DNA of 64,000 nt. Source: Pseudomonas putida (lineage in GTDB: Bacteria > Pseudomonadota > Gammaproteobacteria > Pseudomonadales > Pseudomonadaceae). Below are positions 1 through 64,000 of the stretch, one piece after another. The notes under the pieces are model-generated. The model was not told the DNA's origin and did not search any database. It saw only the letters and a list, made by a program, of their open reading frames with translations. Each line of letters begins with the position of its first letter. The stretch's first letter is position 1. A program made the translations under genes and the position numbers. The stretch spans positions 496,001-560,000 of the forward strand of contig NZ_CP026115.2 of the NCBI RefSeq assembly GCF_009883635.2. Direction: 5' to 3'.

Positions 1-235
1 TATTGATTTATAACGGTTTTTAAACTTTCACATGGAACTTGTAAGTTATTTTCAAACAAGCAGATATCAAGGCTTGCAATAAAAATATAAACGCCTTTAG
101 GCTGTAAAAAGACAACTAAGAAACAGCCTGCAACGCCACTTCTGAGCGCGGCTTACTTCTGCGCGTCTGCCATTTCGACAACTTCATGAACGATGTATCT
201 CGGCCGGCTTTGCCGTGCCCCAGGGAGAGGGATCT
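1..235 (+). promoter_or_regulatory. AT-rich upstream region of the alg operon
   Basis: No gene is visible here. Bases 1 to about 120 are clearly AT-rich compared with the GC-rich coding DNA that follows, as expected of a regulated promoter or a nucleoid-protein (MvaT/H-NS type) target. GGAACTT at 34-40 matches the -35 hexamer of AlgU/sigma-22 promoters, which drive algD in other pseudomonads, but no convincing -10 (TCTGA or TCAAA) lies 16-17 bases further on; the nearest TCAAA (52-56) is only 11 bases away. The same bases form the dyad AACTT-GT-AAGTT (36-47). The ribosome binding site of algD (GGGAGAGGG) ends this region. Confidence 0.4.
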
Positions 236-1543
236 ATGAACATCAGCATCTTTGGACTTGGCTATGTTGGCGCTGTCTGCGCAGGGTGCCTGTCGGCCCG
301 CGGCCACAATGTGCTGGGGGTGGATATTTCCCCGGCGAAAATCGAACTGATCAACCAGGGCAAGTCACCCATCGTCGAGCCAGGCCTGGAGCAGCTGCTA
401 CAGGACGGCGTCAGCAAGGGCCGCCTGCGCGGCACCACCGATGTGCAGGCGGCGATCCTCGCCACTGACCTGTCGCTGCTGTGCGTCGGTACTCCGAGCA
501 AGAAGAACGGCGACCTGGACCTGGTGTACATGGAAGCGGTCTGCCGGGAAATCGGCACCGCCCTGCGCGACAAGGGCAGCCGACACACAGTGGTGGTGCG
601 CAGTACCGTGCTGCCAGGCACGGTGAAGAACGTGGTGGTGCCTATCCTCGAGCAGTACTCGGGCAAACAGGCCGGCGTCGACTTCGGCGTAGCGGTCAAC
701 CCGGAATTCCTGCGCGAAAGCACCGCGATCCAGGACTACGACTTCCCGGCCATGACCGTGATCGGTGAACTGGACAGCCAGTCGGGCGACCTGCTCGCGT
801 CGCTGTACAGCGAACTCGACGCGCCGATCATCCGCAAGCCGATCGAAGTTGCCGAGATGATCAAGTACACCTGCAACGTGTGGCACGCGGCCAAGGTCAC
901 CTTCGCCAACGAGATCGGCAACATCGCCAAGGCTGCCGGCGTCGATGGCCGCGAGGTGATGGATGTGGTGTGCCAGGACCACAAGCTCAACCTGTCGCGC
1001 TACTACCTGCGCCCGGGCTTTGCCTTCGGCGGCTCGTGCCTGCCCAAGGACGTGCGCGCCCTTACCTACCGCGCCGCCAGCCTGGATGTGAAGGCGCCGC
1101 TGCTCGACTCGCTGATGGCCAGCAACGCCTCGCAGGTGCAGAACGCCTTCGACCTCATCGTGCGCCAGGACAAACGCAAGATCGCCCTGCTCGGCCTTGC
1201 CTTCAAGGCCGGCACCGACGACCTGCGCGAAAGCCCCCTGGTGGAACTGGCCGAACGCTTGATCGGCAAGGGGTACCAGCTGCACATCTTCGACGAGAAC
1301 GTCGAATACGCCCGCGTGCACGGGGCTAACAAGGAGTACATCGAAGCGAAGATCCCGCATGTGTCGTCGCTGCTGCACAGCGACCTGCAGCAGGTGATCG
1401 ATGACGCCGAAGTGATCGTCCTTGGCAACAACGACCCGCGCTTCACCGGCGCCCTGCAAGCCGGCCACGGCAAGCAGGTGATCGACCTGGTCGGCTTCAT
1501 GCCCGGCCTGAGCGACAGCCGCACCCAAGGCATCTGCTGGTAA
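236..1543 (+). CDS. algD: GDP-mannose 6-dehydrogenase AlgD
   Basis: Oxidises GDP-mannose to GDP-mannuronate in two NAD-dependent steps in the cytosol, the committed step of alginate precursor synthesis. The 435-residue protein has the usual AlgD length. It shows an N-terminal Rossmann fold (GLGYVGAVCAG, residues 8-18), the NPEFLRES segment near 155-162, and the catalytic cysteine in GGSCLPKD at residue 268, the same position as in P. aeruginosa AlgD. The start was placed at the ATG at 236 behind GGGAGAGGG; a start at 215 would add seven residues before the Rossmann strand. It is the first gene of an eleven-gene operon. By remembered comparison it is clearly AlgD and not a UDP-glucose dehydrogenase. 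Confidence 0.97.
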   Translation: MNISIFGLGYVGAVCAGCLSARGHNVLGVDISPAKIELINQGKSPIVEPGLEQLLQDGVSKGRLRGTTDVQAAILATDLSLLCVGTPSKKNGDLDLVYMEAVCREIGTALRDKGSRHTVVVRSTVLPGTVKNVVVPILEQYSGKQAGVDFGVAVNPEFLRESTAIQDYDFPAMTVIGELDSQSGDLLASLYSELDAPIIRKPIEVAEMIKYTCNVWHAAKVTFANEIGNIAKAAGVDGREVMDVVCQDHKLNLSRYYLRPGFAFGGSCLPKDVRALTYRAASLDVKAPLLDSLMASNASQVQNAFDLIVRQDKRKIALLGLAFKAGTDDLRESPLVELAERLIGKGYQLHIFDENVEYARVHGANKEYIEAKIPHVSSLLHSDLQQVIDDAEVIVLGNNDPRFTGALQAGHGKQVIDLVGFMPGLSDSRTQGICW

Positions 1544-1634
1544 CCGACCCGGCACCTACCGCGCTTCACCTGCCACAGGCTCACGCCTGGGCGGGATGGC
1601 GCGCGGGCACCGCAAAAACAGGAGTCAAGGCGAC

Positions 1635-3164
1635 ATGGATCGACAGCAACCACCCTTCGTGGCACCCGGCTACCTGCGCGCAGGCGCCAGCTTCTTCGGC
1701 TGGGCGTGCCTCGCCGGGCTGATCGCGCTGGCCTCGGAGATGGTCGCGCCGCAGTACCTGGACCCGAACCATCACCTGTTCATCTTCATCATCGGCACGC
1801 TGGGCATGTGGCGCTACGGCAACGCCATCGTCCACTACCTGCGCGGCATGTATTTCCTGCACTGGAAGTTCCCGCGCCTGCGCCGGCAAGTCGAGCGCCT
1901 GGGCGATGCCGCATTGCCCTCGCACATGTTCATGGTGGTGACCAGCTTCCGCATCCCCACCACGACCACCTTCAAGGTCTACCAGTCGGTATTCCAGGAA
2001 GTGCAACGGCTGAACGTGCCGTGCACGGTGATCGCCTCGATCGTCGAGAAAGGCGACGAGACCTTCATCAAGGAGATCATGCGCAACGAGGTCAAGGACC
2101 GTGACGACATCAAGCTGGTGATCGTTCGCGCCCGTGGCACCGGCAAGCGTGACGGCCTGGCCCATGCCTTCCGTGCGCTGTCGCGGCAGATGCCGCTGAA
2201 TGACGCAGTGGTTGGCGTGGTGGACGGCGACACCATGATGCTGCCCGGTTGTGTCGAACGTGCGGTCAAGCTGTTTGCCGTGCTGCCGGACGTGGGCGGC
2301 CTGACTACCAACGAGTTCTGCGAAGTCGAGGGCAGTCGCTGGATGCGCCAGTGGCACTCGATGCGTTTCGTCCAGCGCCACATCAACATGTGCTCGATGG
2401 CCCTGTCGCACCGGGTACTGACCCTGACCGGGCGGCTGTCGTTCTTCCGCGCCGAAGTGATGACCGACCCCGAGTTCATCCGCGACGTCGAAGCCGACTT
2501 CCTCGAACACTGGCGCCTGGGCCGCTTCCAGTTCCTCACCGGTGACGACAAGTCGAGCTGGCTGAGCCTAATGCGCGCCGGCTGGAACACCTACTACGTG
2601 CCCGACAGCCACACCCTGACCGTCGAGCACCCACCCAGCGACAGCTTCTGGATCGCCACCCGCCAGCTGATGTTCCGCTGGTATGGCAATTCGCTGCGGC
2701 AGAACTTCCGCGCCACTGCCCTGCTCGGTCGCGCCCGCCTGGGGTTGTTCACCCTGTACGTGCTGCTCGACCAGCGTGTGTCGATGTGGACCTGCCTGAT
2801 GGGGCTGACCGCCTCGGTGGTGGCCGGCCTGGTGTTCGGCATCCAGTACCTGCTGGTGTACCTGTTCTGGGTACTGATCTCGCGCAGCCTGGTGACGGTG
2901 CTGTTCGTCTTCGCCGGCCACCCGGTCAGCCCGATGTACCCCTTCGTTCTTTATTACAACCAGATCGTCGGTTCGCTGATGAAGGTCTACGCGATGTTCC
3001 ACATGGACCAGCAAAGCTGGACGCGGCAGAAGACCACCCTGGCCACTGGCAGCGTCGACTTCGACGCTCGCCTCAACCGCTGGTCCTCGAAGGCGATGCT
3101 GTGCTCGTCGATCGCCATCTTCTTCGGGGTCATCACCGTTCTTTTACAACTCTCGCAACGTTAA
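1635..3164 (+). CDS. alg8: alginate-type polymerase subunit Alg8 (family 2 glycosyltransferase)
   Basis: Inner-membrane glycosyltransferase that polymerises mannuronate from GDP-mannuronate together with Alg44. The protein has 509 residues (about 494 in P. aeruginosa). Two membrane segments lie in the first 70 residues, a cytosolic GT-A domain follows, and several hydrophobic helices sit at the C-terminus. Processive GT2 signatures are visible: D197-G-D199 for nucleotide/metal binding, G-D304-D305 as the likely base region, and the acceptor motif QLMFRW at 344-349. The start is the ATG at 1635, preceded by AGGAG; an upstream in-frame ATG at 1596 lacks a good site. It lies 91 bases after algD and 16 bases before alg44. 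Confidence 0.95.
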   Translation: MDRQQPPFVAPGYLRAGASFFGWACLAGLIALASEMVAPQYLDPNHHLFIFIIGTLGMWRYGNAIVHYLRGMYFLHWKFPRLRRQVERLGDAALPSHMFMVVTSFRIPTTTTFKVYQSVFQEVQRLNVPCTVIASIVEKGDETFIKEIMRNEVKDRDDIKLVIVRARGTGKRDGLAHAFRALSRQMPLNDAVVGVVDGDTMMLPGCVERAVKLFAVLPDVGGLTTNEFCEVEGSRWMRQWHSMRFVQRHINMCSMALSHRVLTLTGRLSFFRAEVMTDPEFIRDVEADFLEHWRLGRFQFLTGDDKSSWLSLMRAGWNTYYVPDSHTLTVEHPPSDSFWIATRQLMFRWYGNSLRQNFRATALLGRARLGLFTLYVLLDQRVSMWTCLMGLTASVVAGLVFGIQYLLVYLFWVLISRSLVTVLFVFAGHPVSPMYPFVLYYNQIVGSLMKVYAMFHMDQQSWTRQKTTLATGSVDFDARLNRWSSKAMLCSSIAIFFGVITVLLQLSQR

Positions 3165-3180
3165 GGAAAGGCGCCTGCAC

Positions 3181-4344
3181 ATGAGTACCACGAACATTCC
3201 CGCGGCCCCGGGCAAGACAGCGGCCAACATCGTCCACGAAGCGGTCGACGAGCGCCAGTACGTGCGCACCCGCATGAACGCACGGGTGCGCCTGGCCAGT
3301 GCCGGCCATGCCCCGTTCGAAGTGGCCCTGCAGGACATCTCCTTGGGTGGCCTGGGCCTGACCCATGACGCGCCGCTGAAAGTCGGCACGCTGTACGACG
3401 CCTCGATCCGCCTGCGCCTGAACCAGGTGGACCTGAACATCGACAGCAAGATCCGCATCGTCTCCCAGCGTGGCAGCGAAGTCGGCGCACAGTTCGTGGA
3501 GCTCGATGCGCAAAAGCGCGACATCCTGCGCTACCTGATCAGCGCCTACATGTCCGGCGAAATCGCTGACATCAATGGCCTGTTCAATGTCATGCAGCGT
3601 GAGAACTACATCAAGGAACGCAAGCACAAGTACGCCAGCGCACGCACCCCGGGCGCTCGCCTCAAGGCCTTGACCGGCACCTTGCTGTACACCGCCGCCG
3701 GCATCGCCGCGCTGGCCTTCGTCGGCTACAAGGGTTACCTGCTGTTCTTCCGCATCCCGGCGCTGCAGGCCCAGGTGGCGACCAACGCCCAGGTGATCAG
3801 CATGCCCGACAACGGCTATGTGAAGTACCTGCTGCCCGCCGGCACCACCGACGTGAAGGCCGGCCAGCCGCTGGCCAGCATCTCCACGCAGCTGGCCACC
3901 AGCTTCACCAGCCCGGCCGACATGAAGGCGGTTGCCGACCTGTCGCCTGGCGACCTGCAGACCCTGCTCGGCCGCGCCACCATCGAAACGGTGATCAACA
4001 GCCCGTGCGACTGCACGGTCTACTACCCGAGCCAGCGCCTTGACGGTTACGGCTACAAGGAAGCACCGCTGATGCACCTGCTGCCCAAGGACCAGGGCCT
4101 GTTCGTGCGCGCCAACGTGCCGTTCGACAAGCTCGCCGATGTCGACCGGGTGAAGTCGGTGGACATGCAGGTGTTCGGCCTCGACCAGCACTACAGCGGC
4201 AAAGTGGTCGACGCACGCGTCGACGAGGTCAACCGCAACCTGGCGCTGACCATCCAGCCCGACAGCCCGCTGCCGGCCGCGGCCTACCAGAAAGCGGTGG
4301 CGGTCGACCTGTTCATGGGCCTGCCGTTCGGCGCAGCGCACTAA
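3181..4344 (+). CDS. alg44: c-di-GMP-binding polymerisation protein Alg44
   Basis: Co-polymerase of Alg8; c-di-GMP binding to its PilZ domain switches polymerisation on in the known system. The 387-residue protein (389 in P. aeruginosa) begins with a PilZ domain carrying RQYVR (R25, R29) and DISLGG (D52, S54, G56, G57), so the c-di-GMP signature is intact. A single membrane segment follows at about residues 160-185. The C-terminal periplasmic part resembles a membrane-fusion (HlyD-like) protein. AAGGAAAGG precedes the ATG. The intact PilZ motif suggests the locus is still under second-messenger control. Confidence 0.95.
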   Translation: MSTTNIPAAPGKTAANIVHEAVDERQYVRTRMNARVRLASAGHAPFEVALQDISLGGLGLTHDAPLKVGTLYDASIRLRLNQVDLNIDSKIRIVSQRGSEVGAQFVELDAQKRDILRYLISAYMSGEIADINGLFNVMQRENYIKERKHKYASARTPGARLKALTGTLLYTAAGIAALAFVGYKGYLLFFRIPALQAQVATNAQVISMPDNGYVKYLLPAGTTDVKAGQPLASISTQLATSFTSPADMKAVADLSPGDLQTLLGRATIETVINSPCDCTVYYPSQRLDGYGYKEAPLMHLLPKDQGLFVRANVPFDKLADVDRVKSVDMQVFGLDQHYSGKVVDARVDEVNRNLALTIQPDSPLPAAAYQKAVAVDLFMGLPFGAAH

Positions 4345-4365
4345 ACGGCCGAGGACGATGACGCC

Positions 4366-5817
4366 ATGACCGCCAATATGCCTCCCCGCCTGCTGCTGGC
4401 CGGCCTGGCCCTGGCCTGTGCCACCACAGCCAGTGCCGGGCAGAGCCTGGAACAGATCCGCTACGCGCTGTACAAGGACCCGTCGGCCGAGGTCACCACC
4501 GACCTGCGCGAACTGGCTGCCCGTGGCGACCTGGCCAGTACCCTGCTGCTTGGCGATGTGCTGGCCGGCCGCGAAGACGCCAGCCGCGCGGAAGTGGTGG
4601 CGCTGTACCAGAAGGCGTTTGCCGACGGCCATGGCATGGTCCCGGCACTGGCTTCGCTAGCCCGCCTGATCGACCGCACCCCGAGCCTGCGCGAGGCGCA
4701 GCGCCCGTGGATGGCGCAGGCACTGACGCGCTACCCGGCCAACCTCGACCCGCGCAACACCAGCACCACGCTGGAAGTGTTCCTGACCTACCCGGAGCTG
4801 GTCGACAGCGCCCAGGCGGCCCAACTGCTGGCGCTGTACGAGCAGGCCTGCCTGCTCAACTGCCGCCCGGAGCTGTATCACGCCGTGCTCGCCGAGCGCC
4901 AGGGCGACCGCGCCAGCGCCGAGCGCTGGTACCGCCAGGCGGTGCGCGTGGACGTGCGCGCCCTGGACCGCTACTACGCCTTCCTCGGCGAGCAGCAGGA
5001 CCGCCTGTTCCCGCCCTTCGCCGACCAGCTCGAACCTGAGCGCGAGCAGCTGCCGGTGGAGATCATTCACCGCGTCGCCGCGCTGCTCGACAGCATCACC
5101 AGCGTGCAGCGCGCCGAACAGGAAGCCGACCGCTACGAGAACCAGGCCAGCACGCCCGGCGCCGAGAAGCTGCCACCCACCCCGGAACAGCTGGCCCGCG
5201 AAAAAGCCCGGAGCGATGCGCTGAACCTGGCCACCGCCCGGGTCCAGCGCTGGCGCGATGTGGCTGTGGCTCGCGGCTTCGTGCCGGCCATGGTGTCCAA
5301 GGCCAACTATATGATCTCCAACCCCACCGAGCACAACGCCGAGGAAACCCAGGCGCTGATCGACCAGGTGCGCGAACGCGAGCCGACCCGGGCCAAGGCC
5401 CTGCAGGCGCAGTTCTACATGGTCAACAACTGGCTGACCCTGGACCCGGACAAGGCCCGCGCACTGATCGAGGAGCTGCGTGCCAGCGGCTACCCCGGTG
5501 CCGGCCTGCTGCTGGGCGAGTACTACAGCAAGGGCGTCGAGGACCAGCCCGACCAGGAGAAGGCCCTGGCGCTGTTCAAGGCCGAAGCCGACAAGGGCAA
5601 CACCGCCGCCTGGTACCGCATGGCCACCCTGCACGCCTACGGCCGTGCCCTGTGCCACGACCCGGTCAAGGCCTACACCTACGCCCGCGTCGCCCTCGAC
5701 CTGGGTGAACGCAGCGCGCGCAGCCTGATCAAGCGCCTGGAAAAGACCCTGCCAAAGGATGACATCGAGCGTGCCCTGGCCGCTCGCAACGGGCTGTTCA
5801 AGGAGGCCACCCTGTGA
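4366..5817 (+). CDS. algK: alginate export scaffold AlgK (Sel1/TPR repeats)
   Basis: Periplasmic TPR-like scaffold that connects the polymerase to the outer-membrane porin AlgE; in P. aeruginosa it is a lipoprotein. The 483-residue protein is helical and repeat-rich, with Sel1-type segments at the C-terminus (for example GLLLGEYYSKGVEDQPDQEK near residue 380). The N-terminus is a signal peptide, but the only cysteine context is LALAC (residues 14-18), a poor lipobox with Ala at -3, and a type I cleavage site (TASA then G25) lies just after it. Lipidation is therefore uncertain. The stop codon overlaps the GTG start of algE (GTGA), so the two are translationally coupled. Confidence 0.88.
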   Translation: MTANMPPRLLLAGLALACATTASAGQSLEQIRYALYKDPSAEVTTDLRELAARGDLASTLLLGDVLAGREDASRAEVVALYQKAFADGHGMVPALASLARLIDRTPSLREAQRPWMAQALTRYPANLDPRNTSTTLEVFLTYPELVDSAQAAQLLALYEQACLLNCRPELYHAVLAERQGDRASAERWYRQAVRVDVRALDRYYAFLGEQQDRLFPPFADQLEPEREQLPVEIIHRVAALLDSITSVQRAEQEADRYENQASTPGAEKLPPTPEQLAREKARSDALNLATARVQRWRDVAVARGFVPAMVSKANYMISNPTEHNAEETQALIDQVREREPTRAKALQAQFYMVNNWLTLDPDKARALIEELRASGYPGAGLLLGEYYSKGVEDQPDQEKALALFKAEADKGNTAAWYRMATLHAYGRALCHDPVKAYTYARVALDLGERSARSLIKRLEKTLPKDDIERALAARNGLFKEATL

Positions 5818-7268
5818 AAGCGCATCACCCCCTGTTCGGCGCCCTGCTGGCCCTGGCACCGCTGCCAGCGGCCTTCGCCGCAGAAGAAATCACCGGCCCC
5901 GAAGCCGACAGCAACGAACCGGTGCGTGTCGCCGCGCTGGATGGCAGCGAGCCGGTCATCACCTCGGAAGTGTTCAACAAGCTCACCGTGCAGACCGGCT
6001 ACGGCCCCGAAGACTCCCAGGTCGGCAGCGACCGCGAGATGTTCTACAGCCTGCGTTACGAGCCATCGTTCGCCTGGTACTCGCCGGAAAAGCGCTGGGC
6101 CAAATGGATGGTCTATGGCCGCCTGTGGTTGAACTACGACTCCAGCCAGTCAAGCAACCTGACCAACGAAGCGTCCAACGCCAACGAACGCGAGCAGCCC
6201 GAAGGCTGGTACGCCGAACTGCGCGAGCTGTACGTCAAGCGCAACCTGATCGGTGACGACCCACGCTTCTCTGCCTCGTTTGGCCGCCAGCGCTTCTATG
6301 ACGACTACGGCATCTGGTGGGACGACAGCCTCGAATCGCTGCGTTTCAATTACCAGGACACCTTCAGCGAGGCGTTCTTCGCCGTCGGCCAGAAGTTCCA
6401 CAACTACAACACCGACGTCAACCGCCTGGCCGACAGCGAAGAGCGCACCACCTACCTGATGGGCCAGTACGCCTACCGCTGGAGCCAGAACAACCAGGTC
6501 GGTGTGCGCCTGATGCACGAAAACGACCACAGCGGCCACGACGCCGACGACCGCTACGACTTCAAGGGCATGCGCTACGGGCTGTTCTTCAAAGGCGACA
6601 ACCTCGCCTACCCGGTGCTCAGCGACTACCACCTGGAACTGGCGGCGCTGGACGGCAAGATGGACAACACCGACGGCAACGGCGTCACCACCACCGGCCA
6701 CAGCAGCAAGGGCTGGGCGGTGCTGGGCGAAGTCGGCAAGCGCTTCGACTACCTGGCGTGGACCCCGCGCGTGGCGCTGCGCGGCGGCCTGACTGACAAG
6801 CCCGGCGACGAGAACGACGGCTTCCGCCTGAACGCCATCCAGTCCGACCGCATCACCCGCACCGGCTCGTACAGCACCCGCCTGACCAGCTCGTTCGTCG
6901 CCCTCGACCTGCGCAACCTGAGCTACTACGGCTTTGCCGTGGAGACCCGCCCCACCCCGCGCAGCGCGCTGGACCTGCGGGTGACCCAGCTCGACCTGCG
7001 CGATGCCGACGGCACCCTGCCGATCCGCATGAACGGCGACCAACGTTCGGAGCGCAACCGCGCCATCACCCAGGGCACCAACGGCAACGGTCGCAATGTC
7101 GGGCAGATGATCGACCTCAACTACTACTGGAAGATGTTTCCGGTGGCTATCGATGGCAAGCACCTGGACGTCAACGCGCTGGTCAGCGCCAGTTACCTCA
7201 ATGCCGGCAGTGCATTGGAAACCGGCGATGACTACCAGCTGAGCGTCGGCGTGGTGATCAGTTACTAA
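5814..7268 (+). CDS. algE: alginate export outer-membrane porin AlgE
   Basis: Outer-membrane beta-barrel through which the polymer leaves the cell. The 484-residue protein (490 in P. aeruginosa) has a clear signal peptide ending PAAFA-A (about residue 23). Alternating aromatic strands run throughout, and the C-terminus ends in a strand-like segment (YQLSVGVVISY) with a terminal aromatic residue, typical of BAM substrates. It starts with GTG at 5814, overlapping the algK stop by four bases. In canonical alg operons algG follows algE; here algI follows after only 14 bases, which marks the point of gene-order change. Confidence 0.93.
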   Translation: MKAHHPLFGALLALAPLPAAFAAEEITGPEADSNEPVRVAALDGSEPVITSEVFNKLTVQTGYGPEDSQVGSDREMFYSLRYEPSFAWYSPEKRWAKWMVYGRLWLNYDSSQSSNLTNEASNANEREQPEGWYAELRELYVKRNLIGDDPRFSASFGRQRFYDDYGIWWDDSLESLRFNYQDTFSEAFFAVGQKFHNYNTDVNRLADSEERTTYLMGQYAYRWSQNNQVGVRLMHENDHSGHDADDRYDFKGMRYGLFFKGDNLAYPVLSDYHLELAALDGKMDNTDGNGVTTTGHSSKGWAVLGEVGKRFDYLAWTPRVALRGGLTDKPGDENDGFRLNAIQSDRITRTGSYSTRLTSSFVALDLRNLSYYGFAVETRPTPRSALDLRVTQLDLRDADGTLPIRMNGDQRSERNRAITQGTNGNGRNVGQMIDLNYYWKMFPVAIDGKHLDVNALVSASYLNAGSALETGDDYQLSVGVVISY

Positions 7269-7282
7269 GGAAGGACCCTGCC

Positions 7283-8710
7283 ATGATCTTCGCCTCCAAT
7301 GTGTTCCTGTTCCTCTACCTGCCGCTGTTCCTGGCCGTGTATTTCCTGGCCAGGGCGCAGTGGCGCTCCACGGTGATCGTGGCGGCCAGTTACATCTTCT
7401 ACGCCTGGTGGCGGCCGGACTTCCTGCTGCTGTTCGTCGGCATCACCTACTGGAACTACTGGTTCGGCCTGCGCATCAAGGCACGCCTGGATGCCGGCGA
7501 CAAGCGCCTGGCCCTGCGCCTGCTGTGGATCGGCATCGCCGGCAACCTGTCGACCCTGGGTTACTTCAAGTACGCCAACTTCGGCGCCGAGGTGCTGGCC
7601 ATGCTGCTGGCGCCGCTGGGCATCAATACCTGGACGCTGGAGAACATCTTCCTGCCGCTGGGCATTTCGTTCTACGTGTTCCATGCCCTGAGCTACATCG
7701 TCGACATCTACCGCAAGGACGCCACGCCAACGCGCAACTTCATCGACTTCGCCGCCTTCGTCGCGCTGTTCCCGCACCTGGTGGCCGGGCCGATCCTGCG
7801 CTACAGCCAGCTGGCGCCGCAGCTGCGCGAACGCACCCATTCGCTGGAGCTGTTCTCGCTGGGCGTGTGCCGCTTCATGCTCGGCTTCATCATGAAAGTG
7901 CTGATCGCCGACCGCCTGGCGCCGATCAACGTGCTGTTCGTCAGCGAAGGCACCCTGCAGTTCAGCGACGCCTGGTTCGGCCTGGTGATCTCGACCCTGC
8001 AGCTGTACTTCGACTTTGCCGGCTACAGCCACATGGCCCTGGGCCTGGCGCTGATGATGGGCTTCCGCTTCCCGGAAAACTTCAACCAGCCCTATGTCTC
8101 GCAGAGCATCACCGAGTTCTGGGCACGCTGGCACATGACCCTGGCGCACTTCCTGCGCGACTACGTGTACATGCCACTGGTGCGCAAGCGCGTGGCCGGT
8201 GCCCTGCCGGCGCTGATCTGGACCATGCTGCTGTCGGGCCTCTGGCACGGGGCGAGCTTCGCCTTCATCTGCTGGGGCCTGTTCTTCGGCGTGGGCATGG
8301 TGATCGAGCGCAAGTTCAACCTGGCGACCAAAGTCACCACGCCCTACCACCTGGGCCGCAACCTGCGCACCGGGGCACTGATCCTGCTGAGCATGCCGCT
8401 GTTCTTCACCATGGACCTGCGCCACAGCATCGACATCTACCAGGCGCTGTTCGGCCTCAACGGCTTCGGCTCGCTGGAACTGTACGTACTCGGCGCCTCG
8501 AAGATGGCCATGGCCTTTGCCCTGGTGGCGCTGGCCTGGCTGGTATTGGCCGGGATCAACAACGTGCGTTTCTACGCCGGCAACAAGGACGGCTACTTCA
8601 TGCGCCATGTCGGCGCGCTGCACAGCGTGCTGCTGTGGGGCGGCTTCCTGCTGGCGCTGAGCAGCCTGGCGGCCAACTCGTTTTCGCCCTTCCTGTATTT
8701 CCAGTTCTAG
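7283..8710 (+). CDS. algI: alginate O-acetyltransferase AlgI (MBOAT)
   Basis: Multi-pass inner-membrane MBOAT protein that carries acetyl groups across the membrane for O-acetylation of the polymer. The MBOAT catalytic histidine is H322 in SGLWHGASF, the same number as in P. aeruginosa AlgI. The conserved stretch FNQPYVSQSITEFWARWH lies at 267-284. At 475 residues the protein is about 45 shorter than P. aeruginosa AlgI (520), with the difference at the C-terminus. AAGGAAGGA precedes the ATG. It is followed by algJ after nine bases. Confidence 0.93.
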   Translation: MIFASNVFLFLYLPLFLAVYFLARAQWRSTVIVAASYIFYAWWRPDFLLLFVGITYWNYWFGLRIKARLDAGDKRLALRLLWIGIAGNLSTLGYFKYANFGAEVLAMLLAPLGINTWTLENIFLPLGISFYVFHALSYIVDIYRKDATPTRNFIDFAAFVALFPHLVAGPILRYSQLAPQLRERTHSLELFSLGVCRFMLGFIMKVLIADRLAPINVLFVSEGTLQFSDAWFGLVISTLQLYFDFAGYSHMALGLALMMGFRFPENFNQPYVSQSITEFWARWHMTLAHFLRDYVYMPLVRKRVAGALPALIWTMLLSGLWHGASFAFICWGLFFGVGMVIERKFNLATKVTTPYHLGRNLRTGALILLSMPLFFTMDLRHSIDIYQALFGLNGFGSLELYVLGASKMAMAFALVALAWLVLAGINNVRFYAGNKDGYFMRHVGALHSVLLWGGFLLALSSLAANSFSPFLYFQF

Positions 8711-8719
8711 GAGACGGCC

Positions 8720-9814
8720 ATGTACCCGGTGATGAATTCGGCCAGCAAGGCCAATGGCATTCTGTTCGTGGTGGTGCTGGCGGCGATGTTCGTCTATTCG
8801 CTGCCACCCGTGTTCAGCTTTGCCCGTACCTCGACCGATACCTGGAACCTGTTCGTCGACGGCAAGCTGTTGCGCAAGTTCGAGCAGGCCTACGACAAGC
8901 GCTTCTTCCTGCGTGACCCGTCGGTTGAGCTATGGGCCGATGCCCAGTTCCACCTGTTCGGCGAAGGTACCAAGGGTGTGGTGCTGGGCAAGGACGGCTG
9001 GCTCTACACCAACCAGGAATACCGCGTGCCCAACGACCTTGAGGCCAACGTGGCGAGCCAGCTGGAGCAGATCGCCAAGGTCCGCACGCAGTTGGCCGAG
9101 CACGGCAAGCAACTGGTGATCCTGCCGTTGCCGATGAAGCTGGACGTGTACGCAACCCATGCCCAGCATGCCTTCGACCCACGGGTGACCAGCCTTTACG
9201 ACCACTTCGTCGGCGAGTTGCAAAACCGCCAGCTGGACGTGGTGCCGCTGCGCGGGGCCTTCCTCGCCAACCTCGACGGCCCGCAACTGTTCCTCAAGTC
9301 CGACACCCACTGGAGCCCGGAAGGCGCGCGGCTGTCGGCCTACGAACTGGCGCGCCAGCGCCCGCAGCTGCTGGGTGACCAGGTGTACGTGTCGCGCAAG
9401 GCCGGCGAGAAGAGCGTCAAGGGCGACCTGATGAACTACATCCAGTTTGACCATGCGCGCCTGGCGCCACAGTTCGGCCCCAACCCGATTGCCCTGTACG
9501 AAACCCTGAAGGCCACGCAAGGCGTCGACGACCTGTTCGCCGAGGAAAACCAGAGCTTGCTGCTGGTCGGCACCAGCTACAGCAAGATCGACGACTGGAA
9601 CTTCGTCGGCTTCCTCAAGGAGGCACTCAACCGCGACCTGCTGAGCATCGCCGTGGAGGCCCGTGGCCCGTTCGAGGCGATGAGCCAGTTCCTGGCCAGC
9701 GACCAGCTGGCCAACCCGCAGATAGATACCGTGGTCTGGGAATTCCCCCTGCGCACCCTGCTCGCCCACCGCCCCGGCTCGCTCAGCCGCAGCGCTGCGC
9801 CCCAGCATTTCTGA
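8720..9814 (+). CDS. algJ: alginate O-acetyltransferase AlgJ (SGNH-like)
   Basis: Membrane-anchored periplasmic acetyltransferase of the AlgJ/AlgX SGNH family, acting with AlgI and AlgF. One N-terminal membrane anchor lies at about residues 13-30. The DxHW block SDTHW gives D195 and H197, and GTSYS gives the likely nucleophile S286, so the catalytic triad looks complete. The 364-residue length is a little below the 391 of P. aeruginosa. The ATG sits behind AGGAGACGG. The gene is tightly spaced between algI and algF, as in the canonical order. Confidence 0.92.
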   Translation: MYPVMNSASKANGILFVVVLAAMFVYSLPPVFSFARTSTDTWNLFVDGKLLRKFEQAYDKRFFLRDPSVELWADAQFHLFGEGTKGVVLGKDGWLYTNQEYRVPNDLEANVASQLEQIAKVRTQLAEHGKQLVILPLPMKLDVYATHAQHAFDPRVTSLYDHFVGELQNRQLDVVPLRGAFLANLDGPQLFLKSDTHWSPEGARLSAYELARQRPQLLGDQVYVSRKAGEKSVKGDLMNYIQFDHARLAPQFGPNPIALYETLKATQGVDDLFAEENQSLLLVGTSYSKIDDWNFVGFLKEALNRDLLSIAVEARGPFEAMSQFLASDQLANPQIDTVVWEFPLRTLLAHRPGSLSRSAAPQHF

Positions 9815-9832
9815 CGCTTCAAGGAGAGCCTG

Positions 9833-10462
9833 ATGAAACTTACCCAACTGTTCACCGCCATCGCCCTGGCCGCTGCCAGCCATGCCGCCTTGGCCGCCGA
9901 AGGCAACGCCGACCTGTACGATGCCGTGGCCCCGGCCGACTCGGCGTTCGTCCGCGTGCTGAACCTGTCCGACAGCAACATAGACGTGACCCTCAGCGGC
10001 AAGGTCAACCCGCAGCGGGTTGCCGCCGGTCAGCTCAGCGGCTACCGCTTCACCCCTGCCGGCCCGCACAAGATTGCCGTCGGCGGCAAGTCGATCGAGC
10101 CGCAGCTCAAGGCCAATGCCGCCAGCACCGTGGTCTACGACGGCAAGCAGCTGAAACTGATCAGCGACAAGTACGTCAACGAGCCGAAAAAGGCGCAGAT
10201 CGCCTTCTACAACCTGAGCGCCAACCAGGCCACGCTGAAGACCTCCGATGGCAAGCACGATGTGGTCGAGGCCATTGGCAACGGCGAGACCGGCACGCGC
10301 ATGGTCAACGAGATCAAGATCGACTTCGCCGCCTACCAGCAGGACACCAAGGTCGCCAGCTTCGACGAGCAGTTCCTCAAGAAGGGCCGCTCGTACAGCT
10401 ACGTGCTGCTGCCGGGCAACCGCAGCATGACCCTGGCCAACAGCATCGACCCGACCGAATGA
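9833..10462 (+). CDS. algF: alginate O-acetylation protein AlgF
   Basis: Small periplasmic protein required for O-acetylation with AlgI and AlgJ, thought to pass acetyl groups or hold the complex together. The 209 residues (216 in P. aeruginosa) begin with a signal peptide (cleavage near ALAA-E). The mature part begins ADLYDAVAPADSAFVRVLN, a segment typical of AlgF, followed by beta-rich sequence with paired domains. AAGGAG lies upstream of the ATG. In canonical operons algA follows AlgF; here algX follows after 27 bases and no algA is present in the window. Confidence 0.9.
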   Translation: MKLTQLFTAIALAAASHAALAAEGNADLYDAVAPADSAFVRVLNLSDSNIDVTLSGKVNPQRVAAGQLSGYRFTPAGPHKIAVGGKSIEPQLKANAASTVVYDGKQLKLISDKYVNEPKKAQIAFYNLSANQATLKTSDGKHDVVEAIGNGETGTRMVNEIKIDFAAYQQDTKVASFDEQFLKKGRSYSYVLLPGNRSMTLANSIDPTE

Positions 10463-10489
10463 CGAATGCCCTGCAAGGATGAATGGCAC

Positions 10490-11902
10490 ATGAAGACCCT
10501 TGTACCTTTTGGCCTGAGCGCTGCCCTGGCCTTGCTCAGCCTGCCGGCCCTGGCCGCGCAGCCGGCCCCGGCTGCCCAGGTGGCCGGGCCTGGCTGCGAG
10601 AACCTGCAGTGCATGGTCTGCCCGGCCTTGAGCGACCCGCAACGCTATGCCGAAGGGCGCATGAAACTGATGCGCGAGATCGTGCCTGGCAAGGACCGCT
10701 GGCTGTTCCGCTCGGCCGTCGACCTGACCAATGACTTCGGCATCCCCGCGCCGATGCGCCCGGAGTTCGCCCGCCTGATGCAGGCGTTCGAGCGCCAGGG
10801 CATCCATGTGGCCATGGCGATCCAGCCGACTCGCGGGCTGATGCACCGCGACAAGCTGTTCGCCGACCAGCTGCATGGTTTCGACTACGCCCGCGCCAGC
10901 AACAGCCTCAGTGCCTACCTCGGCCAGTTGCGCCAGGGCGGCGCGGTGGTGGCGCCGATGATGCAGCTGGTGCAGCAGCCGCCGAAAGGCGAGTACTTCT
11001 TCCGCCGCGACCACCACTGGACGCCCACTGGCGCCGAGGCCACGGCGAAACTGATCGCCGAAGAGATCCGCCGCCAGCCGTTCTATGCCGGGCTGACCAA
11101 GAAGGCGTACCGCACCGAGCCGGGCGTGATGGTGCCCAAGGACGGCACCATGAACCTGGCGATGAGCAGCATCTGTGGCAACAACTATGGTTTCCAGTAT
11201 GTGCGTGGCTACCAGACCATCCCCGTGGCTGCAGGCGCCGACGCGCTGTTCGACGAGGCACCGGACCCGGAAGTGATCCTGGTCGGCGACAGTAACGCCG
11301 CGGCCCGTGAGGACGAGAGCAAGCAGTTCAACTTCGATGGCTACCTGAAGCAGTACCTGAACGTCGACATCCTCAACTACGCCCTGCCTGGGGTCGGCGA
11401 GGATGGCTCGCTGCTGGAGTACCTGTTGTCCAGCGACTACAAGCCCAAGGCGCCGCCCAAGCTGATCGTCTGGGAGCTGCCGGCCAACTACCGGCTCGAC
11501 TCGCCGCTGATGTATCGCCAATTGGTGCCGGCGGTTCAGGGTGGTTGCTCGGCAAGCCAGGAAGTGCTCGGCGCGAAATTGCAGCGCCCGGCGTTGCAGG
11601 TGGGTGAGCGCATCGAGCTGCTGAGCAATGCCGGCAGTGGTCGCCAGGCACTGTCGAAGGGGTTTCTCGACATTCGCCTGAGCGACAAGAACGTCAAGGA
11701 CTTCTACATCATCGTCTATTACGACAACGGTGCGCGGGACAAGGTGTGGTTCCGCCGCGAAGCGGCGGTGACCGGTGGGCAGTATTACCTGGAGCTGAGC
11801 AAGGCACCGGAGTTTGCCGGGGCCAATTTGCTGTCGGTGTTCATGGAGCCCACCAAGGCCGGTACTGTGGCGACCGATGTGGAGACCCGGCTATGCCTGT
11901 GA
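10490..11902 (+). CDS. algX: alginate biosynthesis protein AlgX (O-acetyltransferase/export)
   Basis: Periplasmic protein with an SGNH acetyltransferase domain and a C-terminal carbohydrate-binding domain; it acetylates mannuronate and is part of the export scaffold. Counted from the ATG at 10490 the protein has 470 residues (474 in P. aeruginosa). The acetyltransferase residues fall where expected: D174 and H176 in RDHHW, and S268 in VGDSNAA (S269 in P. aeruginosa). A signal peptide covers about residues 1-23. An upstream in-frame start at 10466 would precede the signal peptide by eight residues and is less likely. Its TGA overlaps the start of algL. X, L and G here follow F instead of preceding I. 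Confidence 0.92.
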   Translation: MKTLVPFGLSAALALLSLPALAAQPAPAAQVAGPGCENLQCMVCPALSDPQRYAEGRMKLMREIVPGKDRWLFRSAVDLTNDFGIPAPMRPEFARLMQAFERQGIHVAMAIQPTRGLMHRDKLFADQLHGFDYARASNSLSAYLGQLRQGGAVVAPMMQLVQQPPKGEYFFRRDHHWTPTGAEATAKLIAEEIRRQPFYAGLTKKAYRTEPGVMVPKDGTMNLAMSSICGNNYGFQYVRGYQTIPVAAGADALFDEAPDPEVILVGDSNAAAREDESKQFNFDGYLKQYLNVDILNYALPGVGEDGSLLEYLLSSDYKPKAPPKLIVWELPANYRLDSPLMYRQLVPAVQGGCSASQEVLGAKLQRPALQVGERIELLSNAGSGRQALSKGFLDIRLSDKNVKDFYIIVYYDNGARDKVWFRREAAVTGGQYYLELSKAPEFAGANLLSVFMEPTKAGTVATDVETRLCL

Positions 11903-13071
11903 TACCGCTGTTCAGGGCTGATGCGGTCGGTGTGGGAGCTGGCTTGCCGGCGATGGGCCGCAAAGCGGCCCCAATCCTGCTAACCCTATTTTTGATAAGC
12001 CCACTGACACAGGCGGCACAGTCTATCTGGCCCGCCCACAGCACCCCGCAGTCGGCCATGATCGCCGACTACCGCACCTTGTCCTGCACCAAGGAACCGC
12101 CAGCGCCCTACACCGGCAGCCTGCACCTTGAAAGCAAGTACGACCAGCGCGACGCCAGCAAATCGACCCTGCGCAGCAGCCCCGACGCCAACAGCGAGCA
12201 GATCACCAAGCAGGTCAAGCAGTTCGTCGGTGGCCTGATCTACGCCAGCAAACGCTTCCAGCAGGCGAAGAAACCCCAGGACGCCAACATGGCCCTGGCC
12301 TGCCAGGACCAATGGCTGCAACACTGGGCCGAAGCCGGCGCCCTGCTCAACCCGGATGCCAGCGGCACCGGCATGGCCGCGCGCAAATGGGCGTTGGCGG
12401 CCATGGCCGGCGCCGTGCTGCTGACCCAGTCGGCCGCCGACGGCAAGCTGCAGCTGAACGAAACGCAACGCAGCTGGTTCACCCGCCTCGGCGAGCTGGT
12501 GATCCGCGAGTACGACCCACGCCGCAGCGCCCGCGGTGTGTATTTCAACAACCACGACTACTGGGCGGCCTGGGCCGTGGCCGCCGCCGGCATGCTGGTC
12601 GGCCGCGACGACTTCATCCAGTGGGCCGACGGCAACCTGCGTCGTGCCCTGGCCCAGGCCGTGCGCGCCAGCAACGGCAACTATGCCTACCTCCCGCTGG
12701 AAGTAGCACGCAGCAAGCTGGCGGCCAACTACAGCCAGTACGCGTTGGTGCCGCTGGTGCTGCTGGCCGAATCGGCACGCGCCAATGGCCTGCCGTGGAG
12801 CAACGAAGACCAGCAGACCCTCGACTTGCTGGCCAACTTCGCTGCCCGCACCGTGCTCGACCCCGGCGACCTGCCCGAACTCAAGGGCCAGTCCCAGGCG
12901 GACGTGGCACCGTACAAGCTGGCCTGGCTGATCCCGTTCCTGCAGCGCAACCCCGGCCACGCGCTGGCGCGCCAGCTGTACGACAGCGAAGACGGCGAGG
13001 TGGACAACTACAGCCAGCTCGGCGGCCCGATCAAAGCGTTCTACCCCCCACTGCCCGGATCAAGGAGCTGA
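11893..13071 (+). CDS. algL: alginate lyase-like protein AlgL with REP-derived leader
   Basis: Periplasmic PL5-type lyase that in known systems degrades polymer left in the periplasm. The ATG at 11893 overlaps the algX stop and has GGAG eight bases upstream, so coupling favours this start (392 residues). But the true signal peptide (MGRKAAPILLTLFLIS, residues 21-36) begins at a second ATG at 11953, which would give 372 residues, close to the usual 367. The first 20 codons and the n-region are REP-element DNA. K82 in SKY, N219-N220-H221 in NNHDYW and Y283 are kept. The arginine I recall seven residues before that tyrosine in the canonical enzyme is Leu276 here, so activity is doubtful. Confidence 0.82.
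   Translation: MPVIPLFRADAVGVGAGLPAMGRKAAPILLTLFLISPLTQAAQSIWPAHSTPQSAMIADYRTLSCTKEPPAPYTGSLHLESKYDQRDASKSTLRSSPDANSEQITKQVKQFVGGLIYASKRFQQAKKPQDANMALACQDQWLQHWAEAGALLNPDASGTGMAARKWALAAMAGAVLLTQSAADGKLQLNETQRSWFTRLGELVIREYDPRRSARGVYFNNHDYWAAWAVAAAGMLVGRDDFIQWADGNLRRALAQAVRASNGNYAYLPLEVARSKLAANYSQYALVPLVLLAESARANGLPWSNEDQQTLDLLANFAARTVLDPGDLPELKGQSQADVAPYKLAWLIPFLQRNPGHALARQLYDSEDGEVDNYSQLGGPIKAFYPPLPGSRS
11931..11972 (+). repeat. REP half-element inside the 5' end of algL
   Basis: The segment TGTGGGAGCTGGCTTGCCGG followed by a stem GGGCCGC-AAA-GCGGCCC (11955-11971) is a typical Pseudomonas REP sequence. It lies inside the predicted reading frame of algL, between the coupled start at 11893 and the hydrophobic core of the signal peptide. 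The stem begins at the last base of the alternative ATG at 11953 and would hinder initiation there. Confidence 0.75.
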
Positions 13072-13074
13072 CCC

Positions 13075-14529
13075 ATGGCTGCCCTCGCCCGCTTTTCCCT
13101 CACCTGCCTGGCCGCCTTGTGCCTGGCAGGCGCTGCCCAGGCCGCCAGTCAATCGCTGCCACTCAACCAGACCGTGGACACCCTACCCCGCGAGCAACGC
13201 CAGCTCAAGGTCGAGCAGCTGCGCCAGCAGGTGCGCCAGGCCGTGGCCTTCCAACAGGCCGAACGGCAACGCCCGGCCGGGCGAGCCAGTGTCAGTCTGC
13301 AACCGATGTTCTCGTCCCAGGCCGGCAGCTGGCCGTTCGAGCCGTTCGTCAACAACGGCCTGTTCCGCGCCATCGCCGGCTACCAGGCACACCACCCGCA
13401 GGTGGTGATGCTGCGCGGTGGCAGCATCACCCTGGCGCAGTTGCACGACGCACTGAACGACCCGCGCATCCTCAAGCGCTACAAGGATGGCTACCTGCTC
13501 AGCTACCCGCTGATGATCGGCAGCGACGCCGGGCTGGTACTCGAAGGCACCAGCCTGTATCTGTCGAGCTTCTCTGGCACGGCGCTGATCAACCAGGGCT
13601 GGCTCGGGCTCAACCAGTCCAGCCTGGAGAGCATGGCCGGCGACAAGCCCGGCAGCACCGACCGTGCCTGGCGGCCATTCGTGGTGGCCTGGGCGGGCAG
13701 CCATACCCAGGTGATCGGCTCGACGCTCAAGCGCCTGGGCTACAACGCCAACCTCTCGCGTGGATTGACCACAGCGTTGAGCACCCAGCAAGCCGCCAGC
13801 ACGCGCCCGGCCACAGTGATCATCCGCGACAGTCAGTTCAGCGAGATGTCCAGCGCGGTGGAGCTGCAGCACAGCCAGGCGACCATTACCGGCAGCCAGT
13901 TCGAGCAGTCGCAGCAATACGCCATCGATGCGCAGAACAGCCAGGTCAAGCTGCAGGGCAACCAGCTGCGCGGCATCGACAACAACAGCGGCGTGCGCCT
14001 GCGTGGCCAGACCCGCGCCCTGGTCGAAGGCAACCTGATCCTCGGCGCGACCAAGGCCGCCATCGAAGTCAGCGAGCAACAGGGCGCGGTGCTACTGGCC
14101 GGCAACCGTATCGGCGACAGCCGTGGCAACGGCATCCAGCTGCGCAACCTGGCCCCCACTGCAACGGCACCGCTGGTGATCGACGACAACCTGCTGGCCA
14201 GCAGCCAGGGCAGCGCGGTGGATGCCAGCGAAGTGGGCGCCGTGGCGCTGCTCGACAACCACATCGGCAACACGGCGGAATATGCCATCAGCCTGCGCAA
14301 CGCCACGCCACTGGCCGGCCCTCTGGTGCTCAGCGGCAACCGCCTGGGCCGGGTCGGCAAGGCGCTGGTGCGGGTCGAAGGTATGCGGGATGTGCTGCTG
14401 GGGGGCAACAGCTTCGATGGCAAGCCGTTGTTGCAGAACCTGTTGATCGGGGATTTGTTGCCCTTGCAGGGGCAGTTGCTCGAGGCCACGGTTCGCCAGG
14501 GTGAGACTGTGCGGGTGAGGCAGCAGTGA
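13075..14529 (+). CDS. algG: AlgG-like mannuronan epimerase homologue lacking the DPHD motif
   Basis: In known systems AlgG is a periplasmic right-handed beta-helix C5-epimerase that converts mannuronate to guluronate and is also a structural part of the export complex. This 484-residue protein (about 540 in P. aeruginosa) has a signal peptide (residues 1-23), an AlgG-like N-terminal region (VMLRGGSITL at 111-120, RPFVVAWAGS at 200-209) and beta-helix (CASH) repeats at about 245-430. Where canonical AlgG reads YGIDPHD, this protein reads YAIDAQN (282-288), so Pro, His and the second Asp are gone. It is probably a scaffold only, or an enzyme of altered chemistry. It is last in the operon, four bases after algL. 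Confidence 0.8.
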   Translation: MAALARFSLTCLAALCLAGAAQAASQSLPLNQTVDTLPREQRQLKVEQLRQQVRQAVAFQQAERQRPAGRASVSLQPMFSSQAGSWPFEPFVNNGLFRAIAGYQAHHPQVVMLRGGSITLAQLHDALNDPRILKRYKDGYLLSYPLMIGSDAGLVLEGTSLYLSSFSGTALINQGWLGLNQSSLESMAGDKPGSTDRAWRPFVVAWAGSHTQVIGSTLKRLGYNANLSRGLTTALSTQQAASTRPATVIIRDSQFSEMSSAVELQHSQATITGSQFEQSQQYAIDAQNSQVKLQGNQLRGIDNNSGVRLRGQTRALVEGNLILGATKAAIEVSEQQGAVLLAGNRIGDSRGNGIQLRNLAPTATAPLVIDDNLLASSQGSAVDASEVGAVALLDNHIGNTAEYAISLRNATPLAGPLVLSGNRLGRVGKALVRVEGMRDVLLGGNSFDGKPLLQNLLIGDLLPLQGQLLEATVRQGETVRVRQQ

Positions 14530-14550
14530 TTCATTCCTTGCACTGACTTC

Positions 14551-14633
14551 ACCGGCCTCTTCGCGGGGCAAGCCCGCTCCTACAGGAATGCGCAGGACCT
14601 GTAGGAGCGGGCTTGCCCCGCGAAGAGGCCGGT
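14551..14633. repeat. REPIN (paired inverted REP elements)
   Basis: Two inverted REP copies, ACCGGCCTCTTCGCGGGGCA and its complement, face each other around a short centre (AATGCGCAGGA). The whole 83-bp unit can fold into one long hairpin. It lies between the convergent 3' ends of algG and the GNAT gene and probably also ends transcription of both. Related copies occur at 25351-25431 and 63497-63582. Confidence 0.9.
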
Positions 14634-14638
14634 GCAGG

Positions 14639-15070
14639 TCACCCAATGACCCGCTGCATTCTCACAAAGCAATCATCCTCCCCCATCTCGACAAACCCAT
14701 GGCGCAGGTACAGTTGCCGCGCCGGGTTGCTCTTGAACACCATCAACCTCAACAGCGGCAGGCGCCGCTGCGCCGCCCATTCGGCCAGCGTCTCAAGCAC
14801 CTGGCTGCCCACTCCTCGCCCACGCTGCTCCGGCATCAGGTGCAATTCACGAATGAATAACGCCTGTCGGTCCTGGCTGAGGCTGCAGAAACCCAACACC
14901 TCTTCCCCTTCCACCACCAGCCACTGCTCGCGCCAGCCCCAGGCTTCGTCAAAGGCCTCCTCGATCCACAACAGGTCGAACTCGCGGTAGTAGGGCAGCA
15001 TCGCCCGTCGCGTCAGGTCCCGGGCAAAGGTGAGCCAGGCATCGCTCGCGGCGATCAGCTCAATGGGCAT
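14639..15070 (-). CDS. GNAT family N-acetyltransferase
   Basis: Predicted acetyl-CoA-dependent N-acetyltransferase of unknown substrate. The 143-residue protein carries the GNAT acetyl-CoA loop in EQRGRGVGSQVL (about residues 87-98) and the C-terminal NPARQLYLRHGF signature of the fold. The ATG at 15070 was chosen because upstream codons belong to the overlapping neighbour and are not GNAT-like. It overlaps the 3' end of the DUF488 gene by 11 bases, so the two are probably co-transcribed. The role is unknown; peptide, small-molecule or antibiotic substrates are all possible. Confidence 0.85.
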   Translation of the reverse strand: MPIELIAASDAWLTFARDLTRRAMLPYYREFDLLWIEEAFDEAWGWREQWLVVEGEEVLGFCSLSQDRQALFIRELHLMPEQRGRGVGSQVLETLAEWAAQRRLPLLRLMVFKSNPARQLYLRHGFVEMGEDDCFVRMQRVIG

Positions 15071-15446
15071 AGCACACCGGCGAGCTGCCTGGGCCGCGCC
15101 GCTCCAGTTCGTCTTCCAGCCAAGCTGCCAGCACCTGGGCGTTGTTGTGCTCGGTGTCCTTGCCGGCATACAGCAAGGTCAGGTTGCCTTTGGCCGCAAG
15201 GTCCAACAGCGGATACCAGTGCTCCGGGTGCGCCGCCAGTTCCTGCTGATAGCGCTGGGTGAACCCGGCGAAATCCACCTCGCCCTGGTGGAACGCCTTG
15301 CGCAAATCAGTGGATGGCGCCACGTTGCGTAGCCACTCGCCATGCAGTTGGTCCTTGCGTTTATTGCGCGGCCACAGGCGGTCGACCAGCACGCGCTGGC
15401 CATCTTCCTTCTCTGGCGCGTCATAGACGCGCTTGCAGCGAATCAT
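15060..15446 (-). CDS. DUF488 family protein (YeaO-like)
   Basis: Small cytosolic protein of unknown function. The 128 residues include the family-typical stretches GQRVLVDRLWPRNKRKD (about 16-32), a central helix-rich region and LTLLYAGKD near residue 90, matching the DUF488/YeaO pattern. No catalytic role is established for the family. It is first in a two-gene unit with the overlapping GNAT gene and is divergent from the phosphate carrier gene, with a 121-bp shared upstream region. Confidence 0.8.
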   Translation of the reverse strand: MIRCKRVYDAPEKEDGQRVLVDRLWPRNKRKDQLHGEWLRNVAPSTDLRKAFHQGEVDFAGFTQRYQQELAAHPEHWYPLLDLAAKGNLTLLYAGKDTEHNNAQVLAAWLEDELERRGPGSSPVCYAH

Positions 15447-15567
15447 GGGGTTCTCCTGCTTTTACCGTCTGTCTTGAGACTAGGTAATTCATTGACCGAG
15501 GTCACGTCCAGGCGAGGAATTGTTTCTATCCTCAGAACCACCCTCGCCGACGCCAATCGGAGCCCCC

Positions 15568-17184
15568 ATGGCAACCCCGTCCCTGGCCAGCCAGTCGCCA
15601 CTGGGCCATAGCGATTCTCGCCCGCAGCTTTCGCACAAACCCGGGCGCGCCACCCTCGTGCTGTTCTTCGGCCTGCTGCTGTCCGGTATCGCCTACACCG
15701 CCTGGAGCCTCAAGCAGGACGTAACTGCCAGTGGTACGGTAATCACCACCATCACGCCCTTTCTGCTGCTGGGCCTGGCACTGCTGATTGCCTTGGGCTT
15801 CGAATTCGTCAACGGTTTCCATGACACCGCCAACGCGGTGGCCACGGTCATCTATACCCACTCGCTGCCAGCACCGGTGGCGGTGGTCTGGTCCGGGTTG
15901 TGCAATTTTCTCGGCGTGCTGCTTTCCAGCGGCGCCGTGGCGTTCGGCATCATCGCCCTGCTGCCGGCAGAGCTGATTCTACAGGTCGGTTCCACGGCTG
16001 GCTTCGCCATGGTCTTCGCTTTGCTGCTGGCGGCGATCATCTGGAACCTCGGTACCTGGTGGCTGGGGTTGCCGGCGTCTTCTTCGCACACGTTGATCGG
16101 CTCGATCATCGGTGTCGGCGTGGCCAACGCGCTGATGCACGGGCGCGACGGTACCAGCGGGGTCGATTGGAGCCAGGCCAGCAAGGTGGGCTATGCCCTG
16201 CTGTTCTCGCCGCTGATCGGCTTTGCCTGTGCAGCCTTGTTGCTGCTGGCGCTGCGCGTACTGGTCAAGCGCAAGGAACTGTATCGGGCACCAGAAGGCC
16301 GCACGCCACCACCGTGGTGGATCCGCGGTATCCTGATCCTGACCTGCACCGGTGTGTCGTTCGCCCATGGTTCCAACGACGGGCAGAAAGGCATGGGCCT
16401 GATCATGCTGATCCTGGTCGGTACTTTGCCGATGGCCTATGCACTGAACAAGACCATGCCCAGCGAGCAGGCACTGCAGTTCTCCGCCGTTGCCGAAGTG
16501 ACCCGCCAAGCGTTGCTACGCGCCGATCCCGGGCCCGCCCCGGCGGATCCGCGCCAGGCGCTGACCGCATTCATCGCCGAGCCCAAGGCCAACCCGCAAC
16601 TGGTACCGGCACTCGCCGCGCTGACTGGCATGATCGGTGACCAGGTCAAGGGCTATGGTTCACTGAAGCGCGTGCCAGCCGAAGCCATGGCCAACGTGCG
16701 CAACGACATGTACCTGACCAGCGAAACCGTCCGTCTGATCGAGAAGAAACAGCTGGTGACGTTCGACGCCGAGACCCGCAGCCATGTGCTGCTGTTCAAG
16801 ACGCAGCTGGACGATGCCACCCGCTACATCCCGCTGTGGGTCAAGGTGGCCGTGGCCATCGCCTTGGGCCTGGGCACCATGGTCGGCTGGAAGCGTATCG
16901 TGGTGACGGTGGGCGAGAAGATCGGCAAGACCCACCTGAGCTATGCACAGGGGGCTTCGGCGGAAGTGGTTGCCATGTGCACCATCGGTGCGGCGGACAT
17001 GTTCGGCCTGCCGGTGTCGACCACCCACGTGCTGAGCTCGGGGGTGGCCGGGACCATGGTCGCCAACGGCTCGGGGATCCAGAAGCGCACGCTGATCAAC
17101 CTGCTGATGGCCTGGGTGCTGACCCTGCCGGCGGCGATGCTGTTGGCCGGTAGTTTGTACTGGCTGCTGAACCAGATTTTCTGA
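15568..17184 (+). CDS. PiT family inorganic phosphate transporter
   Basis: Inner-membrane low-affinity phosphate (metal-phosphate) symporter. The 538-residue protein shows the two duplicated PiT signatures, GFHDTANAVATVIYT (about residue 81) and FAHGSNDGQKGMGL (about residue 268), with the N-terminal and C-terminal membrane blocks separated by a long hydrophilic segment (about 310-420). The start is the ATG at 15568 behind GGAG; an in-frame ATG 16 codons upstream has no ribosome site. The insert and the N-terminal extension make it longer than E. coli PitA (499). It stands alone, convergent with the GST gene. Confidence 0.9.
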   Translation: MATPSLASQSPLGHSDSRPQLSHKPGRATLVLFFGLLLSGIAYTAWSLKQDVTASGTVITTITPFLLLGLALLIALGFEFVNGFHDTANAVATVIYTHSLPAPVAVVWSGLCNFLGVLLSSGAVAFGIIALLPAELILQVGSTAGFAMVFALLLAAIIWNLGTWWLGLPASSSHTLIGSIIGVGVANALMHGRDGTSGVDWSQASKVGYALLFSPLIGFACAALLLLALRVLVKRKELYRAPEGRTPPPWWIRGILILTCTGVSFAHGSNDGQKGMGLIMLILVGTLPMAYALNKTMPSEQALQFSAVAEVTRQALLRADPGPAPADPRQALTAFIAEPKANPQLVPALAALTGMIGDQVKGYGSLKRVPAEAMANVRNDMYLTSETVRLIEKKQLVTFDAETRSHVLLFKTQLDDATRYIPLWVKVAVAIALGLGTMVGWKRIVVTVGEKIGKTHLSYAQGASAEVVAMCTIGAADMFGLPVSTTHVLSSGVAGTMVANGSGIQKRTLINLLMAWVLTLPAAMLLAGSLYWLLNQIF

Positions 17185-17241
17185 ACCAACACCGAACAGC
17201 TTCCAGGCAAGCGCGGCTCCCACAGTGTCCTCAGCTGCTTA

Positions 17242-17937
17242 TCAGGAAGGGATTTTCAGGCCACGCTGCACGGCGGGCCGCTCAAGGAACTTGGCCAGCA
17301 CCCGCTGCACTTCCTTGAACGCATCGAAGCCCACCAGCTCGCGAGCGTTATAGCGCTCCACCAGGTTGCGCACCCAGGGGAAGATGGCGATGTCGGCGAT
17401 GCTGTATTCATCGACCATCCACTCACGCCCTTTCAGGTGCCGGTCCAGCACACCCAGCAAGCGCTTCGATTCGTTGACGTAACGGTCGCGCGGGCGCTTG
17501 TCTTCGTATTCCTTGCCGGCAAAGAAATGGAAGAAGCCGACCTGGCCGAACATCGGCCCGATGCCGCCCATCTGGAACATCAGCCACTGCAGGGTCTGGT
17601 AACGCTGGGCCGGGTCCTGGCTCAACAGCTGCCCGCTCTTCTCCGCCAGGTACTGCAGGATCGCCCCCGACTCGAACAGCGGCAGCGGCTGGTCGCCTGG
17701 GCCGTTGGGGTCGAGGATCGCCGGGATCTTGTTGTTGGCGCTGAGCGAGATGAACTCGGGGCTCAGCTGGTCATCGTTGTCGAAGCTGACCTTGTGCGGC
17801 TCGTAGGCCAGGCCGATCTCCTCCAGCATGATCGACACCTTGACGCCGTTGGGTGTGGGCAGCGAGTACAGCTGCAGGCGCTCGGGATGCTTCGCGGGCC
17901 ATTTACGGGTGATGGGGAAAGCGCTCAGATCGGTCAT
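17242..17937 (-). CDS. glutathione S-transferase family protein (YghU/YfcG-like)
   Basis: Thioredoxin-fold N-terminal domain followed by an alpha-helical C-terminal domain, 231 residues. The sequence LYSLPTPNGVKVSIMLEEIG near residues 24-43 is typical of Nu-class disulfide reductases such as YghU and YfcG, which use Thr/Asn in place of a catalytic Ser/Tyr; NNKIPAILDP (about 68) is the cis-Pro glutathione-binding segment. The ATG at 17937 has AAGG upstream; an in-frame start 11 codons earlier is weaker. Likely a cytosolic glutathione-dependent reductase in stress defence. Its upstream region holds the long palindrome at 18076-18344. Confidence 0.88.
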   Translation of the reverse strand: MTDLSAFPITRKWPAKHPERLQLYSLPTPNGVKVSIMLEEIGLAYEPHKVSFDNDDQLSPEFISLSANNKIPAILDPNGPGDQPLPLFESGAILQYLAEKSGQLLSQDPAQRYQTLQWLMFQMGGIGPMFGQVGFFHFFAGKEYEDKRPRDRYVNESKRLLGVLDRHLKGREWMVDEYSIADIAIFPWVRNLVERYNARELVGFDAFKEVQRVLAKFLERPAVQRGLKIPS

Positions 17938-18075
17938 GGTCAACCTTGGGCTTGAGAGGGAACCTGTCACTCTAGAGACATCCCGGCTGGCTGACCATCA
18001 CCTGCCGTTGATCAGCTGGCTGGCCGGGTGCGTTGAGCTTGAACTTGAGCCTTTCGGTGTCCGCCAGGGGCCCGT

Positions 18076-18344
18076 CTTGAGATTTGTAGTGGTGCGGATA
18101 TCGAGCGCCGCCCGCGCGGCGCATCGCGAGCTTTGCTCGCTCCTACGTTTGTTTTTGGCCAATAACACCTGTGGCAGGCGCGCGCGACCGCCTTGTTGGT
18201 ACGACGCGATATCGCGTCATGCGCCAAGGCGTATGCGCGCAAATCCCACAGAAATAATTGGCCCGAAACAAACGTAGGAGCGAGCAAAGCTCGCGATGCG
18301 CCGCGCGGGCGGCGCTCGATCTCACATACGCCACAAGACTCAAG
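18076..18344. repeat. 269-bp palindromic element with perfect 55-bp arms
   Basis: Bases 18100-18154 and 18266-18320 are perfect inverted repeats of 55 bp, starting ATCGAGCGCCGCCCGCGCGG on the left. Partial symmetry continues outward to CTTGAG/CTCAAG (18076 and 18344) and inward (TTTTGGCCAATAA against AATAATTGGCC). The 111-bp centre has no coding signal. The unit fills most of the gap between gabP and the GST gene, both on the minus strand. No second copy was seen in the window. It could be a MITE-like element or a very strong transcription terminator. Confidence 0.85.
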
Positions 18345-18372
18345 GCGAACGCCCCAAATCAAAGCACCACCC

Positions 18373-19755
18373 TCAAGCGGTCTGGGCAACCACCTTGCCG
18401 CCCTTCTGGGTCAGCGAGACCAGCAGGATGAACGCGGTCACGCCGGCAGTCATCAGCGTCTCGTAGCGGTAGGCATCGCTGAACAGCATGTAGCCCAGGA
18501 CCATGACGATGGTGCCGATCACCAGCCAGGTCAGCCACGGGAACAGCCACATCTTCAATTCCAGCGGGCGCCCTTCATGCTCGGCCCGAGCCCGCATGCG
18601 CAGCTGCGACACGGCGATCACCAGATACACCAGCAAGGCGATGGCGCCAGTGGTAGACAGCAGGAAACCGAAGACCTTGCCCGGCAGCACATAGTTGACG
18701 AAGCAACCGACGAAACCGGCCAGGGTCGAGAGGATCACTGCCACGGTCGGTACGCCAGCACCGGAAATACGCTTGGTCATGCTCAGCGCCTGGCCACGGG
18801 CACCCAGCGAATAGAGCATCCGCGAAGCGGTGTAGAGGCCGGAGTTCATGCAACTGGTCACGGCCACCAGCACCACCAGGTCGACCAGCAACTTGGCGCC
18901 CGGCACGTTGAGCACTTCCAGCACGCGCTGGAACGAGCCTACAGCTTTCAGACCTGGGTCGTTCCAGGCCACCAGCGACACCACCAGGAAGATCGACGCC
19001 AGGTAGAAGATCGCGATGCGGTACACCACCAGGTTGGTGGCACGGCGGATCTTGTCTTTCGGGTTGGCAGTCTCGTCGGCGGCGATGGTGACGATTTCAG
19101 CGCCGAAGAACGAGAAGATGGTGATCAGCACGCCACCGAGCACGGTGCCGAAACCGTTGGGCATGAACCCGCCGTTGTCCCACAGGCGACTGATGCCGGA
19201 CACCTCGGCCAGCGGCCAGAAGCCGAACACAGCCAGGCTGCAGACCCCGATGAAGGCGATGATCGCGACCACCTTGACCAGCGCGAACCAGTATTCGAAC
19301 GCACCGAAGTTCTTCACGCTGACCAGGTTGCTGCCCGACAGCACGACCATGATCAGGAAAGCGAACAGCCAGGACGGCACGCCCGGGAAGTAGGCATGCA
19401 GGATGTCGGCGCCGGCGATGGCCTCGACCGGGATGATCAGCACCCAGAACCACCAGTACAGCCAGCCGATGGTAAAGCCTGCCCAGGGGCCGATGGCCTC
19501 CGAGGCGTAGGTGGAGAACGAGCCGCTGTTGGGGTTGGCGATGGCCATCTCGCCCAGCATGCGCATCACCAGCAGCACCAGCAGGCCAGTCATGGCGTAG
19601 GAAATGAGAATGGCCGGACCTGCCGTCGCGATGGCGTTGGAAGAACCGATGAACAGGCCGGCACCGATGATGCCTGCAATGGAAATCATGGACACCTGAC
19701 GCGAGGTCAGGCCGTGCTGCAAGGAACGCTGTTTGTTGTTGTGTAGCGAAGCCAT
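18373..19755 (-). CDS. APC family amino acid permease, GabP-type
   Basis: Inner-membrane amino acid/polyamine/organocation permease of 460 residues with about twelve membrane segments. The N-terminal helix carries the family-typical ISIAGIIGAGLFIGSS motif (about 25-40), and the consensus SFFGAEIVTIAADE lies at about 218-231. The overall pattern fits the GABA permease branch. It is divergent from a LysR gene that is followed by a class III aminotransferase, which suggests uptake of an amino acid degraded by that enzyme (2-aminoadipate, GABA or a related omega-amino acid). The substrate is inferred from context only. Confidence 0.87.
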   Translation of the reverse strand: MASLHNNKQRSLQHGLTSRQVSMISIAGIIGAGLFIGSSNAIATAGPAILISYAMTGLLVLLVMRMLGEMAIANPNSGSFSTYASEAIGPWAGFTIGWLYWWFWVLIIPVEAIAGADILHAYFPGVPSWLFAFLIMVVLSGSNLVSVKNFGAFEYWFALVKVVAIIAFIGVCSLAVFGFWPLAEVSGISRLWDNGGFMPNGFGTVLGGVLITIFSFFGAEIVTIAADETANPKDKIRRATNLVVYRIAIFYLASIFLVVSLVAWNDPGLKAVGSFQRVLEVLNVPGAKLLVDLVVLVAVTSCMNSGLYTASRMLYSLGARGQALSMTKRISGAGVPTVAVILSTLAGFVGCFVNYVLPGKVFGFLLSTTGAIALLVYLVIAVSQLRMRARAEHEGRPLELKMWLFPWLTWLVIGTIVMVLGYMLFSDAYRYETLMTAGVTAFILLVSLTQKGGKVVAQTA

Positions 19756-20022
19756 GAAGAACCCTCGAATGGGTCGGCCGGCGTGCGGCTTGAATGCCGT
19801 CGTCGGCTGAAAAGTTGGAGCAGAAGTCGGGTAGGTCGTATTGCTCGTTTTTGTTGTTTTATGTCGCCGGTCGCGCAGTTACCTCCTCTTCGCCGTACCG
19901 GTTGTAATCGTTGATCGAGGTCAGTATTAATCTATAGGGCGAGGTCAACAAACGACCTTTTCGAAGCACATGATTCCAGTACGGAATGAACTTCATCCTT
20001 TTTTGCTCGGTACGCGCCTGCC
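19756..20022. promoter_or_regulatory. divergent promoter region with LysR-type dyad
   Basis: Intergenic region between the divergent permease and lysR genes, more AT-rich than its surroundings. The dyad ATTCC-AGTAC-GGAAT (19973-19987) is a perfect 5-bp inverted repeat with 5-bp spacing, of the T-N11-A size expected for a LysR-family binding site, 35 bases upstream of the lysR ATG. No sigma-70 hexamers were assigned with confidence. Confidence 0.5.
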
Positions 20023-20922
20023 ATGTCCAAACGCCTGATGCCCTCGACCACCGCCCTGCAGTGCTTCGAAGCCGCCGCCCGGCACCTGAGCTTCACCCGT
20101 GCGGCACAGGAGCTGCACCTGACCCAGAGCGCCGTCAGCAAGCAGGTCGCGCAGCTCGAGGACATGCTGTCGCATTCGCTGTTCCAGCGCATTCGCCGGC
20201 GCCTGCACCTGACCCCGGCCGGCGCGCTGTACCTCACCGAAGTGAACAAGATCCTCACCCAGATCGACATCTCCAGCCGCTACATCCTCAGCTACGGTGA
20301 CGAGACCGAGGTGCTGCGTATCGCCACCCAGCCAACCTTCGGCGCGCGCTGGCTGGTGCCCAGGCTCAAGGGCTTCGGCGACCGCCACCCACGCATCCAC
20401 CTGGACATCCGCAACGAGCTGGAGCCGTTCGACCTGGTGCAGGCCAAGGCCGATATCGCCTTCTTCTTTGGCCAGGGCACCTGGCCGGGAGCTACCTGCA
20501 TCGAGCTGTTCAGCGAGGAGGTGGTGCCGGTGTGCGCACCCGAGCTGCTGGCCCGGCAGCGTTTCGACAGCGCCGAGGCGCTCACCGAACACCGGTTGCT
20601 GCAGTGCGCATCACGGCCGGAGGCCTGGCATGAGTGGTTTTTGGGGTTGGGCCTGCACAGCCAGAACAGCTACCACGGGCCGCGCTTCGACACGTTCTAT
20701 CTGTGCATCCGCGCAGCCATCGCCGGCTGCGGCATTGCCCTGATCCCGCGCTACCTGGTGGCTGAAGAGCTGAGCGAAGGCAAGCTGGTGGTGGCCTGGG
20801 ACCACCCGGTGGCGAGCAATGGCCGGCATTTCATCGCCCACGCCGAACACGCCGCCGAAGTGCCCAAGATCAAGGCCTTCGTGCAGTGGATTCGTGAGCG
20901 GGTGGCCGAGGGTGATCGGTAA
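20023..20922 (+). CDS. LysR family transcriptional regulator
   Basis: DNA-binding regulator of 299 residues. The N-terminal winged helix-turn-helix is clear (ALQCFEAAARHLSFTRAAQE at about 11-30, then LTQSAVSKQVAQLE), followed by a linker helix and a periplasmic-binding-protein-like effector domain. It is similar in layout to GcvA-type members. It sits 102 bases upstream of the aminotransferase on the same strand and divergent from the permease, so both are likely targets. The upstream dyad at 19973-19987 is a candidate autoregulatory site. The effector is unknown. Confidence 0.9.
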   Translation: MSKRLMPSTTALQCFEAAARHLSFTRAAQELHLTQSAVSKQVAQLEDMLSHSLFQRIRRRLHLTPAGALYLTEVNKILTQIDISSRYILSYGDETEVLRIATQPTFGARWLVPRLKGFGDRHPRIHLDIRNELEPFDLVQAKADIAFFFGQGTWPGATCIELFSEEVVPVCAPELLARQRFDSAEALTEHRLLQCASRPEAWHEWFLGLGLHSQNSYHGPRFDTFYLCIRAAIAGCGIALIPRYLVAEELSEGKLVVAWDHPVASNGRHFIAHAEHAAEVPKIKAFVQWIRERVAEGDR

Positions 20923-21024
20923 AGTTTGCGAATCCAGGGAATGACCGCAATCGAATAATTCGTTTGCGGAATAATACCGCGGCGCGCTTGGATATTAAGA
21001 AACTCGAACAAGGTCCGCGTGCCC

Positions 21025-22278
21025 ATGAATCTGGAAAGTATCAGCCAATCCATTGCCATCGTTCATCCGATCACACTTTCCCATGGCCGCAATGCCGAAG
21101 TCTGGGATACCGATGGTAAACGTTACATCGACTTTGTCGGCGGTATCGGCGTGCTCAACCTGGGCCACTGCAACCCGGCCGTGGTCGAGGCGATCCAGGC
21201 CCAGGCCAGCCGCCTGACCCACTACGCCTTCAACGCCGCGCCCCATGGCCCGTACCTGGAATTGATGGAGCGTCTGCGCCAGTTCGTCCCGGTCAGCTAC
21301 CCGCTGGCCGGCATGCTCACCAACAGTGGCGCGGAAGCGGCGGAAAACGCCCTGAAAGTCGCCCGCGCCGCCACCGGCAAACGCGCCATCATCGCCTTCG
21401 ACGGCGGTTTCCACGGCCGCACCCTGGCCACCCTGAACCTCAACGGCAAGGTCGCGCCGTACAAGCAGCGGGTCGGCGAACTGCCGGGGCCGGTGTACCA
21501 CCTGCCCTACCCTGGCGCCGATACCGGCGTAACCTGCGAGCAGGCGCTCAAGGCCATGGACCGCCTGTTCAGCGTCGAGTTGGCGGTGGAGGACGTGGCG
21601 GCGTTCATCTTCGAGCCGGTGCAAGGCGAAGGCGGCTTCCTCGCCCTTGACCCAGCGTTTGCCCAGGCGCTGCGGCGCTTTTGCGACGAGCGCGGGATCC
21701 TGATCATCATCGACGAGATCCAGTCCGGTTTCGGCCGCACCGGCCAGCGTTTTGCCTTCCCACGCCTGGGCATCGAGCCGGACCTGCTACTGCTGGCAAA
21801 GAGCATCGCCGGCGGCATGCCGCTGGGCGCCGTGGTCGGGCGTCAGGACTTGATGGCGGCACTGCCCAAGGGCGGCCTGGGGGGCACCTATTCGGGCAAC
21901 CCGATCGCCTGCGCAGCGGCACTGGCGAGCCTGGCACAGATGACCGACGAGAACGTCGCCACCTGGGGTGAGCGCCAGGAACAGGCGATCATTGGCCGCC
22001 ACAGCCGCTGGAAGGCCTCGAACCTGAGCCCGTACATCGGCCGCCTGACCGGTACCGGCGCCATGCGCGGCATCGAGTTCGTCAATGCCGACGGCAGCCC
22101 GGCGCCAGCCCAGCTGGCCAAGGTGATGGAAGCGGCGCGGGCCAAGGGACTGCTGCTGATGCCCAGCGGCAAGGCGCGGCACATCATTCGCCTCTTGGCA
22201 CCGCTGACCATCGAGGCCGAGGTGCTCGAGGAAGGGCTGGATATCCTCGAGCAGTGCCTGGCTGAACTGAACGGCTGA
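21025..22278 (+). CDS. amaC: class III PLP aminotransferase, probable 2-aminoadipate aminotransferase
   Basis: PLP-dependent omega-amino acid transaminase of 417 residues. It shows the GSEAxENAxK-type block (NSGAEAAENALKVAR, about 104-118), the PLP-binding IIIDEIQSGFGRTG segment and the Schiff-base lysine in LLAKSIAGGMP. It is annotated in many genomes as GABA aminotransferase but differs from the GabT I remember from P. putida. It resembles the protein next to fusB in KT2440 (PP_4108), reported as AmaC of D-lysine catabolism, and fusB is also close by here. The symbol rests on that recollection. A GTG at 21019 in frame is an alternative start with better spacing to AAGG. Confidence 0.78.
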   Translation: MNLESISQSIAIVHPITLSHGRNAEVWDTDGKRYIDFVGGIGVLNLGHCNPAVVEAIQAQASRLTHYAFNAAPHGPYLELMERLRQFVPVSYPLAGMLTNSGAEAAENALKVARAATGKRAIIAFDGGFHGRTLATLNLNGKVAPYKQRVGELPGPVYHLPYPGADTGVTCEQALKAMDRLFSVELAVEDVAAFIFEPVQGEGGFLALDPAFAQALRRFCDERGILIIIDEIQSGFGRTGQRFAFPRLGIEPDLLLLAKSIAGGMPLGAVVGRQDLMAALPKGGLGGTYSGNPIACAAALASLAQMTDENVATWGERQEQAIIGRHSRWKASNLSPYIGRLTGTGAMRGIEFVNADGSPAPAQLAKVMEAARAKGLLLMPSGKARHIIRLLAPLTIEAEVLEEGLDILEQCLAELNG

Positions 22279-22291
22279 ACTGAATCGGGGC

Positions 22292-22594
22292 TTACAGGCC
22301 CAGTTCTTCAGGGGTGAGCATGTCGGACTCGAAGGCGATCCAGCCGCCTTCGAGCTCGGCGTGGCCGTTGACGATCGGGCCGTAGTAGGTCAGGCCGTTC
22401 TCCAGGGTCACGCAGATGTGCGTGGCGGTTTTCTCGGGGGCCGCGAGCGTACCGACGAAATGCACCTTTTTCAGGGTTTCGGTTACCGCTTCCAGACCGA
22501 CGCGCATGCCCGGGTTTTCCGAGGCTTCGGTGTCACCGCCGCGGTCTTCGGCGCTGATGGTGACGGTGGCGGTGTATGGGTACTTGGTGCTCAA
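22292..22594 (-). CDS. hypothetical protein, TTG start
   Basis: Unrecognised 100-residue acidic protein without signal peptide or membrane segment; the sequence looks beta-rich (ATVTISAEDRGGDTE near the start, ITY/YYGPIV region near residue 70). The start is a TTG at 22594 with GAGGT nine bases upstream; no in-frame ATG occurs before residue 30. Its 3' end is 13 bases from the end of the convergent aminotransferase gene. It probably has its own promoter in the gap before the next + strand gene. Confidence 0.7.
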   Translation of the reverse strand: MSTKYPYTATVTISAEDRGGDTEASENPGMRVGLEAVTETLKKVHFVGTLAAPEKTATHICVTLENGLTYYGPIVNGHAELEGGWIAFESDMLTPEELGL

Positions 22595-22725
22595 GCGGGG
22601 TTACCTCAAAAGGGTGTCTGGGTAGATGGGCGCGTAGAGTACGCGGAAGAGGCCGGGCCTGCAAAAGCTGCCCCGATCTGTTAGGGTGCCCGCCGATGCA
22701 CGCCACACCACACGAGGACACCTGA

Positions 22726-23151
22726 GTGAGCGCCGAAGAACCCCTGATCGCCGACCTGTTCGAGGTCGACAAACGCCTGACCCTCAAGCCCGTCGTGGAT
22801 TTCAACAGCTACCTGCGCAACGCCTTTGGCGAAGGCCCATGCCGCTGCCACCGCTGCGCCGAAGGCAGCGACGAAAGCACCTACAGCCACGCACACAACT
22901 TCACCTTCGAAGGCCGCCCGTGGCACCGCCGCTTCGCCAGCACCGCCGGCAGCGACGTCGCCCAGGTGCTGAAAAAGGCATGGCTGTCGTACACCAAGGC
23001 CGACCTCAGCCTGATCGGCGCTCTGGACCTCACCACTCTCAAGACCTTCACCGAAGCCGCCCTGCACCAGCGCCTGCTGGCCCTGCTGCCAGCCAGCGGC
23101 CTGGCCCGCGAAATCGATGGCCAGTGGATGCTGCAAGCCCAGGCTGACTGA
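22726..23151 (+). CDS. hypothetical protein with CxC-HxxC cluster, GTG start
   Basis: Unrecognised 141-residue protein. It has a C-R-C-H-R-C cluster (about residues 39-44) and nearby histidines (HAHNF, WHRR), which could bind a metal, in an otherwise helical chain. The start is GTG at 22726 with GAGG upstream. It lies 73 bases upstream of the EF-G 2 gene on the same strand and may be co-transcribed. No function is proposed. Confidence 0.7.
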   Translation: MSAEEPLIADLFEVDKRLTLKPVVDFNSYLRNAFGEGPCRCHRCAEGSDESTYSHAHNFTFEGRPWHRRFASTAGSDVAQVLKKAWLSYTKADLSLIGALDLTTLKTFTEAALHQRLLALLPASGLAREIDGQWMLQAQAD

Positions 23152-23224
23152 CGGCCCGGCGGTCAGGCAGGATTTCCCCGCTCTGCTACCGTGGGGGAAT
23201 CCGCCCATCCGCAGGTAGTCCGCC

Positions 23225-25336
23225 ATGGCCCGCACAACGCCCATCGAGCTGTACCGCAATATCGGCATCGTCGCCCACGTGGACGCCGGCAAGACCACGA
23301 CCACCGAGCGCATCCTGTTCTACACCGGGGTCAACCACAAGATGGGCGAGGTGCACGATGGCGCCGCGACCATGGACTGGATGGCCCAGGAACAGGAACG
23401 CGGCATCACCATCACCTCGGCGGCGACCACGGCCTTCTGGCAAGGCTCGACCAAGCAGTTCGCCGACAAATACCGCTTCAACATCATTGACACCCCCGGC
23501 CACGTCGACTTCACCATCGAGGTGGAGCGCTCGCTGCGCGTGCTCGATGGCGCAGTGGTGGTGTTCAGCGGCGCCGACGGCGTCGAGCCGCAATCGGAGA
23601 CGGTCTGGCGCCAGGCCAACAAGTACCACGTGCCGCGCCTGGCCTACATCAACAAGATGGACCGCCAGGGCGCCGACTTCCTGAGGGTGGTCAAACAGAT
23701 CGACCAACGCCTGGGTCACCACCCGGTGCCGATCCAGCTGGCCATCGGCAGCGAGGAGAACTTCATCGGCCAGATCGACCTGGTGAAAATGAAGGCGATC
23801 TACTGGAACGACAACGACCAGGGCACCAGCTACCGCGAGGAAGACATTCCCGCCGAACTGCAGGCGCTGGCCGACGAATGGCGAGCGCACATGATCGAGG
23901 CTGCCGCCGAAGCCAATGATGAGCTGACCATGAAGTTCCTCGAAGGCGAGGAACTGAGCGTCGATGAAATCAAGGCTGCCTTGCGCCAGCGCACCATCGC
24001 CAATGAAATCGTCCCGACCATTCTCGGCTCGTCGTTCAAGAACAAGGGCGTACCGCTGATGCTCGACGCGGTGATCGACTATCTGCCCGCGCCTTCGGAA
24101 ATCCCGGCGATCAAGGGCACCGACCCGGACGACGAAGAAAAGCACCTGGAACGTCACGCCGACGATAAAGAGCCCTTCTCTGCCCTGGCCTTCAAGATCG
24201 CCACCGACCCCTTCGTCGGCACCCTGACCTTCGCCCGGGTGTATTCCGGCGTGCTCAGCTCGGGCAACGCCGTGCTCAATTCAGTGAAAGGCAAGAAGGA
24301 ACGCATCGGCCGCATGGTGCAGATGCACGCCAACCAGCGCGCCGAGATCAAGGACGTGTGTGCCGGTGACATCGCTGCGCTGATCGGCATGAAGGACGTC
24401 ACCACCGGCGACACCCTGTGCGACATGGACAAGCCGATCATCCTCGAACGCATGGACTTCCCCGATCCGGTGATCTCGGTGGCGGTGGAACCGAAGACCA
24501 AGGGCGACCAGGAGAAAATGGGCATCGCCCTTGGCAAGCTGGCCCAGGAAGACCCGTCGTTCCGCGTGCGCACCGATGAAGAAACCGGCCAGACCATCAT
24601 CTCCGGCATGGGCGAACTGCACCTGGACATCATCGTCGACCGCATGAAACGCGAGTTCAACGTCGACGCCAACATCGGCAAGCCGCAGGTGGCCTACCGC
24701 GAGAAGATTCGCAATACCTGCGAGATCGAGGGCCGCTTCGTTCGCCAGTCTGGTGGGCGCGGCCAGTATGGCCACTGCTGGATCCGCTTCGCCCCCGGCG
24801 ATGAAGGCAAGGAAGGCCTGGAGTTCATCAACGAGATCGTCGGCGGCGTAGTGCCGCGCGAGTACATCCCGGCGATCCAGAAAGGCATCGAGGAGCAGAT
24901 GAAGAACGGCGTGCTGGCCGGGTATCCGTTGATCAACCTGAAGGCAGCGGTGTTCGACGGCTCCTACCACGACGTCGACTCCAACGAGATGGCCTACAAG
25001 ATCGCGGCGTCCATGGCCACCAAGCAGCTGTCGCAGAAAGGCGGCGCGGTGTTGCTGGAGCCGGTGATGAAGGTAGAAGTGGTGACGCCCGAGGAGTATC
25101 AAGGCGATATCCTTGGCGACTTGAGCCGGCGCCGGGGGATGATCCAGGATGGCGACGAGACACCGGCGGGCAAGGTGATCCGCGCCGAGGTGCCGCTGGG
25201 CGAGATGTTCGGCTATGCCACTTCGATGCGTTCGATGACCCAGGGGCGGGCGAGTTTTTCGATGGAGTTCACCCGCTATGCCGAGGCACCGGCGAGCATT
25301 GCCGATGCCATCGTCAAGAAGAACCGCGGGGAGTAA
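23225..25336 (+). CDS. fusB: elongation factor G, second copy (EF-G 2)
   Basis: Ribosomal translocase GTPase of 703 residues. G1 (AHVDAGKTT, about 18-26), the switch I RGIT, G3 (DTPGH) and G4 (NKMD) are all present, followed by domains II to V typical of EF-G (for example GRGQYGH and the C-terminal [12 protein letters not shown]). It stands alone, away from the str operon (rpsL-rpsG-fusA-tuf) where the main copy is normally found, so it is taken as the duplicate copy. Duplicate EF-Gs can split elongation and recycling roles; which applies here cannot be read from the sequence. Confidence 0.92.
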
Positions 25337-25350
25337 GCGTTTTTCCTGTG

Positions 25351-25431
25351 CCGGCCTCTTCGCGGGGCAAGCCCGCTCCTACAGGTATTGCGTCGACTTG
25401 TAGGAGCGGGCTTGTCCCGCGAAGAGACCGG
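25351..25431. repeat. REPIN (paired inverted REP elements)
   Basis: Inverted pair of the CCGGCCTCTTCGCGGGGCAA type, same family as 14551-14633, with an ATTGCGTCGACT centre and one or two mismatches between arms. It occupies the gap between the convergent ends of the EF-G 2 and SulP genes and can fold as a hairpin terminator. Confidence 0.9.
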
Positions 25432-25449
25432 AACAGGCAGCAAACAGCT

Positions 25450-26892
25450 TTAATGCTGCTCGCCAGCCCGCTTCAGCAGCTTCTTGCAGCGCTCCGACAG
25501 ATGCACCACGCGCAGGTGCTTGCCCGCCTTGGCATAACGCTCACGCAAGGTTTTCAACGCCGCAATCGCCGAGTAATCGACAAAGCTCAGATGCTGGCAA
25601 TCCAGCGTTACCTTGGCCGGGTCATTGGCGGGGTCGAACTGGTTGAGAAACGGCGCCGTCGAGGCAAAGAACAGCGTGCCATGCACCTGGTAATGCTTGC
25701 CCCCTTCCCCGTCCTCGTGGCTGTCGGCATACAGCTCGCGGGCATGCTGCCAGGCAAAGTTCACTGCCGCGATGACGATGCCGAACAGCACCGCCGTGGC
25801 CAGGTCGGTGAACACGGTCACCACGGTCACCGCGATGATCGCCAGCACATCGCTCACCGGCACCTTGTGCAGCACCCGCAGCGAGGCCCAGGCAAAGGTC
25901 TGCTGGGCCACCACGAACATCACCCCGACCAGCGCCGCCAGCGGAATGCGCTCGATCAGTGGCGACAGGAACAGCACGAACAGCAGGATCATCACCCCGG
26001 CCACCACGCCCGACAAGCGACCACGACCGTTGGAACTGAGGTTGATCACGGTCTGGCCGATCATCGCGCAGCCGCCCATGCCACCGCACAGACCAGAGAT
26101 CATGTTGGCCGCACCCAAGGCCACGCATTCGCGGTCCGGGTAGCCACGGCTCTCGGTGATTTCATCGGTCAGGTTGAGGGTCAGCAGGGTTTCCAGCAGG
26201 CCGACCATGGCCATCAGCACCGCGTAAGGGGCGATGATCTTCAGGGTTTCCAGGTTCCACGGCACTTGCGGCAGGGCCAGCTGCGGCAGGCCACCGGCAA
26301 TATGCGCCATGTCGCCGAGGGTGCGCGTCGGCAGGTCAAGCAGATACACCGCCACGCCAACCCCGAGGATCGCCACCAGCGCCGGCGGTACCGCACGGGT
26401 CAGCTTCGGCAGCACGTAGACCACCAGCATGGTCAGCGCCACCAGGCCGATCATCAGGTACAGCGGTGCGCCGCTGAGCCAGTGCTCACCGTCCTTGAAG
26501 TGCTCGAGCTGGGCCATGGCGATGACGATCGCCAGGCCGTTGACGAAGCCGAGCATCACCGGGTACGGCACCAACCGCACCAGCTTGCCCAGGCGCAGCA
26601 GGCCGAACAGGATCATCACCACCCCGCCCAGCAGCACCGTGGCCAGCAGGTATTGCACACCGTGTTGCACCACCAGGGCGACGATCACCACTGCCATGGA
26701 GCCTGCGGCACCAGAGATCATCCCCGGGCGGCCGCCGAACAACGCCGTCAGGGTGCAGATGATGAAGGCGCCATACAGGCCCATCAAAGGGTTGAGGTGG
26801 GCTACCAGGGCGAAGGCGATGCACTCAGGCACCAGGGCGAACGAAGTGGTCAGGCCGGCGAGCAGGTCGGCGCGTAGTCGGGCGGGTTTCAT
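25450..26892 (-). CDS. SulP family anion transporter with STAS domain
   Basis: Inner-membrane SLC26/SulP carrier of 480 residues: about 12-14 membrane segments (residues 1-400) and a C-terminal STAS domain (about 410-480, with VDYSAIAAL). The motif ALVPECIAFALVAHLNPLMG near the N-terminus is the SulP signature. Substrate may be sulfate, bicarbonate or a dicarboxylate; no carbonic anhydrase or cys gene is adjacent to decide. The ATG at 26892 was chosen because AGGA lies five bases upstream; an ATG two codons earlier overlaps that site. Confidence 0.9.
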   Translation of the reverse strand: MKPARLRADLLAGLTTSFALVPECIAFALVAHLNPLMGLYGAFIICTLTALFGGRPGMISGAAGSMAVVIVALVVQHGVQYLLATVLLGGVVMILFGLLRLGKLVRLVPYPVMLGFVNGLAIVIAMAQLEHFKDGEHWLSGAPLYLMIGLVALTMLVVYVLPKLTRAVPPALVAILGVGVAVYLLDLPTRTLGDMAHIAGGLPQLALPQVPWNLETLKIIAPYAVLMAMVGLLETLLTLNLTDEITESRGYPDRECVALGAANMISGLCGGMGGCAMIGQTVINLSSNGRGRLSGVVAGVMILLFVLFLSPLIERIPLAALVGVMFVVAQQTFAWASLRVLHKVPVSDVLAIIAVTVVTVFTDLATAVLFGIVIAAVNFAWQHARELYADSHEDGEGGKHYQVHGTLFFASTAPFLNQFDPANDPAKVTLDCQHLSFVDYSAIAALKTLRERYAKAGKHLRVVHLSERCKKLLKRAGEQH

Positions 26893-27062
26893 GGGCATCC
26901 TGTGGTGCGGTCCGGGCGGACGGTACGGAAAAACAAGGGGCGCGATGTTACGGAATTTGTCTGACAGCGGCCACCGCGATGCTGGCATTGTCGCCCACCG
27001 TGATCCAGGCCCGGCAAACTCGCGACAAATTTGCCATCATGTTGATTCCACTTGCGGAGATC

Positions 27063-27803
27063 ATGGACATGCCGCTACGCCCCCTCTTCTTCATCCTGCT
27101 GCTGGCAGCCAGCCTCACTGCCCAGGCCGCCACCGAGGTGGTGCCGCTGCAGCACCGCAGTAGTGCCGAACTGCTGCCGGCCGCCCAGTCGTTCATTGGC
27201 CGGGACGGCACAGTCAGCGCCTTCGAAAACAAGCTGATCGTAAACGCCAGCCCCGAGCGCATTGACGACCTGCGCGCGCTGCTGCAACAACTGGACACCG
27301 CGCCCAAGCGCCTGCTGATCAGCGTCGACAACAACGACAGCAACTACCAGGACAACCGCGGCAACAGCCAGGTCATCCGCTATGGCACCAGTAACCGTGA
27401 CGGCGGCTTGCAGCAGATCCAGGCCAGCGAAGGCCAACCCGCGCTGATCCAGATCGGCCAGAGCATCCCGATCACCAGCACCAGCACCGACGGCTACGGG
27501 CGCATCCAGAGCAACACCGAATACCGCAATGTGACCCAGGGTTTCTACGTCACGCCGAGTCTGAGCGGCGATACGGTTCGTTTGCAAATAAGCACCAATA
27601 ATGACCGAATGAGCCAGGAACGTGCCGATGTAGTGAAAGTGCAAAGTACCGACACGACAATAAGTGGCAGGCTCGGCGAGTGGATCACCCTGGCCGGTTA
27701 CAACCAGCAGAGCCAAGCCGAGCGCAACCCGTCAAGCCGCACTTACAGCACGCAACGGGGTGAAAACATGACTTTGCGCGTCAAAGTCGACCTTCTGGAC
27801 TGA
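27063..27803 (+). CDS. secreted secretin-N-domain protein
   Basis: Exported protein of 246 residues with a signal peptide (hydrophobic core LFFILLLAASLTAQA, cleavage near residue 23). The next part (ATEVVPLQHRSSAELLPAAQ to LLQQLDTAPKRLLISVD) resembles the N0/N1 fold of type II/III secretins and of pilus-associated PilQ-like proteins, but the C-terminal region (GQSIPITSTSTDGYGRIQ onward) is a short beta domain and there is no full membrane secretin. It is a single gene with GGAG before its ATG. The role is unknown; a periplasmic assembly or adaptor protein is possible. Confidence 0.72.
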   Translation: MDMPLRPLFFILLLAASLTAQAATEVVPLQHRSSAELLPAAQSFIGRDGTVSAFENKLIVNASPERIDDLRALLQQLDTAPKRLLISVDNNDSNYQDNRGNSQVIRYGTSNRDGGLQQIQASEGQPALIQIGQSIPITSTSTDGYGRIQSNTEYRNVTQGFYVTPSLSGDTVRLQISTNNDRMSQERADVVKVQSTDTTISGRLGEWITLAGYNQQSQAERNPSSRTYSTQRGENMTLRVKVDLLD

Positions 27804-27813
27804 ACCCAGGCAA

Positions 27814-27840
27814 TTCAAGGCCTCGACCAAAGGCCTTGAA
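27814..27840 (+). terminator. hairpin after the secretin-domain gene
   Basis: TTCAAGGCC and GGCCTTGAA form a perfect 9-bp stem with a 9-base loop, starting 11 bases after the stop codon. No T-run follows, so it may be an mRNA-stabilising or weak termination structure. Confidence 0.5.
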
Positions 27841-28293
27841 ACTGACCGCCAGGTCGCACTAGACCAAAGATGTAGTAAGTATAAAAAAGCACTACAAAAC
27901 CGTTGACAGGGTCTTTTTCCCAAAGGCATGATGGCCTCGCTCCCGCTAATCAGGGGCCCTGGCAAGGGCCTTCGAGGCGTACTCCTCCCACCCTTGGAGG
28001 CACCTCGTGTCTATACGGCCCACAAGGCGGTTCGACGGGATTGCGACTGCAACGAAGAAGTTGTCCCGAGGGACGGAAGCGCATCACCGCAGTTCTGGCA
28101 ATCGCGTAGCACCGCAGCAAGGCAACCACGAGCCGACCTGCCGGAGCACACCTGCGCCTGGCCTGCACCTCCTTCCCCTTCGAGCCTTCGCGTTCGCCGC
28201 CGCACTCCCCCGGACAGGACAGCCGCCAGGTCCCTGATCGGCCCCGAGCATCAGCACAATTAACCCAAGATCGATGCGACGAGGTTTATTTCC
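27841..28293 (+). promoter_or_regulatory. promoter and long structured leader of aceA
   Basis: 453 bases with no convincing gene. TTGACA at 27903 followed at 18 bases by CATGAT gives a candidate sigma-70 promoter, so the transcript leader would be about 350 bases. The leader is rich in nested stems: GGCCCT...AGGGCC near 27955-27970, CCTCC...GGAGG inside GAGG...CCTC at about 27974-28012, and GTCC-CGAG-GGAC near 28063-28074. GAGG precedes the aceA ATG by nine bases. A 111-codon open frame (27928-28263) crosses the region but has no ribosome site and no recognisable protein. It could be a regulatory 5' UTR or a separate small RNA. Confidence 0.5.
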
Positions 28294-29619
28294 ATGGCAC
28301 TGACACGCGAACAGCAAATTGCAGCCCTCGAGAAAGACTGGGCCGAGAACCCGCGCTGGAAAGGCGTGACCCGTACCTACACCGCCGCCGATGTCGTTCG
28401 CCTGCGTGGCTCCGTGCAACCTGAGCACACCTTTGCCCGCCAGGGTGCAGAAAAACTGTGGAAGCTGGTCACCGAAGGTGCCCACCCATCCTTCCGCCCA
28501 GAAAAAGATTTCGTCAACTGCATGGGCGCCCTGACCGGCGGCCAGGCAGTGCAGCAGGTCAAGGCCGGCATCCAGGCCATCTACCTGTCTGGCTGGCAGG
28601 TCGCCGCCGACAACAACTCGGCCGAGTCCATGTACCCTGACCAGTCGCTGTACCCGGTCGACTCGGTACCGACCGTGGTCAAGCGCATCAACAACGCGTT
28701 CCGCCGCGCCGACCAGATCCAGTGGAAAGCCGGCAAGAACCCGGGTGACGACGGCTACATCGACTACTTCGCACCCATCGTGGCCGACGCCGAAGCCGGT
28801 TTCGGCGGCGTGCTGAACGCCTACGAACTGATGAAGAACATGATCGAAGCGGGCGCCGCCGGTGTGCACTTCGAAGACCAGCTGGCCTCGGTGAAAAAAT
28901 GCGGCCACATGGGTGGCAAGGTACTGGTACCGACCCAGGAAGCCGTACAGAAGCTGGTGGCCGCGCGCCTGGCTGCCGACGTATCGGGCGTGCCGACCAT
29001 CATCCTGGCCCGTACCGATGCCAACGCCGCCGACCTGCTTACCAGCGACTGCGACCCGTACGACCAGCCGTTCGTGATCGGCGAGCGTACCCGTGAAGGC
29101 TTCTACAAGGTGCGCGCCGGCCTCGACCAGGCCATCGCCCGTGGCCTGGCCTACGCGCCGTACGCCGACCTGATCTGGTGCGAAACTGCCAAGCCGGACC
29201 TGGACGAAGCCCGTCGCTTCGCCGAAGCCATCAAGAAGGAGTACCCGGACCAGATCCTGTCGTACAACTGCTCGCCTTCCTTCAACTGGAAGAAGAACCT
29301 GGACGACGCCACCATCGCCAAGTTCCAGCGCGAACTGTCGGCCATGGGCTACAAGCACCAGTTCATCACCCTGGCCGGCATCCACAACATGTGGCACGGC
29401 ATGTTCAACCTGGCGCACGACTACGCCCGCAACGACATGACCGCCTACGTGAAGCTGCAGGAGCAGGAATTCGCCGACGCCAGCAAGGGCTACACCTTCG
29501 TGGCGCACCAGCAGGAAGTCGGCACCGGCTACTTCGACGACATGACCACCGTCATCCAGGGTGGCGCTTCGTCGGTGACTGCACTGACCGGTTCGACCGA
29601 GGAAGAGCAGTTCCACTGA
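28294..29619 (+). CDS. aceA: isocitrate lyase
   Basis: Cleaves isocitrate to glyoxylate and succinate, the first step of the glyoxylate shunt. The 441-residue protein carries the active-site motif KKCGHMGGK (about residues 203-211) and the usual WE-type core ([16 protein letters not shown] segment near 165-174), and has the length of the shorter isocitrate lyase family found in pseudomonads. It is a single gene, followed by a strong terminator, and is preceded by a 490-base gap with candidate promoter and structured leader. Expected to be induced on acetate and fatty acids. Confidence 0.95.
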
Positions 29620-29636
29620 TAGTGGGTTGCTGACCG

Positions 29637-29673
29637 AGGCCCGGGGCTTGCGAAAGCCCCGGGCCTTTCTTTT
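29637..29673 (+). terminator. Rho-independent terminator of aceA
   Basis: A perfect 13-bp GC-rich stem, AGGCCCGGGGCTT (29637-29649) with GCGA loop and AAGCCCCGGGCCT (29654-29666), runs into TTTCTTTT. It begins 18 bases after the aceA stop. Confidence 0.95.
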
Positions 29674-29721
29674 CCTGTACCGGCCCTTTTGCGGGTTCAC
29701 CCGCGAAAGGGCCGGTACAGG
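29674..29721. repeat. REP-like perfect palindrome
   Basis: CCTGTACCGGCCCTTTTGCG and its complement form a 48-bp near-perfect palindrome immediately behind the aceA terminator. The CCGGCCCTTTTGCGGGT core is related to the REP family at 14551, 25351 and 63497 but the loop is only a few bases. Confidence 0.75.
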
Positions 29722-29780
29722 CTGAAGCAATTCCCTGGATCAGGGCTATGCTTGTGGCAGCCCAGCAGCAAGGACCGCCC

Positions 29781-30443
29781 ATGCCCCGTCCAAGCCACCT
29801 GATGATGCTTGCCCTGGCCGCCGCCGCCTTCTATCTATATGCACTGGCCAGCGACAACGCCCTGCTTGGCCTGCTGGCCAAGCCCATTCCAGTCATGGCA
29901 TTGATTGCCTGGCTATACACCGCCGCCGCCACATCGTATCGCCGCTGGATCACCATCGGCCTGGCATTCTCGGTACTGGGCGACATCCTCCTGGCCATCC
30001 CTGCGGACCTGTTCGTGTTCGGCCTGGCCGCGTTCCTTTGCGCCCACCTGGCCTACCTGCACGCCTATTGCGGCAAGACCATTCGCCCCGCATTGCCCGC
30101 ACTGCTATTGAGCGCCATCACCGGCATCACCCTGTTCGGTGTGCTGGCCAGCCACGGCCTTGGCCCGCTGCTGGCCCCGGTCGCAGTCTACGCACTGGCC
30201 ATCAGCGCCATGCTCTGGCGTGCGCTGGCCTGCGGTGGAGTCGCTGCGCTCGGCGCCTGCCTGTTCGTGTTCTCCGACAGCCTGATCGGCATCGACCGCT
30301 TCGTCAGCCCGTTCGCTGCCGCGCCGTACCTGATCATCCTCACCTACTGGCTCGGCCAGTGGGCCATCGCTTCGTCAGTCCGTCATGGCTCAACCGATAA
30401 AGTATTGACCCAGGGCGGTGCGCGCGGCATCGGAAGCTGCTAG
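29781..30443 (+). CDS. YhhN/TMEM86 family membrane protein
   Basis: Inner-membrane protein of 220 residues with about eight short hydrophobic segments. The pattern GLAFSVLGDILLAIP (about 60-74) and the later FSDSLIGIDRF (about 176-186) are typical of the YhhN family, whose animal members are lysoplasmalogenases; a bacterial substrate is not established. The ATG at 29781 follows AAGGA; an in-frame start 11 codons upstream is less likely. It stands alone between aceA and the nuo operon. Confidence 0.8.
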   Translation: MPRPSHLMMLALAAAAFYLYALASDNALLGLLAKPIPVMALIAWLYTAAATSYRRWITIGLAFSVLGDILLAIPADLFVFGLAAFLCAHLAYLHAYCGKTIRPALPALLLSAITGITLFGVLASHGLGPLLAPVAVYALAISAMLWRALACGGVAALGACLFVFSDSLIGIDRFVSPFAAAPYLIILTYWLGQWAIASSVRHGSTDKVLTQGGARGIGSC

Positions 30444-30824
30444 AACACGAGTCTTTCGCATTTACAAGTAGGGGGAATCTGCAGATGAACTTTACAAGGT
30501 GCAGAACAGCCCAATTAGATGGGATCAGGTCAAATGCTATTAATTATCATTACGAAGTTTGTAATTCGTTACCACTCGCAAGAAACATAATTAACAAAAC
30601 CGCATGCAATGCCCGAATCTCAAGGCTTTCAGCCAGTTAGGCGCGGGTTTTGTTCTAAATCCTACGAATAAATTTGCAACGGAAATTTTACTTGCATCGG
30701 GTTTACCCATAAAATCAGCCCGATTGATTCAGCTGCGACATTTGGTCACTGCACCTGCGACACCACGTCGCCGCTCTACTTATTTCAGACTGCAGAGCTG
30801 GGTCTCTGTATAAGGATCTCTAGC
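30444..30824 (+). promoter_or_regulatory. upstream region of the nuo operon
   Basis: 381 bases, markedly AT-rich between about 30530 and 30720, with no convincing gene (a 69-codon frame at 30604-30813 has no ribosome site). The dyad ACGAA-GTTTGTAA-TTCGT lies at 30552-30569. No FNR/Anr box (TTGAT-N4-ATCAA) was found and no promoter hexamers were assigned with confidence. AAGGA precedes nuoA. Confidence 0.45.
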
Positions 30825-31238
30825 ATGTCCGATTCGGCAGGACTCATCGCCCACAACTGGGGCTTTGCCATCTTCCTTCTGGGTGTCGTCGGCCTGTGTG
30901 CCTTCATGCTCGGTCTCTCCAGCCTGCTCGGTAGCAAGGCCTGGGGCCGCGCCAAGAACGAACCCTTCGAATCCGGCATGCTGCCCGTCGGCAGCGCCCG
31001 CCTGCGCCTGTCCGCCAAATTCTATCTGGTCGCGATGCTGTTCGTGATCTTCGATATCGAAGCCCTCTTCCTGTATGCATGGTCTGTGTCCGTCCGCGAA
31101 AGCGGCTGGACCGGATTCGTCGAAGCACTCGTTTTCATAGCAATTCTGTTGGCTGGTCTTGTCTACCTATGGCGCGTCGGAGCTCTTGACTGGGCACCCG
31201 AAGGTCGCCGCAAGCGGCAAGCGAAGCTGAAACAATGA
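30825..31238 (+). CDS. nuoA: NADH-quinone oxidoreductase subunit A
   Basis: Small membrane-arm subunit of complex I at the junction with the peripheral arm. 137 residues with three membrane segments; the conserved loop [13 protein letters not shown] (about 46-58) and the acidic helix [12 protein letters not shown] (about 73-84) are family hallmarks. First gene of the thirteen-gene nuo operon; its TGA is ten bases before nuoB. Confidence 0.96.
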
Positions 31239-31248
31239 GGCTTTGGCA

Positions 31249-31926
31249 ATGCAATACAATCTCACCAGAATCGATCCGGATGCACCCAACGAGCAATACC
31301 CGGTAGGTGATCGGGAAACCGTCACCGACCAGCTGCTCGAGGACCAGGTCCACAAGAACATCTTCATGGGCAAGCTTGAAGATGTGATGCGTGGCGCGGT
31401 CAACTGGGGTCGCAAGAACTCCCTCTGGCCGTACAACTTCGGCCTGTCCTGCTGCTACGTGGAAATGACCACGGCCTTCACGGCGCCCCACGACATCGCC
31501 CGCTTCGGCGCCGAAGTCATCCGGGCATCGCCGCGTCAGGCCGACTTCATGGTCATCGCCGGTACCTGCTTCGTCAAAATGGCGCCGATCATCCAGCGCC
31601 TGTACGAGCAGATGCTCGAACCGAAGTGGGTCATCTCCATGGGTTCGTGCGCCAACTCCGGTGGCATGTACGACATCTACTCGGTCGTTCAGGGGGTCGA
31701 CAAGTTCCTCCCCGTGGACGTCTACGTGCCTGGCTGCCCGCCACGCCCTGAGGCTTTCCTGCAAGGCTTGATGCTGCTGCAGGAGTCGATCGGCCAAGAA
31801 CGACGCCCGCTTTCCTGGGTGGTTGGTGATCAAGGCATCTACCGTGCCGAGATGCCAGCCCAGAAAGACCTGCGTCGTGAACAGCGCATTGCGGTAACCA
31901 ACCTGCGCAGCCCCGACGAAGTCTGA
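31249..31926 (+). CDS. nuoB: NADH-quinone oxidoreductase subunit B
   Basis: Carries cluster N2, the last iron-sulfur centre before quinone. 225 residues with LSCCYVEM (about 62-69), the GTC segment (about 107) and CPPRPEA (about 164) supplying the cluster ligands. The ATG at 31249 follows GAGG by eight bases; the TTG two codons upstream is not preferred. A 79-base gap follows before nuoCD. Confidence 0.96.
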
Positions 31927-31987
31927 TCCAGCGACCTGCCGCCCGCTCCCGATGGAGCCGGCGGCCTGGCTTCATTCTTAACGCTGA

Positions 31988-33787
<1,800 letters not shown>

Positions 33788-33789
33788 GC

Positions 33790-34287
33790 ATGAACAGCAC
33801 GCTTATCCAGACAGACCGTTTCGCCCTGAGCGAAACCGAGCGCTCGGCCATCGAGCACGAAATGCATCACTACGAGGACCCGCGCGCGGCGTCCATCGAA
33901 GCCCTGAAGATCGTCCAGAAGGAACGTGGCTGGGTGCCGGACGGCGCCATCCACGCCATCGGCGAAGTGCTGGGCATCCCGGCCAGCGACGTCGAGGGTG
34001 TCGCCACCTTCTACAGCCAGATCTTCCGTCAGCCGGTTGGCCGCCACATCATCCGCGTGTGCGACAGCATGGTCTGCTACATCGGCGGCCACGAATCGGT
34101 GGTTAGCCAGATCCAGACCGAACTGGGCATCGGCCTGGGCCAGACCACCGCCGACGGGCGTTTCACCCTGCTGCCGGTGTGCTGCCTGGGCAACTGTGAC
34201 AAGGCCCCGGCGCTGATGATCGACGACGACACCTTTGGTGACGTGCAGCCGGCTGGCGTTTCCAAGCTGCTGGAGGGTTACGTATGA
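33790..34287 (+). CDS. nuoE: NADH-quinone oxidoreductase subunit E
   Basis: Peripheral-arm subunit with the N1a [2Fe-2S] cluster on a thioredoxin-like fold. 165 residues; the ligands are in CDSMVC (about 92-97) and CCLGNCD (about 132-138). Its stop overlaps the ATG of nuoF by four bases (ATGA), giving translational coupling with the partner subunit. Confidence 0.95.
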
Positions 34288-35648
34288 CCATTACTTCCTT
34301 CGGCCCGGCCAACCGCATCGCGCGTTCGGCCGAAACCCACCCGCTGACCTGGCGCCTGCGTGATGACGGCGAGCCGGTATGGCTGGCCGAGTACGAGTCG
34401 AAGAACGGCTACGCCGCTGCCCGCAAGGCACTGGCCGATATGTCCGCCGACGACATCGTGCAAAGCGTCAAGGACTCCGGCCTCAAGGGCCGTGGTGGCG
34501 CAGGCTTCCCCACTGGCGTGAAGTGGGGCCTGATGCCCAAAGACGAATCCATGAACATCCGCTACCTGCTGTGCAACGCGGACGAAATGGAGCCGAACAC
34601 CTGGAAGGACCGCATGCTGATGGAGCAACAGCCCCATCTGCTGGTCGAGGGCATGCTGATCAGCGCCCGCGCCCTGAAGGCCTACCGTGGCTACATCTTC
34701 CTGCGTGGCGAGTACACCACTGCGGCGAAGAACCTCAACCGCGCCATCGACGAAGCCAAGGCCGCCGGCCTGCTGGGCAAGAACATCCTGGGCAGCGGTT
34801 TTGATTTCGAGCTGTTCGTGCACACCGGTGCCGGGCGCTACATCTGCGGCGAAGAAACCGCACTGATCAACTCGCTGGAAGGCCGCCGCGCCAACCCGCG
34901 CTCCAAGCCGCCCTTCCCTGCCGCCGTTGGCGTCTGGGGCAAGCCGACTTGCGTGAACAACGTCGAAACCCTGTGCAACGTCCCGGCCATCGTCGCCAAC
35001 GGCAACGACTGGTACAAGTCGCTGGCCCGTGAAGGCAGCGAAGACCACGGCACCAAGCTGATGGGCTTCTCCGGCAAGGTGAAGAACCCGGGCCTGTGGG
35101 AACTGCCGTTCGGCGTCACCGCCCGCGAGTTGTTTGAAGACTACGCCGGTGGCATGCGCGACGGCTTCAAGCTCAAGTGCTGGCAGCCAGGCGGCGCCGG
35201 TACTGGCTTCCTGCTGCCCGAGCACCTCGACGCACAGATGTACGCCGGTGGCATCGCCAAGGTCGGCACCCGTATGGGTACTGGTCTGGCCATGGCGGTC
35301 GACGACAGCGTCAACATGGTCTCGCTGCTGCGCAACATGGAAGAGTTCTTTGCCCGCGAGTCGTGCGGCTGGTGCACCCCATGCCGTGACGGCCTGCCGT
35401 GGAGCGTGAAGATGCTGCGCGCACTGGAGAACGGCCAGGGCCGCGCCGAAGACATCGAGACGCTGCTGGGCTTGGTCAACTTCCTCGGCCCAGGCCGTAC
35501 CTTCTGTGCTCACGCACCGGGTGCCGTCGAGCCATTGGGTAGTGCCATAAAATACTTCCGGTCCGAGTTCGAGGCTGGTGTCGCCCCGGTATCGGCTGGA
35601 GACACCCTGCGCCCTAACCTGGCCAAGCCGATCGTGGTCGGCGCATAA
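34284..35648 (+). CDS. nuoF: NADH-quinone oxidoreductase subunit F
   Basis: NADH- and FMN-binding subunit and carrier of the N3 [4Fe-4S] cluster. 454 residues. [13 protein letters not shown] (about 71-83) forms the FMN/NADH site, and [12 protein letters not shown] (about 356-367) with a later C provides cluster ligands. A 133-base spacer separates it from nuoG, the longest gap in the operon. Confidence 0.96.
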
Positions 35649-35781
35649 CAAGATGATTAGGCGGGTGGTCCGTGCCACTCGCCAGCTTGCTGGCAGGCCC
35701 GAGTCGATCGTGGCGTGTCGCAAGCTCACCGATTTCCATTAGCCACGCCCGCTCACGCGGGCCAACGAAGAACTTTGAACA
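35649..35781 (+). other. nuoF-nuoG intercistronic spacer with two hairpins
   Basis: The 133 bases between nuoF and nuoG contain the small stems GCCAG-CTTG-CTGGC (35681-35694) and CCCGC-TCAC-GCGGG (35748-35761). Neither is followed by a T-run, and no gene is visible. It may influence relative expression or mRNA processing of the two peripheral-arm subunits. Confidence 0.5.
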
Positions 35782-38496
35782 ATGGCCACTATCCACGTAG
35801 ACGGCAAAGCGCTCGAAGTCAACGGTGCGGACAACCTGTTACAGGCGTGTCTGTCACTCGGCCTCGACATCCCTTATTTCTGCTGGCACCCGGCGCTCGG
35901 TAGCGTCGGCGCCTGCCGGCAGTGTGCGGTCAAGCAGTACACCGACGAGAACGACACCCGTGGTCGTATCGTCATGTCCTGCATGACCCCTGCCTCCGAC
36001 GGCACCTGGATTTCCATCGACGATGACGAGTCCAAGGCGTTCCGCGCCAGCGTCGTCGAATGGCTGATGACCAACCACCCGCACGACTGCCCGGTGTGCG
36101 AGGAAGGCGGTCACTGCCACCTGCAGGACATGACGGTAATGACCGGCCACAACGAGCGCCGCTACCGTTTCACCAAGCGTACCCACCAGAACCAGGACCT
36201 CGGCCCGTTCATCGCCCATGAGATGAACCGCTGCATCGCCTGCTACCGCTGCGTGCGCTATTACAAGGACTATGCCGGTGGTACCGACCTGGGCGTTTAC
36301 GGCGCCCACGACAACGTGTACTTCGGCCGCGTCGAAGACGGCGTGCTGGAAAGCGAGTTCTCCGGCAACCTGACCGAGGTCTGCCCGACCGGCGTGTTCA
36401 CCGACAAGACCCACTCCGAGCGCTACAACCGCAAGTGGGACATGCAGTTCGCCCCAAGCATCTGCCACGGGTGCTCCAGCGGCTGCAACATCAGCCCGGG
36501 CGAGCGCTATGGCGAACTGCGCCGGGTCGAGAACCGCTTCAACGGCTCGGTCAACCAGTACTTCCTGTGCGACCGCGGCCGCTTCGGCTACGGCTACGTC
36601 AACCGCAAGGACCGCCCACGCCAGCCACACCTGGCCGACGGCACCAAGCTGGGCCTGGACGCTGCCCTGGACAAGGCCGCCGACCTGCTGCGCGGCCGCA
36701 CCATCGTCGGTATCGGCTCGCCACGCGCCAGCCTCGAAAGCAACTACGGCCTGCGTGAGCTGGTCGGCGCCGACTATTTCTACTCCGGTATGGAAGCTGG
36801 CGAACTGGCCCGCGTGCGCCTGGCCCTGAACGTGCTGAACAACAGCCCGCTGCCAGTGCCGACCCTGCGCGACATCGAAGACCACGACGCCGTGTTCGTG
36901 CTCGGTGAAGACCTGACCCAGACCGCTGCCCGCGTTGCCCTGGCCGTGCGCCAGTCCACCAAGGGCAAGGCCGAGGCCATGGCCGAAGCCATGAAGGTTC
37001 AGCCGTGGCTCGACGCCGCCGTGAAGAACATCGGCCAGCACGCACTGTACCCGCTGTTCATCGCCTCGCTGGCTGAAACCAAGCTGGACGACGTTGCCGA
37101 GGAATGCGTGCACGCCGCCCCGGCGGACCTCGCCCGCATCGGTTTCGCCGTGGCCCACGCCATCGACCCGAGCGCACCGGCAGTCGCCGGCCTGGACGAC
37201 GAAGCCAAGGCCCTGGCCCAGCGCATCGCCGATGCCCTGGTCGCCGCCAAGCGCCCACTGGTAATCGCCGGTACTTCGCTGGCCGACCCGGCGCTGATCG
37301 AAGCCGCCGCCAACATCGCCAAGGCCCTGAAGCTGCGCGAGAAGAACGGTTCGCTGAGCCTGGTGGTGCCTGAGGCCAACAGCCTCGGCATGGCCATGAT
37401 GGGTGGCGAGTCGGTGGATGCCGCACTGGACGCCGTCATCAGCGGCAAGGCCGACGCCATCGTCGTGCTGGAAAACGACCTGTACGCCCGCGTACCGGCC
37501 GCCAAGGTCGATGCTGCCCTGGCTGCGGCCAAGGTGGTGATCGTCGCCGACCACTCCAAGACCGCCACTGTCGACCGCGCCCACCTGGTGCTGCCGGCCG
37601 CTTCCTTCGCCGAAGGCGACGGTACCCTGGTCAGCCAGGAAGGCCGTGCCCAGCGCTTCTTCCAGGTGTTCGACCCGCAGTACCTGGACAGCAGCATCCT
37701 GGTTCACGAAGGCTGGCGCTGGATGCACGCCCTGCGTGCCACCCTGCTCAACAAGCCGGTCGACTGGACCCAACTGGACCACGTCACCAGCGCCTGCGCC
37801 GAAGCCGCGCCGCAACTGGCCGGCATCGTCAACGCCGCACCAAGCGCCGCGTTCCGCATCAAGGGCATGAAGCTGGCCCGTGAGCCGCTGCGCTACTCCG
37901 GCCGTACCGCCATGCGCGCCAACATCAGCGTGCACGAGCCGCGTACCCCGCAGGACAAGGACACCGCGTTCGCCTTCTCCATGGAAGGCTACTCGGGGTC
38001 GGCCGAGCCGCGTCAGCAGGTGCCGTTCGCCTGGTCGCCGGGCTGGAACTCGCCGCAAGCCTGGAACAAGTTCCAGGACGAGGTCGGTGGCCACCTGCGT
38101 GCCGGTGACCCGGGCGTGCGCCTGATCGAATCGCAAGGCGATCGCCTGAACTGGTTCAACGCCATCCCGGGCGCCTTCAACCCGGCCCGTGGCACCTGGA
38201 CTGCAGTACCGTTCTTCCACCTGTTCGGCAGCGAAGAGAGCTCCTCGCGTGCCGCCCCGGTGCAGGAGCGCATCCCGGCCGCCTACGTCGGCCTGGCCAA
38301 GTCCGAAGCCGACCGCCTGGGTGTCAACGACGGCGCACTGCTGAGCCTGAACGTTGCCGGTGTGGCCCTGCGCCTGCCGCTGCGCATCAATGAAGAACTG
38401 GGCGCTGGCCTGGTTGCCCTGCCCAAAGGCCTGGCCGGCATCCCGCCTGCCATCTTCGGTGCATCCGTCGAAGGTCTGCAGGAGGCAGCACAATGA
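35782..38496 (+). CDS. nuoG: NADH-quinone oxidoreductase subunit G
   Basis: Largest subunit of the peripheral arm, 904 residues, with several iron-sulfur centres and a molybdopterin-oxidoreductase-like C-terminal body. N1b ligands are C34, C45, C48 and C67; the N5 His-Cys3 set is in [14 protein letters not shown] (about 99-112); further CxxC-x-C sets follow near 155 and 235 ([12 protein letters not shown]). The stop overlaps nuoH by four bases. Confidence 0.96.
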
Positions 38497-39500
38497 GCTG
38501 GTTCACCCCCGAAGTGATCGATGTGATCCTCACCGTGGTCCGGGCCGTCGTGGTCCTGCTCGCGGTGGTGGTCTGCGGCGCGCTGCTCAGCTTCGTCGAG
38601 CGGCGCCTGCTGGGCTGGTGGCAGGACCGTTACGGTCCGAACCGCGTCGGCCCGTTCGGCATGTTCCAGATCGCTGCCGACATGCTGAAGATGTTCTTCA
38701 AGGAAGACTGGAACCCGCCCTTCGTCGATCGCATGATCTTCACCCTGGCGCCGGTCGTGGCCATGAGTGCCCTGCTGATCGCCTTCTGCGTGATCCCGAT
38801 CACCCCGCTGTGGGGCGTCGCCGACCTGAACATCGGCCTGCTGTTCTTCTTCGCCATGGCCGGCCTATCGGTCTACGCGGTGCTGTTCGCCGGCTGGTCG
38901 TCGAACAACAAGTACGCCCTGCTGGGCAGCTTGCGTGCCTCGGCACAGACCGTGTCGTACGAAGTGTTCCTGGGCCTGGCGCTGATGGGCGTGGTGGTGC
39001 AGGTGGGTTCGTTCAACATGCGCGACATCGTTGAATACCAGGCACAGAACCTGTGGTTCATCATTCCGCAGTTCTTCGGCTTCTGCACCTTCTTCATCGC
39101 TGGCGTCGCCGTGACTCACCGTCACCCGTTCGACCAGCCGGAAGCGGAACAGGAACTGGCCGACGGCTACCACATCGAGTATGCCGGCATGAAATGGGGC
39201 ATGTTCTTCGTCGGTGAGTACATCGGCATCATCCTCATCTCGGCGCTGCTGGTGACCCTGTTCTTCGGCGGCTGGCACGGCCCGTTCGGCATCCTGCCGC
39301 AACTGTCGTTCCTGTGGTTCGCCCTGAAGACCGCGTTCTTCATCATGCTGTTCATCCTGCTGCGCGCCTCGATCCCGCGCCCACGCTATGACCAGGTGAT
39401 GGACTTCAGCTGGAAGTTCTGCCTGCCGCTGACCCTGATCAATTTGCTGGTGACCGCTGCGATCGTGCTCTACAACACGCCAGCCGTCGCGGCCCAGTGA
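38493..39500 (+). CDS. nuoH: NADH-quinone oxidoreductase subunit H
   Basis: Membrane-arm subunit at the quinone cavity, 335 residues with about eight membrane segments. The conserved [21 protein letters not shown] stretch near residue 30-50 and the [16 protein letters not shown] loop (about 216-231) are diagnostic. The ATG overlaps the nuoG stop; nuoI follows after eleven bases. Confidence 0.96.
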
Positions 39501-39511
39501 GGATTTGACCC

Positions 39512-40060
39512 ATGTTCAAGTATATCGGCGACATCGTTAAGGGCACCGGCACCCAGCTGCGCAGCCTGGCAATGGTGTTCTCCCACGGGTTCCGCAAGCG
39601 CGACACCCTGCAGTACCCCGAAGAACCCGTGTACCTGCCGCCGCGCTACCGCGGCCGCATCGTCCTCACCCGCGACCCCGATGGCGAGGAGCGCTGCGTA
39701 GCGTGCAACCTCTGCGCGGTGGCCTGCCCGGTCGGCTGCATCTCGCTGCAGAAGGCCGAGACCGAGGACGGCCGCTGGTACCCGGAGTTCTTCCGCATCA
39801 ACTTCTCGCGCTGCATCTTCTGCGGCCTGTGTGAAGAAGCGTGCCCGACCACCGCGATCCAGCTGACTCCGGATTTCGAAATGGCCGAGTTCAAGCGTCA
39901 GGACCTGGTGTACGAGAAAGAAGATCTGCTGATCTCCGGCCCCGGCAAGAACCCTGACTACAACTTCTACCGTGTTGCGGGTATGGCGATCGCTGGCAAG
40001 CCGAAGGGCTCTGCACAGAACGAAGCCGAGCCGATCAACGTGAAGAGCTTGCTCCCATAA
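39512..40060 (+). CDS. nuoI: NADH-quinone oxidoreductase subunit I
   Basis: Ferredoxin-like subunit with clusters N6a and N6b. 182 residues with two 4Fe-4S motifs, [15 protein letters not shown] (about 64-78) and [12 protein letters not shown] (about 103-114). An amphipathic N-terminal helix contacts the membrane arm. Ten bases separate it from nuoJ. Confidence 0.96.
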
Positions 40061-40070
40061 GGACAGAAAG

Positions 40071-40571
40071 ATGGAATTCGCTTTCTACTTCGCATCCGGG
40101 ATCGCCGTGGTCTCCACCCTTCGGGTGGTGACCGGCACCAACCCCGTGCACGCCTTGCTGTACCTGATCATCTCGCTGATTTCCGTCGCGATGATCTTCT
40201 TCGCCCTGGGTGCGCCGTTCGCCGGTGCCCTGGAAGTGATCGCCTACGCCGGCGCCATCATGGTGCTGTTCGTGTTCGTGGTGATGATGCTCAACCTCGG
40301 GCCGGCCTCGGTCGCCCAGGAGCGGGGCTGGCTCAAGCCCGGCATCTGGGCCGGGCCGGTGATCCTGGCCGCCCTGCTGCTGCTGGAGCTGCTGTACGTG
40401 CTGTTCGTCTCGCCGAGCGGCGCGGCCATCAGCGGTACCACCGTCAGCCCGAAAGAAGTGGGTATCAGCCTGTTCGGCCCGTACCTGCTGGTGGTCGAAC
40501 TGGCCTCGATGCTGCTGCTCGCTGCAGCCGTCACCGCCTTCCACCTGGGCCGCAACGAGGCGAAGGAGTAA
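40071..40571 (+). CDS. nuoJ: NADH-quinone oxidoreductase subunit J
   Basis: Membrane-arm subunit of 166 residues with five membrane segments, including [20 protein letters not shown] (about 50-69), whose helix with a pi-bulge takes part in coupling. Tightly spaced before nuoK (three bases). Confidence 0.95.
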
Positions 40572-40574
40572 ATC

Positions 40575-40883
40575 ATGGGTGCTATCCCTCTCGAGCATGG
40601 TCTGGCAGTCGCCGGCATCCTGTTCTGCTTAGGTCTGGTTGGCCTGATGGTCCGCCGCAACATCCTCTTCGTGCTCATGAGCCTGGAAGTCATGATGAAC
40701 GCCTCTGCCCTGGCGTTCATCGTCGCCGGTGCCCGTTGGGTCCAGCCCGACGGCCAGGTGATGTTCATTCTGGTGATCAGCCTGGCAGCCGCCGAGGCCA
40801 GCATTGGCCTGGCGATCCTGCTGCAGCTGTATCGCCGCTTCCACACTCTCGACATCGATGCTGCCAGTGAGATGCGCGGATGA
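40575..40883 (+). CDS. nuoK: NADH-quinone oxidoreductase subunit K
   Basis: Small membrane subunit of 102 residues with three helices carrying the conserved glutamates (SLEVMMNA about 38 and [10 protein letters not shown] about 71). The stop overlaps the start of nuoL by four bases. Confidence 0.96.
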
Positions 40884-42733
40884 ACCTTATCTTCCTGACT
40901 TTCGTCTTCCCCCTCATCGGCTTCCTGCTGCTGTCGTTCTCGCGCGGGCGGTTCTCGGAGAACCTGTCCGCGTTGATCGGCGTCGGCTCGGTCGGCCTCT
41001 CGGCCGCCGTGGCCGCCTATGTCATCTGGCAATTCAACGTCGCCCCGCCTGAGGGCGGCGCCTACAGCCAGCTGCTGTGGCAGTGGATGTCGGTGGATGG
41101 CTTTGCGCCCAACTTCACCCTGTATGTCGACGGTCTGTCCGTCACCATGCTCGGCGTGGTCACCGGTGTCGGCTTCCTGATCCACCTGTTCGCCTCCTGG
41201 TACATGCGTGGCGAAGCCGGTTATTCGCGCTTCTTCTCGTACACCAACCTGTTCATCGCCAGCATGCTGTTCCTGGTCCTCGGCGATAACCTGCTGTTCA
41301 TCTACTTCGGCTGGGAAGGCGTGGGCCTGTGCTCGTACCTGTTGATCGGTTTCTACTACAGCAACCGCAACAACGGTAACGCGGCACTCAAGGCGTTCAT
41401 CGTCACCCGCATCGGCGACGTGTTCATGGCCATCGGCCTGTTCATCCTGTTCGCCCAGCTGGGTACCCTGAACGTGCAGGAACTGCTGGTGCTGGCACCG
41501 CAGAAGTTCCAGGCTGGCGACACCTGGATGGTACTGGCGACCCTGATGCTGCTGGGTGGCGCGGTCGGTAAGTCGGCCCAGCTGCCACTGCAGACCTGGC
41601 TGGCCGATGCGATGGCAGGCCCGACCCCGGTTTCGGCACTGATCCACGCGGCAACCATGGTGACCGCGGGCGTGTACCTGATCGCCCGTACCAACGGCCT
41701 GTTCCTGCTGGCGCCGGACATCCTGCACCTGGTGGGTGTGGTGGGTGGCGTGACCCTGGTACTGGCCGGCTTCGCCGCGCTGGTACAGACCGACATCAAG
41801 CGTATCCTCGCCTACTCGACCATGAGCCAGATCGGCTACATGTTCCTGGCCCTGGGCGTTGGCGCCTGGGACGCGGCGATCTTCCACCTGATGACCCACG
41901 CCTTCTTCAAGGCCCTGCTGTTCCTTGCCTCCGGTGCAGTGATCGTTGCCTGCCACCACGAGCAGAACATCTTCAAGATGGGCGGCCTGTGGAAGAAACT
42001 GCCACTGGCCTACGCCAGCTTCGTGGTCGGTGGCGCTGCCCTGGCGGCCCTGCCGATCGTGACCGTGGGCTTCTACTCCAAGGACGAGATCCTCTGGGAA
42101 GCCTTCGCCAGCGGCAACACCGGCCTGCTGTATGCCGGCCTGGTCGGCGCGTTCATGACCTCGCTGTACACCTTCCGCCTGATCTTCATCGCCTTCCACG
42201 GCGAAGCCAAGACCGAAGCCCATGCTGGCCACGGCATCAGCCACTGGCTGCCGCTGGGCGTGCTGATCGTGCTGTCGACCTTCGTCGGCGCCTGGATCAC
42301 CCCGCCGCTGGCAGGTGTGCTGCCGGAAAGCGCCGGCCATGCCGGTGGCGAAGCCAAGCACGCGCTGGAGATCACCTCCGGTGCCATCGCCATCGCTGGC
42401 ATCCTGCTGTCGGCCCTGCTGTTCCTCGGCAAGCGCCGCTTCGTCAGCGCCGTGGCCAACAGCGGCATCGGTCGCGTGCTGTCGGCCTGGTGGTTCGCCG
42501 CCTGGGGCTTCGACTGGATCTACGACAAGCTGTTCGTCAAACCTTACCTGCTGATCAGCCACGTCCTGCGCAAGGATCCGGTTGACCGCAGCATCGGCCT
42601 GATCCCTCGCCTGGCTCGCGGCGGCAACGTCGCCATGAGCAAGACCGAGACCGGCCAGCTGCGCTGGTACACCGCTTCGATCGCCGTTGGCGCAGTGCTG
42701 GTACTCGGCGCTGTGGTAGTGGCAGCGGTATGA
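40880..42733 (+). CDS. nuoL: NADH-quinone oxidoreductase subunit L
   Basis: Antiporter-like proton channel at the distal end of the membrane arm, 617 residues with many membrane segments and the long lateral helix at the C-terminus. [16 protein letters not shown] (about 142-157) carries the key glutamate and [15 protein letters not shown] (about 229-243) the lysine region. A 49-base gap precedes nuoM. Confidence 0.96.
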
Positions 42734-42782
42734 CCATGAACTTTGCGAACCTTGCGACTCTGCGAAAGGAAACCAACCCGTC

Positions 42783-44315
42783 ATGATTTTGCCTTGGCTG
42801 ATCCTGATCCCCTTCATCGGCGGCCTGCTGTGCTGGCTGGGTGAGCGCTTCGGCGCCACCCTGCCGCGCTGGATCGCGCTGCTGACCATGTCCCTGCTGC
42901 TCGGCATCGGCCTCTGGCTGTGGGCCCACGGCGACTACACCCTGGCCCCTGCCCCGGGCGCCGAACCCCACTGGGCAGTGGAATACAAAGTCCAGTGGAT
43001 CCAGCGCTTCGGCATCAGCATCCACCTGGCCCTCGACGGCCTGTCGCTGCTGATGATCCTGCTCACCGGCCTGCTCGGTGTGCTGTCGGTGCTGTGCTCC
43101 TGGAAAGAGATCCAGCGCCACGTCGGCTTCTTCCACCTCAACCTGATGTGGATCCTCGGCGGCGTGGTCGGTGTGTTCCTGGCCCTGGACCTGTTCCTGT
43201 TCTTCTTCTTCTGGGAAATGATGCTGGTGCCGATGTACTTCCTCATCGCGCTCTGGGGTCACAGCTCGGCAGACGGCAAGAAGACCCGGATTTACGCGGC
43301 GACCAAGTTCTTCATCTTCACCCAGGCCAGCGGCCTGATCATGCTGGTGGCGATTCTGGGCCTGGTGCTGGTCAACTACAGCAACACCGGCGTGATCACT
43401 TTCAACTACAGCGACCTGCTCAAGGCACAGCTGCCAGCCGGTACCGAGTACCTGCTGATGCTGGGCTTCTTCATCGCCTTCGCGGTGAAGCTGCCGGTGG
43501 TACCGTTCCACTCCTGGCTGCCTGACGCTCACGCCCAGGCACCGACCGCAGGCTCCGTGGACCTGGCCGGTATCTTGCTGAAGACTGCGGCCTACGGCCT
43601 GCTGCGCTTCGCCCTGCCGCTGTTCCCGAACGCCTCGGCCGAGTTTGCGCCGATCGCCATGAGCCTGGGCCTGATCGGTATCTTCTACGGTGCCTTCCTG
43701 GCCTTCGCGCAGACCGACATCAAGCGCCTGATCGCCTTCTCCAGCGTCTCGCACATGGGCTTCGTGCTGATCGGTATCTACTCCGGCAGCCAGCAGGCCC
43801 TGCAAGGCGCGGTGATCCAGATGCTGGCCCACGGCCTGTCGGCTGCCGCGCTGTTCATCCTGTCCGGCCAGCTGTACGAGCGCCTGCACACCCGTGACAT
43901 GCGTCAGATGGGCGGCCTGTGGCACCGCATCGCCTACCTGCCGGCCATCAGCCTGTTCTTCGCCGCGGCGTCGCTGGGCCTGCCAGGCACCGGCAACTTC
44001 GTCGGTGAGTTCCTGATCCTGATCGGCAGCTTCGTGCATGTACCGTGGATCACCGTGATCGCCACCACCGGCCTGGTGTTCGGTTCGGTATATTCGCTGA
44101 TCATGATCCACCGCGCCTACTTCGGCCCGGCCAAGGCCGACACCGTGCTGGCCGGCATGGACGGTCGCGAGCTGATCATGGTCCTCGGCCTTGCCGGGCT
44201 GCTGATCCTGCTGGGCGTGTATCCACAGCCGTTCCTCGACACCTCTGCCGCCACCATGAGTGGTGTGCAGCAGTGGCTCGGTTCCGCTTTCACTCAACTC
44301 GCTTCGGCCCGGTAA
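42783..44315 (+). CDS. nuoM: NADH-quinone oxidoreductase subunit M
   Basis: Antiporter-like proton channel, 510 residues. [15 protein letters not shown] (about 139-153) has the conserved glutamate, and [19 protein letters not shown] (about 231-249) the lysine/histidine region. Seven bases separate it from the nuoN ATG. Confidence 0.96.
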
Positions 44316-44322
44316 GAGCGCT

Positions 44323-45792
44323 ATGGAATTCACCACTCAACACTTCATCGCATTGGCGCCGATGCTGATCACCACCATCACCACGGTGGTGGTGATGCTG
44401 GCGATCGCCTGGAAGCGCAACCACTCGCAGACCTTCCTGTTGTCCACCGTGGGCCTGAACCTGGCCCTGCTGTCGATCCTGCCGGCGCTGAAGGTCGCGC
44501 CGTTGGCGGTGACCTCGCTGGTCACCATCGACAAGTTCGCCTGCCTGTACATGGCGATCATCCTGGTCGCCACGCTGGCCTGCGTCACCCTCGCCCACGC
44601 CTACCTCGGCGAGGGCTCCAAGGGCTTCCCGGGCAACCGTGAAGAGCTGTACCTGCTGCTGCTGATGTCTGCCCTCGGTGGCCTGGTGCTGGTCAGCGCC
44701 AACCACCTGGCCGGCCTGTTCATCGGCCTGGAGCTGCTGTCGGTACCGGTCTACGGCCTGGTGGCATATGCGTTCTTCAACAAGCGCTCGCTGGAGGCCG
44801 GCATCAAGTACATGGTGCTGTCGGCCGCCGGCTCCGCCTTCCTGCTGTTCGGCATGGCCCTGCTGTACGCCGACGCTGGCAGCCTGACCTTCGACCAGCT
44901 GGGCAAGGCGCTGGCCGCCACCAGCATGCCAAGCCTGCTGGCCCAGCTGGGCCTGGGCATGATGCTGGTAGGCCTGGCCTTCAAGCTGTCGCTGGTACCG
45001 TTCCACCTGTGGACCCCGGACGTATACGAAGGCGCCCCGGCGCCGGTCGCTGCGTTCCTGGCCACCGCCAGCAAGGTTGCCGTATTCGCCGTGGTCGTGC
45101 GCCTGTTCATGCTCTCCCCTGCCGCCAGCAGCGGCGTGCTGAGCACCATCCTGGCCGTCATCGCCGTGGCATCGATCCTGATCGGTAACCTGCTGGCGCT
45201 GACCCAGAGCAACCTCAAGCGCCTGCTCGGTTACTCGTCTATCGCCCACTTCGGCTACCTGGTCATCGCCCTGGTCGCCAGCAAGGGCCTGGCCCTGGAA
45301 GCCATGGGCGTGTACCTGGTCACCTACGTGATCACCAGCCTCGGCGCCTTCGGTGTCATCACCCTGATGTCCTCGCCTTACGGCGGGCGCGACGCCGACG
45401 CGCTGTACGAGTACCGCGGCCTGTTCTGGCGCCGCCCGTACCTGACTGCGGTACTGACCGTGATGATGCTGTCGCTGGCGGGCATCCCGCTGACCGCCGG
45501 CTTCATCGGCAAGTTCTACATCATCGCCACCGGCGTCGAGTCGCAGCTGTGGTGGCTGGTCGGTGCCTTGGTGATCGGTAGCGCCATCGGTGTGTACTAC
45601 TACCTGCGCGTCATGGTCACCCTGTACCTGGTCGAGCCGAACCTGCGTCGCCACGACGCCCCGCTGAAGTGGGAACAGCGCACCGGCGGCGTGATGCTGC
45701 TGGCCATCGCCATTCTCGCCTTCGTCCTGGGTGTTTACCCGCAGCCACTGCTGGAAATGGTCCAGCACGCCGGCCTGCAACTGCTTGGCTGA
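44323..45792 (+). CDS. nuoN: NADH-quinone oxidoreductase subunit N
   Basis: Third antiporter-like subunit, 489 residues, last gene of the operon. [17 protein letters not shown] (about 132-148) and [20 protein letters not shown] (about 222-241) are diagnostic. The ATG at 44323 was chosen because it starts the first membrane helix; an in-frame GTG/ATG further upstream would overlap nuoM by 56 bases. Confidence 0.95.
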
Positions 45793-45810
45793 TCACAGCT
45801 GAAAAACAAA

Positions 45811-45837
45811 CACCCCGCACATGCGGGGTGTTTTTTT
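45811..45837. terminator. bidirectional terminator after nuoN
   Basis: CACCCCGC-ACAT-GCGGGGTG followed by a run of seven T on the + strand and preceded by an A-rich stretch, so it can end both the nuo operon and the convergent ogr-like gene, whose stop codon lies at its edge. Confidence 0.95.
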
Positions 45838-46141
45838 ATCTGCGTTTGGTGGCCGCCTCGATGGGTTTTCCCAGCCCTGGGCCATCCGGCGAGCCTTCAT
45901 TGCGCGCCAGCACTGCAGACTTGCGCAACTCCTTGCTGGCCGAAGGCAAGTGCACTTCCGGGTTGGGCATGCCACTGGGCGAAAGTTCGTGGGTCATTTC
46001 AAACTCTGCCCTCACTGACCAGCCACAGGCCTCATTGATACATTGCAAGTAGGCAACGCGCAGGAAGACATGCCGACCTTCACTGGTCCGGATACGCATG
46101 CGGCTGTTGCAGTGGGGGCAGACAAGCTTGTAGGTACTCAC
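45836..46141 (-). CDS. Ogr/Delta-like zinc finger protein
   Basis: 101-residue protein of the P2 Ogr/P4 Delta family, which activate phage late promoters by contacting RNA polymerase. Four cysteines in CPHC (8-11) and CINEACGWS (about 34-42) form the predicted zinc site, with the arginine-rich RMRIRTSEG between. The C-terminal tail of about 50 residues is longer than P2 Ogr. The start is GTG at 46141, overlapping the TGA of a 37-codon upstream frame (GTGA), so translation is probably coupled. It is one of several P2-like remnants here. Confidence 0.8.
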   Translation of the reverse strand: MSTYKLVCPHCNSRMRIRTSEGRHVFLRVAYLQCINEACGWSVRAEFEMTHELSPSGMPNPEVHLPSASKELRKSAVLARNEGSPDGPGLGKPIEAATKRR

Positions 46142-46251
46142 GCAAAGTACCTGCGCGTGCTGCTTGCCCCATCAGGCTGTAAGAAAAGCCCGCTACCGGC
46201 CTGAGCATTGGCTACGGTATTAGAAAGGTTTTTCATCATCTTACGTCTCAT
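46138..46251 (-). CDS. putative 37-residue protein coupled to the ogr-like gene
   Basis: Small frame starting MRRKMMKNLSNTVANAQ. It has a strong ribosome site on the minus strand (GAGGAGA, complement of 46261-46267) nine bases before its ATG, and its stop codon overlaps the GTG of the ogr-like gene by four bases. It could be a translated leader controlling Ogr synthesis or a small phage protein. No homologue is recognised; support is the ribosome site and the overlap only. Confidence 0.5.
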   Translation of the reverse strand: MRRKMMKNLSNTVANAQAGSGLFLQPDGASSTRRYFA

Positions 46252-46271
46252 GCCAAGATATCTCCTCAAAT

Positions 46272-46300
46272 TGAATGGCAAATATTCATAAAGAGTATTT
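46272..46300. promoter_or_regulatory. candidate CI operator between divergent phage genes
   Basis: Two overlapping dyads lie in the AT-rich gap between the repressor gene and the minus-strand small frame: TGAAT-N7-ATTCA (46273-46288 region) and AAATATTC-ATAAA-GAGTATTT (46280-46300, seven of eight positions symmetrical). Their location fits autoregulation by the repressor and repression of the ogr-side promoter. Confidence 0.45.
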
Positions 46301-46342
46301 TAAGCCTATGGAATGTTGTTTAACCAGTCATGGATATTTGTT

Positions 46343-46729
46343 ATGAGTAGCCACTTGTTTGCATCGGTGCTAGCACGCCTCAAGCTACTAACCGAGTCAG
46401 ATACTGACGTTCAGCTGGCCAGAGCATTGAAAGTCAGCCCGCAGACCCTGAGCAGCTGGAAGGTACGTGACAGCATTCCATACTCACTTTGCGTAGACCT
46501 CGCCCGACAGCACGGCTGCTCGCTGGATTGGCTGCTTCTGGGCGAGCGCGATGACAGCCGTGCGGTGGAAAGCCAGGACAGCTGGCAAAGCGACCTGCTC
46601 GGTAGGCTGCGCGAGCTTTCCCATTCAGACCGCCAGTCGGTGCTGCTGTACATCGAAGACAAGCAACGTATGCGTCAGCTCGAGCGGCAATTGCGGGAGC
46701 TGACAAAACACGCCTCTGCGGCACGCTAA
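46343..46729 (+). CDS. phage CI-type repressor, N-terminal domain protein
   Basis: 128-residue helix-turn-helix protein resembling the N-terminal domain of P2-like/CI phage repressors: VQLARALKVSPQTLSSWKVRDSIPY (about 21-45; HTH with SPQTLSSW recognition helix) and the typical CSLDWLLLGE end of the domain (about 57-66). The C-terminal half is a charged helix (LERQLRELTKHA), not a LexA-type protease domain, so it is probably not self-cleaving. The ATG at 46343 was chosen over one ten codons upstream because homologues begin just before the HTH. Its 3' end meets the convergent holin-like gene. Confidence 0.8.
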   Translation: MSSHLFASVLARLKLLTESDTDVQLARALKVSPQTLSSWKVRDSIPYSLCVDLARQHGCSLDWLLLGERDDSRAVESQDSWQSDLLGRLRELSHSDRQSVLLYIEDKQRMRQLERQLRELTKHASAAR

Positions 46730-46731
46730 GA

Positions 46732-47097
46732 TCAGCCCCCTCGGCGGCGCCAGCGCTGGATGAGCTCGCGCAGGTCCACCGAGTCCAGCCAGACCAGTAC
46801 CTTCAAGGTAATAGGGATAACCACTACCGCAGCGGCGAATGCGGCCATGCCGCGGGACAGCATTGGCGCCAACGCGTGCAGCAGCGGCTCGAACAGGTAA
46901 CCGACCCCGAGGGTCAGGAACACCAGCAACACCTGCTTGCGGGCAGTCAGGCGCCTGCGCGATACGATGATGAACCGGTCCCTGGCGGCGCTTACCAGCA
47001 AGGCTCCCAATAGCGCACCGAACAACGCCCTGCCTTCGGTATCCAGCAACTCGTAGAAGGCTGCAATGGCGGCCTCCATCAGGTAGGGCTCATTCAT
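46732..47097 (-). CDS. putative phage holin-like membrane protein
   Basis: 121-residue protein with three hydrophobic segments (about 25-40, 56-76 and 84-104) and a basic C-terminus ending RWRRRGG, the layout of a holin. It overlaps the preceding gpL-like gene by eight bases, as in the late region of P2-like phages, where holin genes follow L and X. Gene X and a lysozyme are missing here. The ATG at 47097 was chosen because earlier codons belong to the overlapping gene. Confidence 0.65.
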   Translation of the reverse strand: MNEPYLMEAAIAAFYELLDTEGRALFGALLGALLVSAARDRFIIVSRRRLTARKQVLLVFLTLGVGYLFEPLLHALAPMLSRGMAAFAAAVVVIPITLKVLVWLDSVDLRELIQRWRRRGG

Positions 47098-47461
47098 GTG
47101 CAGGTTCTCCGCCAGCTGCCGGTCCGGCAAGAAGGCCTCGTCTTACCGCAGCCGCGATGAAGTACCGATAGCAGACCGACAGCGCCCTGCCGTTGGCGTG
47201 CCCGTCCATCTCTTCAAGGCGCCGGTAACCACGGCGACGCAATGCGCTACGCCAACTCGCGAATTCCCTGGCGGCATCGATGGCGGCGAAGCGCACGGCC
47301 AATGCAAGACGTGCCTCACTGACCTCCTCGCCAAGCTGCAGGCATTCACGTAGCACGCTCAGTTCGATGCGTGGCCAGAAGGGATCGTGACTATCAGGGA
47401 ACCGTGAAGCATTGAACGAAGACTTGGTCCGTGATTGCGGGGTTAAGAGTTCTGCACCCAT
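47090..47461 (-). CDS. P2 gpL-like head completion protein
   Basis: 123-residue protein similar in layout to the P2 head completion protein L (169 residues): RIELSVLRECLQLGEEVSEARLALAV, then an AAREFASWR helix, GYRRLEEMDGHANGRAL and a VCYRYFIAAAVRRGLL segment that matches the gpL pattern of a charged helix followed by a tyrosine/alanine-rich helix. The protein is shorter than gpL at the C-terminus. Capsid, portal and terminase genes are absent nearby, so it is a remnant unlikely to act in head assembly. The ATG at 47461 was chosen. Confidence 0.65.
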   Translation of the reverse strand: MGAELLTPQSRTKSSFNASRFPDSHDPFWPRIELSVLRECLQLGEEVSEARLALAVRFAAIDAAREFASWRSALRRRGYRRLEEMDGHANGRALSVCYRYFIAAAVRRGLLAGPAAGGEPAHE

Positions 47462-47472
47462 GTCGTTCCTCT

Positions 47473-47718
47473 CTACTCGGCCAGCATGCCGTAGCGGATG
47501 GCTTTGATGACAGCTGCGACGCGCGTGGGAACATCGAACTTGCGCAGCAGGTTGGAGACGTGGAAGTTCACCGTCGACTCTTTGCACTGCAGGATCTGAC
47601 CGATCTCCCACGAGGTCTTGCCGTAGGCGCACCACAACAGCACTTGCTGTTCACGTGGTGTCAGGTGAATCGGCGCATCGGTATGGCTATCAGGTGTCTG
47701 TCGCAGGTTGGTTTCCAT
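47473..47718 (-). CDS. LuxR-type HTH-only protein
   Basis: 81-residue protein consisting of little more than a GerE/LuxR DNA-binding domain: LTPREQQVLLWCAYGKTSWE (about 19-38) to STVNFHVSNLLRKFDVPTRVAAV (about 48-70). There is no autoinducer or receiver domain. GGGGA lies eight bases before the ATG at 47718. It resembles the C-terminal domain of AHL-type regulators (the KTSWEIG and VNFHV pattern), so it may be a truncated regulator or an autonomous DNA-binding protein. It lies 11 bases upstream of the gpL-like gene. Confidence 0.78.
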   Translation of the reverse strand: METNLRQTPDSHTDAPIHLTPREQQVLLWCAYGKTSWEIGQILQCKESTVNFHVSNLLRKFDVPTRVAAVIKAIRYGMLAE

Positions 47719-47948
47719 CACTGAGTTCCCCAAGTAGTCGCCAGATGGGGCAGCGCGAAGTGCTGCCGCCTATGGGGTCACCTTACGTAGGCCGGCCGTG
47801 CCTGCTCCAGCGATGCAACTTGTAAAGAACCGTCTTACACATCCGTACAACACGAACTACACAGGAAAATTTCTTATCGCCGTGCTTCGATCGGCTTTTC
47901 ACGCGTCACAACGCCGTTGCCCGTCCGCCTATCGCCTGGAGTTGTACG

Positions 47949-50012
47949 ATGCGTCCCGTTTTGCCCCTCTCGTCTTACCTGGGTCTGCTGGCCCTCTTCA
48001 CCGTCAGCCAGCAAGCCACGGCAGCGCCTGCCGTCGAACTGGGCCAGGTGCTGATCAACGACGAGGAGCAAAGTGAACTGGACGACGCCCGCGAACGCTT
48101 GCGAGCAGTGCCAGGTGCCACCAACCTGGTGGACATGCAACGTGTCGGGCAAGGCCGTGTTGCCAGCAACCAGGATGTGCTGGCCTACCAGCCTGGCGTG
48201 TTCGCGCAGTCAGCGGGTAACGATGGCATCAAGCTGTCGATCCGCGGCTCGGGCATCAACCGTGCGCCGGGTGCCCATGGGTCCGGGGTCTACACGATGT
48301 TCGACGGCCTGCCTCTGACCGGCCCGGGGGGTACGCCTTACGAGCTGTTCGAACCCCTGTGGCTGAGCCGCGCCGAAGTACTGCGCGGGGCCAACGGCTT
48401 CGATCAGGGCTCGCTGGCCTTGGGCGGGGCCATCAACTACGTGACCCACACCGGCTACGATGCCGCGCCGCTGCAGGTGCGCTATGAGGCCGGCAGCCGC
48501 GGCTACCAGCACCGGCAGATCAGCTCCGGGCAGGTGCTGGGCAACCTCGACTACTACGTGGCCCTGACCGACTCGGAGTACGACGGCTATCAGGAACACA
48601 GCAGCGGCAGCTCGAAAGGCATTGCCGCCAATGTCGGCTACCGCTTCAACCCAAACCTGGAAACGCGTTTCTACCTGCGTTATCGGGAAACCGAAAACGA
48701 GCTGGCCGGGCGTTTGACCAAGGAGCAGATCAAGCACGATCCACGCGCCGCCAACCCAAGCTACCTGTCGCGCAACGACAGCCGCCCGCAACCCGGCAGC
48801 ACCTGGGTGGGCAACAAGACCACCTTCTTTTTCGATGACGATTCGCGGCTGGAGGCCGGGCTGGTCTATCACGACTACCCGATGGACCTGCGCGAAGGCC
48901 CGATGCGCCTCAAGGTGGCCTACACCGATGTCAGCGGCACGCTGAACTACTTCCGGCGTGACACCCTGCTCGGCCACGAGAGCAAGACCACCCTGGGCTG
49001 GCGCACCACCAAACACCTGCCCAACAGTGGCGCCTCGCAGTTCTCGCGGGTCAACGATGTGGTCGGCGCCCGCACGCGAGACTTCAGCTACCAGGGTTCG
49101 GACACGGTGTTGCATGCCGGCAATGACCTGGAGCTGATCCCGAACCTGTGGCTGACCACGGGCCTGGCGATGATCTACACCCGTCGGGAGAGCGATGTCT
49201 CTTACCCGGCCAGTGGTGGCAAGGTCAGCCAGCATGATTGGGACTATGCACCTCGTGTGGGCCTGCGCTACGACATTCGCCCGGACCTGCAGGTCTACGG
49301 CAACCTCAGCCGCTCGGTGGAGCCACCGCACCCGTGGTCGCTGGTGTGGAGTGCGCCGGTCAACAACCAGCCCATGAAGATGCAAAATCAGACCGCCACT
49401 ACCCTGGAACTGGGCGCCCGCGGCGAGTCGGCGCTGGGGCATTGGGACCTGGCCTGGTACTACTCGCAGGTACGTCACGAACTGCTCAACGTGGAAGTCG
49501 TGCAAGGCTTGCCATTCAAGGAGTTCAACGCCAGCCCCACCGTGCACCAAGGCGTCGAGGCCGGGCTGGACAGCATCCTCTGGGCGCAACCCGGCACTGG
49601 CAAGCTGAGCCTGCGCCAGGCCTACACCTTCAGCGACTTCCACTACCGCGATGACGACAAATTCGGCGACAACCGCCTGCCCGGCATCCCCATGCACTAC
49701 TACCAGGCCGAATTGCGCTACGACTGGCCTAGCGGATTCTACGCCGGGGTCAACACGCAGATGGCATCTAAGGTGCAGGTTGACTACGCCAACAGCTACC
49801 ACGCCAACGCCTATGCCCTGCTCGGTGCGCGCCTGGGCTGGGATTCGCCGAAGCAGGACTGGCAGACCTGGCTGGACCTGCGCAACCTGACCAACAAGCG
49901 CTACGCGGCAACCGTGACGCCGGGGTACGACGATGCCGGGCAGGACGTGGCCCGCTCGACACCGGGCGAAGGCTTTGGCATCTACGCCGGGGTTTCGTAC
50001 AGCTTCCGTTGA
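47949..50012 (+). CDS. TonB-dependent outer-membrane receptor
   Basis: Ligand-gated outer-membrane porin of 687 residues. Signal peptide (about 1-25), plug domain (VASNQDVLAYQPGVFAQSAG, then LSIRGSGINR at about 96-105) and a 22-strand barrel ending in the aromatic SYSFR. The layout suits a siderophore or metal-chelate receptor. No biosynthetic or regulatory gene lies next to it, so the ligand cannot be named. It has its own 215-base upstream region beside the LuxR-type gene. Confidence 0.88.
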   Translation: MRPVLPLSSYLGLLALFTVSQQATAAPAVELGQVLINDEEQSELDDARERLRAVPGATNLVDMQRVGQGRVASNQDVLAYQPGVFAQSAGNDGIKLSIRGSGINRAPGAHGSGVYTMFDGLPLTGPGGTPYELFEPLWLSRAEVLRGANGFDQGSLALGGAINYVTHTGYDAAPLQVRYEAGSRGYQHRQISSGQVLGNLDYYVALTDSEYDGYQEHSSGSSKGIAANVGYRFNPNLETRFYLRYRETENELAGRLTKEQIKHDPRAANPSYLSRNDSRPQPGSTWVGNKTTFFFDDDSRLEAGLVYHDYPMDLREGPMRLKVAYTDVSGTLNYFRRDTLLGHESKTTLGWRTTKHLPNSGASQFSRVNDVVGARTRDFSYQGSDTVLHAGNDLELIPNLWLTTGLAMIYTRRESDVSYPASGGKVSQHDWDYAPRVGLRYDIRPDLQVYGNLSRSVEPPHPWSLVWSAPVNNQPMKMQNQTATTLELGARGESALGHWDLAWYYSQVRHELLNVEVVQGLPFKEFNASPTVHQGVEAGLDSILWAQPGTGKLSLRQAYTFSDFHYRDDDKFGDNRLPGIPMHYYQAELRYDWPSGFYAGVNTQMASKVQVDYANSYHANAYALLGARLGWDSPKQDWQTWLDLRNLTNKRYAATVTPGYDDAGQDVARSTPGEGFGIYAGVSYSFR

Positions 50013-50021
50013 GCGAACGCC

Positions 50022-51086
50022 TCAGGACGGTAACTGCACCTGAGGTTTGGTCGCGGCGAAAATCGCCCAGCTGGAGACGAACAACGCCGCGATCAACGGC
50101 CCGATCACGAAGCCATTGAGCCCGAACACCGCCAAGCCGCCAAGGGTAGACACCAGGATCAGGTAATCGGGCATCCGCGTGTCCTTGCCCACCAGGATCG
50201 GCCGCAGCAGGTTGTCCACCAGGCCGATCACCAGTACCCCGAACGCCGTCAGGATCACCCCCGACAGAATCGCCCCGGTGAGCAGGAAATACGCGGCCAC
50301 CGGCGCCCAGACAATCCCCGCCCCCACCGCCGGCAACAGCGACAGAAACGCCATCAGCACCGCCCAGACCAGCGCACTGGGAATATCCAGCACCCAGAAG
50401 ATGAAACCACCCAGCGCGCCCTGGGTAATGGCCACCAGCACATTGCCCTTGACCGTGGCCCGTACCACCCGGTTGAACTTCAGTTGCAGGCGGCGCTTCT
50501 GGTGTTCCGGCAGCGGTACGGCAAGGCGTACCCGGCGCGCCACGTCGGCCCCCTCGCGCAGGAAGAAGAACAGCAGGTACATCATGATGCCGAAGCTCAC
50601 CAGGAACTCGAAGGTGCCCTGGCCAAAGTTGAACGCCTGGCTGGCCAGCACCTGGCTGCCCTGGGTAGCCCACTTGGTGATCTTGTCGCGCAGCCCGTCC
50701 AGGTTGCCCATACCCATGCGGTCCAGGCCGTGCTGGGCAAAGGCCGGGAGCATGTCCTTGCCGTGCTCGACGTAGCCGGCGATATCCAGCTGCCCGCTCT
50801 CGATGCGCTGGTACAACGCGGCGCCTTCCTGCACCAGCAAGGCACTGGTGATGATCACCGGCAGCACCGCCACCAGCAGGCATACCAGCACGGTACAGCC
50901 CGCCGCCAGGTTGCGGCGGCGGCCAAAGCGAATCAGCAAGTGACGCTGCAACGGCGCAAACAGGATGCCGAGAATCACCGCCCAGAAGATCGCACCGTAA
51001 TACGGCAGCAGGATCCACACAAAGGCGATGGTCACCAGTGTCAGGAGTACTGCCAGGGCTTTGTTCTGCAGGGCATCGTGGTTCAT
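50022..51086 (-). CDS. AI-2E family membrane transporter (PF01594 type)
   Basis: Polytopic membrane protein of 354 residues of the AI-2 exporter/YdiK/PerM family, with about eight membrane segments: two at the N-terminus, a long cytosolic or periplasmic part (about 65-150) and a C-terminal block including PAVGAGIVWAPVAAYFLL and LVDNLLRPILVGKDTRMP (about 290-307), a family hallmark. The ATG at 51086 follows GAGGAG; upstream in-frame codons are not needed. The substrate is unknown; the name reflects the family only. Confidence 0.85.
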   Translation of the reverse strand: MNHDALQNKALAVLLTLVTIAFVWILLPYYGAIFWAVILGILFAPLQRHLLIRFGRRRNLAAGCTVLVCLLVAVLPVIITSALLVQEGAALYQRIESGQLDIAGYVEHGKDMLPAFAQHGLDRMGMGNLDGLRDKITKWATQGSQVLASQAFNFGQGTFEFLVSFGIMMYLLFFFLREGADVARRVRLAVPLPEHQKRRLQLKFNRVVRATVKGNVLVAITQGALGGFIFWVLDIPSALVWAVLMAFLSLLPAVGAGIVWAPVAAYFLLTGAILSGVILTAFGVLVIGLVDNLLRPILVGKDTRMPDYLILVSTLGGLAVFGLNGFVIGPLIAALFVSSWAIFAATKPQVQLPS

Positions 51087-51215
51087 GGCGGCTCCTCGGG
51101 TGTCATGGTTATTAGTGCACACCACCTGCGCAAAAGTGCCACCCTGGTGTTGATTCAAATCAATACCTCGGCCCCGATCAGCCTTTAGCATCCGCGCCTT
51201 TGCCCCGGTGCGCTC

Positions 51216-52550
51216 ATGACCCTACCCGCCAAGCCCGAACTGCTTGCCCCCGCCGGCAGCCTCAAGACCATGCGCTATGCCTTCGCCTACGGTGCCGACG
51301 CGGTCTACGCCGGCCAGCCACGCTACAGCTTGCGGGTGCGCAACAACGAATTCGACCACGCCAACCTGGCACTGGGCATCAGCGAGGCACATGCCCAGGG
51401 CAAGCGTTTCTATGTGGTGGTCAACATCGCGCCGCACAACGCCAAGCTGAAGACCTTCCTCAAGGACCTGGCACCGGTGATCGCGATGGCGCCCGATGCG
51501 CTGATCATGTCCGACCCTGGGTTGATCATGCTGGTGCGCCAGCATTTTCCGCAGATGCCGGTGCACTTGTCGGTGCAGGCCAATACGGTGAACTGGGCCA
51601 GCGTGCAGTTCTGGCAGCAACTGGGCCTGAGCCGGGTGATCCTGTCGCGCGAGCTGTCGCTGGAGGAGATCGAGGAGATCCGCCAGCTCGTGCCGGACAT
51701 GGAGCTGGAAGTGTTCGTCCACGGCGCACTGTGCATGGCCTACTCCGGTCGCTGCCTGCTGTCCGGCTACCTGAACAGGCGCGATGCCAACCAGGGCACC
51801 TGCACCAATGCCTGCCGCTGGAAATACGAGGCCACGCCAGCCACGCAAGGCACTACCGGGGACATCGTCCGCGAGGTCGAGCCGACCCTGGGCCTGGGCG
51901 CTCCCACCGAGCAGGTGTTCCTGCTGCAGGAAAGCAATCGCCCAGGCAGCGAAATGCCGGCCTTCGAGGACGAGCATGGCACCTACATCATGAACGCCAA
52001 GGACCTGCGCGCCATCCAGCACGTCGAGCGCCTGGCCGCCATGGGCGTGCACTCGTTGAAGATCGAAGGCCGCACCAAGTCGCATTTCTACTGCGCCCGG
52101 GCGGTCCAGTCATACCGCAAGGCCATCGACGACGCTGCGGCCGGGAGGCCGTTCGACCTGGCCTTGATGGACAACCTCGAATCGCTGGCGCAACGGGGAT
52201 ACACCGAAGGCTTCCTGCGCCGCCATGTACACGACGAGTACCAGAACTACCTGCGCGGCAATTAGTTGTCCGAGCGCCAGCAGTTCGTCGGCGAACTGAC
52301 AGGGGTGCGCGTCGACGGCCTGGCCGAGGTCAAGGTGAAAAACCGCTTCGCCTTGGGTGACCACCTGGAATTGATGACCCCGCGTGGCAACTACCACTTC
52401 GACCTGCACCGCCTGTTCGATCGCCAACAGCACGCCATCGAGGTCGCGCCCGGCGATGGCCACGTGGTGTACCTGCCGATTCCCGAGCAGGTTGCGCTGG
52501 AGTACGGCCTGCTGATGCGTGACCTGGGCGATGCTGAACAGGCTGCCTGA
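51216..52550 (+). pseudogene. trhP: U32-family tRNA hydroxylation protein YegQ/TrhP, split by an amber codon
   Basis: Homologue of E. coli YegQ (TrhP), involved in 5-hydroxyuridine formation in tRNA. The first frame (51216-52265, 349 residues) holds the U32 domain with the VHGALCMAYSGRCLLSGY core. It ends at TAG (52263-52265) after NYLRGN. The same frame continues LSERQQFVGELTG to 52550, which matches the C-terminal domain of YegQ, where a serine stands at the stop position. A single TCG-to-TAG change explains it. Both halves keep normal codon use. It may be a recent pseudogene, a read error, or a gene read by amber suppression. Confidence 0.85.
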
Positions 52551-52628
52551 CACGGCTGTAATCTGCGCCTCAGCCAGCTGACAGGCGCAACCGGCGAGGA
52601 TCGTGGCTCCCCCGCATGAGGCCACGCC

Positions 52629-54320
52629 ATGTTGCGCAATCCTACCCGCCGCACCTTCGTCAAAGGCCTGGGCGCCGCTACCACACTGGCCGGTCTGGGC
52701 ATGTGGCGCCCGCTGGCCCAGGCCAGCGATGGCCGCGAGCTGGCCGGCCAGCACTTCGAGCTGTTCATTGGCCAGACACCGGTCAATATCACCGGCCGGC
52801 CACGCACCGCGCTGACCGTCAATGGCGGCCTGCCCGGCCCACTGCTGCGCTGGCGAGAAGGCGACACGGTGACCCTGCGCGTGCGCAACCGCCTCGACCA
52901 GGACACCTCGATCCACTGGCACGGCATCCTTCTGCCGGCCAACATGGACGGCGTACCGGGCCTGAGCTTCGCCGGCATCGCGCCGGGTGGCGATTACCTC
53001 TACCAATTCACCCTGCGCCAGAGCGGCACCTACTGGTACCACAGCCACTCCGGCCTGCAGGAGCAGGCCGGGGTGTATGGCGCGATCGTCATCGAGCCGC
53101 GTGAGCCCGAGCCGCATAGCTACCAGCGCGACCATGTGCTGCTGTTCAGCGACTGGTCCGATCAGGCGCCCGAAGCGTTACTGGCGACACTGAAAAAGCA
53201 GTCCGACGCCTTCAACTACCACAAGCGCACGCTCGGCGACTTTGTCACCGACGTCGCCGACAAGGGTTGGGGCAATACCATCGATGAGCGCCTGGCCTGG
53301 GCGCGCATGCGCATGAGCCCGACCGACCTCGCCGACATCAGCGCCGCCAGCTACACCTACCTGCTCAACGGCCAGTCCCCGGACGGCAACTTCACCTGCC
53401 TGTTCCAGCCCGGCGAAACCGTGCGCCTGCGCCTGATCAATGCGTCGGCCATGACCTATTTCGATTTCCGCATTCCGGGCCTCACGCTGACCGTGATCGC
53501 CGCCGACGGCCTGCCGGTGACGCCGGTGAGCGTGGACGAGCTGCGTATAGCGGTGGCCGAAACCTACGACGTGCTGGTGACCGTTGGCGACCTGCCCGCC
53601 TACACCCTGTTCGCCCAGAGCATGGACCGCAGCGGCTATGCCCGCGGCACGCTGGCCCGCGCCATGGGCCTGCAGGCCGTGGTGCCAGCGCCTGACCCAC
53701 GTCCCGTGCTGAGCATGGCCGACATGGGCCACGGCAACATGGCCGCGATGGACCACAGCGCCATGGCCGGCATGGACCACGGCAGCATGAGCAGCATGCA
53801 GAACCACCCCGACAGCGAAACCGGCAACCCGCTGGTCGACATGCAGACCATGGCACCCCGCGCCAACCTGGACGACCCTGGCATCGGCCTGCGCGGCAAT
53901 GGCCGCCGGGTACTGACCTATGCCGACCTGCGCAGCCCCTACCCCGACCCGGATGGCCGCGAGCCTTCGCGGGATATCGAACTGCACTTGACCGGGCACA
54001 TGGAGCGCTTCGCCTGGTCGTTCGATGGGGTCAAGTTCAGCGATGCCGCGCCATTGCTCCTGGCCTACGGCGAGCGGGTGCGCATTACCCTGGTCAACGA
54101 CACCATGATGACCCACCCCATCCACCTGCACGGCATGTGGAGCGACCTGGAGGATGAACACGGGCACTTCATGGTGCGCAAGCACACGGTCGACATGCCG
54201 CCCGGCAGCCGCCGCAGCTACCGGGTCACGGCCGACGCCCTGGGCCGCTGGGCCTACCACTGCCACCTGCTCTACCACATGGAGACCGGCATGTTCCGCG
54301 ATGTACGGGTCGATGAATGA
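52629..54320 (+). CDS. copA: CopA multicopper oxidase
   Basis: Periplasmic multicopper oxidase that oxidises or sequesters copper. 563 residues with a Tat signal (RRTFVKG, R7-R8), copper ligands in IHWHG (H96, H98), WYHSHSG (H138, H140), HPIHLHGMW and the type 1 site YHCHLLYHMETGM near the C-terminus. A Met/His-rich segment (MGHGNMAAMDHSAMAGMDHG at about 368-388) is typical for copper binding in CopA. It is first in a coupled cluster; no copRS regulator is adjacent. Confidence 0.93.
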   Translation: MLRNPTRRTFVKGLGAATTLAGLGMWRPLAQASDGRELAGQHFELFIGQTPVNITGRPRTALTVNGGLPGPLLRWREGDTVTLRVRNRLDQDTSIHWHGILLPANMDGVPGLSFAGIAPGGDYLYQFTLRQSGTYWYHSHSGLQEQAGVYGAIVIEPREPEPHSYQRDHVLLFSDWSDQAPEALLATLKKQSDAFNYHKRTLGDFVTDVADKGWGNTIDERLAWARMRMSPTDLADISAASYTYLLNGQSPDGNFTCLFQPGETVRLRLINASAMTYFDFRIPGLTLTVIAADGLPVTPVSVDELRIAVAETYDVLVTVGDLPAYTLFAQSMDRSGYARGTLARAMGLQAVVPAPDPRPVLSMADMGHGNMAAMDHSAMAGMDHGSMSSMQNHPDSETGNPLVDMQTMAPRANLDDPGIGLRGNGRRVLTYADLRSPYPDPDGREPSRDIELHLTGHMERFAWSFDGVKFSDAAPLLLAYGERVRITLVNDTMMTHPIHLHGMWSDLEDEHGHFMVRKHTVDMPPGSRRSYRVTADALGRWAYHCHLLYHMETGMFRDVRVDE

Positions 54321-55056
54321 GATCAACAACCGGCGCCTGGTCACGGGTGTCGCCCTGGCCGCGCTGCTGGCCAGCGAACGGGCCATGGCCGTCTTCGCGC
54401 CCCTGCCCGACCATCAGCTGCATGACCGCGCGCTCAACTGGGCAGTGATCGTCGATCAGCTGGAATACCAGCATTTCGAAAGCAGCAGCGCCCTCAAGTG
54501 GAACGCCACGGCCTGGGTCGGTGGCGGCATCGATCGCCTGTGGCTGCGCACCGAGGGCGAACGGGAACAAGGCACGACCCACAAGGCAGAGTTGCAGGCG
54601 CTGTGGGGCCATGCGATCAGCCCGTGGTGGGAGCTGGTAGGCGGCATGCGCCAGGACTTCAAGCCGGCCAGCGGGCAGACCTGGGCTGCCTTCGGCATCC
54701 AAGGTACCCCGCTGTATGGCCTGGAACTGGAAGCCACCGCCTATGCTGGCGAGCGACAACAGAGCGCACTGCGCCTGGAGGCCGCTTACGCTATCCTGCT
54801 GACCAACCGCTGGATCCTCGAGCCGAACCTGGAAGCCAACTTCTACGGCCGCAACGATGCCGGCCACGAACAGGGCGCCGGGCTTGCCGACAGCGAAGTC
54901 GGCCTGCGCCTGCGCTACGAAATCAGCCGCGGCTTCGCGCCCTATGTCGGGGTAAGCTTCGAGCGCCTGCACGGCAACCGCGCCAGCCAGGCCCGTGAAG
55001 ACGGCGATGACCTCGGCCAGACCCGTCTGGTGGCAGGCATACGCCTGCGTTTCTAA
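54313..55056 (+). CDS. copB: copper resistance outer-membrane protein CopB
   Basis: Outer-membrane beta-barrel of the CopB family, 247 residues: signal peptide (about 1-24) then HDRALNWAVIVDQLEYQ and alternating strand pattern to the C-terminal VAGIRLRF. The Met-rich N-terminal repeats usual in CopB are absent, so it is a short form. The ATG at 54313 overlaps the end of copA by eight bases, which implies coupled translation. It ends 14 bases before the DUF411 gene. Confidence 0.88.
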   Translation: MNEINNRRLVTGVALAALLASERAMAVFAPLPDHQLHDRALNWAVIVDQLEYQHFESSSALKWNATAWVGGGIDRLWLRTEGEREQGTTHKAELQALWGHAISPWWELVGGMRQDFKPASGQTWAAFGIQGTPLYGLELEATAYAGERQQSALRLEAAYAILLTNRWILEPNLEANFYGRNDAGHEQGAGLADSEVGLRLRYEISRGFAPYVGVSFERLHGNRASQAREDGDDLGQTRLVAGIRLRF

Positions 55057-55070
55057 GGAGTTGTTTGACC

Positions 55071-55499
55071 ATGCTGCGTAAACACCTGATCACCTTCGGC
55101 CTGCTGGCCATCACCGGCCTGGCCCAGGCTGGCGAAACCATCGATGTCTATCGCGACCCCAATTGTGGCTGCTGCAAGGCCTGGATCAGCCACCTGCGCG
55201 ACAACGGCTTCACCGTCAACGACCACGTCGAGCCGAACATGAGCGCCGTCAAGCAGCGCCTGGGTGTGGCCCCGCGCCTGGCGTCGTGCCACACCGGGGT
55301 GATCGACGGCAAGTTCGTCGAAGGCCATGTGCCCGCCGAGCAGCTGCGCCTGCTGGCCAAGCGCGACGACCTCAAGGGCCTGGCCGTGCCGGGCATGCCC
55401 ATGGGTTCGCCCGGCATGGAAATGGGTGAGCGCAAGGATGCCTACCAGGTCATCGGCGTGACCCAGGATGGCCAGGACACCGTGGTCGCCAACTACTGA
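55071..55499 (+). CDS. DUF411 (CopG-like) periplasmic protein
   Basis: 142-residue protein with signal peptide (about 1-20) and the DUF411 core YRDPNCGCCKAW (about 27-38), in which NCGCC is a likely metal site, followed by the HTGVIDGKFVEGHVP block with a further conserved cysteine/histidine (SCHT). DUF411 genes are often linked to copper or mercury resistance. The ATG at 55071 follows AAGGAG; the ORF can also be opened at a TTG two codons earlier. It is part of the copper unit. Confidence 0.85.
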   Translation: MLRKHLITFGLLAITGLAQAGETIDVYRDPNCGCCKAWISHLRDNGFTVNDHVEPNMSAVKQRLGVAPRLASCHTGVIDGKFVEGHVPAEQLRLLAKRDDLKGLAVPGMPMGSPGMEMGERKDAYQVIGVTQDGQDTVVANY

Positions 55500-55936
55500 T
55501 GCTGAGCATCTGGGCGCTGTTTTTCAGCGCCTTCGGTGCCGCCACCCTGCTGCCGCTGCAATCGGAGGCGGTGCTGGTCGGCCTGCTGCTGCGCGAGCCC
55601 GAAGCCTGGTTGACCTTGCTGCTGGTGGCGACCCTGGGCAATGTGCTCGGGTCGGTGGTCAACTGGCTGCTCGGTCGGGCCATCGAGCACCTGCGCGACA
55701 AGCGCTGGTTCCCCTTCAGCGCCAGCCAGCTTGAAGGCGCGCAACAGCGCTACCAGCGTTGGGGGCAATGGTCGCTACTGCTGAGCTGGATGCCGGTGAT
55801 CGGCGATCCGCTGACCCTGATTGCCGGCATCATGCGGGAACCGTTCTGGCGGTTTCTGCTGCTGGTGACCCTAGCCAAGGGCGGGCGCTATATCGTCGTG
55901 GCGATGATTACCCTGGGCTGGTTTCATGCCTGGTAA
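55499..55936 (+). CDS. YqaA/DedA-like small membrane protein
   Basis: 145-residue membrane protein of the SNARE-associated/VTT superfamily (YqaA type), with about four hydrophobic segments and the GNVLGSVVNWLLGR and WMPVIGDPLTLIAGIMR (about 95-111) motifs. Its ATG overlaps the stop of the DUF411 gene by one base, so it is the last gene of the copper unit. The family has lipid-transport members; a role in copper tolerance is only suggested by position. Confidence 0.8.
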   Translation: MLSIWALFFSAFGAATLLPLQSEAVLVGLLLREPEAWLTLLLVATLGNVLGSVVNWLLGRAIEHLRDKRWFPFSASQLEGAQQRYQRWGQWSLLLSWMPVIGDPLTLIAGIMREPFWRFLLLVTLAKGGRYIVVAMITLGWFHAW

Positions 55937-55956
55937 CACCTTTAACGTTTAAGGTG
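55937..55956 (+). terminator. short dyad after the copper cluster
   Basis: CACCTTTAAC/GTTTAAGGTG is a near-perfect 20-bp dyad (one mismatch) directly behind the stop of the YqaA-like gene. Without a T-run it is only a weak terminator candidate or an operator. Confidence 0.35.
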
Positions 55957-56011
55957 CTCCTCTGACTGCTAAAGTCGCCAATTCCTACATGGTCCTACAT
56001 GGAGTGCCCCC

Positions 56012-57010
56012 ATGCTACGCGCAACCGCCCTGGCCCTGGCCTGCCTCGTCGGCACCCCCGCCATCGCTGCCGAATCGCCCACCTACGGCAAACAGCTCGA
56101 AGGCTTCACCTACCCTCACCCACTCAAGCATTTCGACTTCCAGTCCCAGGGCCAGCACCTGCAGATGGGCTACATGGATGTGCCGGCCCAGGGCCAGGCC
56201 AATGGCCGCAGCGTGGTGCTGATGCATGGCAAGAACTTCTGCGCCGCCACCTGGGAGACCACCATCGACGCCTTGAGCCAGGCGGGCTACCGGGTGATCG
56301 CCCCGGACCAGGTCGGCTTCTGCACCTCGAGCAAGCCGGCCCAGTACCAGTACAGTTTCCAGCAACTGGCGGTGAACACCCACGCCCTGCTCGAACAGCT
56401 GGGCGTCAAGCAGGCCATCGTGCTCGGCCACTCCACTGGCGGCATGCTCGCTACCCGCTACGCGCTGATGTACCCGCAGCAGGTCGAGCGCCTGGCGATG
56501 GTCAACCCGATCGGCCTGGAAGACTGGAAAGCCCTGGGTGTGCCCTACCGCACGGTGGACCAGTGGTATGCCCGTGAGCTCAAGCTCGATGCCGAAAGCG
56601 TGCGCGAATATGAACGCAAGACCTACTACGCGGGGCGCTGGAAGCCTGATTACGAGCGTTGGGTGCAGATGCTGGTGGGGCTGAACAAGGGGCCGGGGCA
56701 TGAGGCGGTGGCGTGGAACTCGGCGCTGATCTACGACATGATCTTCACCCAGCCGGTGTATCACGAGTTCAAGGACCTGAAGATGCCGACCCTGTTGCTG
56801 ATCGGCGATCAGGACACCACGGCGATCGGCAGCGACATCGCCCCGCCTGAAGTGAAGGCCAAGCTGGGCAAGTACAAGGAACTGGGGCCGCAGGTCGCCA
56901 AGCTGATTCCACAGGGCGAACTGGTGACGTTCGAAGGCATGGGGCATGCGCCGCAGATCGAGGAGCCACGGCGCTTCAACCGCACGCTGGTGGACTGGCT
57001 CGGCCGCTAA
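56012..57010 (+). CDS. secreted alpha/beta hydrolase
   Basis: 332-residue alpha/beta hydrolase with signal peptide (about 1-19). The nucleophile elbow GHSTGG (about 138-143), oxyanion-hole HGKN and an acid/histidine near the C-terminus (GDQDTT, GMGHAPQ) form a likely Ser-Asp-His triad. The layout resembles bacterial epoxide-hydrolase/haloperoxidase-like or lipase-like proteins exported to the periplasm. It is convergent with the DinB gene, and the two stop codons overlap by four bases (CTAA). Substrate unknown. Confidence 0.85.
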   Translation: MLRATALALACLVGTPAIAAESPTYGKQLEGFTYPHPLKHFDFQSQGQHLQMGYMDVPAQGQANGRSVVLMHGKNFCAATWETTIDALSQAGYRVIAPDQVGFCTSSKPAQYQYSFQQLAVNTHALLEQLGVKQAIVLGHSTGGMLATRYALMYPQQVERLAMVNPIGLEDWKALGVPYRTVDQWYARELKLDAESVREYERKTYYAGRWKPDYERWVQMLVGLNKGPGHEAVAWNSALIYDMIFTQPVYHEFKDLKMPTLLLIGDQDTTAIGSDIAPPEVKAKLGKYKELGPQVAKLIPQGELVTFEGMGHAPQIEEPRRFNRTLVDWLGR

Positions 57011-57588
57011 CCCTTCCAGACCTGCGCTTCGCTCCAGCCGAGTTCGGCAAAGTCCAGCGCCCGCAGGTCGGCTTCCTCTTCACAGAAAAACTCATCCAGC
57101 TGCGGCGGCCTTACCGCCGTGTCGCTGAGCATCGCATGCACCTGCCCACGGTGATGGATCTGGTGCTCGAACAGGTGCGCCAGCAGGCGCAGACGCTGTT
57201 CGCGCTGGATCCGCTGCGGCCGCACGATACTGACATAGCGCTCCAGTTGGGCATCCTGCAGCAGGCTGCAATAGGCGATCAGCCGGTGGTCGGCCTGGGC
57301 CTGCTCGGCATGCAGGTCGGTGCAGGTGGCGAACGGTTGCTCCGGCTCGAAGAAACGCTCGCCATCCGGGTTCGGCGCCTCACCGCGCTGTTCGCACTCG
57401 AGCATGTCCAGATAGAACCAGTCCACCGTCAGCAGGTGGTTGAGGGTGGCTTTGATCGACGGGAAGAAGCTGCAACGGGGGGCAACGAACTCGTCGTGGG
57501 TCAGTTGCAGGCAGGCCTTGTACAGGCGGTGATTGGCCCAGCCATTGTTGTAGGCCTGGGTCAGCAGGTGATGCGACAGCGGCTCCAT
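57007..57588 (-). CDS. DinB family protein
   Basis: 193-residue helical-bundle protein of the DinB/YfiT metal-binding superfamily. The expected histidines are in LNHLLTVDW (about 50-58) and HLFEHQIHHRGQVHAML (about 136-152), which could hold a divalent metal. Such proteins often act as thiol-dependent transferases or hydrolases; no role can be named. It lies 12 bases after the end of the zapE gene and is probably co-transcribed with it. Confidence 0.85.
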   Translation of the reverse strand: MEPLSHHLLTQAYNNGWANHRLYKACLQLTHDEFVAPRCSFFPSIKATLNHLLTVDWFYLDMLECEQRGEAPNPDGERFFEPEQPFATCTDLHAEQAQADHRLIAYCSLLQDAQLERYVSIVRPQRIQREQRLRLLAHLFEHQIHHRGQVHAMLSDTAVRPPQLDEFFCEEEADLRALDFAELGWSEAQVWKG

Positions 57589-57600
57589 GGTTTGGCTCCT

Positions 57601-58710
57601 TCAGGCGAAGCGTTGCAGTTGCATCTCCCGTAGCCGGCTCAGGGTCCGTTGGTACGGGAACGCCAGATACCCTTGAGTGTAGAGCGCATCGAGCGGAACC
57701 TGCGCCTCCAGGTACAGGGCCACCCGGCGGTCGTAGCATTCGTCCACCAGGGCGATGAAGCGGCGTACGGCGTCATCCTTGGGTGACAGCATCGGCAATT
57801 CGCGGTCACCTGCCGCGACACGCGCTGCGCCATCTTCGGTGCCACGGGCGATGCGCCCGGCCCGCTGTTCACCGCCCAAGGCCGGGATACCCTCGACCAG
57901 GATGGCCGGGAACTGATCGCACAAGGCCATGAACTCCATGGCGGCCAAAGGCCGTTCGCAGAGCTCGCTAAAGTGGCACCAGACGGCCTGGGTGCTGCGG
58001 CGGATCACCTGGATCTGCCGCGTACCGATCAGCAGGGGTGCGTTGCTGCCGGGGTTATCCGGGCTGAGCTGGTGGAAGACGGTTTCAAGCGCACCGCCTT
58101 TGCTCCCCGCTTCGGCCACCCAGTAACGCTGGCGCTGAGCGCCCGGATGCAAGCGATGATCCTGCTCGCCTGCCACCGAAAGCACCTGCATGTGCCGCTC
58201 GATGGCGCTGATGGCCGGCAAGAAGCGCTCGCGATTGAAGCCATCGCGGTACAGCTGTTGCGGTGGCTGGTTGGAGGTGGCGACCACCACGACGCCGTGA
58301 TCGAACAGCACCTGGAACAGGCGGCCGAGGATGATCGCATCGCCGATGTCGCTGACGAACAGTTCGTCGAAGCACAGCACGCGGATCTGCCCGGCCAGTT
58401 CCCGCGCCAGCGCCTTCAACGGGTCGGCAGTGCCGTTGAGCTGGAACAGCCGCTGGTGGACCCAGGCCATGAAATGGTGGAAGTGCTGGCGCCGGGACGG
58501 GACGCTGAGGCAGCGGTGAAACAGGTCCATCAGCCAGGTCTTGCCGCGACCGACCGGTCCCCAGAGGTACAGTCCCTGGGGACGACGGCCCTGCTCTAGA
58601 GCCTGGAAGCAGTTTTGCAGGGCCTCGACTGCCCGGCCTTGAGCCGGGTCCTGGGCATAACCCTGCTCGCTGAGGGCTTGATGGTAGAGGGTTCGCGGGT
58701 CAATGGGCAT
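57601..58710 (-). CDS. zapE: cell division protein ZapE (AFG1-like ATPase)
   Basis: AAA-type ATPase of 369 residues. Walker A GPVGRGKTWL (about 51-60), Walker B VLCFDELFVSD (about 111-121) and the sensor/arginine region VVVATSNQPP (about 140-149) are clear and match ZapE (YhcM), which associates with the Z-ring under stress. In many gamma-proteobacteria it sits by rplM-rpsI, which is not so here. The start is the ATG at 58710. It is first of a two-gene unit with the DinB gene. Confidence 0.9.
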   Translation of the reverse strand: MPIDPRTLYHQALSEQGYAQDPAQGRAVEALQNCFQALEQGRRPQGLYLWGPVGRGKTWLMDLFHRCLSVPSRRQHFHHFMAWVHQRLFQLNGTADPLKALARELAGQIRVLCFDELFVSDIGDAIILGRLFQVLFDHGVVVVATSNQPPQQLYRDGFNRERFLPAISAIERHMQVLSVAGEQDHRLHPGAQRQRYWVAEAGSKGGALETVFHQLSPDNPGSNAPLLIGTRQIQVIRRSTQAVWCHFSELCERPLAAMEFMALCDQFPAILVEGIPALGGEQRAGRIARGTEDGAARVAAGDRELPMLSPKDDAVRRFIALVDECYDRRVALYLEAQVPLDALYTQGYLAFPYQRTLSRLREMQLQRFA

Positions 58711-58776
58711 GGCAGTTCACTTGGCCTGTCAGAGCCCTATTCTCTGCACTGACCTGATCGTCGGCAATATCCTGCT

Positions 58777-59925
58777 TCAGCCCTCGCTCAACCCCACCTT
58801 CAGCAGTGTCCCATCCTTGTCATCAGTCAGCACGTACAGGTAGCCATCCGGCCCCAGCCGCACATCACGGATGCGCGCCTTCAAGTCACCCAGCAAGCGC
58901 TCTTCATGGACGACCTTGTCGCCATCAAGTTGCAGACGGATCAATTCCTGGGTCGCCAGCGCGCCAATGAACAGGTTGTGATCCCAGGCCTTGAAGGTCG
59001 GGCTGTCATAGAAAGCCATGCCGCTGATGCCGGGCGACTTCTCCCAGACATGGTGTGGGTCGACCATGCCTTCGACATGCTTGCCCTTGGCTTCCGGGAT
59101 CGGCAGCAGCGAGTAGTTGATACCGTGCGTGGCGATCGGCCAGCCATAGTTCCTGCCAGGCGCCGGGATGTTGATCTCGTCGCCGCCACGCGGGCCGTGT
59201 TCATGGGTCCAGAGCTTGCCAGTCCAGGGATTGAGCGCCGCGCCCTGTTGGTTGCGGTGGCCGAACGACCAGATTTCCGGGCGCACATCTTGCTTGCCGA
59301 CGAAGGGGTTGTCCTTCGGTATTTCGCCGTCGGGCAAGATCCGCACGACCTTGCCCTGCAGCTTGTCCAGGTCCTGGGCGGTCGAGCGCTGGTTGTTCTC
59401 GCCCAGGGCGATGAACAGGAAGCCGTTGCGGTCGAACACCAGCCGCGAGCCGAAGTGATTGCCTTCGGAAAGCTTGGGTTGCTGGCGGAAGATCACATTG
59501 AAATTTTCCAGCCGGGCGCGGTCCTCGGACAGCTGGCCACGGCCCACCGCTGTGCCGGCCTTGCCATCACTGCCCTCCTCGGCATACGACAGGTACACCG
59601 TGCGGTCTTTGGCGAACTCAGGCGACAGCACCACATCGAGCAGGCCGCCCTGCCCTTCGGCCCAGACCTTGGGCACGCCGCTGATGGGCGGGCCGACCTT
59701 GCCCTCGGCGCTCACCACGCGCAGGTTGCCGGGGCGCTCGGTGACCAGCATGTCCTTGCCACCTGGCAGGAAAGCCAGCGCCCAAGGGTTGCGCAGGCCA
59801 TCCGCTACGGTGCTGACCGTGAGTTGCCCCTCTTCGCTGGGAAATTGCTGCTCGGGGGCGGCATGGGCCAGCAGCGGCAACAGTGCAGCGGCGGTCAGGG
59901 TTGTCAGCCAGTGGGTTCGGGTCAT
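58777..59925 (-). CDS. PQQ-dependent sugar dehydrogenase (YliI/soluble aldose type)
   Basis: Secreted six-bladed beta-propeller of 382 residues of the glucose/sorbosone dehydrogenase family, with signal peptide (about 1-22). The family pattern NPWALAFLPGG (about 46-56), GEGGL-like QGGLLDVVLSP, and HEHGPRGGDEINI (about 245-257) with the metal/PQQ residues are present. E. coli YliI/Asd (aldose sugar dehydrogenase) is the closest named relative I recognise. It is the only gene of its unit, and no other PQQ-linked genes are near. Confidence 0.88.
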   Translation of the reverse strand: MTRTHWLTTLTAAALLPLLAHAAPEQQFPSEEGQLTVSTVADGLRNPWALAFLPGGKDMLVTERPGNLRVVSAEGKVGPPISGVPKVWAEGQGGLLDVVLSPEFAKDRTVYLSYAEEGSDGKAGTAVGRGQLSEDRARLENFNVIFRQQPKLSEGNHFGSRLVFDRNGFLFIALGENNQRSTAQDLDKLQGKVVRILPDGEIPKDNPFVGKQDVRPEIWSFGHRNQQGAALNPWTGKLWTHEHGPRGGDEINIPAPGRNYGWPIATHGINYSLLPIPEAKGKHVEGMVDPHHVWEKSPGISGMAFYDSPTFKAWDHNLFIGALATQELIRLQLDGDKVVHEERLLGDLKARIRDVRLGPDGYLYVLTDDKDGTLLKVGLSEG

Positions 59926-59966
59926 GCAGGATTCCTTTCTATGGGGCCACGCTATGGGCTATGGGG

Positions 59967-60296
59967 TCAGGGCACACGCTGGCTATCCCGCGCTGGCCGT
60001 GTCGGCTCCAGGTTGGGCGCCTGCTGCTGGCGGCGCAGGTTGTCGCCATTGCCGATACCGCGGTTGTCCAGGCTTGGGGTGCGGTAGATGGGCTGGGTGG
60101 ACGGGCCGCGAACAGGCGGAGTGGCCGGCATGCTGCCTTGGCGACTGTTGGGGTTGGCACGCTGGATAGGGCTGTTGTAGGGGTTGTTGTAGGGGTTGTT
60201 GTTACTGGCGGCGAGCTGCAAGGGCTGTGCAGGCGCTGCCTGCAGCGGCAGGCACAGCGTCAAGCCGATGATCAAGGTTGGCACTGTGAGTTTCAT
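59967..60296 (-). CDS. secreted Asn/Pro-rich small protein
   Basis: Unrecognised 109-residue protein with signal peptide (about 1-20), then a low-complexity Asn/Pro/Tyr stretch (NNNPYNNPYNSP, about 32-43) and a basic, glutamine/proline-rich tail; likely periplasmic or surface-exposed and disordered. Strong AGGAGGTG precedes the ATG, which argues that it is expressed. The coding DNA holds a 12-bp tandem repeat (60172-60210). No function is proposed. Confidence 0.7.
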   Translation of the reverse strand: MKLTVPTLIIGLTLCLPLQAAPAQPLQLAASNNNPYNNPYNSPIQRANPNSRQGSMPATPPVRGPSTQPIYRTPSLDNRGIGNGDNLRRQQQAPNLEPTRPARDSQRVP

Positions 60297-60313
60297 GCTT
60301 CACCTCCTGTACG

Positions 60314-60352
60314 AAAAAGCGCGCCTTGGGCATTTGGATAGCCTAAGGCGCG
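60314..60352 (-). terminator. Rho-independent terminator of speB (minus strand)
   Basis: On the minus strand CGCGCCTT (60345-60352) and AAGGCGCG (60320-60327), with inner GGC/GCC pairs, form a stem followed by TTTTT (complement of 60314-60318). It lies about 80 bases after the speB stop. Confidence 0.8.
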
Positions 60353-60432
60353 AAGGGTTCGCGGCAAAAGTGTGAATGCGATTCCTGATGTTTCAGTATG
60401 GGCCTGATGGCACGGCGCATCAGGCCCGCCGA

Positions 60433-61395
60433 TCACCGGGCGGTATCGACCTTGTGCCGTGCCGCGTACAGGCACAGCATCTCCATGGCCAGGGTGGCCC
60501 CGGCCAGCGCGGTGATATCGGCGTGGTCATAGGCCGGCGCCACTTCCACCAGGTCCATGCCCACCAGGTTGATGCCGCGCAGGCCACCGAGGATCTCCAG
60601 CGCCTGCACCGTGCTCAAGCCGCCACATACCGGGGTGCCAGTGCCGGGTGCATACGCCGGGTCGAGGCAATCGATGTCGAACGTCAGGTACACCGGCCGG
60701 TCGCCAACCCGCTGGCGGATCGCGGCGATGATCGCTTCGGTGCCCTGGCGGTGCACCTGCCGGGCATCGAGAATGGCGAAGCCCTGGCTGTCGTCATTGG
60801 TGGTGCGCAGGCCGACCTGCACCGAGCAGGACGGATCGACCAGGCCCTCGCGGGCGGCATGCCAGAACATGGTGCCATGGTCGATACGGCCCTCTTCGTC
60901 CGGCCAGGTGTCGCTGTGCGCATCGAAATGGATCAGCGCCAGCGGGCCATGGCGACGGGCATGGGCCTTGAGCAGCGGGTAGCTGATGAAATGGTCACCG
61001 CCCAGGGTGAGCATGGCGCAACCGGCTTCAAGAATGTGCTCGGCGTGGGCCTGGATGCTGTCGGGTACCGACTGTGGGGTGCCGCTGTCGAAGGCACAGT
61101 CGCCATAGTCGATCACTGCCAGGTGGTCGAACGGGTCGAACGCCCACGGCCAGTGGCGCGCCCAGGCCTGCTGTACCGAGGCGGCACGGATTGCACGCGG
61201 CCCGAAACGCGCGCCGGGGCGGTTGCTGGTGGCGGTGTCGAACGGCACACCGCTGACCACCACATCCACTCCGCGCAAATCGCGGCTGTAGCGGCGACGG
61301 GAGAAACTGGTGATACCGGCGTAGGTACTTTCCGCTGCGGTACCGTACAGGCTGTCGCGGGTCATGGCCTGGTCGTTGTTCTGGGCTTGTTCCAC
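60433..61395 (-). CDS. speB: agmatinase SpeB (ureohydrolase)
   Basis: Binuclear manganese ureohydrolase of 320 residues, giving putrescine and urea from agmatine. The metal-binding motifs GGDHF (about 133), FDAHSDTW (about 156) and TFDIDCLDPAYAPGTGTPV (about 239-257) are intact, and the pattern (VPFDTATSNRPGARFGP) matches E. coli SpeB more than GbuA or GpuA that I recall. It is 25 bases after a polyamine-type binding protein on the same strand, divergent from a LysR gene. A guanidino-acid substrate is not excluded. Confidence 0.85.
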   Translation of the reverse strand: MEQAQNNDQAMTRDSLYGTAAESTYAGITSFSRRRYSRDLRGVDVVVSGVPFDTATSNRPGARFGPRAIRAASVQQAWARHWPWAFDPFDHLAVIDYGDCAFDSGTPQSVPDSIQAHAEHILEAGCAMLTLGGDHFISYPLLKAHARRHGPLALIHFDAHSDTWPDEEGRIDHGTMFWHAAREGLVDPSCSVQVGLRTTNDDSQGFAILDARQVHRQGTEAIIAAIRQRVGDRPVYLTFDIDCLDPAYAPGTGTPVCGGLSTVQALEILGGLRGINLVGMDLVEVAPAYDHADITALAGATLAMEMLCLYAARHKVDTAR

Positions 61396-61420
61396 GGTTG
61401 GGCTCCTTTATGGTTATCGG

Positions 61421-62500
61421 TCACTGGCGGCTGCGGAAGGCCGTCCACAGCCGGTTGCGCTGGCGCAGGTCGGACAGCGCCATGCTGCGGTCGGCATACA
61501 GGCGCTCACGCACGTCGGCAGGGGGGTAGATATCCGGGTCATTGCGCACGGCTTCATCCACCAACGGTGTGGCCGCCTGGTTGGCATTGGCGAAGAACAA
61601 CGTATTGGTGAGCGCTGCCACCGACTCCGGTTTCAGCATGAACGCGATGAACGCCCGGGCAGCTTCCGGGTGCGGGGCGTCCTTGGGGATGACCAGGTTG
61701 TCCTGCCACACCAGCGTGCCTTCACGGGGGATGCGGTAGATCAGCTCGAACGGCTTGCCGGCGCGGCGCGCCTGGTCGGCGGCCATGGCCGCATCGCCGT
61801 TGTAGGTCAGCGCCAGGCATACGCTGCCGTTGGCCAGGTCGTTGATCTGCCGGCCATTGGCGACGTAGCTGATCGACGGTTGCAGCTGGTTCAGCAGGTT
61901 CTGCGCCGCCGCGAGGTCGGCCTTGTCCTGGCTGTAGGGGTCTTTGCCGAGGTAGTTGAGGGCGACGCCGATCACTTCCTGGGGCGAGTCCGGCATGGCG
62001 ATGCCGCACTCCTTGAGGCGGCTGGCGTACTCGGGTTTGAACAGCAGGTCGAGGCTGTCCAGCGGCACATCGCCCAGGCGCTGGCGCACTGCCTCGACAT
62101 TCACCCCAAGGCCCAGGGTGCCCCAGGTGTAGGGCACCGCGTAACGGTTGCCTGGGTCGGCCTCGGCCAGCTTGGCCAGCAGGTCCTTGTCGAGGTTGGC
62201 GTAACCGGGCATGTCTTGCGCATCGAGCGGTTGCAGGGCATTGGCCTTCAGCGCCCGGGCCAGTACGGTGGCGGACGGCACGACCACGTCGTAGCCGCTG
62301 CGGCCGGTGAGCAGTTTGGTTTCGAGGACTTCGGTGGTGTCGAAGGTGTCGTAGCGCACCTTGTAGCCGGTTTCCTTTTCAAAGCGCTGGAGGGTTTCCG
62401 GGGCGACGTAGTCGGCCCAGCTGTAGAGATTGACGACCTTTTCTTCGGCCTGCAGCGGCAGGGCCAGGATCAGGGACAACAGGCACAGCGATCGACGCAT
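61421..62500 (-). CDS. polyamine ABC transporter substrate-binding protein (PotF/SpuD-like)
   Basis: Periplasmic binding protein of 359 residues with signal peptide (about 1-18). The motif VVNLYSWADYVAPETLQRF (about 22-40) and WGTLGLGVN are typical of spermidine/putrescine-binding proteins such as PotF/SpuD. The rest of the transporter (ATPase, permeases) is not adjacent, so it must work with subunits encoded elsewhere. The ATG at 62500 has GAGG eight bases upstream; the GTG three codons before it is weaker. It precedes speB on the same strand. Confidence 0.88.
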   Translation of the reverse strand: MRRSLCLLSLILALPLQAEEKVVNLYSWADYVAPETLQRFEKETGYKVRYDTFDTTEVLETKLLTGRSGYDVVVPSATVLARALKANALQPLDAQDMPGYANLDKDLLAKLAEADPGNRYAVPYTWGTLGLGVNVEAVRQRLGDVPLDSLDLLFKPEYASRLKECGIAMPDSPQEVIGVALNYLGKDPYSQDKADLAAAQNLLNQLQPSISYVANGRQINDLANGSVCLALTYNGDAAMAADQARRAGKPFELIYRIPREGTLVWQDNLVIPKDAPHPEAARAFIAFMLKPESVAALTNTLFFANANQAATPLVDEAVRNDPDIYPPADVRERLYADRSMALSDLRQRNRLWTAFRSRQ

Positions 62501-62602
62501 GACGGGCACCTCGGCAAATGGGTGGATGCCGCCAGCATGCCAGCCGGGTTACATTGCAAGAATGGCAAGTTTGCAAAGCTGACATTCATCGGGAGCAATG
62601 TG

Positions 62603-63493
62603 ATGCTCGGACAACTGCACGACCCCGACCTGCACCTGCTGCGGCTGTTCGTCACTGTAGTAGAGGCCGGTGGCTTCAGTGCTGCCCAAGGCGTACTGGG
62701 CTTGAGCCAACCCACCATCAGCCAGCGCATGGCGCAGCTGGAAACGCGCCTGGGCTACCGCCTGTGCAGCCGCGGCAAAGGCGGCTTTCGCCTGACAGAC
62801 AAGGGCGAGTTGCTGGTGGAGGCGGCCCGTGGCCTGTTGCTGAACATCGAGTTGTTCCGCCAACAGGCCAACGGCGTGGCCGGGCGACTGCTGGGAACGG
62901 TACGGGTGGGCATGGCTGAGAACCAGGATGCAGCCGTGAGCTTGCGCCTGGCCACGGCCATTTCACGCTTTCGTGGCCGCGAGGAAGCGGTGCAACTGGA
63001 GCTGATCAGCGCACCACCGGCGGAGCTGGAGCGGCTGCTGCTGGAGCAACGACTGGACTTTGCCATCAGCTACTTTTCCGGCAACCAGGCGGCATTCGAC
63101 TACCAGCCGTTGTTCGAGGAGCGGCAGCGTTTGTACTGCGGTAAGGGGCATGCGCTGTTCGATGTGGCCGAGGTGACCCACGAGCAGTTGCTGGAGGCGG
63201 ATCAGGTCCGTCACCCCTATCGCTTCCTCAAGGGCGGCGAGCCGTTCCAGAGCCGACGCAGCATGGCGGTGGCGGAGCAGATCGAGAGCGTGCTGACGTT
63301 CATTCTGTCAGGGCGGCATATTGGCTATCTGCCTTGTCACTGTGCGGCGAGTTGGGAGGCTCAGGGGATGTTGCGGGCGCTGGATCCAGGGCTGGATTTC
63401 GTGGTGCCCTTCACCTTGGCTCGGCATCGGGCACAGGTGCCGGGGGAGGCGCAGGTGGCATTTGTAAAGGATTTGCTGGACGCGTTCTCCTGA
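62603..63493 (+). CDS. LysR family transcriptional regulator
   Basis: 296-residue LysR regulator: N-terminal HTH (LLRLFVTVVEAGGFSAAQGV, about 11-30, then LSQPTISQRMAQLE) and the usual effector domain. It is divergent from the polyamine-binding protein/speB unit across a 102-base gap, so it probably controls them. The ATG at 62603 has GGAG seven bases upstream; a long in-frame extension to 61364 is antisense to the binding protein and was rejected. It ends directly before a REPIN. Confidence 0.88.
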   Translation: MLGQLHDPDLHLLRLFVTVVEAGGFSAAQGVLGLSQPTISQRMAQLETRLGYRLCSRGKGGFRLTDKGELLVEAARGLLLNIELFRQQANGVAGRLLGTVRVGMAENQDAAVSLRLATAISRFRGREEAVQLELISAPPAELERLLLEQRLDFAISYFSGNQAAFDYQPLFEERQRLYCGKGHALFDVAEVTHEQLLEADQVRHPYRFLKGGEPFQSRRSMAVAEQIESVLTFILSGRHIGYLPCHCAASWEAQGMLRALDPGLDFVVPFTLARHRAQVPGEAQVAFVKDLLDAFS

Positions 63494-63496
63494 ACT

Positions 63497-63582
63497 GGCC
63501 TCTTCGCGGGGCGCCCGCTCCCACAGGGTCAGCGTCTGCGCGGTCATTGTGGGAGCGGGCTAGTCCCGCGAAGAGGCCGGTG
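63497..63582. repeat. REPIN (paired inverted REP elements)
   Basis: TGGCCTCTTCGCGGGGCGCC and its near-complement at the other end form an inverted REP pair of the same family as 14551-14633, with a GGTCAGCGTCTGCGCGGTCA centre. It lies between the convergent ends of lysR and a TonB receptor gene. Confidence 0.88.
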
Positions 63583-63595
63583 CAGCCAACGTCAA

Positions 63596-64000
63596 TCAGT
63601 AGGCCATGCTCCAGGTCAGGGTGTAGGTACGGCCGCGCCCCTGGTAGTCATACAGATAGGCCGGCCCGTAGGTCGGCGAGTAGAACAGCGTCGCCCGCTG
63701 CCCCCACACGGTGCTGTACTGCTTGTCCAGCAGGTTCTGGATACCGGCGCTGAAGGTACCGAAGCCGGTGTCCTGGCTGCCGAGAAGGTCGAAGGTGGTG
63801 TAGCCGTCGATTTCATGATCGGCATCGTCCTTCAGGCTGAAGGCGTGGTTGGCCTGCAGCCGAGCGCTGCGGCCATCGCCCTTCCAGCCGACGAACGCGG
63901 TGGCCTTGGACAGCGAGGCATAGCGGGCATCGCGCTTGATCCAGTCGCCGCTGGCGTCTTCTTCCTCGGAACGGGTCAGGTGAACGGTACCCCCGCCTCC
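63596..64000 (-). CDS. TonB-dependent siderophore receptor, C-terminal part (IutA-like)
   Basis: Only the last 134 codons are in the window; the gene continues past the right edge. The barrel C-terminus shows ASLSKATAFVGW, then DGYTTFDLLGSQDTGFG, NLLDKQYSTVWGQRA and RGRTYTLTWSMAY ending in tyrosine. The NLLDKQYSTVWGQRA/YGPAYLYDYQGRGR region resembles the aerobactin/rhizobactin receptor group (IutA/RhtA). The 5' part would be needed to decide the ligand. Confidence 0.82.
   Translation of the reverse strand, partial: GGGGTVHLTRSEEEDASGDWIKRDARYASLSKATAFVGWKGDGRSARLQANHAFSLKDDADHEIDGYTTFDLLGSQDTGFGTFSAGIQNLLDKQYSTVWGQRATLFYSPTYGPAYLYDYQGRGRTYTLTWSMAY

Follow-up and report, generated by a model that had tools for sequence, protein, structure and literature searches.

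The window, a stretch of 64,000 nucleotides of Pseudomonas putida DNA (C1:496001-560000), encodes a second alginate-type cluster that is distinct from the canonical alginate operon and coexists with it in the same genome. We consider it likely that this cluster is an orthologue of the epm locus of Pseudomonas alkylphenolica and a separately regulated machine for O-acetylated mannuronan beside the canonical operon. Both the identity of the polymer and the regulation of the cluster are inferred from sequence.

Gene content and conserved residues

Eleven co-directional ORFs occupy positions 236-14529 in the order D-8-44-K-E-I-J-F-X-L-G, and neighbours either overlap slightly or lie no more than 52 bases apart (Table 1). 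All eleven frames are open, and algA is not among them. Profile searches recovered a sugar dehydrogenase, a GT2 glycosyltransferase, a PilZ domain, an AlgK-like C-terminus, an MBOAT protein, AlgF, a PL5 lyase and a beta-helix, as well as an ALGX domain in two proteins, one of which carries a CBM. The D, L, AlgE and AlgG proteins were also placed by comparison with solved structures. These comparisons bear out the gene identities, the order and the missing algA that an earlier note on this DNA had described. The same note read X-L-G as a reversed G-X-L block; X and L keep their usual order and G has shifted to the end. The algX-like frame may start at the second Met (10490) instead of 10466, and the algL-like frame has candidate ATGs at 11893 (overlapping algX) and 11953.

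Table 1. Features of the alginate-type cluster, in positions of the window; cluster proteins are marked with a prime in the text.
Feature	Position	Strand	Evidence
Cluster leader	1..235	+	Blocks conserved in close relatives (upstream-region alignment)
algD-like GDP-mannose 6-dehydrogenase (GMD)	236..1543	+	Score against P. aeruginosa GMD; C268
alg8-like GT2 mannuronan synthase	1596..3164, start tentative	+	GT2 Pfam
alg44-like PilZ co-polymerase	3181..4344	+	PilZ Pfam
algK-like periplasmic repeat protein	4366..5817	+	Weak NCBIfam AlgK match, residues 301-470, below cut-off
algE-like outer-membrane porin	5814..7268	+	1.2e-15 to AlgE 4afk
algI-like MBOAT acetyl transporter	7283..8710	+	MBOAT Pfam; H322
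algJ-like SGNH O-acetyltransferase	8720..9814	+	ALGX Pfam; D195, H197, S286
algF-like acetylation protein	9833..10462	+	AlgF Pfam, 1.1e-39
algX-like SGNH O-acetyltransferase, C-terminal CBM	10466..11902	+	ALGX and CBM_26 Pfam
algL-like PL5 polysaccharide lyase	11893..13071	+	NF001469, 421.9 bits (cut-off 366)
algG-like right-handed beta-helix, probable pseudo-epimerase, DPHD motif gone	13075..14529	+	

AlgD' is closest to the P. aeruginosa GMD (1mfz, 750 bits); the best UDP-glucose dehydrogenase reaches 256.5 bits, and assignment to that class is ruled out by score. C268 is present in 42/42 rows. The DGD and DDK residues of Alg8' match those of canonical Alg8 in 44 ungapped rows, with N at D210 in two further rows. 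Constant in the rows counted are D52, S54 and G57 of the Alg44' PilZ domain (48/48), H322 of AlgI' and the D195, H197 and S286 of AlgJ' (49/49 each), and D182, H184 and S276 of AlgX' (48/48 ungapped rows; one row is gapped). We take these to be the catalytic or ligand residues of their families. The earlier note was right that AlgD, AlgI, AlgX and Alg44 keep them; its AlgX numbering (D174/H176/S268) fits the second-Met start and becomes 182/184/276 when counted from 10466. The cluster remnant L084/L159 was excluded from the residue counts.

AlgL' aligns with AlgL 4ozv at 8.3e-38 and keeps the equivalents of K66, N201, H202, W205, R249, Y256 and Y259 in all 47 loci. Active-site roles for K66, H202, W205, R249, Y256 and Y259 are given in excerpts of PMC8829089. 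Inactivation of AlgL', as the earlier note had supposed, is ruled out by the retained Arg equivalent and other active-site residues. As a description of the locus, the note stands for the layout and for the loss in AlgG discussed below, and falls for AlgL inactivation and the X-L-G reversal. By eye, one canonical AlgK N-terminus has an evident lipobox, whereas none of eight cluster N-termini has a standard one (n = 9); this hint that AlgK' lacks a standard lipobox is weak because four of the eight retain a Cys after the hydrophobic stretch.

A separate lineage beside the canonical operon

A second Alg8, 54% identical to that of the cluster, lies at 3.57 Mb of the 6.19 Mb single-contig genome, within a complete canonical operon D-8-44-K-E-G-X-L-I-J-F-A (L006). 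The genome encodes three GMP-PMI (algA-type) genes, one of them the canonical algA, and GDP-mannose therefore need not come from the cluster. This genome-wide search for another algD-alg8 pair and for algA agrees with the suggestions of a second, diverged alg locus and of GDP-mannose supplied from elsewhere. Identity between cluster and own canonical proteins is 80% for D, 54% for 8, 45% for I, 36% for J, 32% for E and F, 29% for 44 and X, 28% for L, 26% for K and 24% for G; the E and K alignments cover only a part of each protein.

In the Alg8 tree, 49 cluster rows are separated from 20 canonical rows by one branch with 100/100 support and a length of about 2.3 changes per site, so the cluster forms its own clade. 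The AlgD tree is shallower: 42/44 cluster AlgDs form one group, and those of L079 and L080 fall within the canonical clade (L070, L078, L081, L082 and L083, with no D in the fetched stretch, are not in the tree). The deep Alg8 split together with the shallow AlgD tree leads us to view the cluster as machinery that separated long ago and uses a shared precursor enzyme that can be exchanged. All eleven genes have dN/dS values of 0.091-0.199. The word "rearranged", used in the earlier note, is misleading because the cluster represents an old, distinct clade whose own gene order is conserved. That note's interpretation is otherwise supported in part, for the second locus, the source of GDP-mannose and an acetylated mannuronate product, and fails for "rearranged" and for AlgL.

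The window AlgG query matches 47/398 same-genus genomes below 1e-100 among the matches listed. Next listed are fragments in G357 (1.7e-25), followed by weaker matches from 1.9e-18 on, which are canonical AlgG where examined (own genome, L085, L086). At class level only the own genome of 369 matches at 1e-20, again among the matches listed; at order level four of 293 genomes match at 1e-60, two of which belong to other genera. Exactly D-8-44-K-E-I-J-F-X-L-G without algA is found in 27/47 loci (window included), and 15/47 carry algA between D and 8. Four more start at 8, the fetched stretch containing neither D nor A, and one is cut by a contig end. Of the four genomes with loci starting at 8, two hold an isolated D-A pair at another site; in the other two, a canonical-type operon contains the only AlgD detected. 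The cluster order is, by these counts, its own. Among the loci sampled, neither the sub-lineage of the window nor the four loci starting at 8 have algA; since 15/47 loci have it, its absence, correctly noted here, is a trait of some lineages only.

A canonical Alg8 (at least 75% identical to the own canonical one) also occurs in 43/47 genomes, with one stop inside the matched stretch in four of them (G065, G218, G133, G202). A survey for the E-I-J-F-X-L-G order found it in all 26 other fetched close-group genomes, an agreement that makes misassembly or a one-off rearrangement unlikely. A scan of named genomes gave 71 loci, 66 with a complete 44-K-E-I-J-F-X-L-G. Named carriers include P. mosselii, P. 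soli, P. donghuensis, P. taiwanensis, P. otitidis, P. citronellolis, P. alcaliphila, P. alcaligenes and two P. alkylphenolica, and outside the genus Marinobacterium, Gilvimarinus and Shewanella.

Several loci have unusual layouts. L085 (G320) and L086 (G266) hold tandem canonical operons or parts of them (...L-I-J-F-A, then D-8-44-K-E-G-X). In G357 (L084/L159), AlgG' fragments are the sole cluster remains found in the fetched stretch, and that genome has two canonical-type Alg8 genes. P. mangrovi contigs (L151, L156) suggest two cluster copies, with X-L-G directly followed by D-A-8-44-K on one. In Pseudomonas sp. Irchel s3f7 (L145), the cluster G is followed downstream by algA and algD on the opposite strand. 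Three canonical-clade operons (L204, L205, L209) show a third arrangement, D-8-44-K-E-G-X-I-J-F-L-A.

The leader contains sigma70-like hexamers, TTGCAA at 74-79 and TAGGCT at 98-103, found by eye; an automated sigma70 scan of 1-15600 gave no match. In the close group, an AlgU-type box, the pattern of which we take to be the consensus, occurs in 0/28 cluster leaders versus 13/13 canonical leaders, where it lies 393-470 bases upstream of algD. Outside the close group the contrast is weak (3/7 canonical, 1/12 cluster leaders). The box is not universal in canonical leaders (16/20 in one set, 8/19 in an overlapping set), and the pattern arises in 42/2000 shuffled cluster leaders. Four of 44 cluster leaders (L055, L071, L076, L077) were too short and were dropped from the count. 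Alignment of the upstream regions of relatives tied no regulator to the conserved leader blocks. Most likely, the cluster is regulated separately from the canonical operon.

Upstream of window base 1 (L007 12195-15710), pgsA, uvrC and gacA, named by reading their translations, and a small XRE-type regulator gene adjoin the cluster. Within the close group the cluster occupies a fixed site, with gacA upstream in 25/26 fetched loci, the remaining one ending at a contig end, and a phosphate-transporter gene lies downstream in 23/26. Neither gene was found beside the cluster in 20 loci of other lineages. An Rfam match to SrbA (sRNA regulator of biofilms) at 27949-28175 (+), roughly 13 kb downstream, scores 85.1 bits (cut-off 69), and its end overlaps a minus-strand ORF at 28084-29730.

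AlgG' and the predicted product

The AlgG' of the window reads DAQN where the canonical motif is DPHD, which confirms the reported loss of the catalytic motif. Counted with one row per genome, the motif is intact in 0/47 AlgG' versus 21/21 canonical rows; Pro is lost in 47/47 and His in 43/47. In the larger sets (119 and 120 family rows, 21 canonical), which include genomes seen twice, the His site holds R, Q, G, S, A or others in 111/119 rows. The beta-helix fold is kept, as are the first Asp of the motif (47/47) and its Tyr (46/47), an Arg lies near the neutralising position in 84/119 rows, and family-specific residues such as E263 (Glu263) and R229 are invariant. The mean dN/dS of AlgG', 0.128, is within the range of the cluster. 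The His survives as D-L-H-(D/G) in 4/47, all deep family members (L079, L080, L082, L083), perhaps an intermediate state.

Excerpts of PMC4444821 state that the AlgG His probably abstracts the proton and that strains lacking AlgG yield oligomers in place of polymer, hence a structural role for AlgG. AlgG' is a probable pseudo-epimerase; since its catalytic base is gone, it would serve as a scaffold or guide for the polymer instead of epimerising it at C5. The loss of this key residue makes a plain acetylated polymannuronate the probable product. No account of the AlgG' motif loss was found in excerpts of PMC7716237, PMC4444821, PMC5851621, PMC5890197, PMC8745256, PMC8829089, PMC9734138, PMC7564387 and PMC5953339, a set to which the main epm paper does not belong. 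PF13229 matches in the own genome are canonical AlgG, AlgG' and one other 498-aa frame. A search of this genome for a secreted AlgE/PsmE-type epimerase with PF12708 gave no match at 1e-3 (the profile matches in 6/14 control genomes), and other epimerases may exist. If co-expressed, canonical AlgG might epimerise the chain made by the cluster.

In the proposed pathway, GDP-mannose would be drawn from a shared pool fed by the three GMP-PMI genes elsewhere. AlgD', given its close match to P. aeruginosa GMD, presumably oxidises it to GDP-mannuronate, which Alg8' and Alg44', with their residues kept, could polymerise under c-di-GMP control. AlgI'-J'-F'-X' may O-acetylate the polymer, as the residues kept in I, J and X suggest, while AlgK'-E'-X'-G' would form the periplasmic conduit and AlgL' could clear chains straying into the periplasm. 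The predicted product is an O-acetylated poly-beta-D-mannuronate, nearly or wholly free of guluronate, that may serve as a biofilm scaffold. The class of AlgD' and the retained acetylation residues support the acetylated mannuronate polymer put forward in the earlier note.

AlgG' might instead have rebuilt its active site and still act as an epimerase or modify the polymer in another way, making the polymer a genuine but slightly different alginate. The retained Tyr and first Asp, the frequent Arg, the invariant E263 and R229 and the four D-L-H sequences fit this idea, and because of the kept Asp, Tyr, Arg and Glu263 a changed chemistry is possible. We nevertheless regard a working epimerase as unlikely, given that the proton-abstracting His (excerpts of PMC4444821) is replaced in nearly all family rows by no single conserved substitute.

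The remaining alternatives concern the whole locus. Most periplasmic and outer-membrane parts are about 24-36% identical to their canonical counterparts, and algA is absent in this lineage, as might be expected if the cluster made another acidic polymer not based on mannuronate, such as glucuronan. This is very improbable in view of the AlgD' score, the algA inside 15/47 loci, the canonical-clade AlgD of L079 and L080, and an AlgL' that keeps mannuronate-lyase residues and matches alginate lyases. We find it scarcely credible that the locus is a silent or decaying copy of the alginate operon that makes nothing distinct: the lost AlgG' motif, the AlgG' fragments that are all that was found in G357 and one relative with Alg8 in two pieces (L062, G076) point that way, but all 11 frames of the window are open, dN/dS is 0.09-0.20 for every gene, and the cluster recurs in 47/398 genomes (matches listed) in fixed order with a deep Alg8 split. 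Our preferred reading remains a separate O-acetylated mannuronan machine.

Significance and relation to known systems

Mannuronan of defined composition is useful in biotechnology. Chances seem even that about one eighth of the sampled Pseudomonas carry a dedicated natural pathway for guluronate-free O-acetylated mannuronan with a pseudo-enzyme AlgG in its conduit, uncoupled from AlgU, the switch governing ordinary alginate. AlgG' would have been kept for structure after loss of its base, with the conduit built around it. According to excerpts of a 2015 review, no natural mannuronan-producing organism had been identified, and every bacterium that produces alginate carries AlgG and releases some guluronate (PMC4444821). 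The motif-less AlgG cluster in 47/398 genomes (matches listed) offers many candidates for such producers and a test of whether the structural and catalytic roles of AlgG are separable. Annotating "alginate" from single genes (algD, alg8) can mix up two different polymers. The alginate-like epm kind of cluster is already known, if little studied; to this we add how the cluster is distributed, which relatives carry algA, the finding that AlgL is intact, a probable AlgG pseudo-enzyme and a leader unlike the canonical one.

The cluster shares 11/12 homologues with the canonical Pseudomonas alginate operon, together with the type of precursor enzyme and the kept acetylation and lyase residues. It departs from the order D-8-44-K-E-G-X-L-I-J-F-A; the canonical operon, unlike the cluster, has algA, an intact AlgG DPHD, an AlgK lipobox evident by eye and, in the close group, an AlgU-type box upstream of algD. 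The Pap cluster of P. fluorescens F113 is likewise a second acidic polysaccharide locus beside alginate genes, but its authors predict a Wzy-like pathway with UDP-sugar enzymes, and alg8/44/K/E homologues are not among the genes described in excerpts of PMC7716237. We rejected Pap as a match.

Among the closest known systems is the epm cluster of P. alkylphenolica (Lee et al. 2014, Appl Microbiol Biotechnol 98:4137). Excerpts of PMC5890197 name it as responsible for an alginate-like EPS, and the title of a 2014 genome paper claims poly-beta-D-mannuronates from P. alkylphenolia. Both P. alkylphenolica genomes in our sample, PSB00016 and xwS2 (L190, L191), have the same 11-gene order without algA. 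The epm study reportedly described 11 ORFs and a "substituted polymannuronic acid" as the product, with epmG and epmJ needed for (aerial) structures, and is said to mention relatives in Alcanivorax and Marinobacter. Gene content in PSB00016 and xwS2, the strains compared (KL28 is not included), is without difference from that of the window, each protein is 71-92% identical, and each genome has two AlgD copies, as does the genome of the window.
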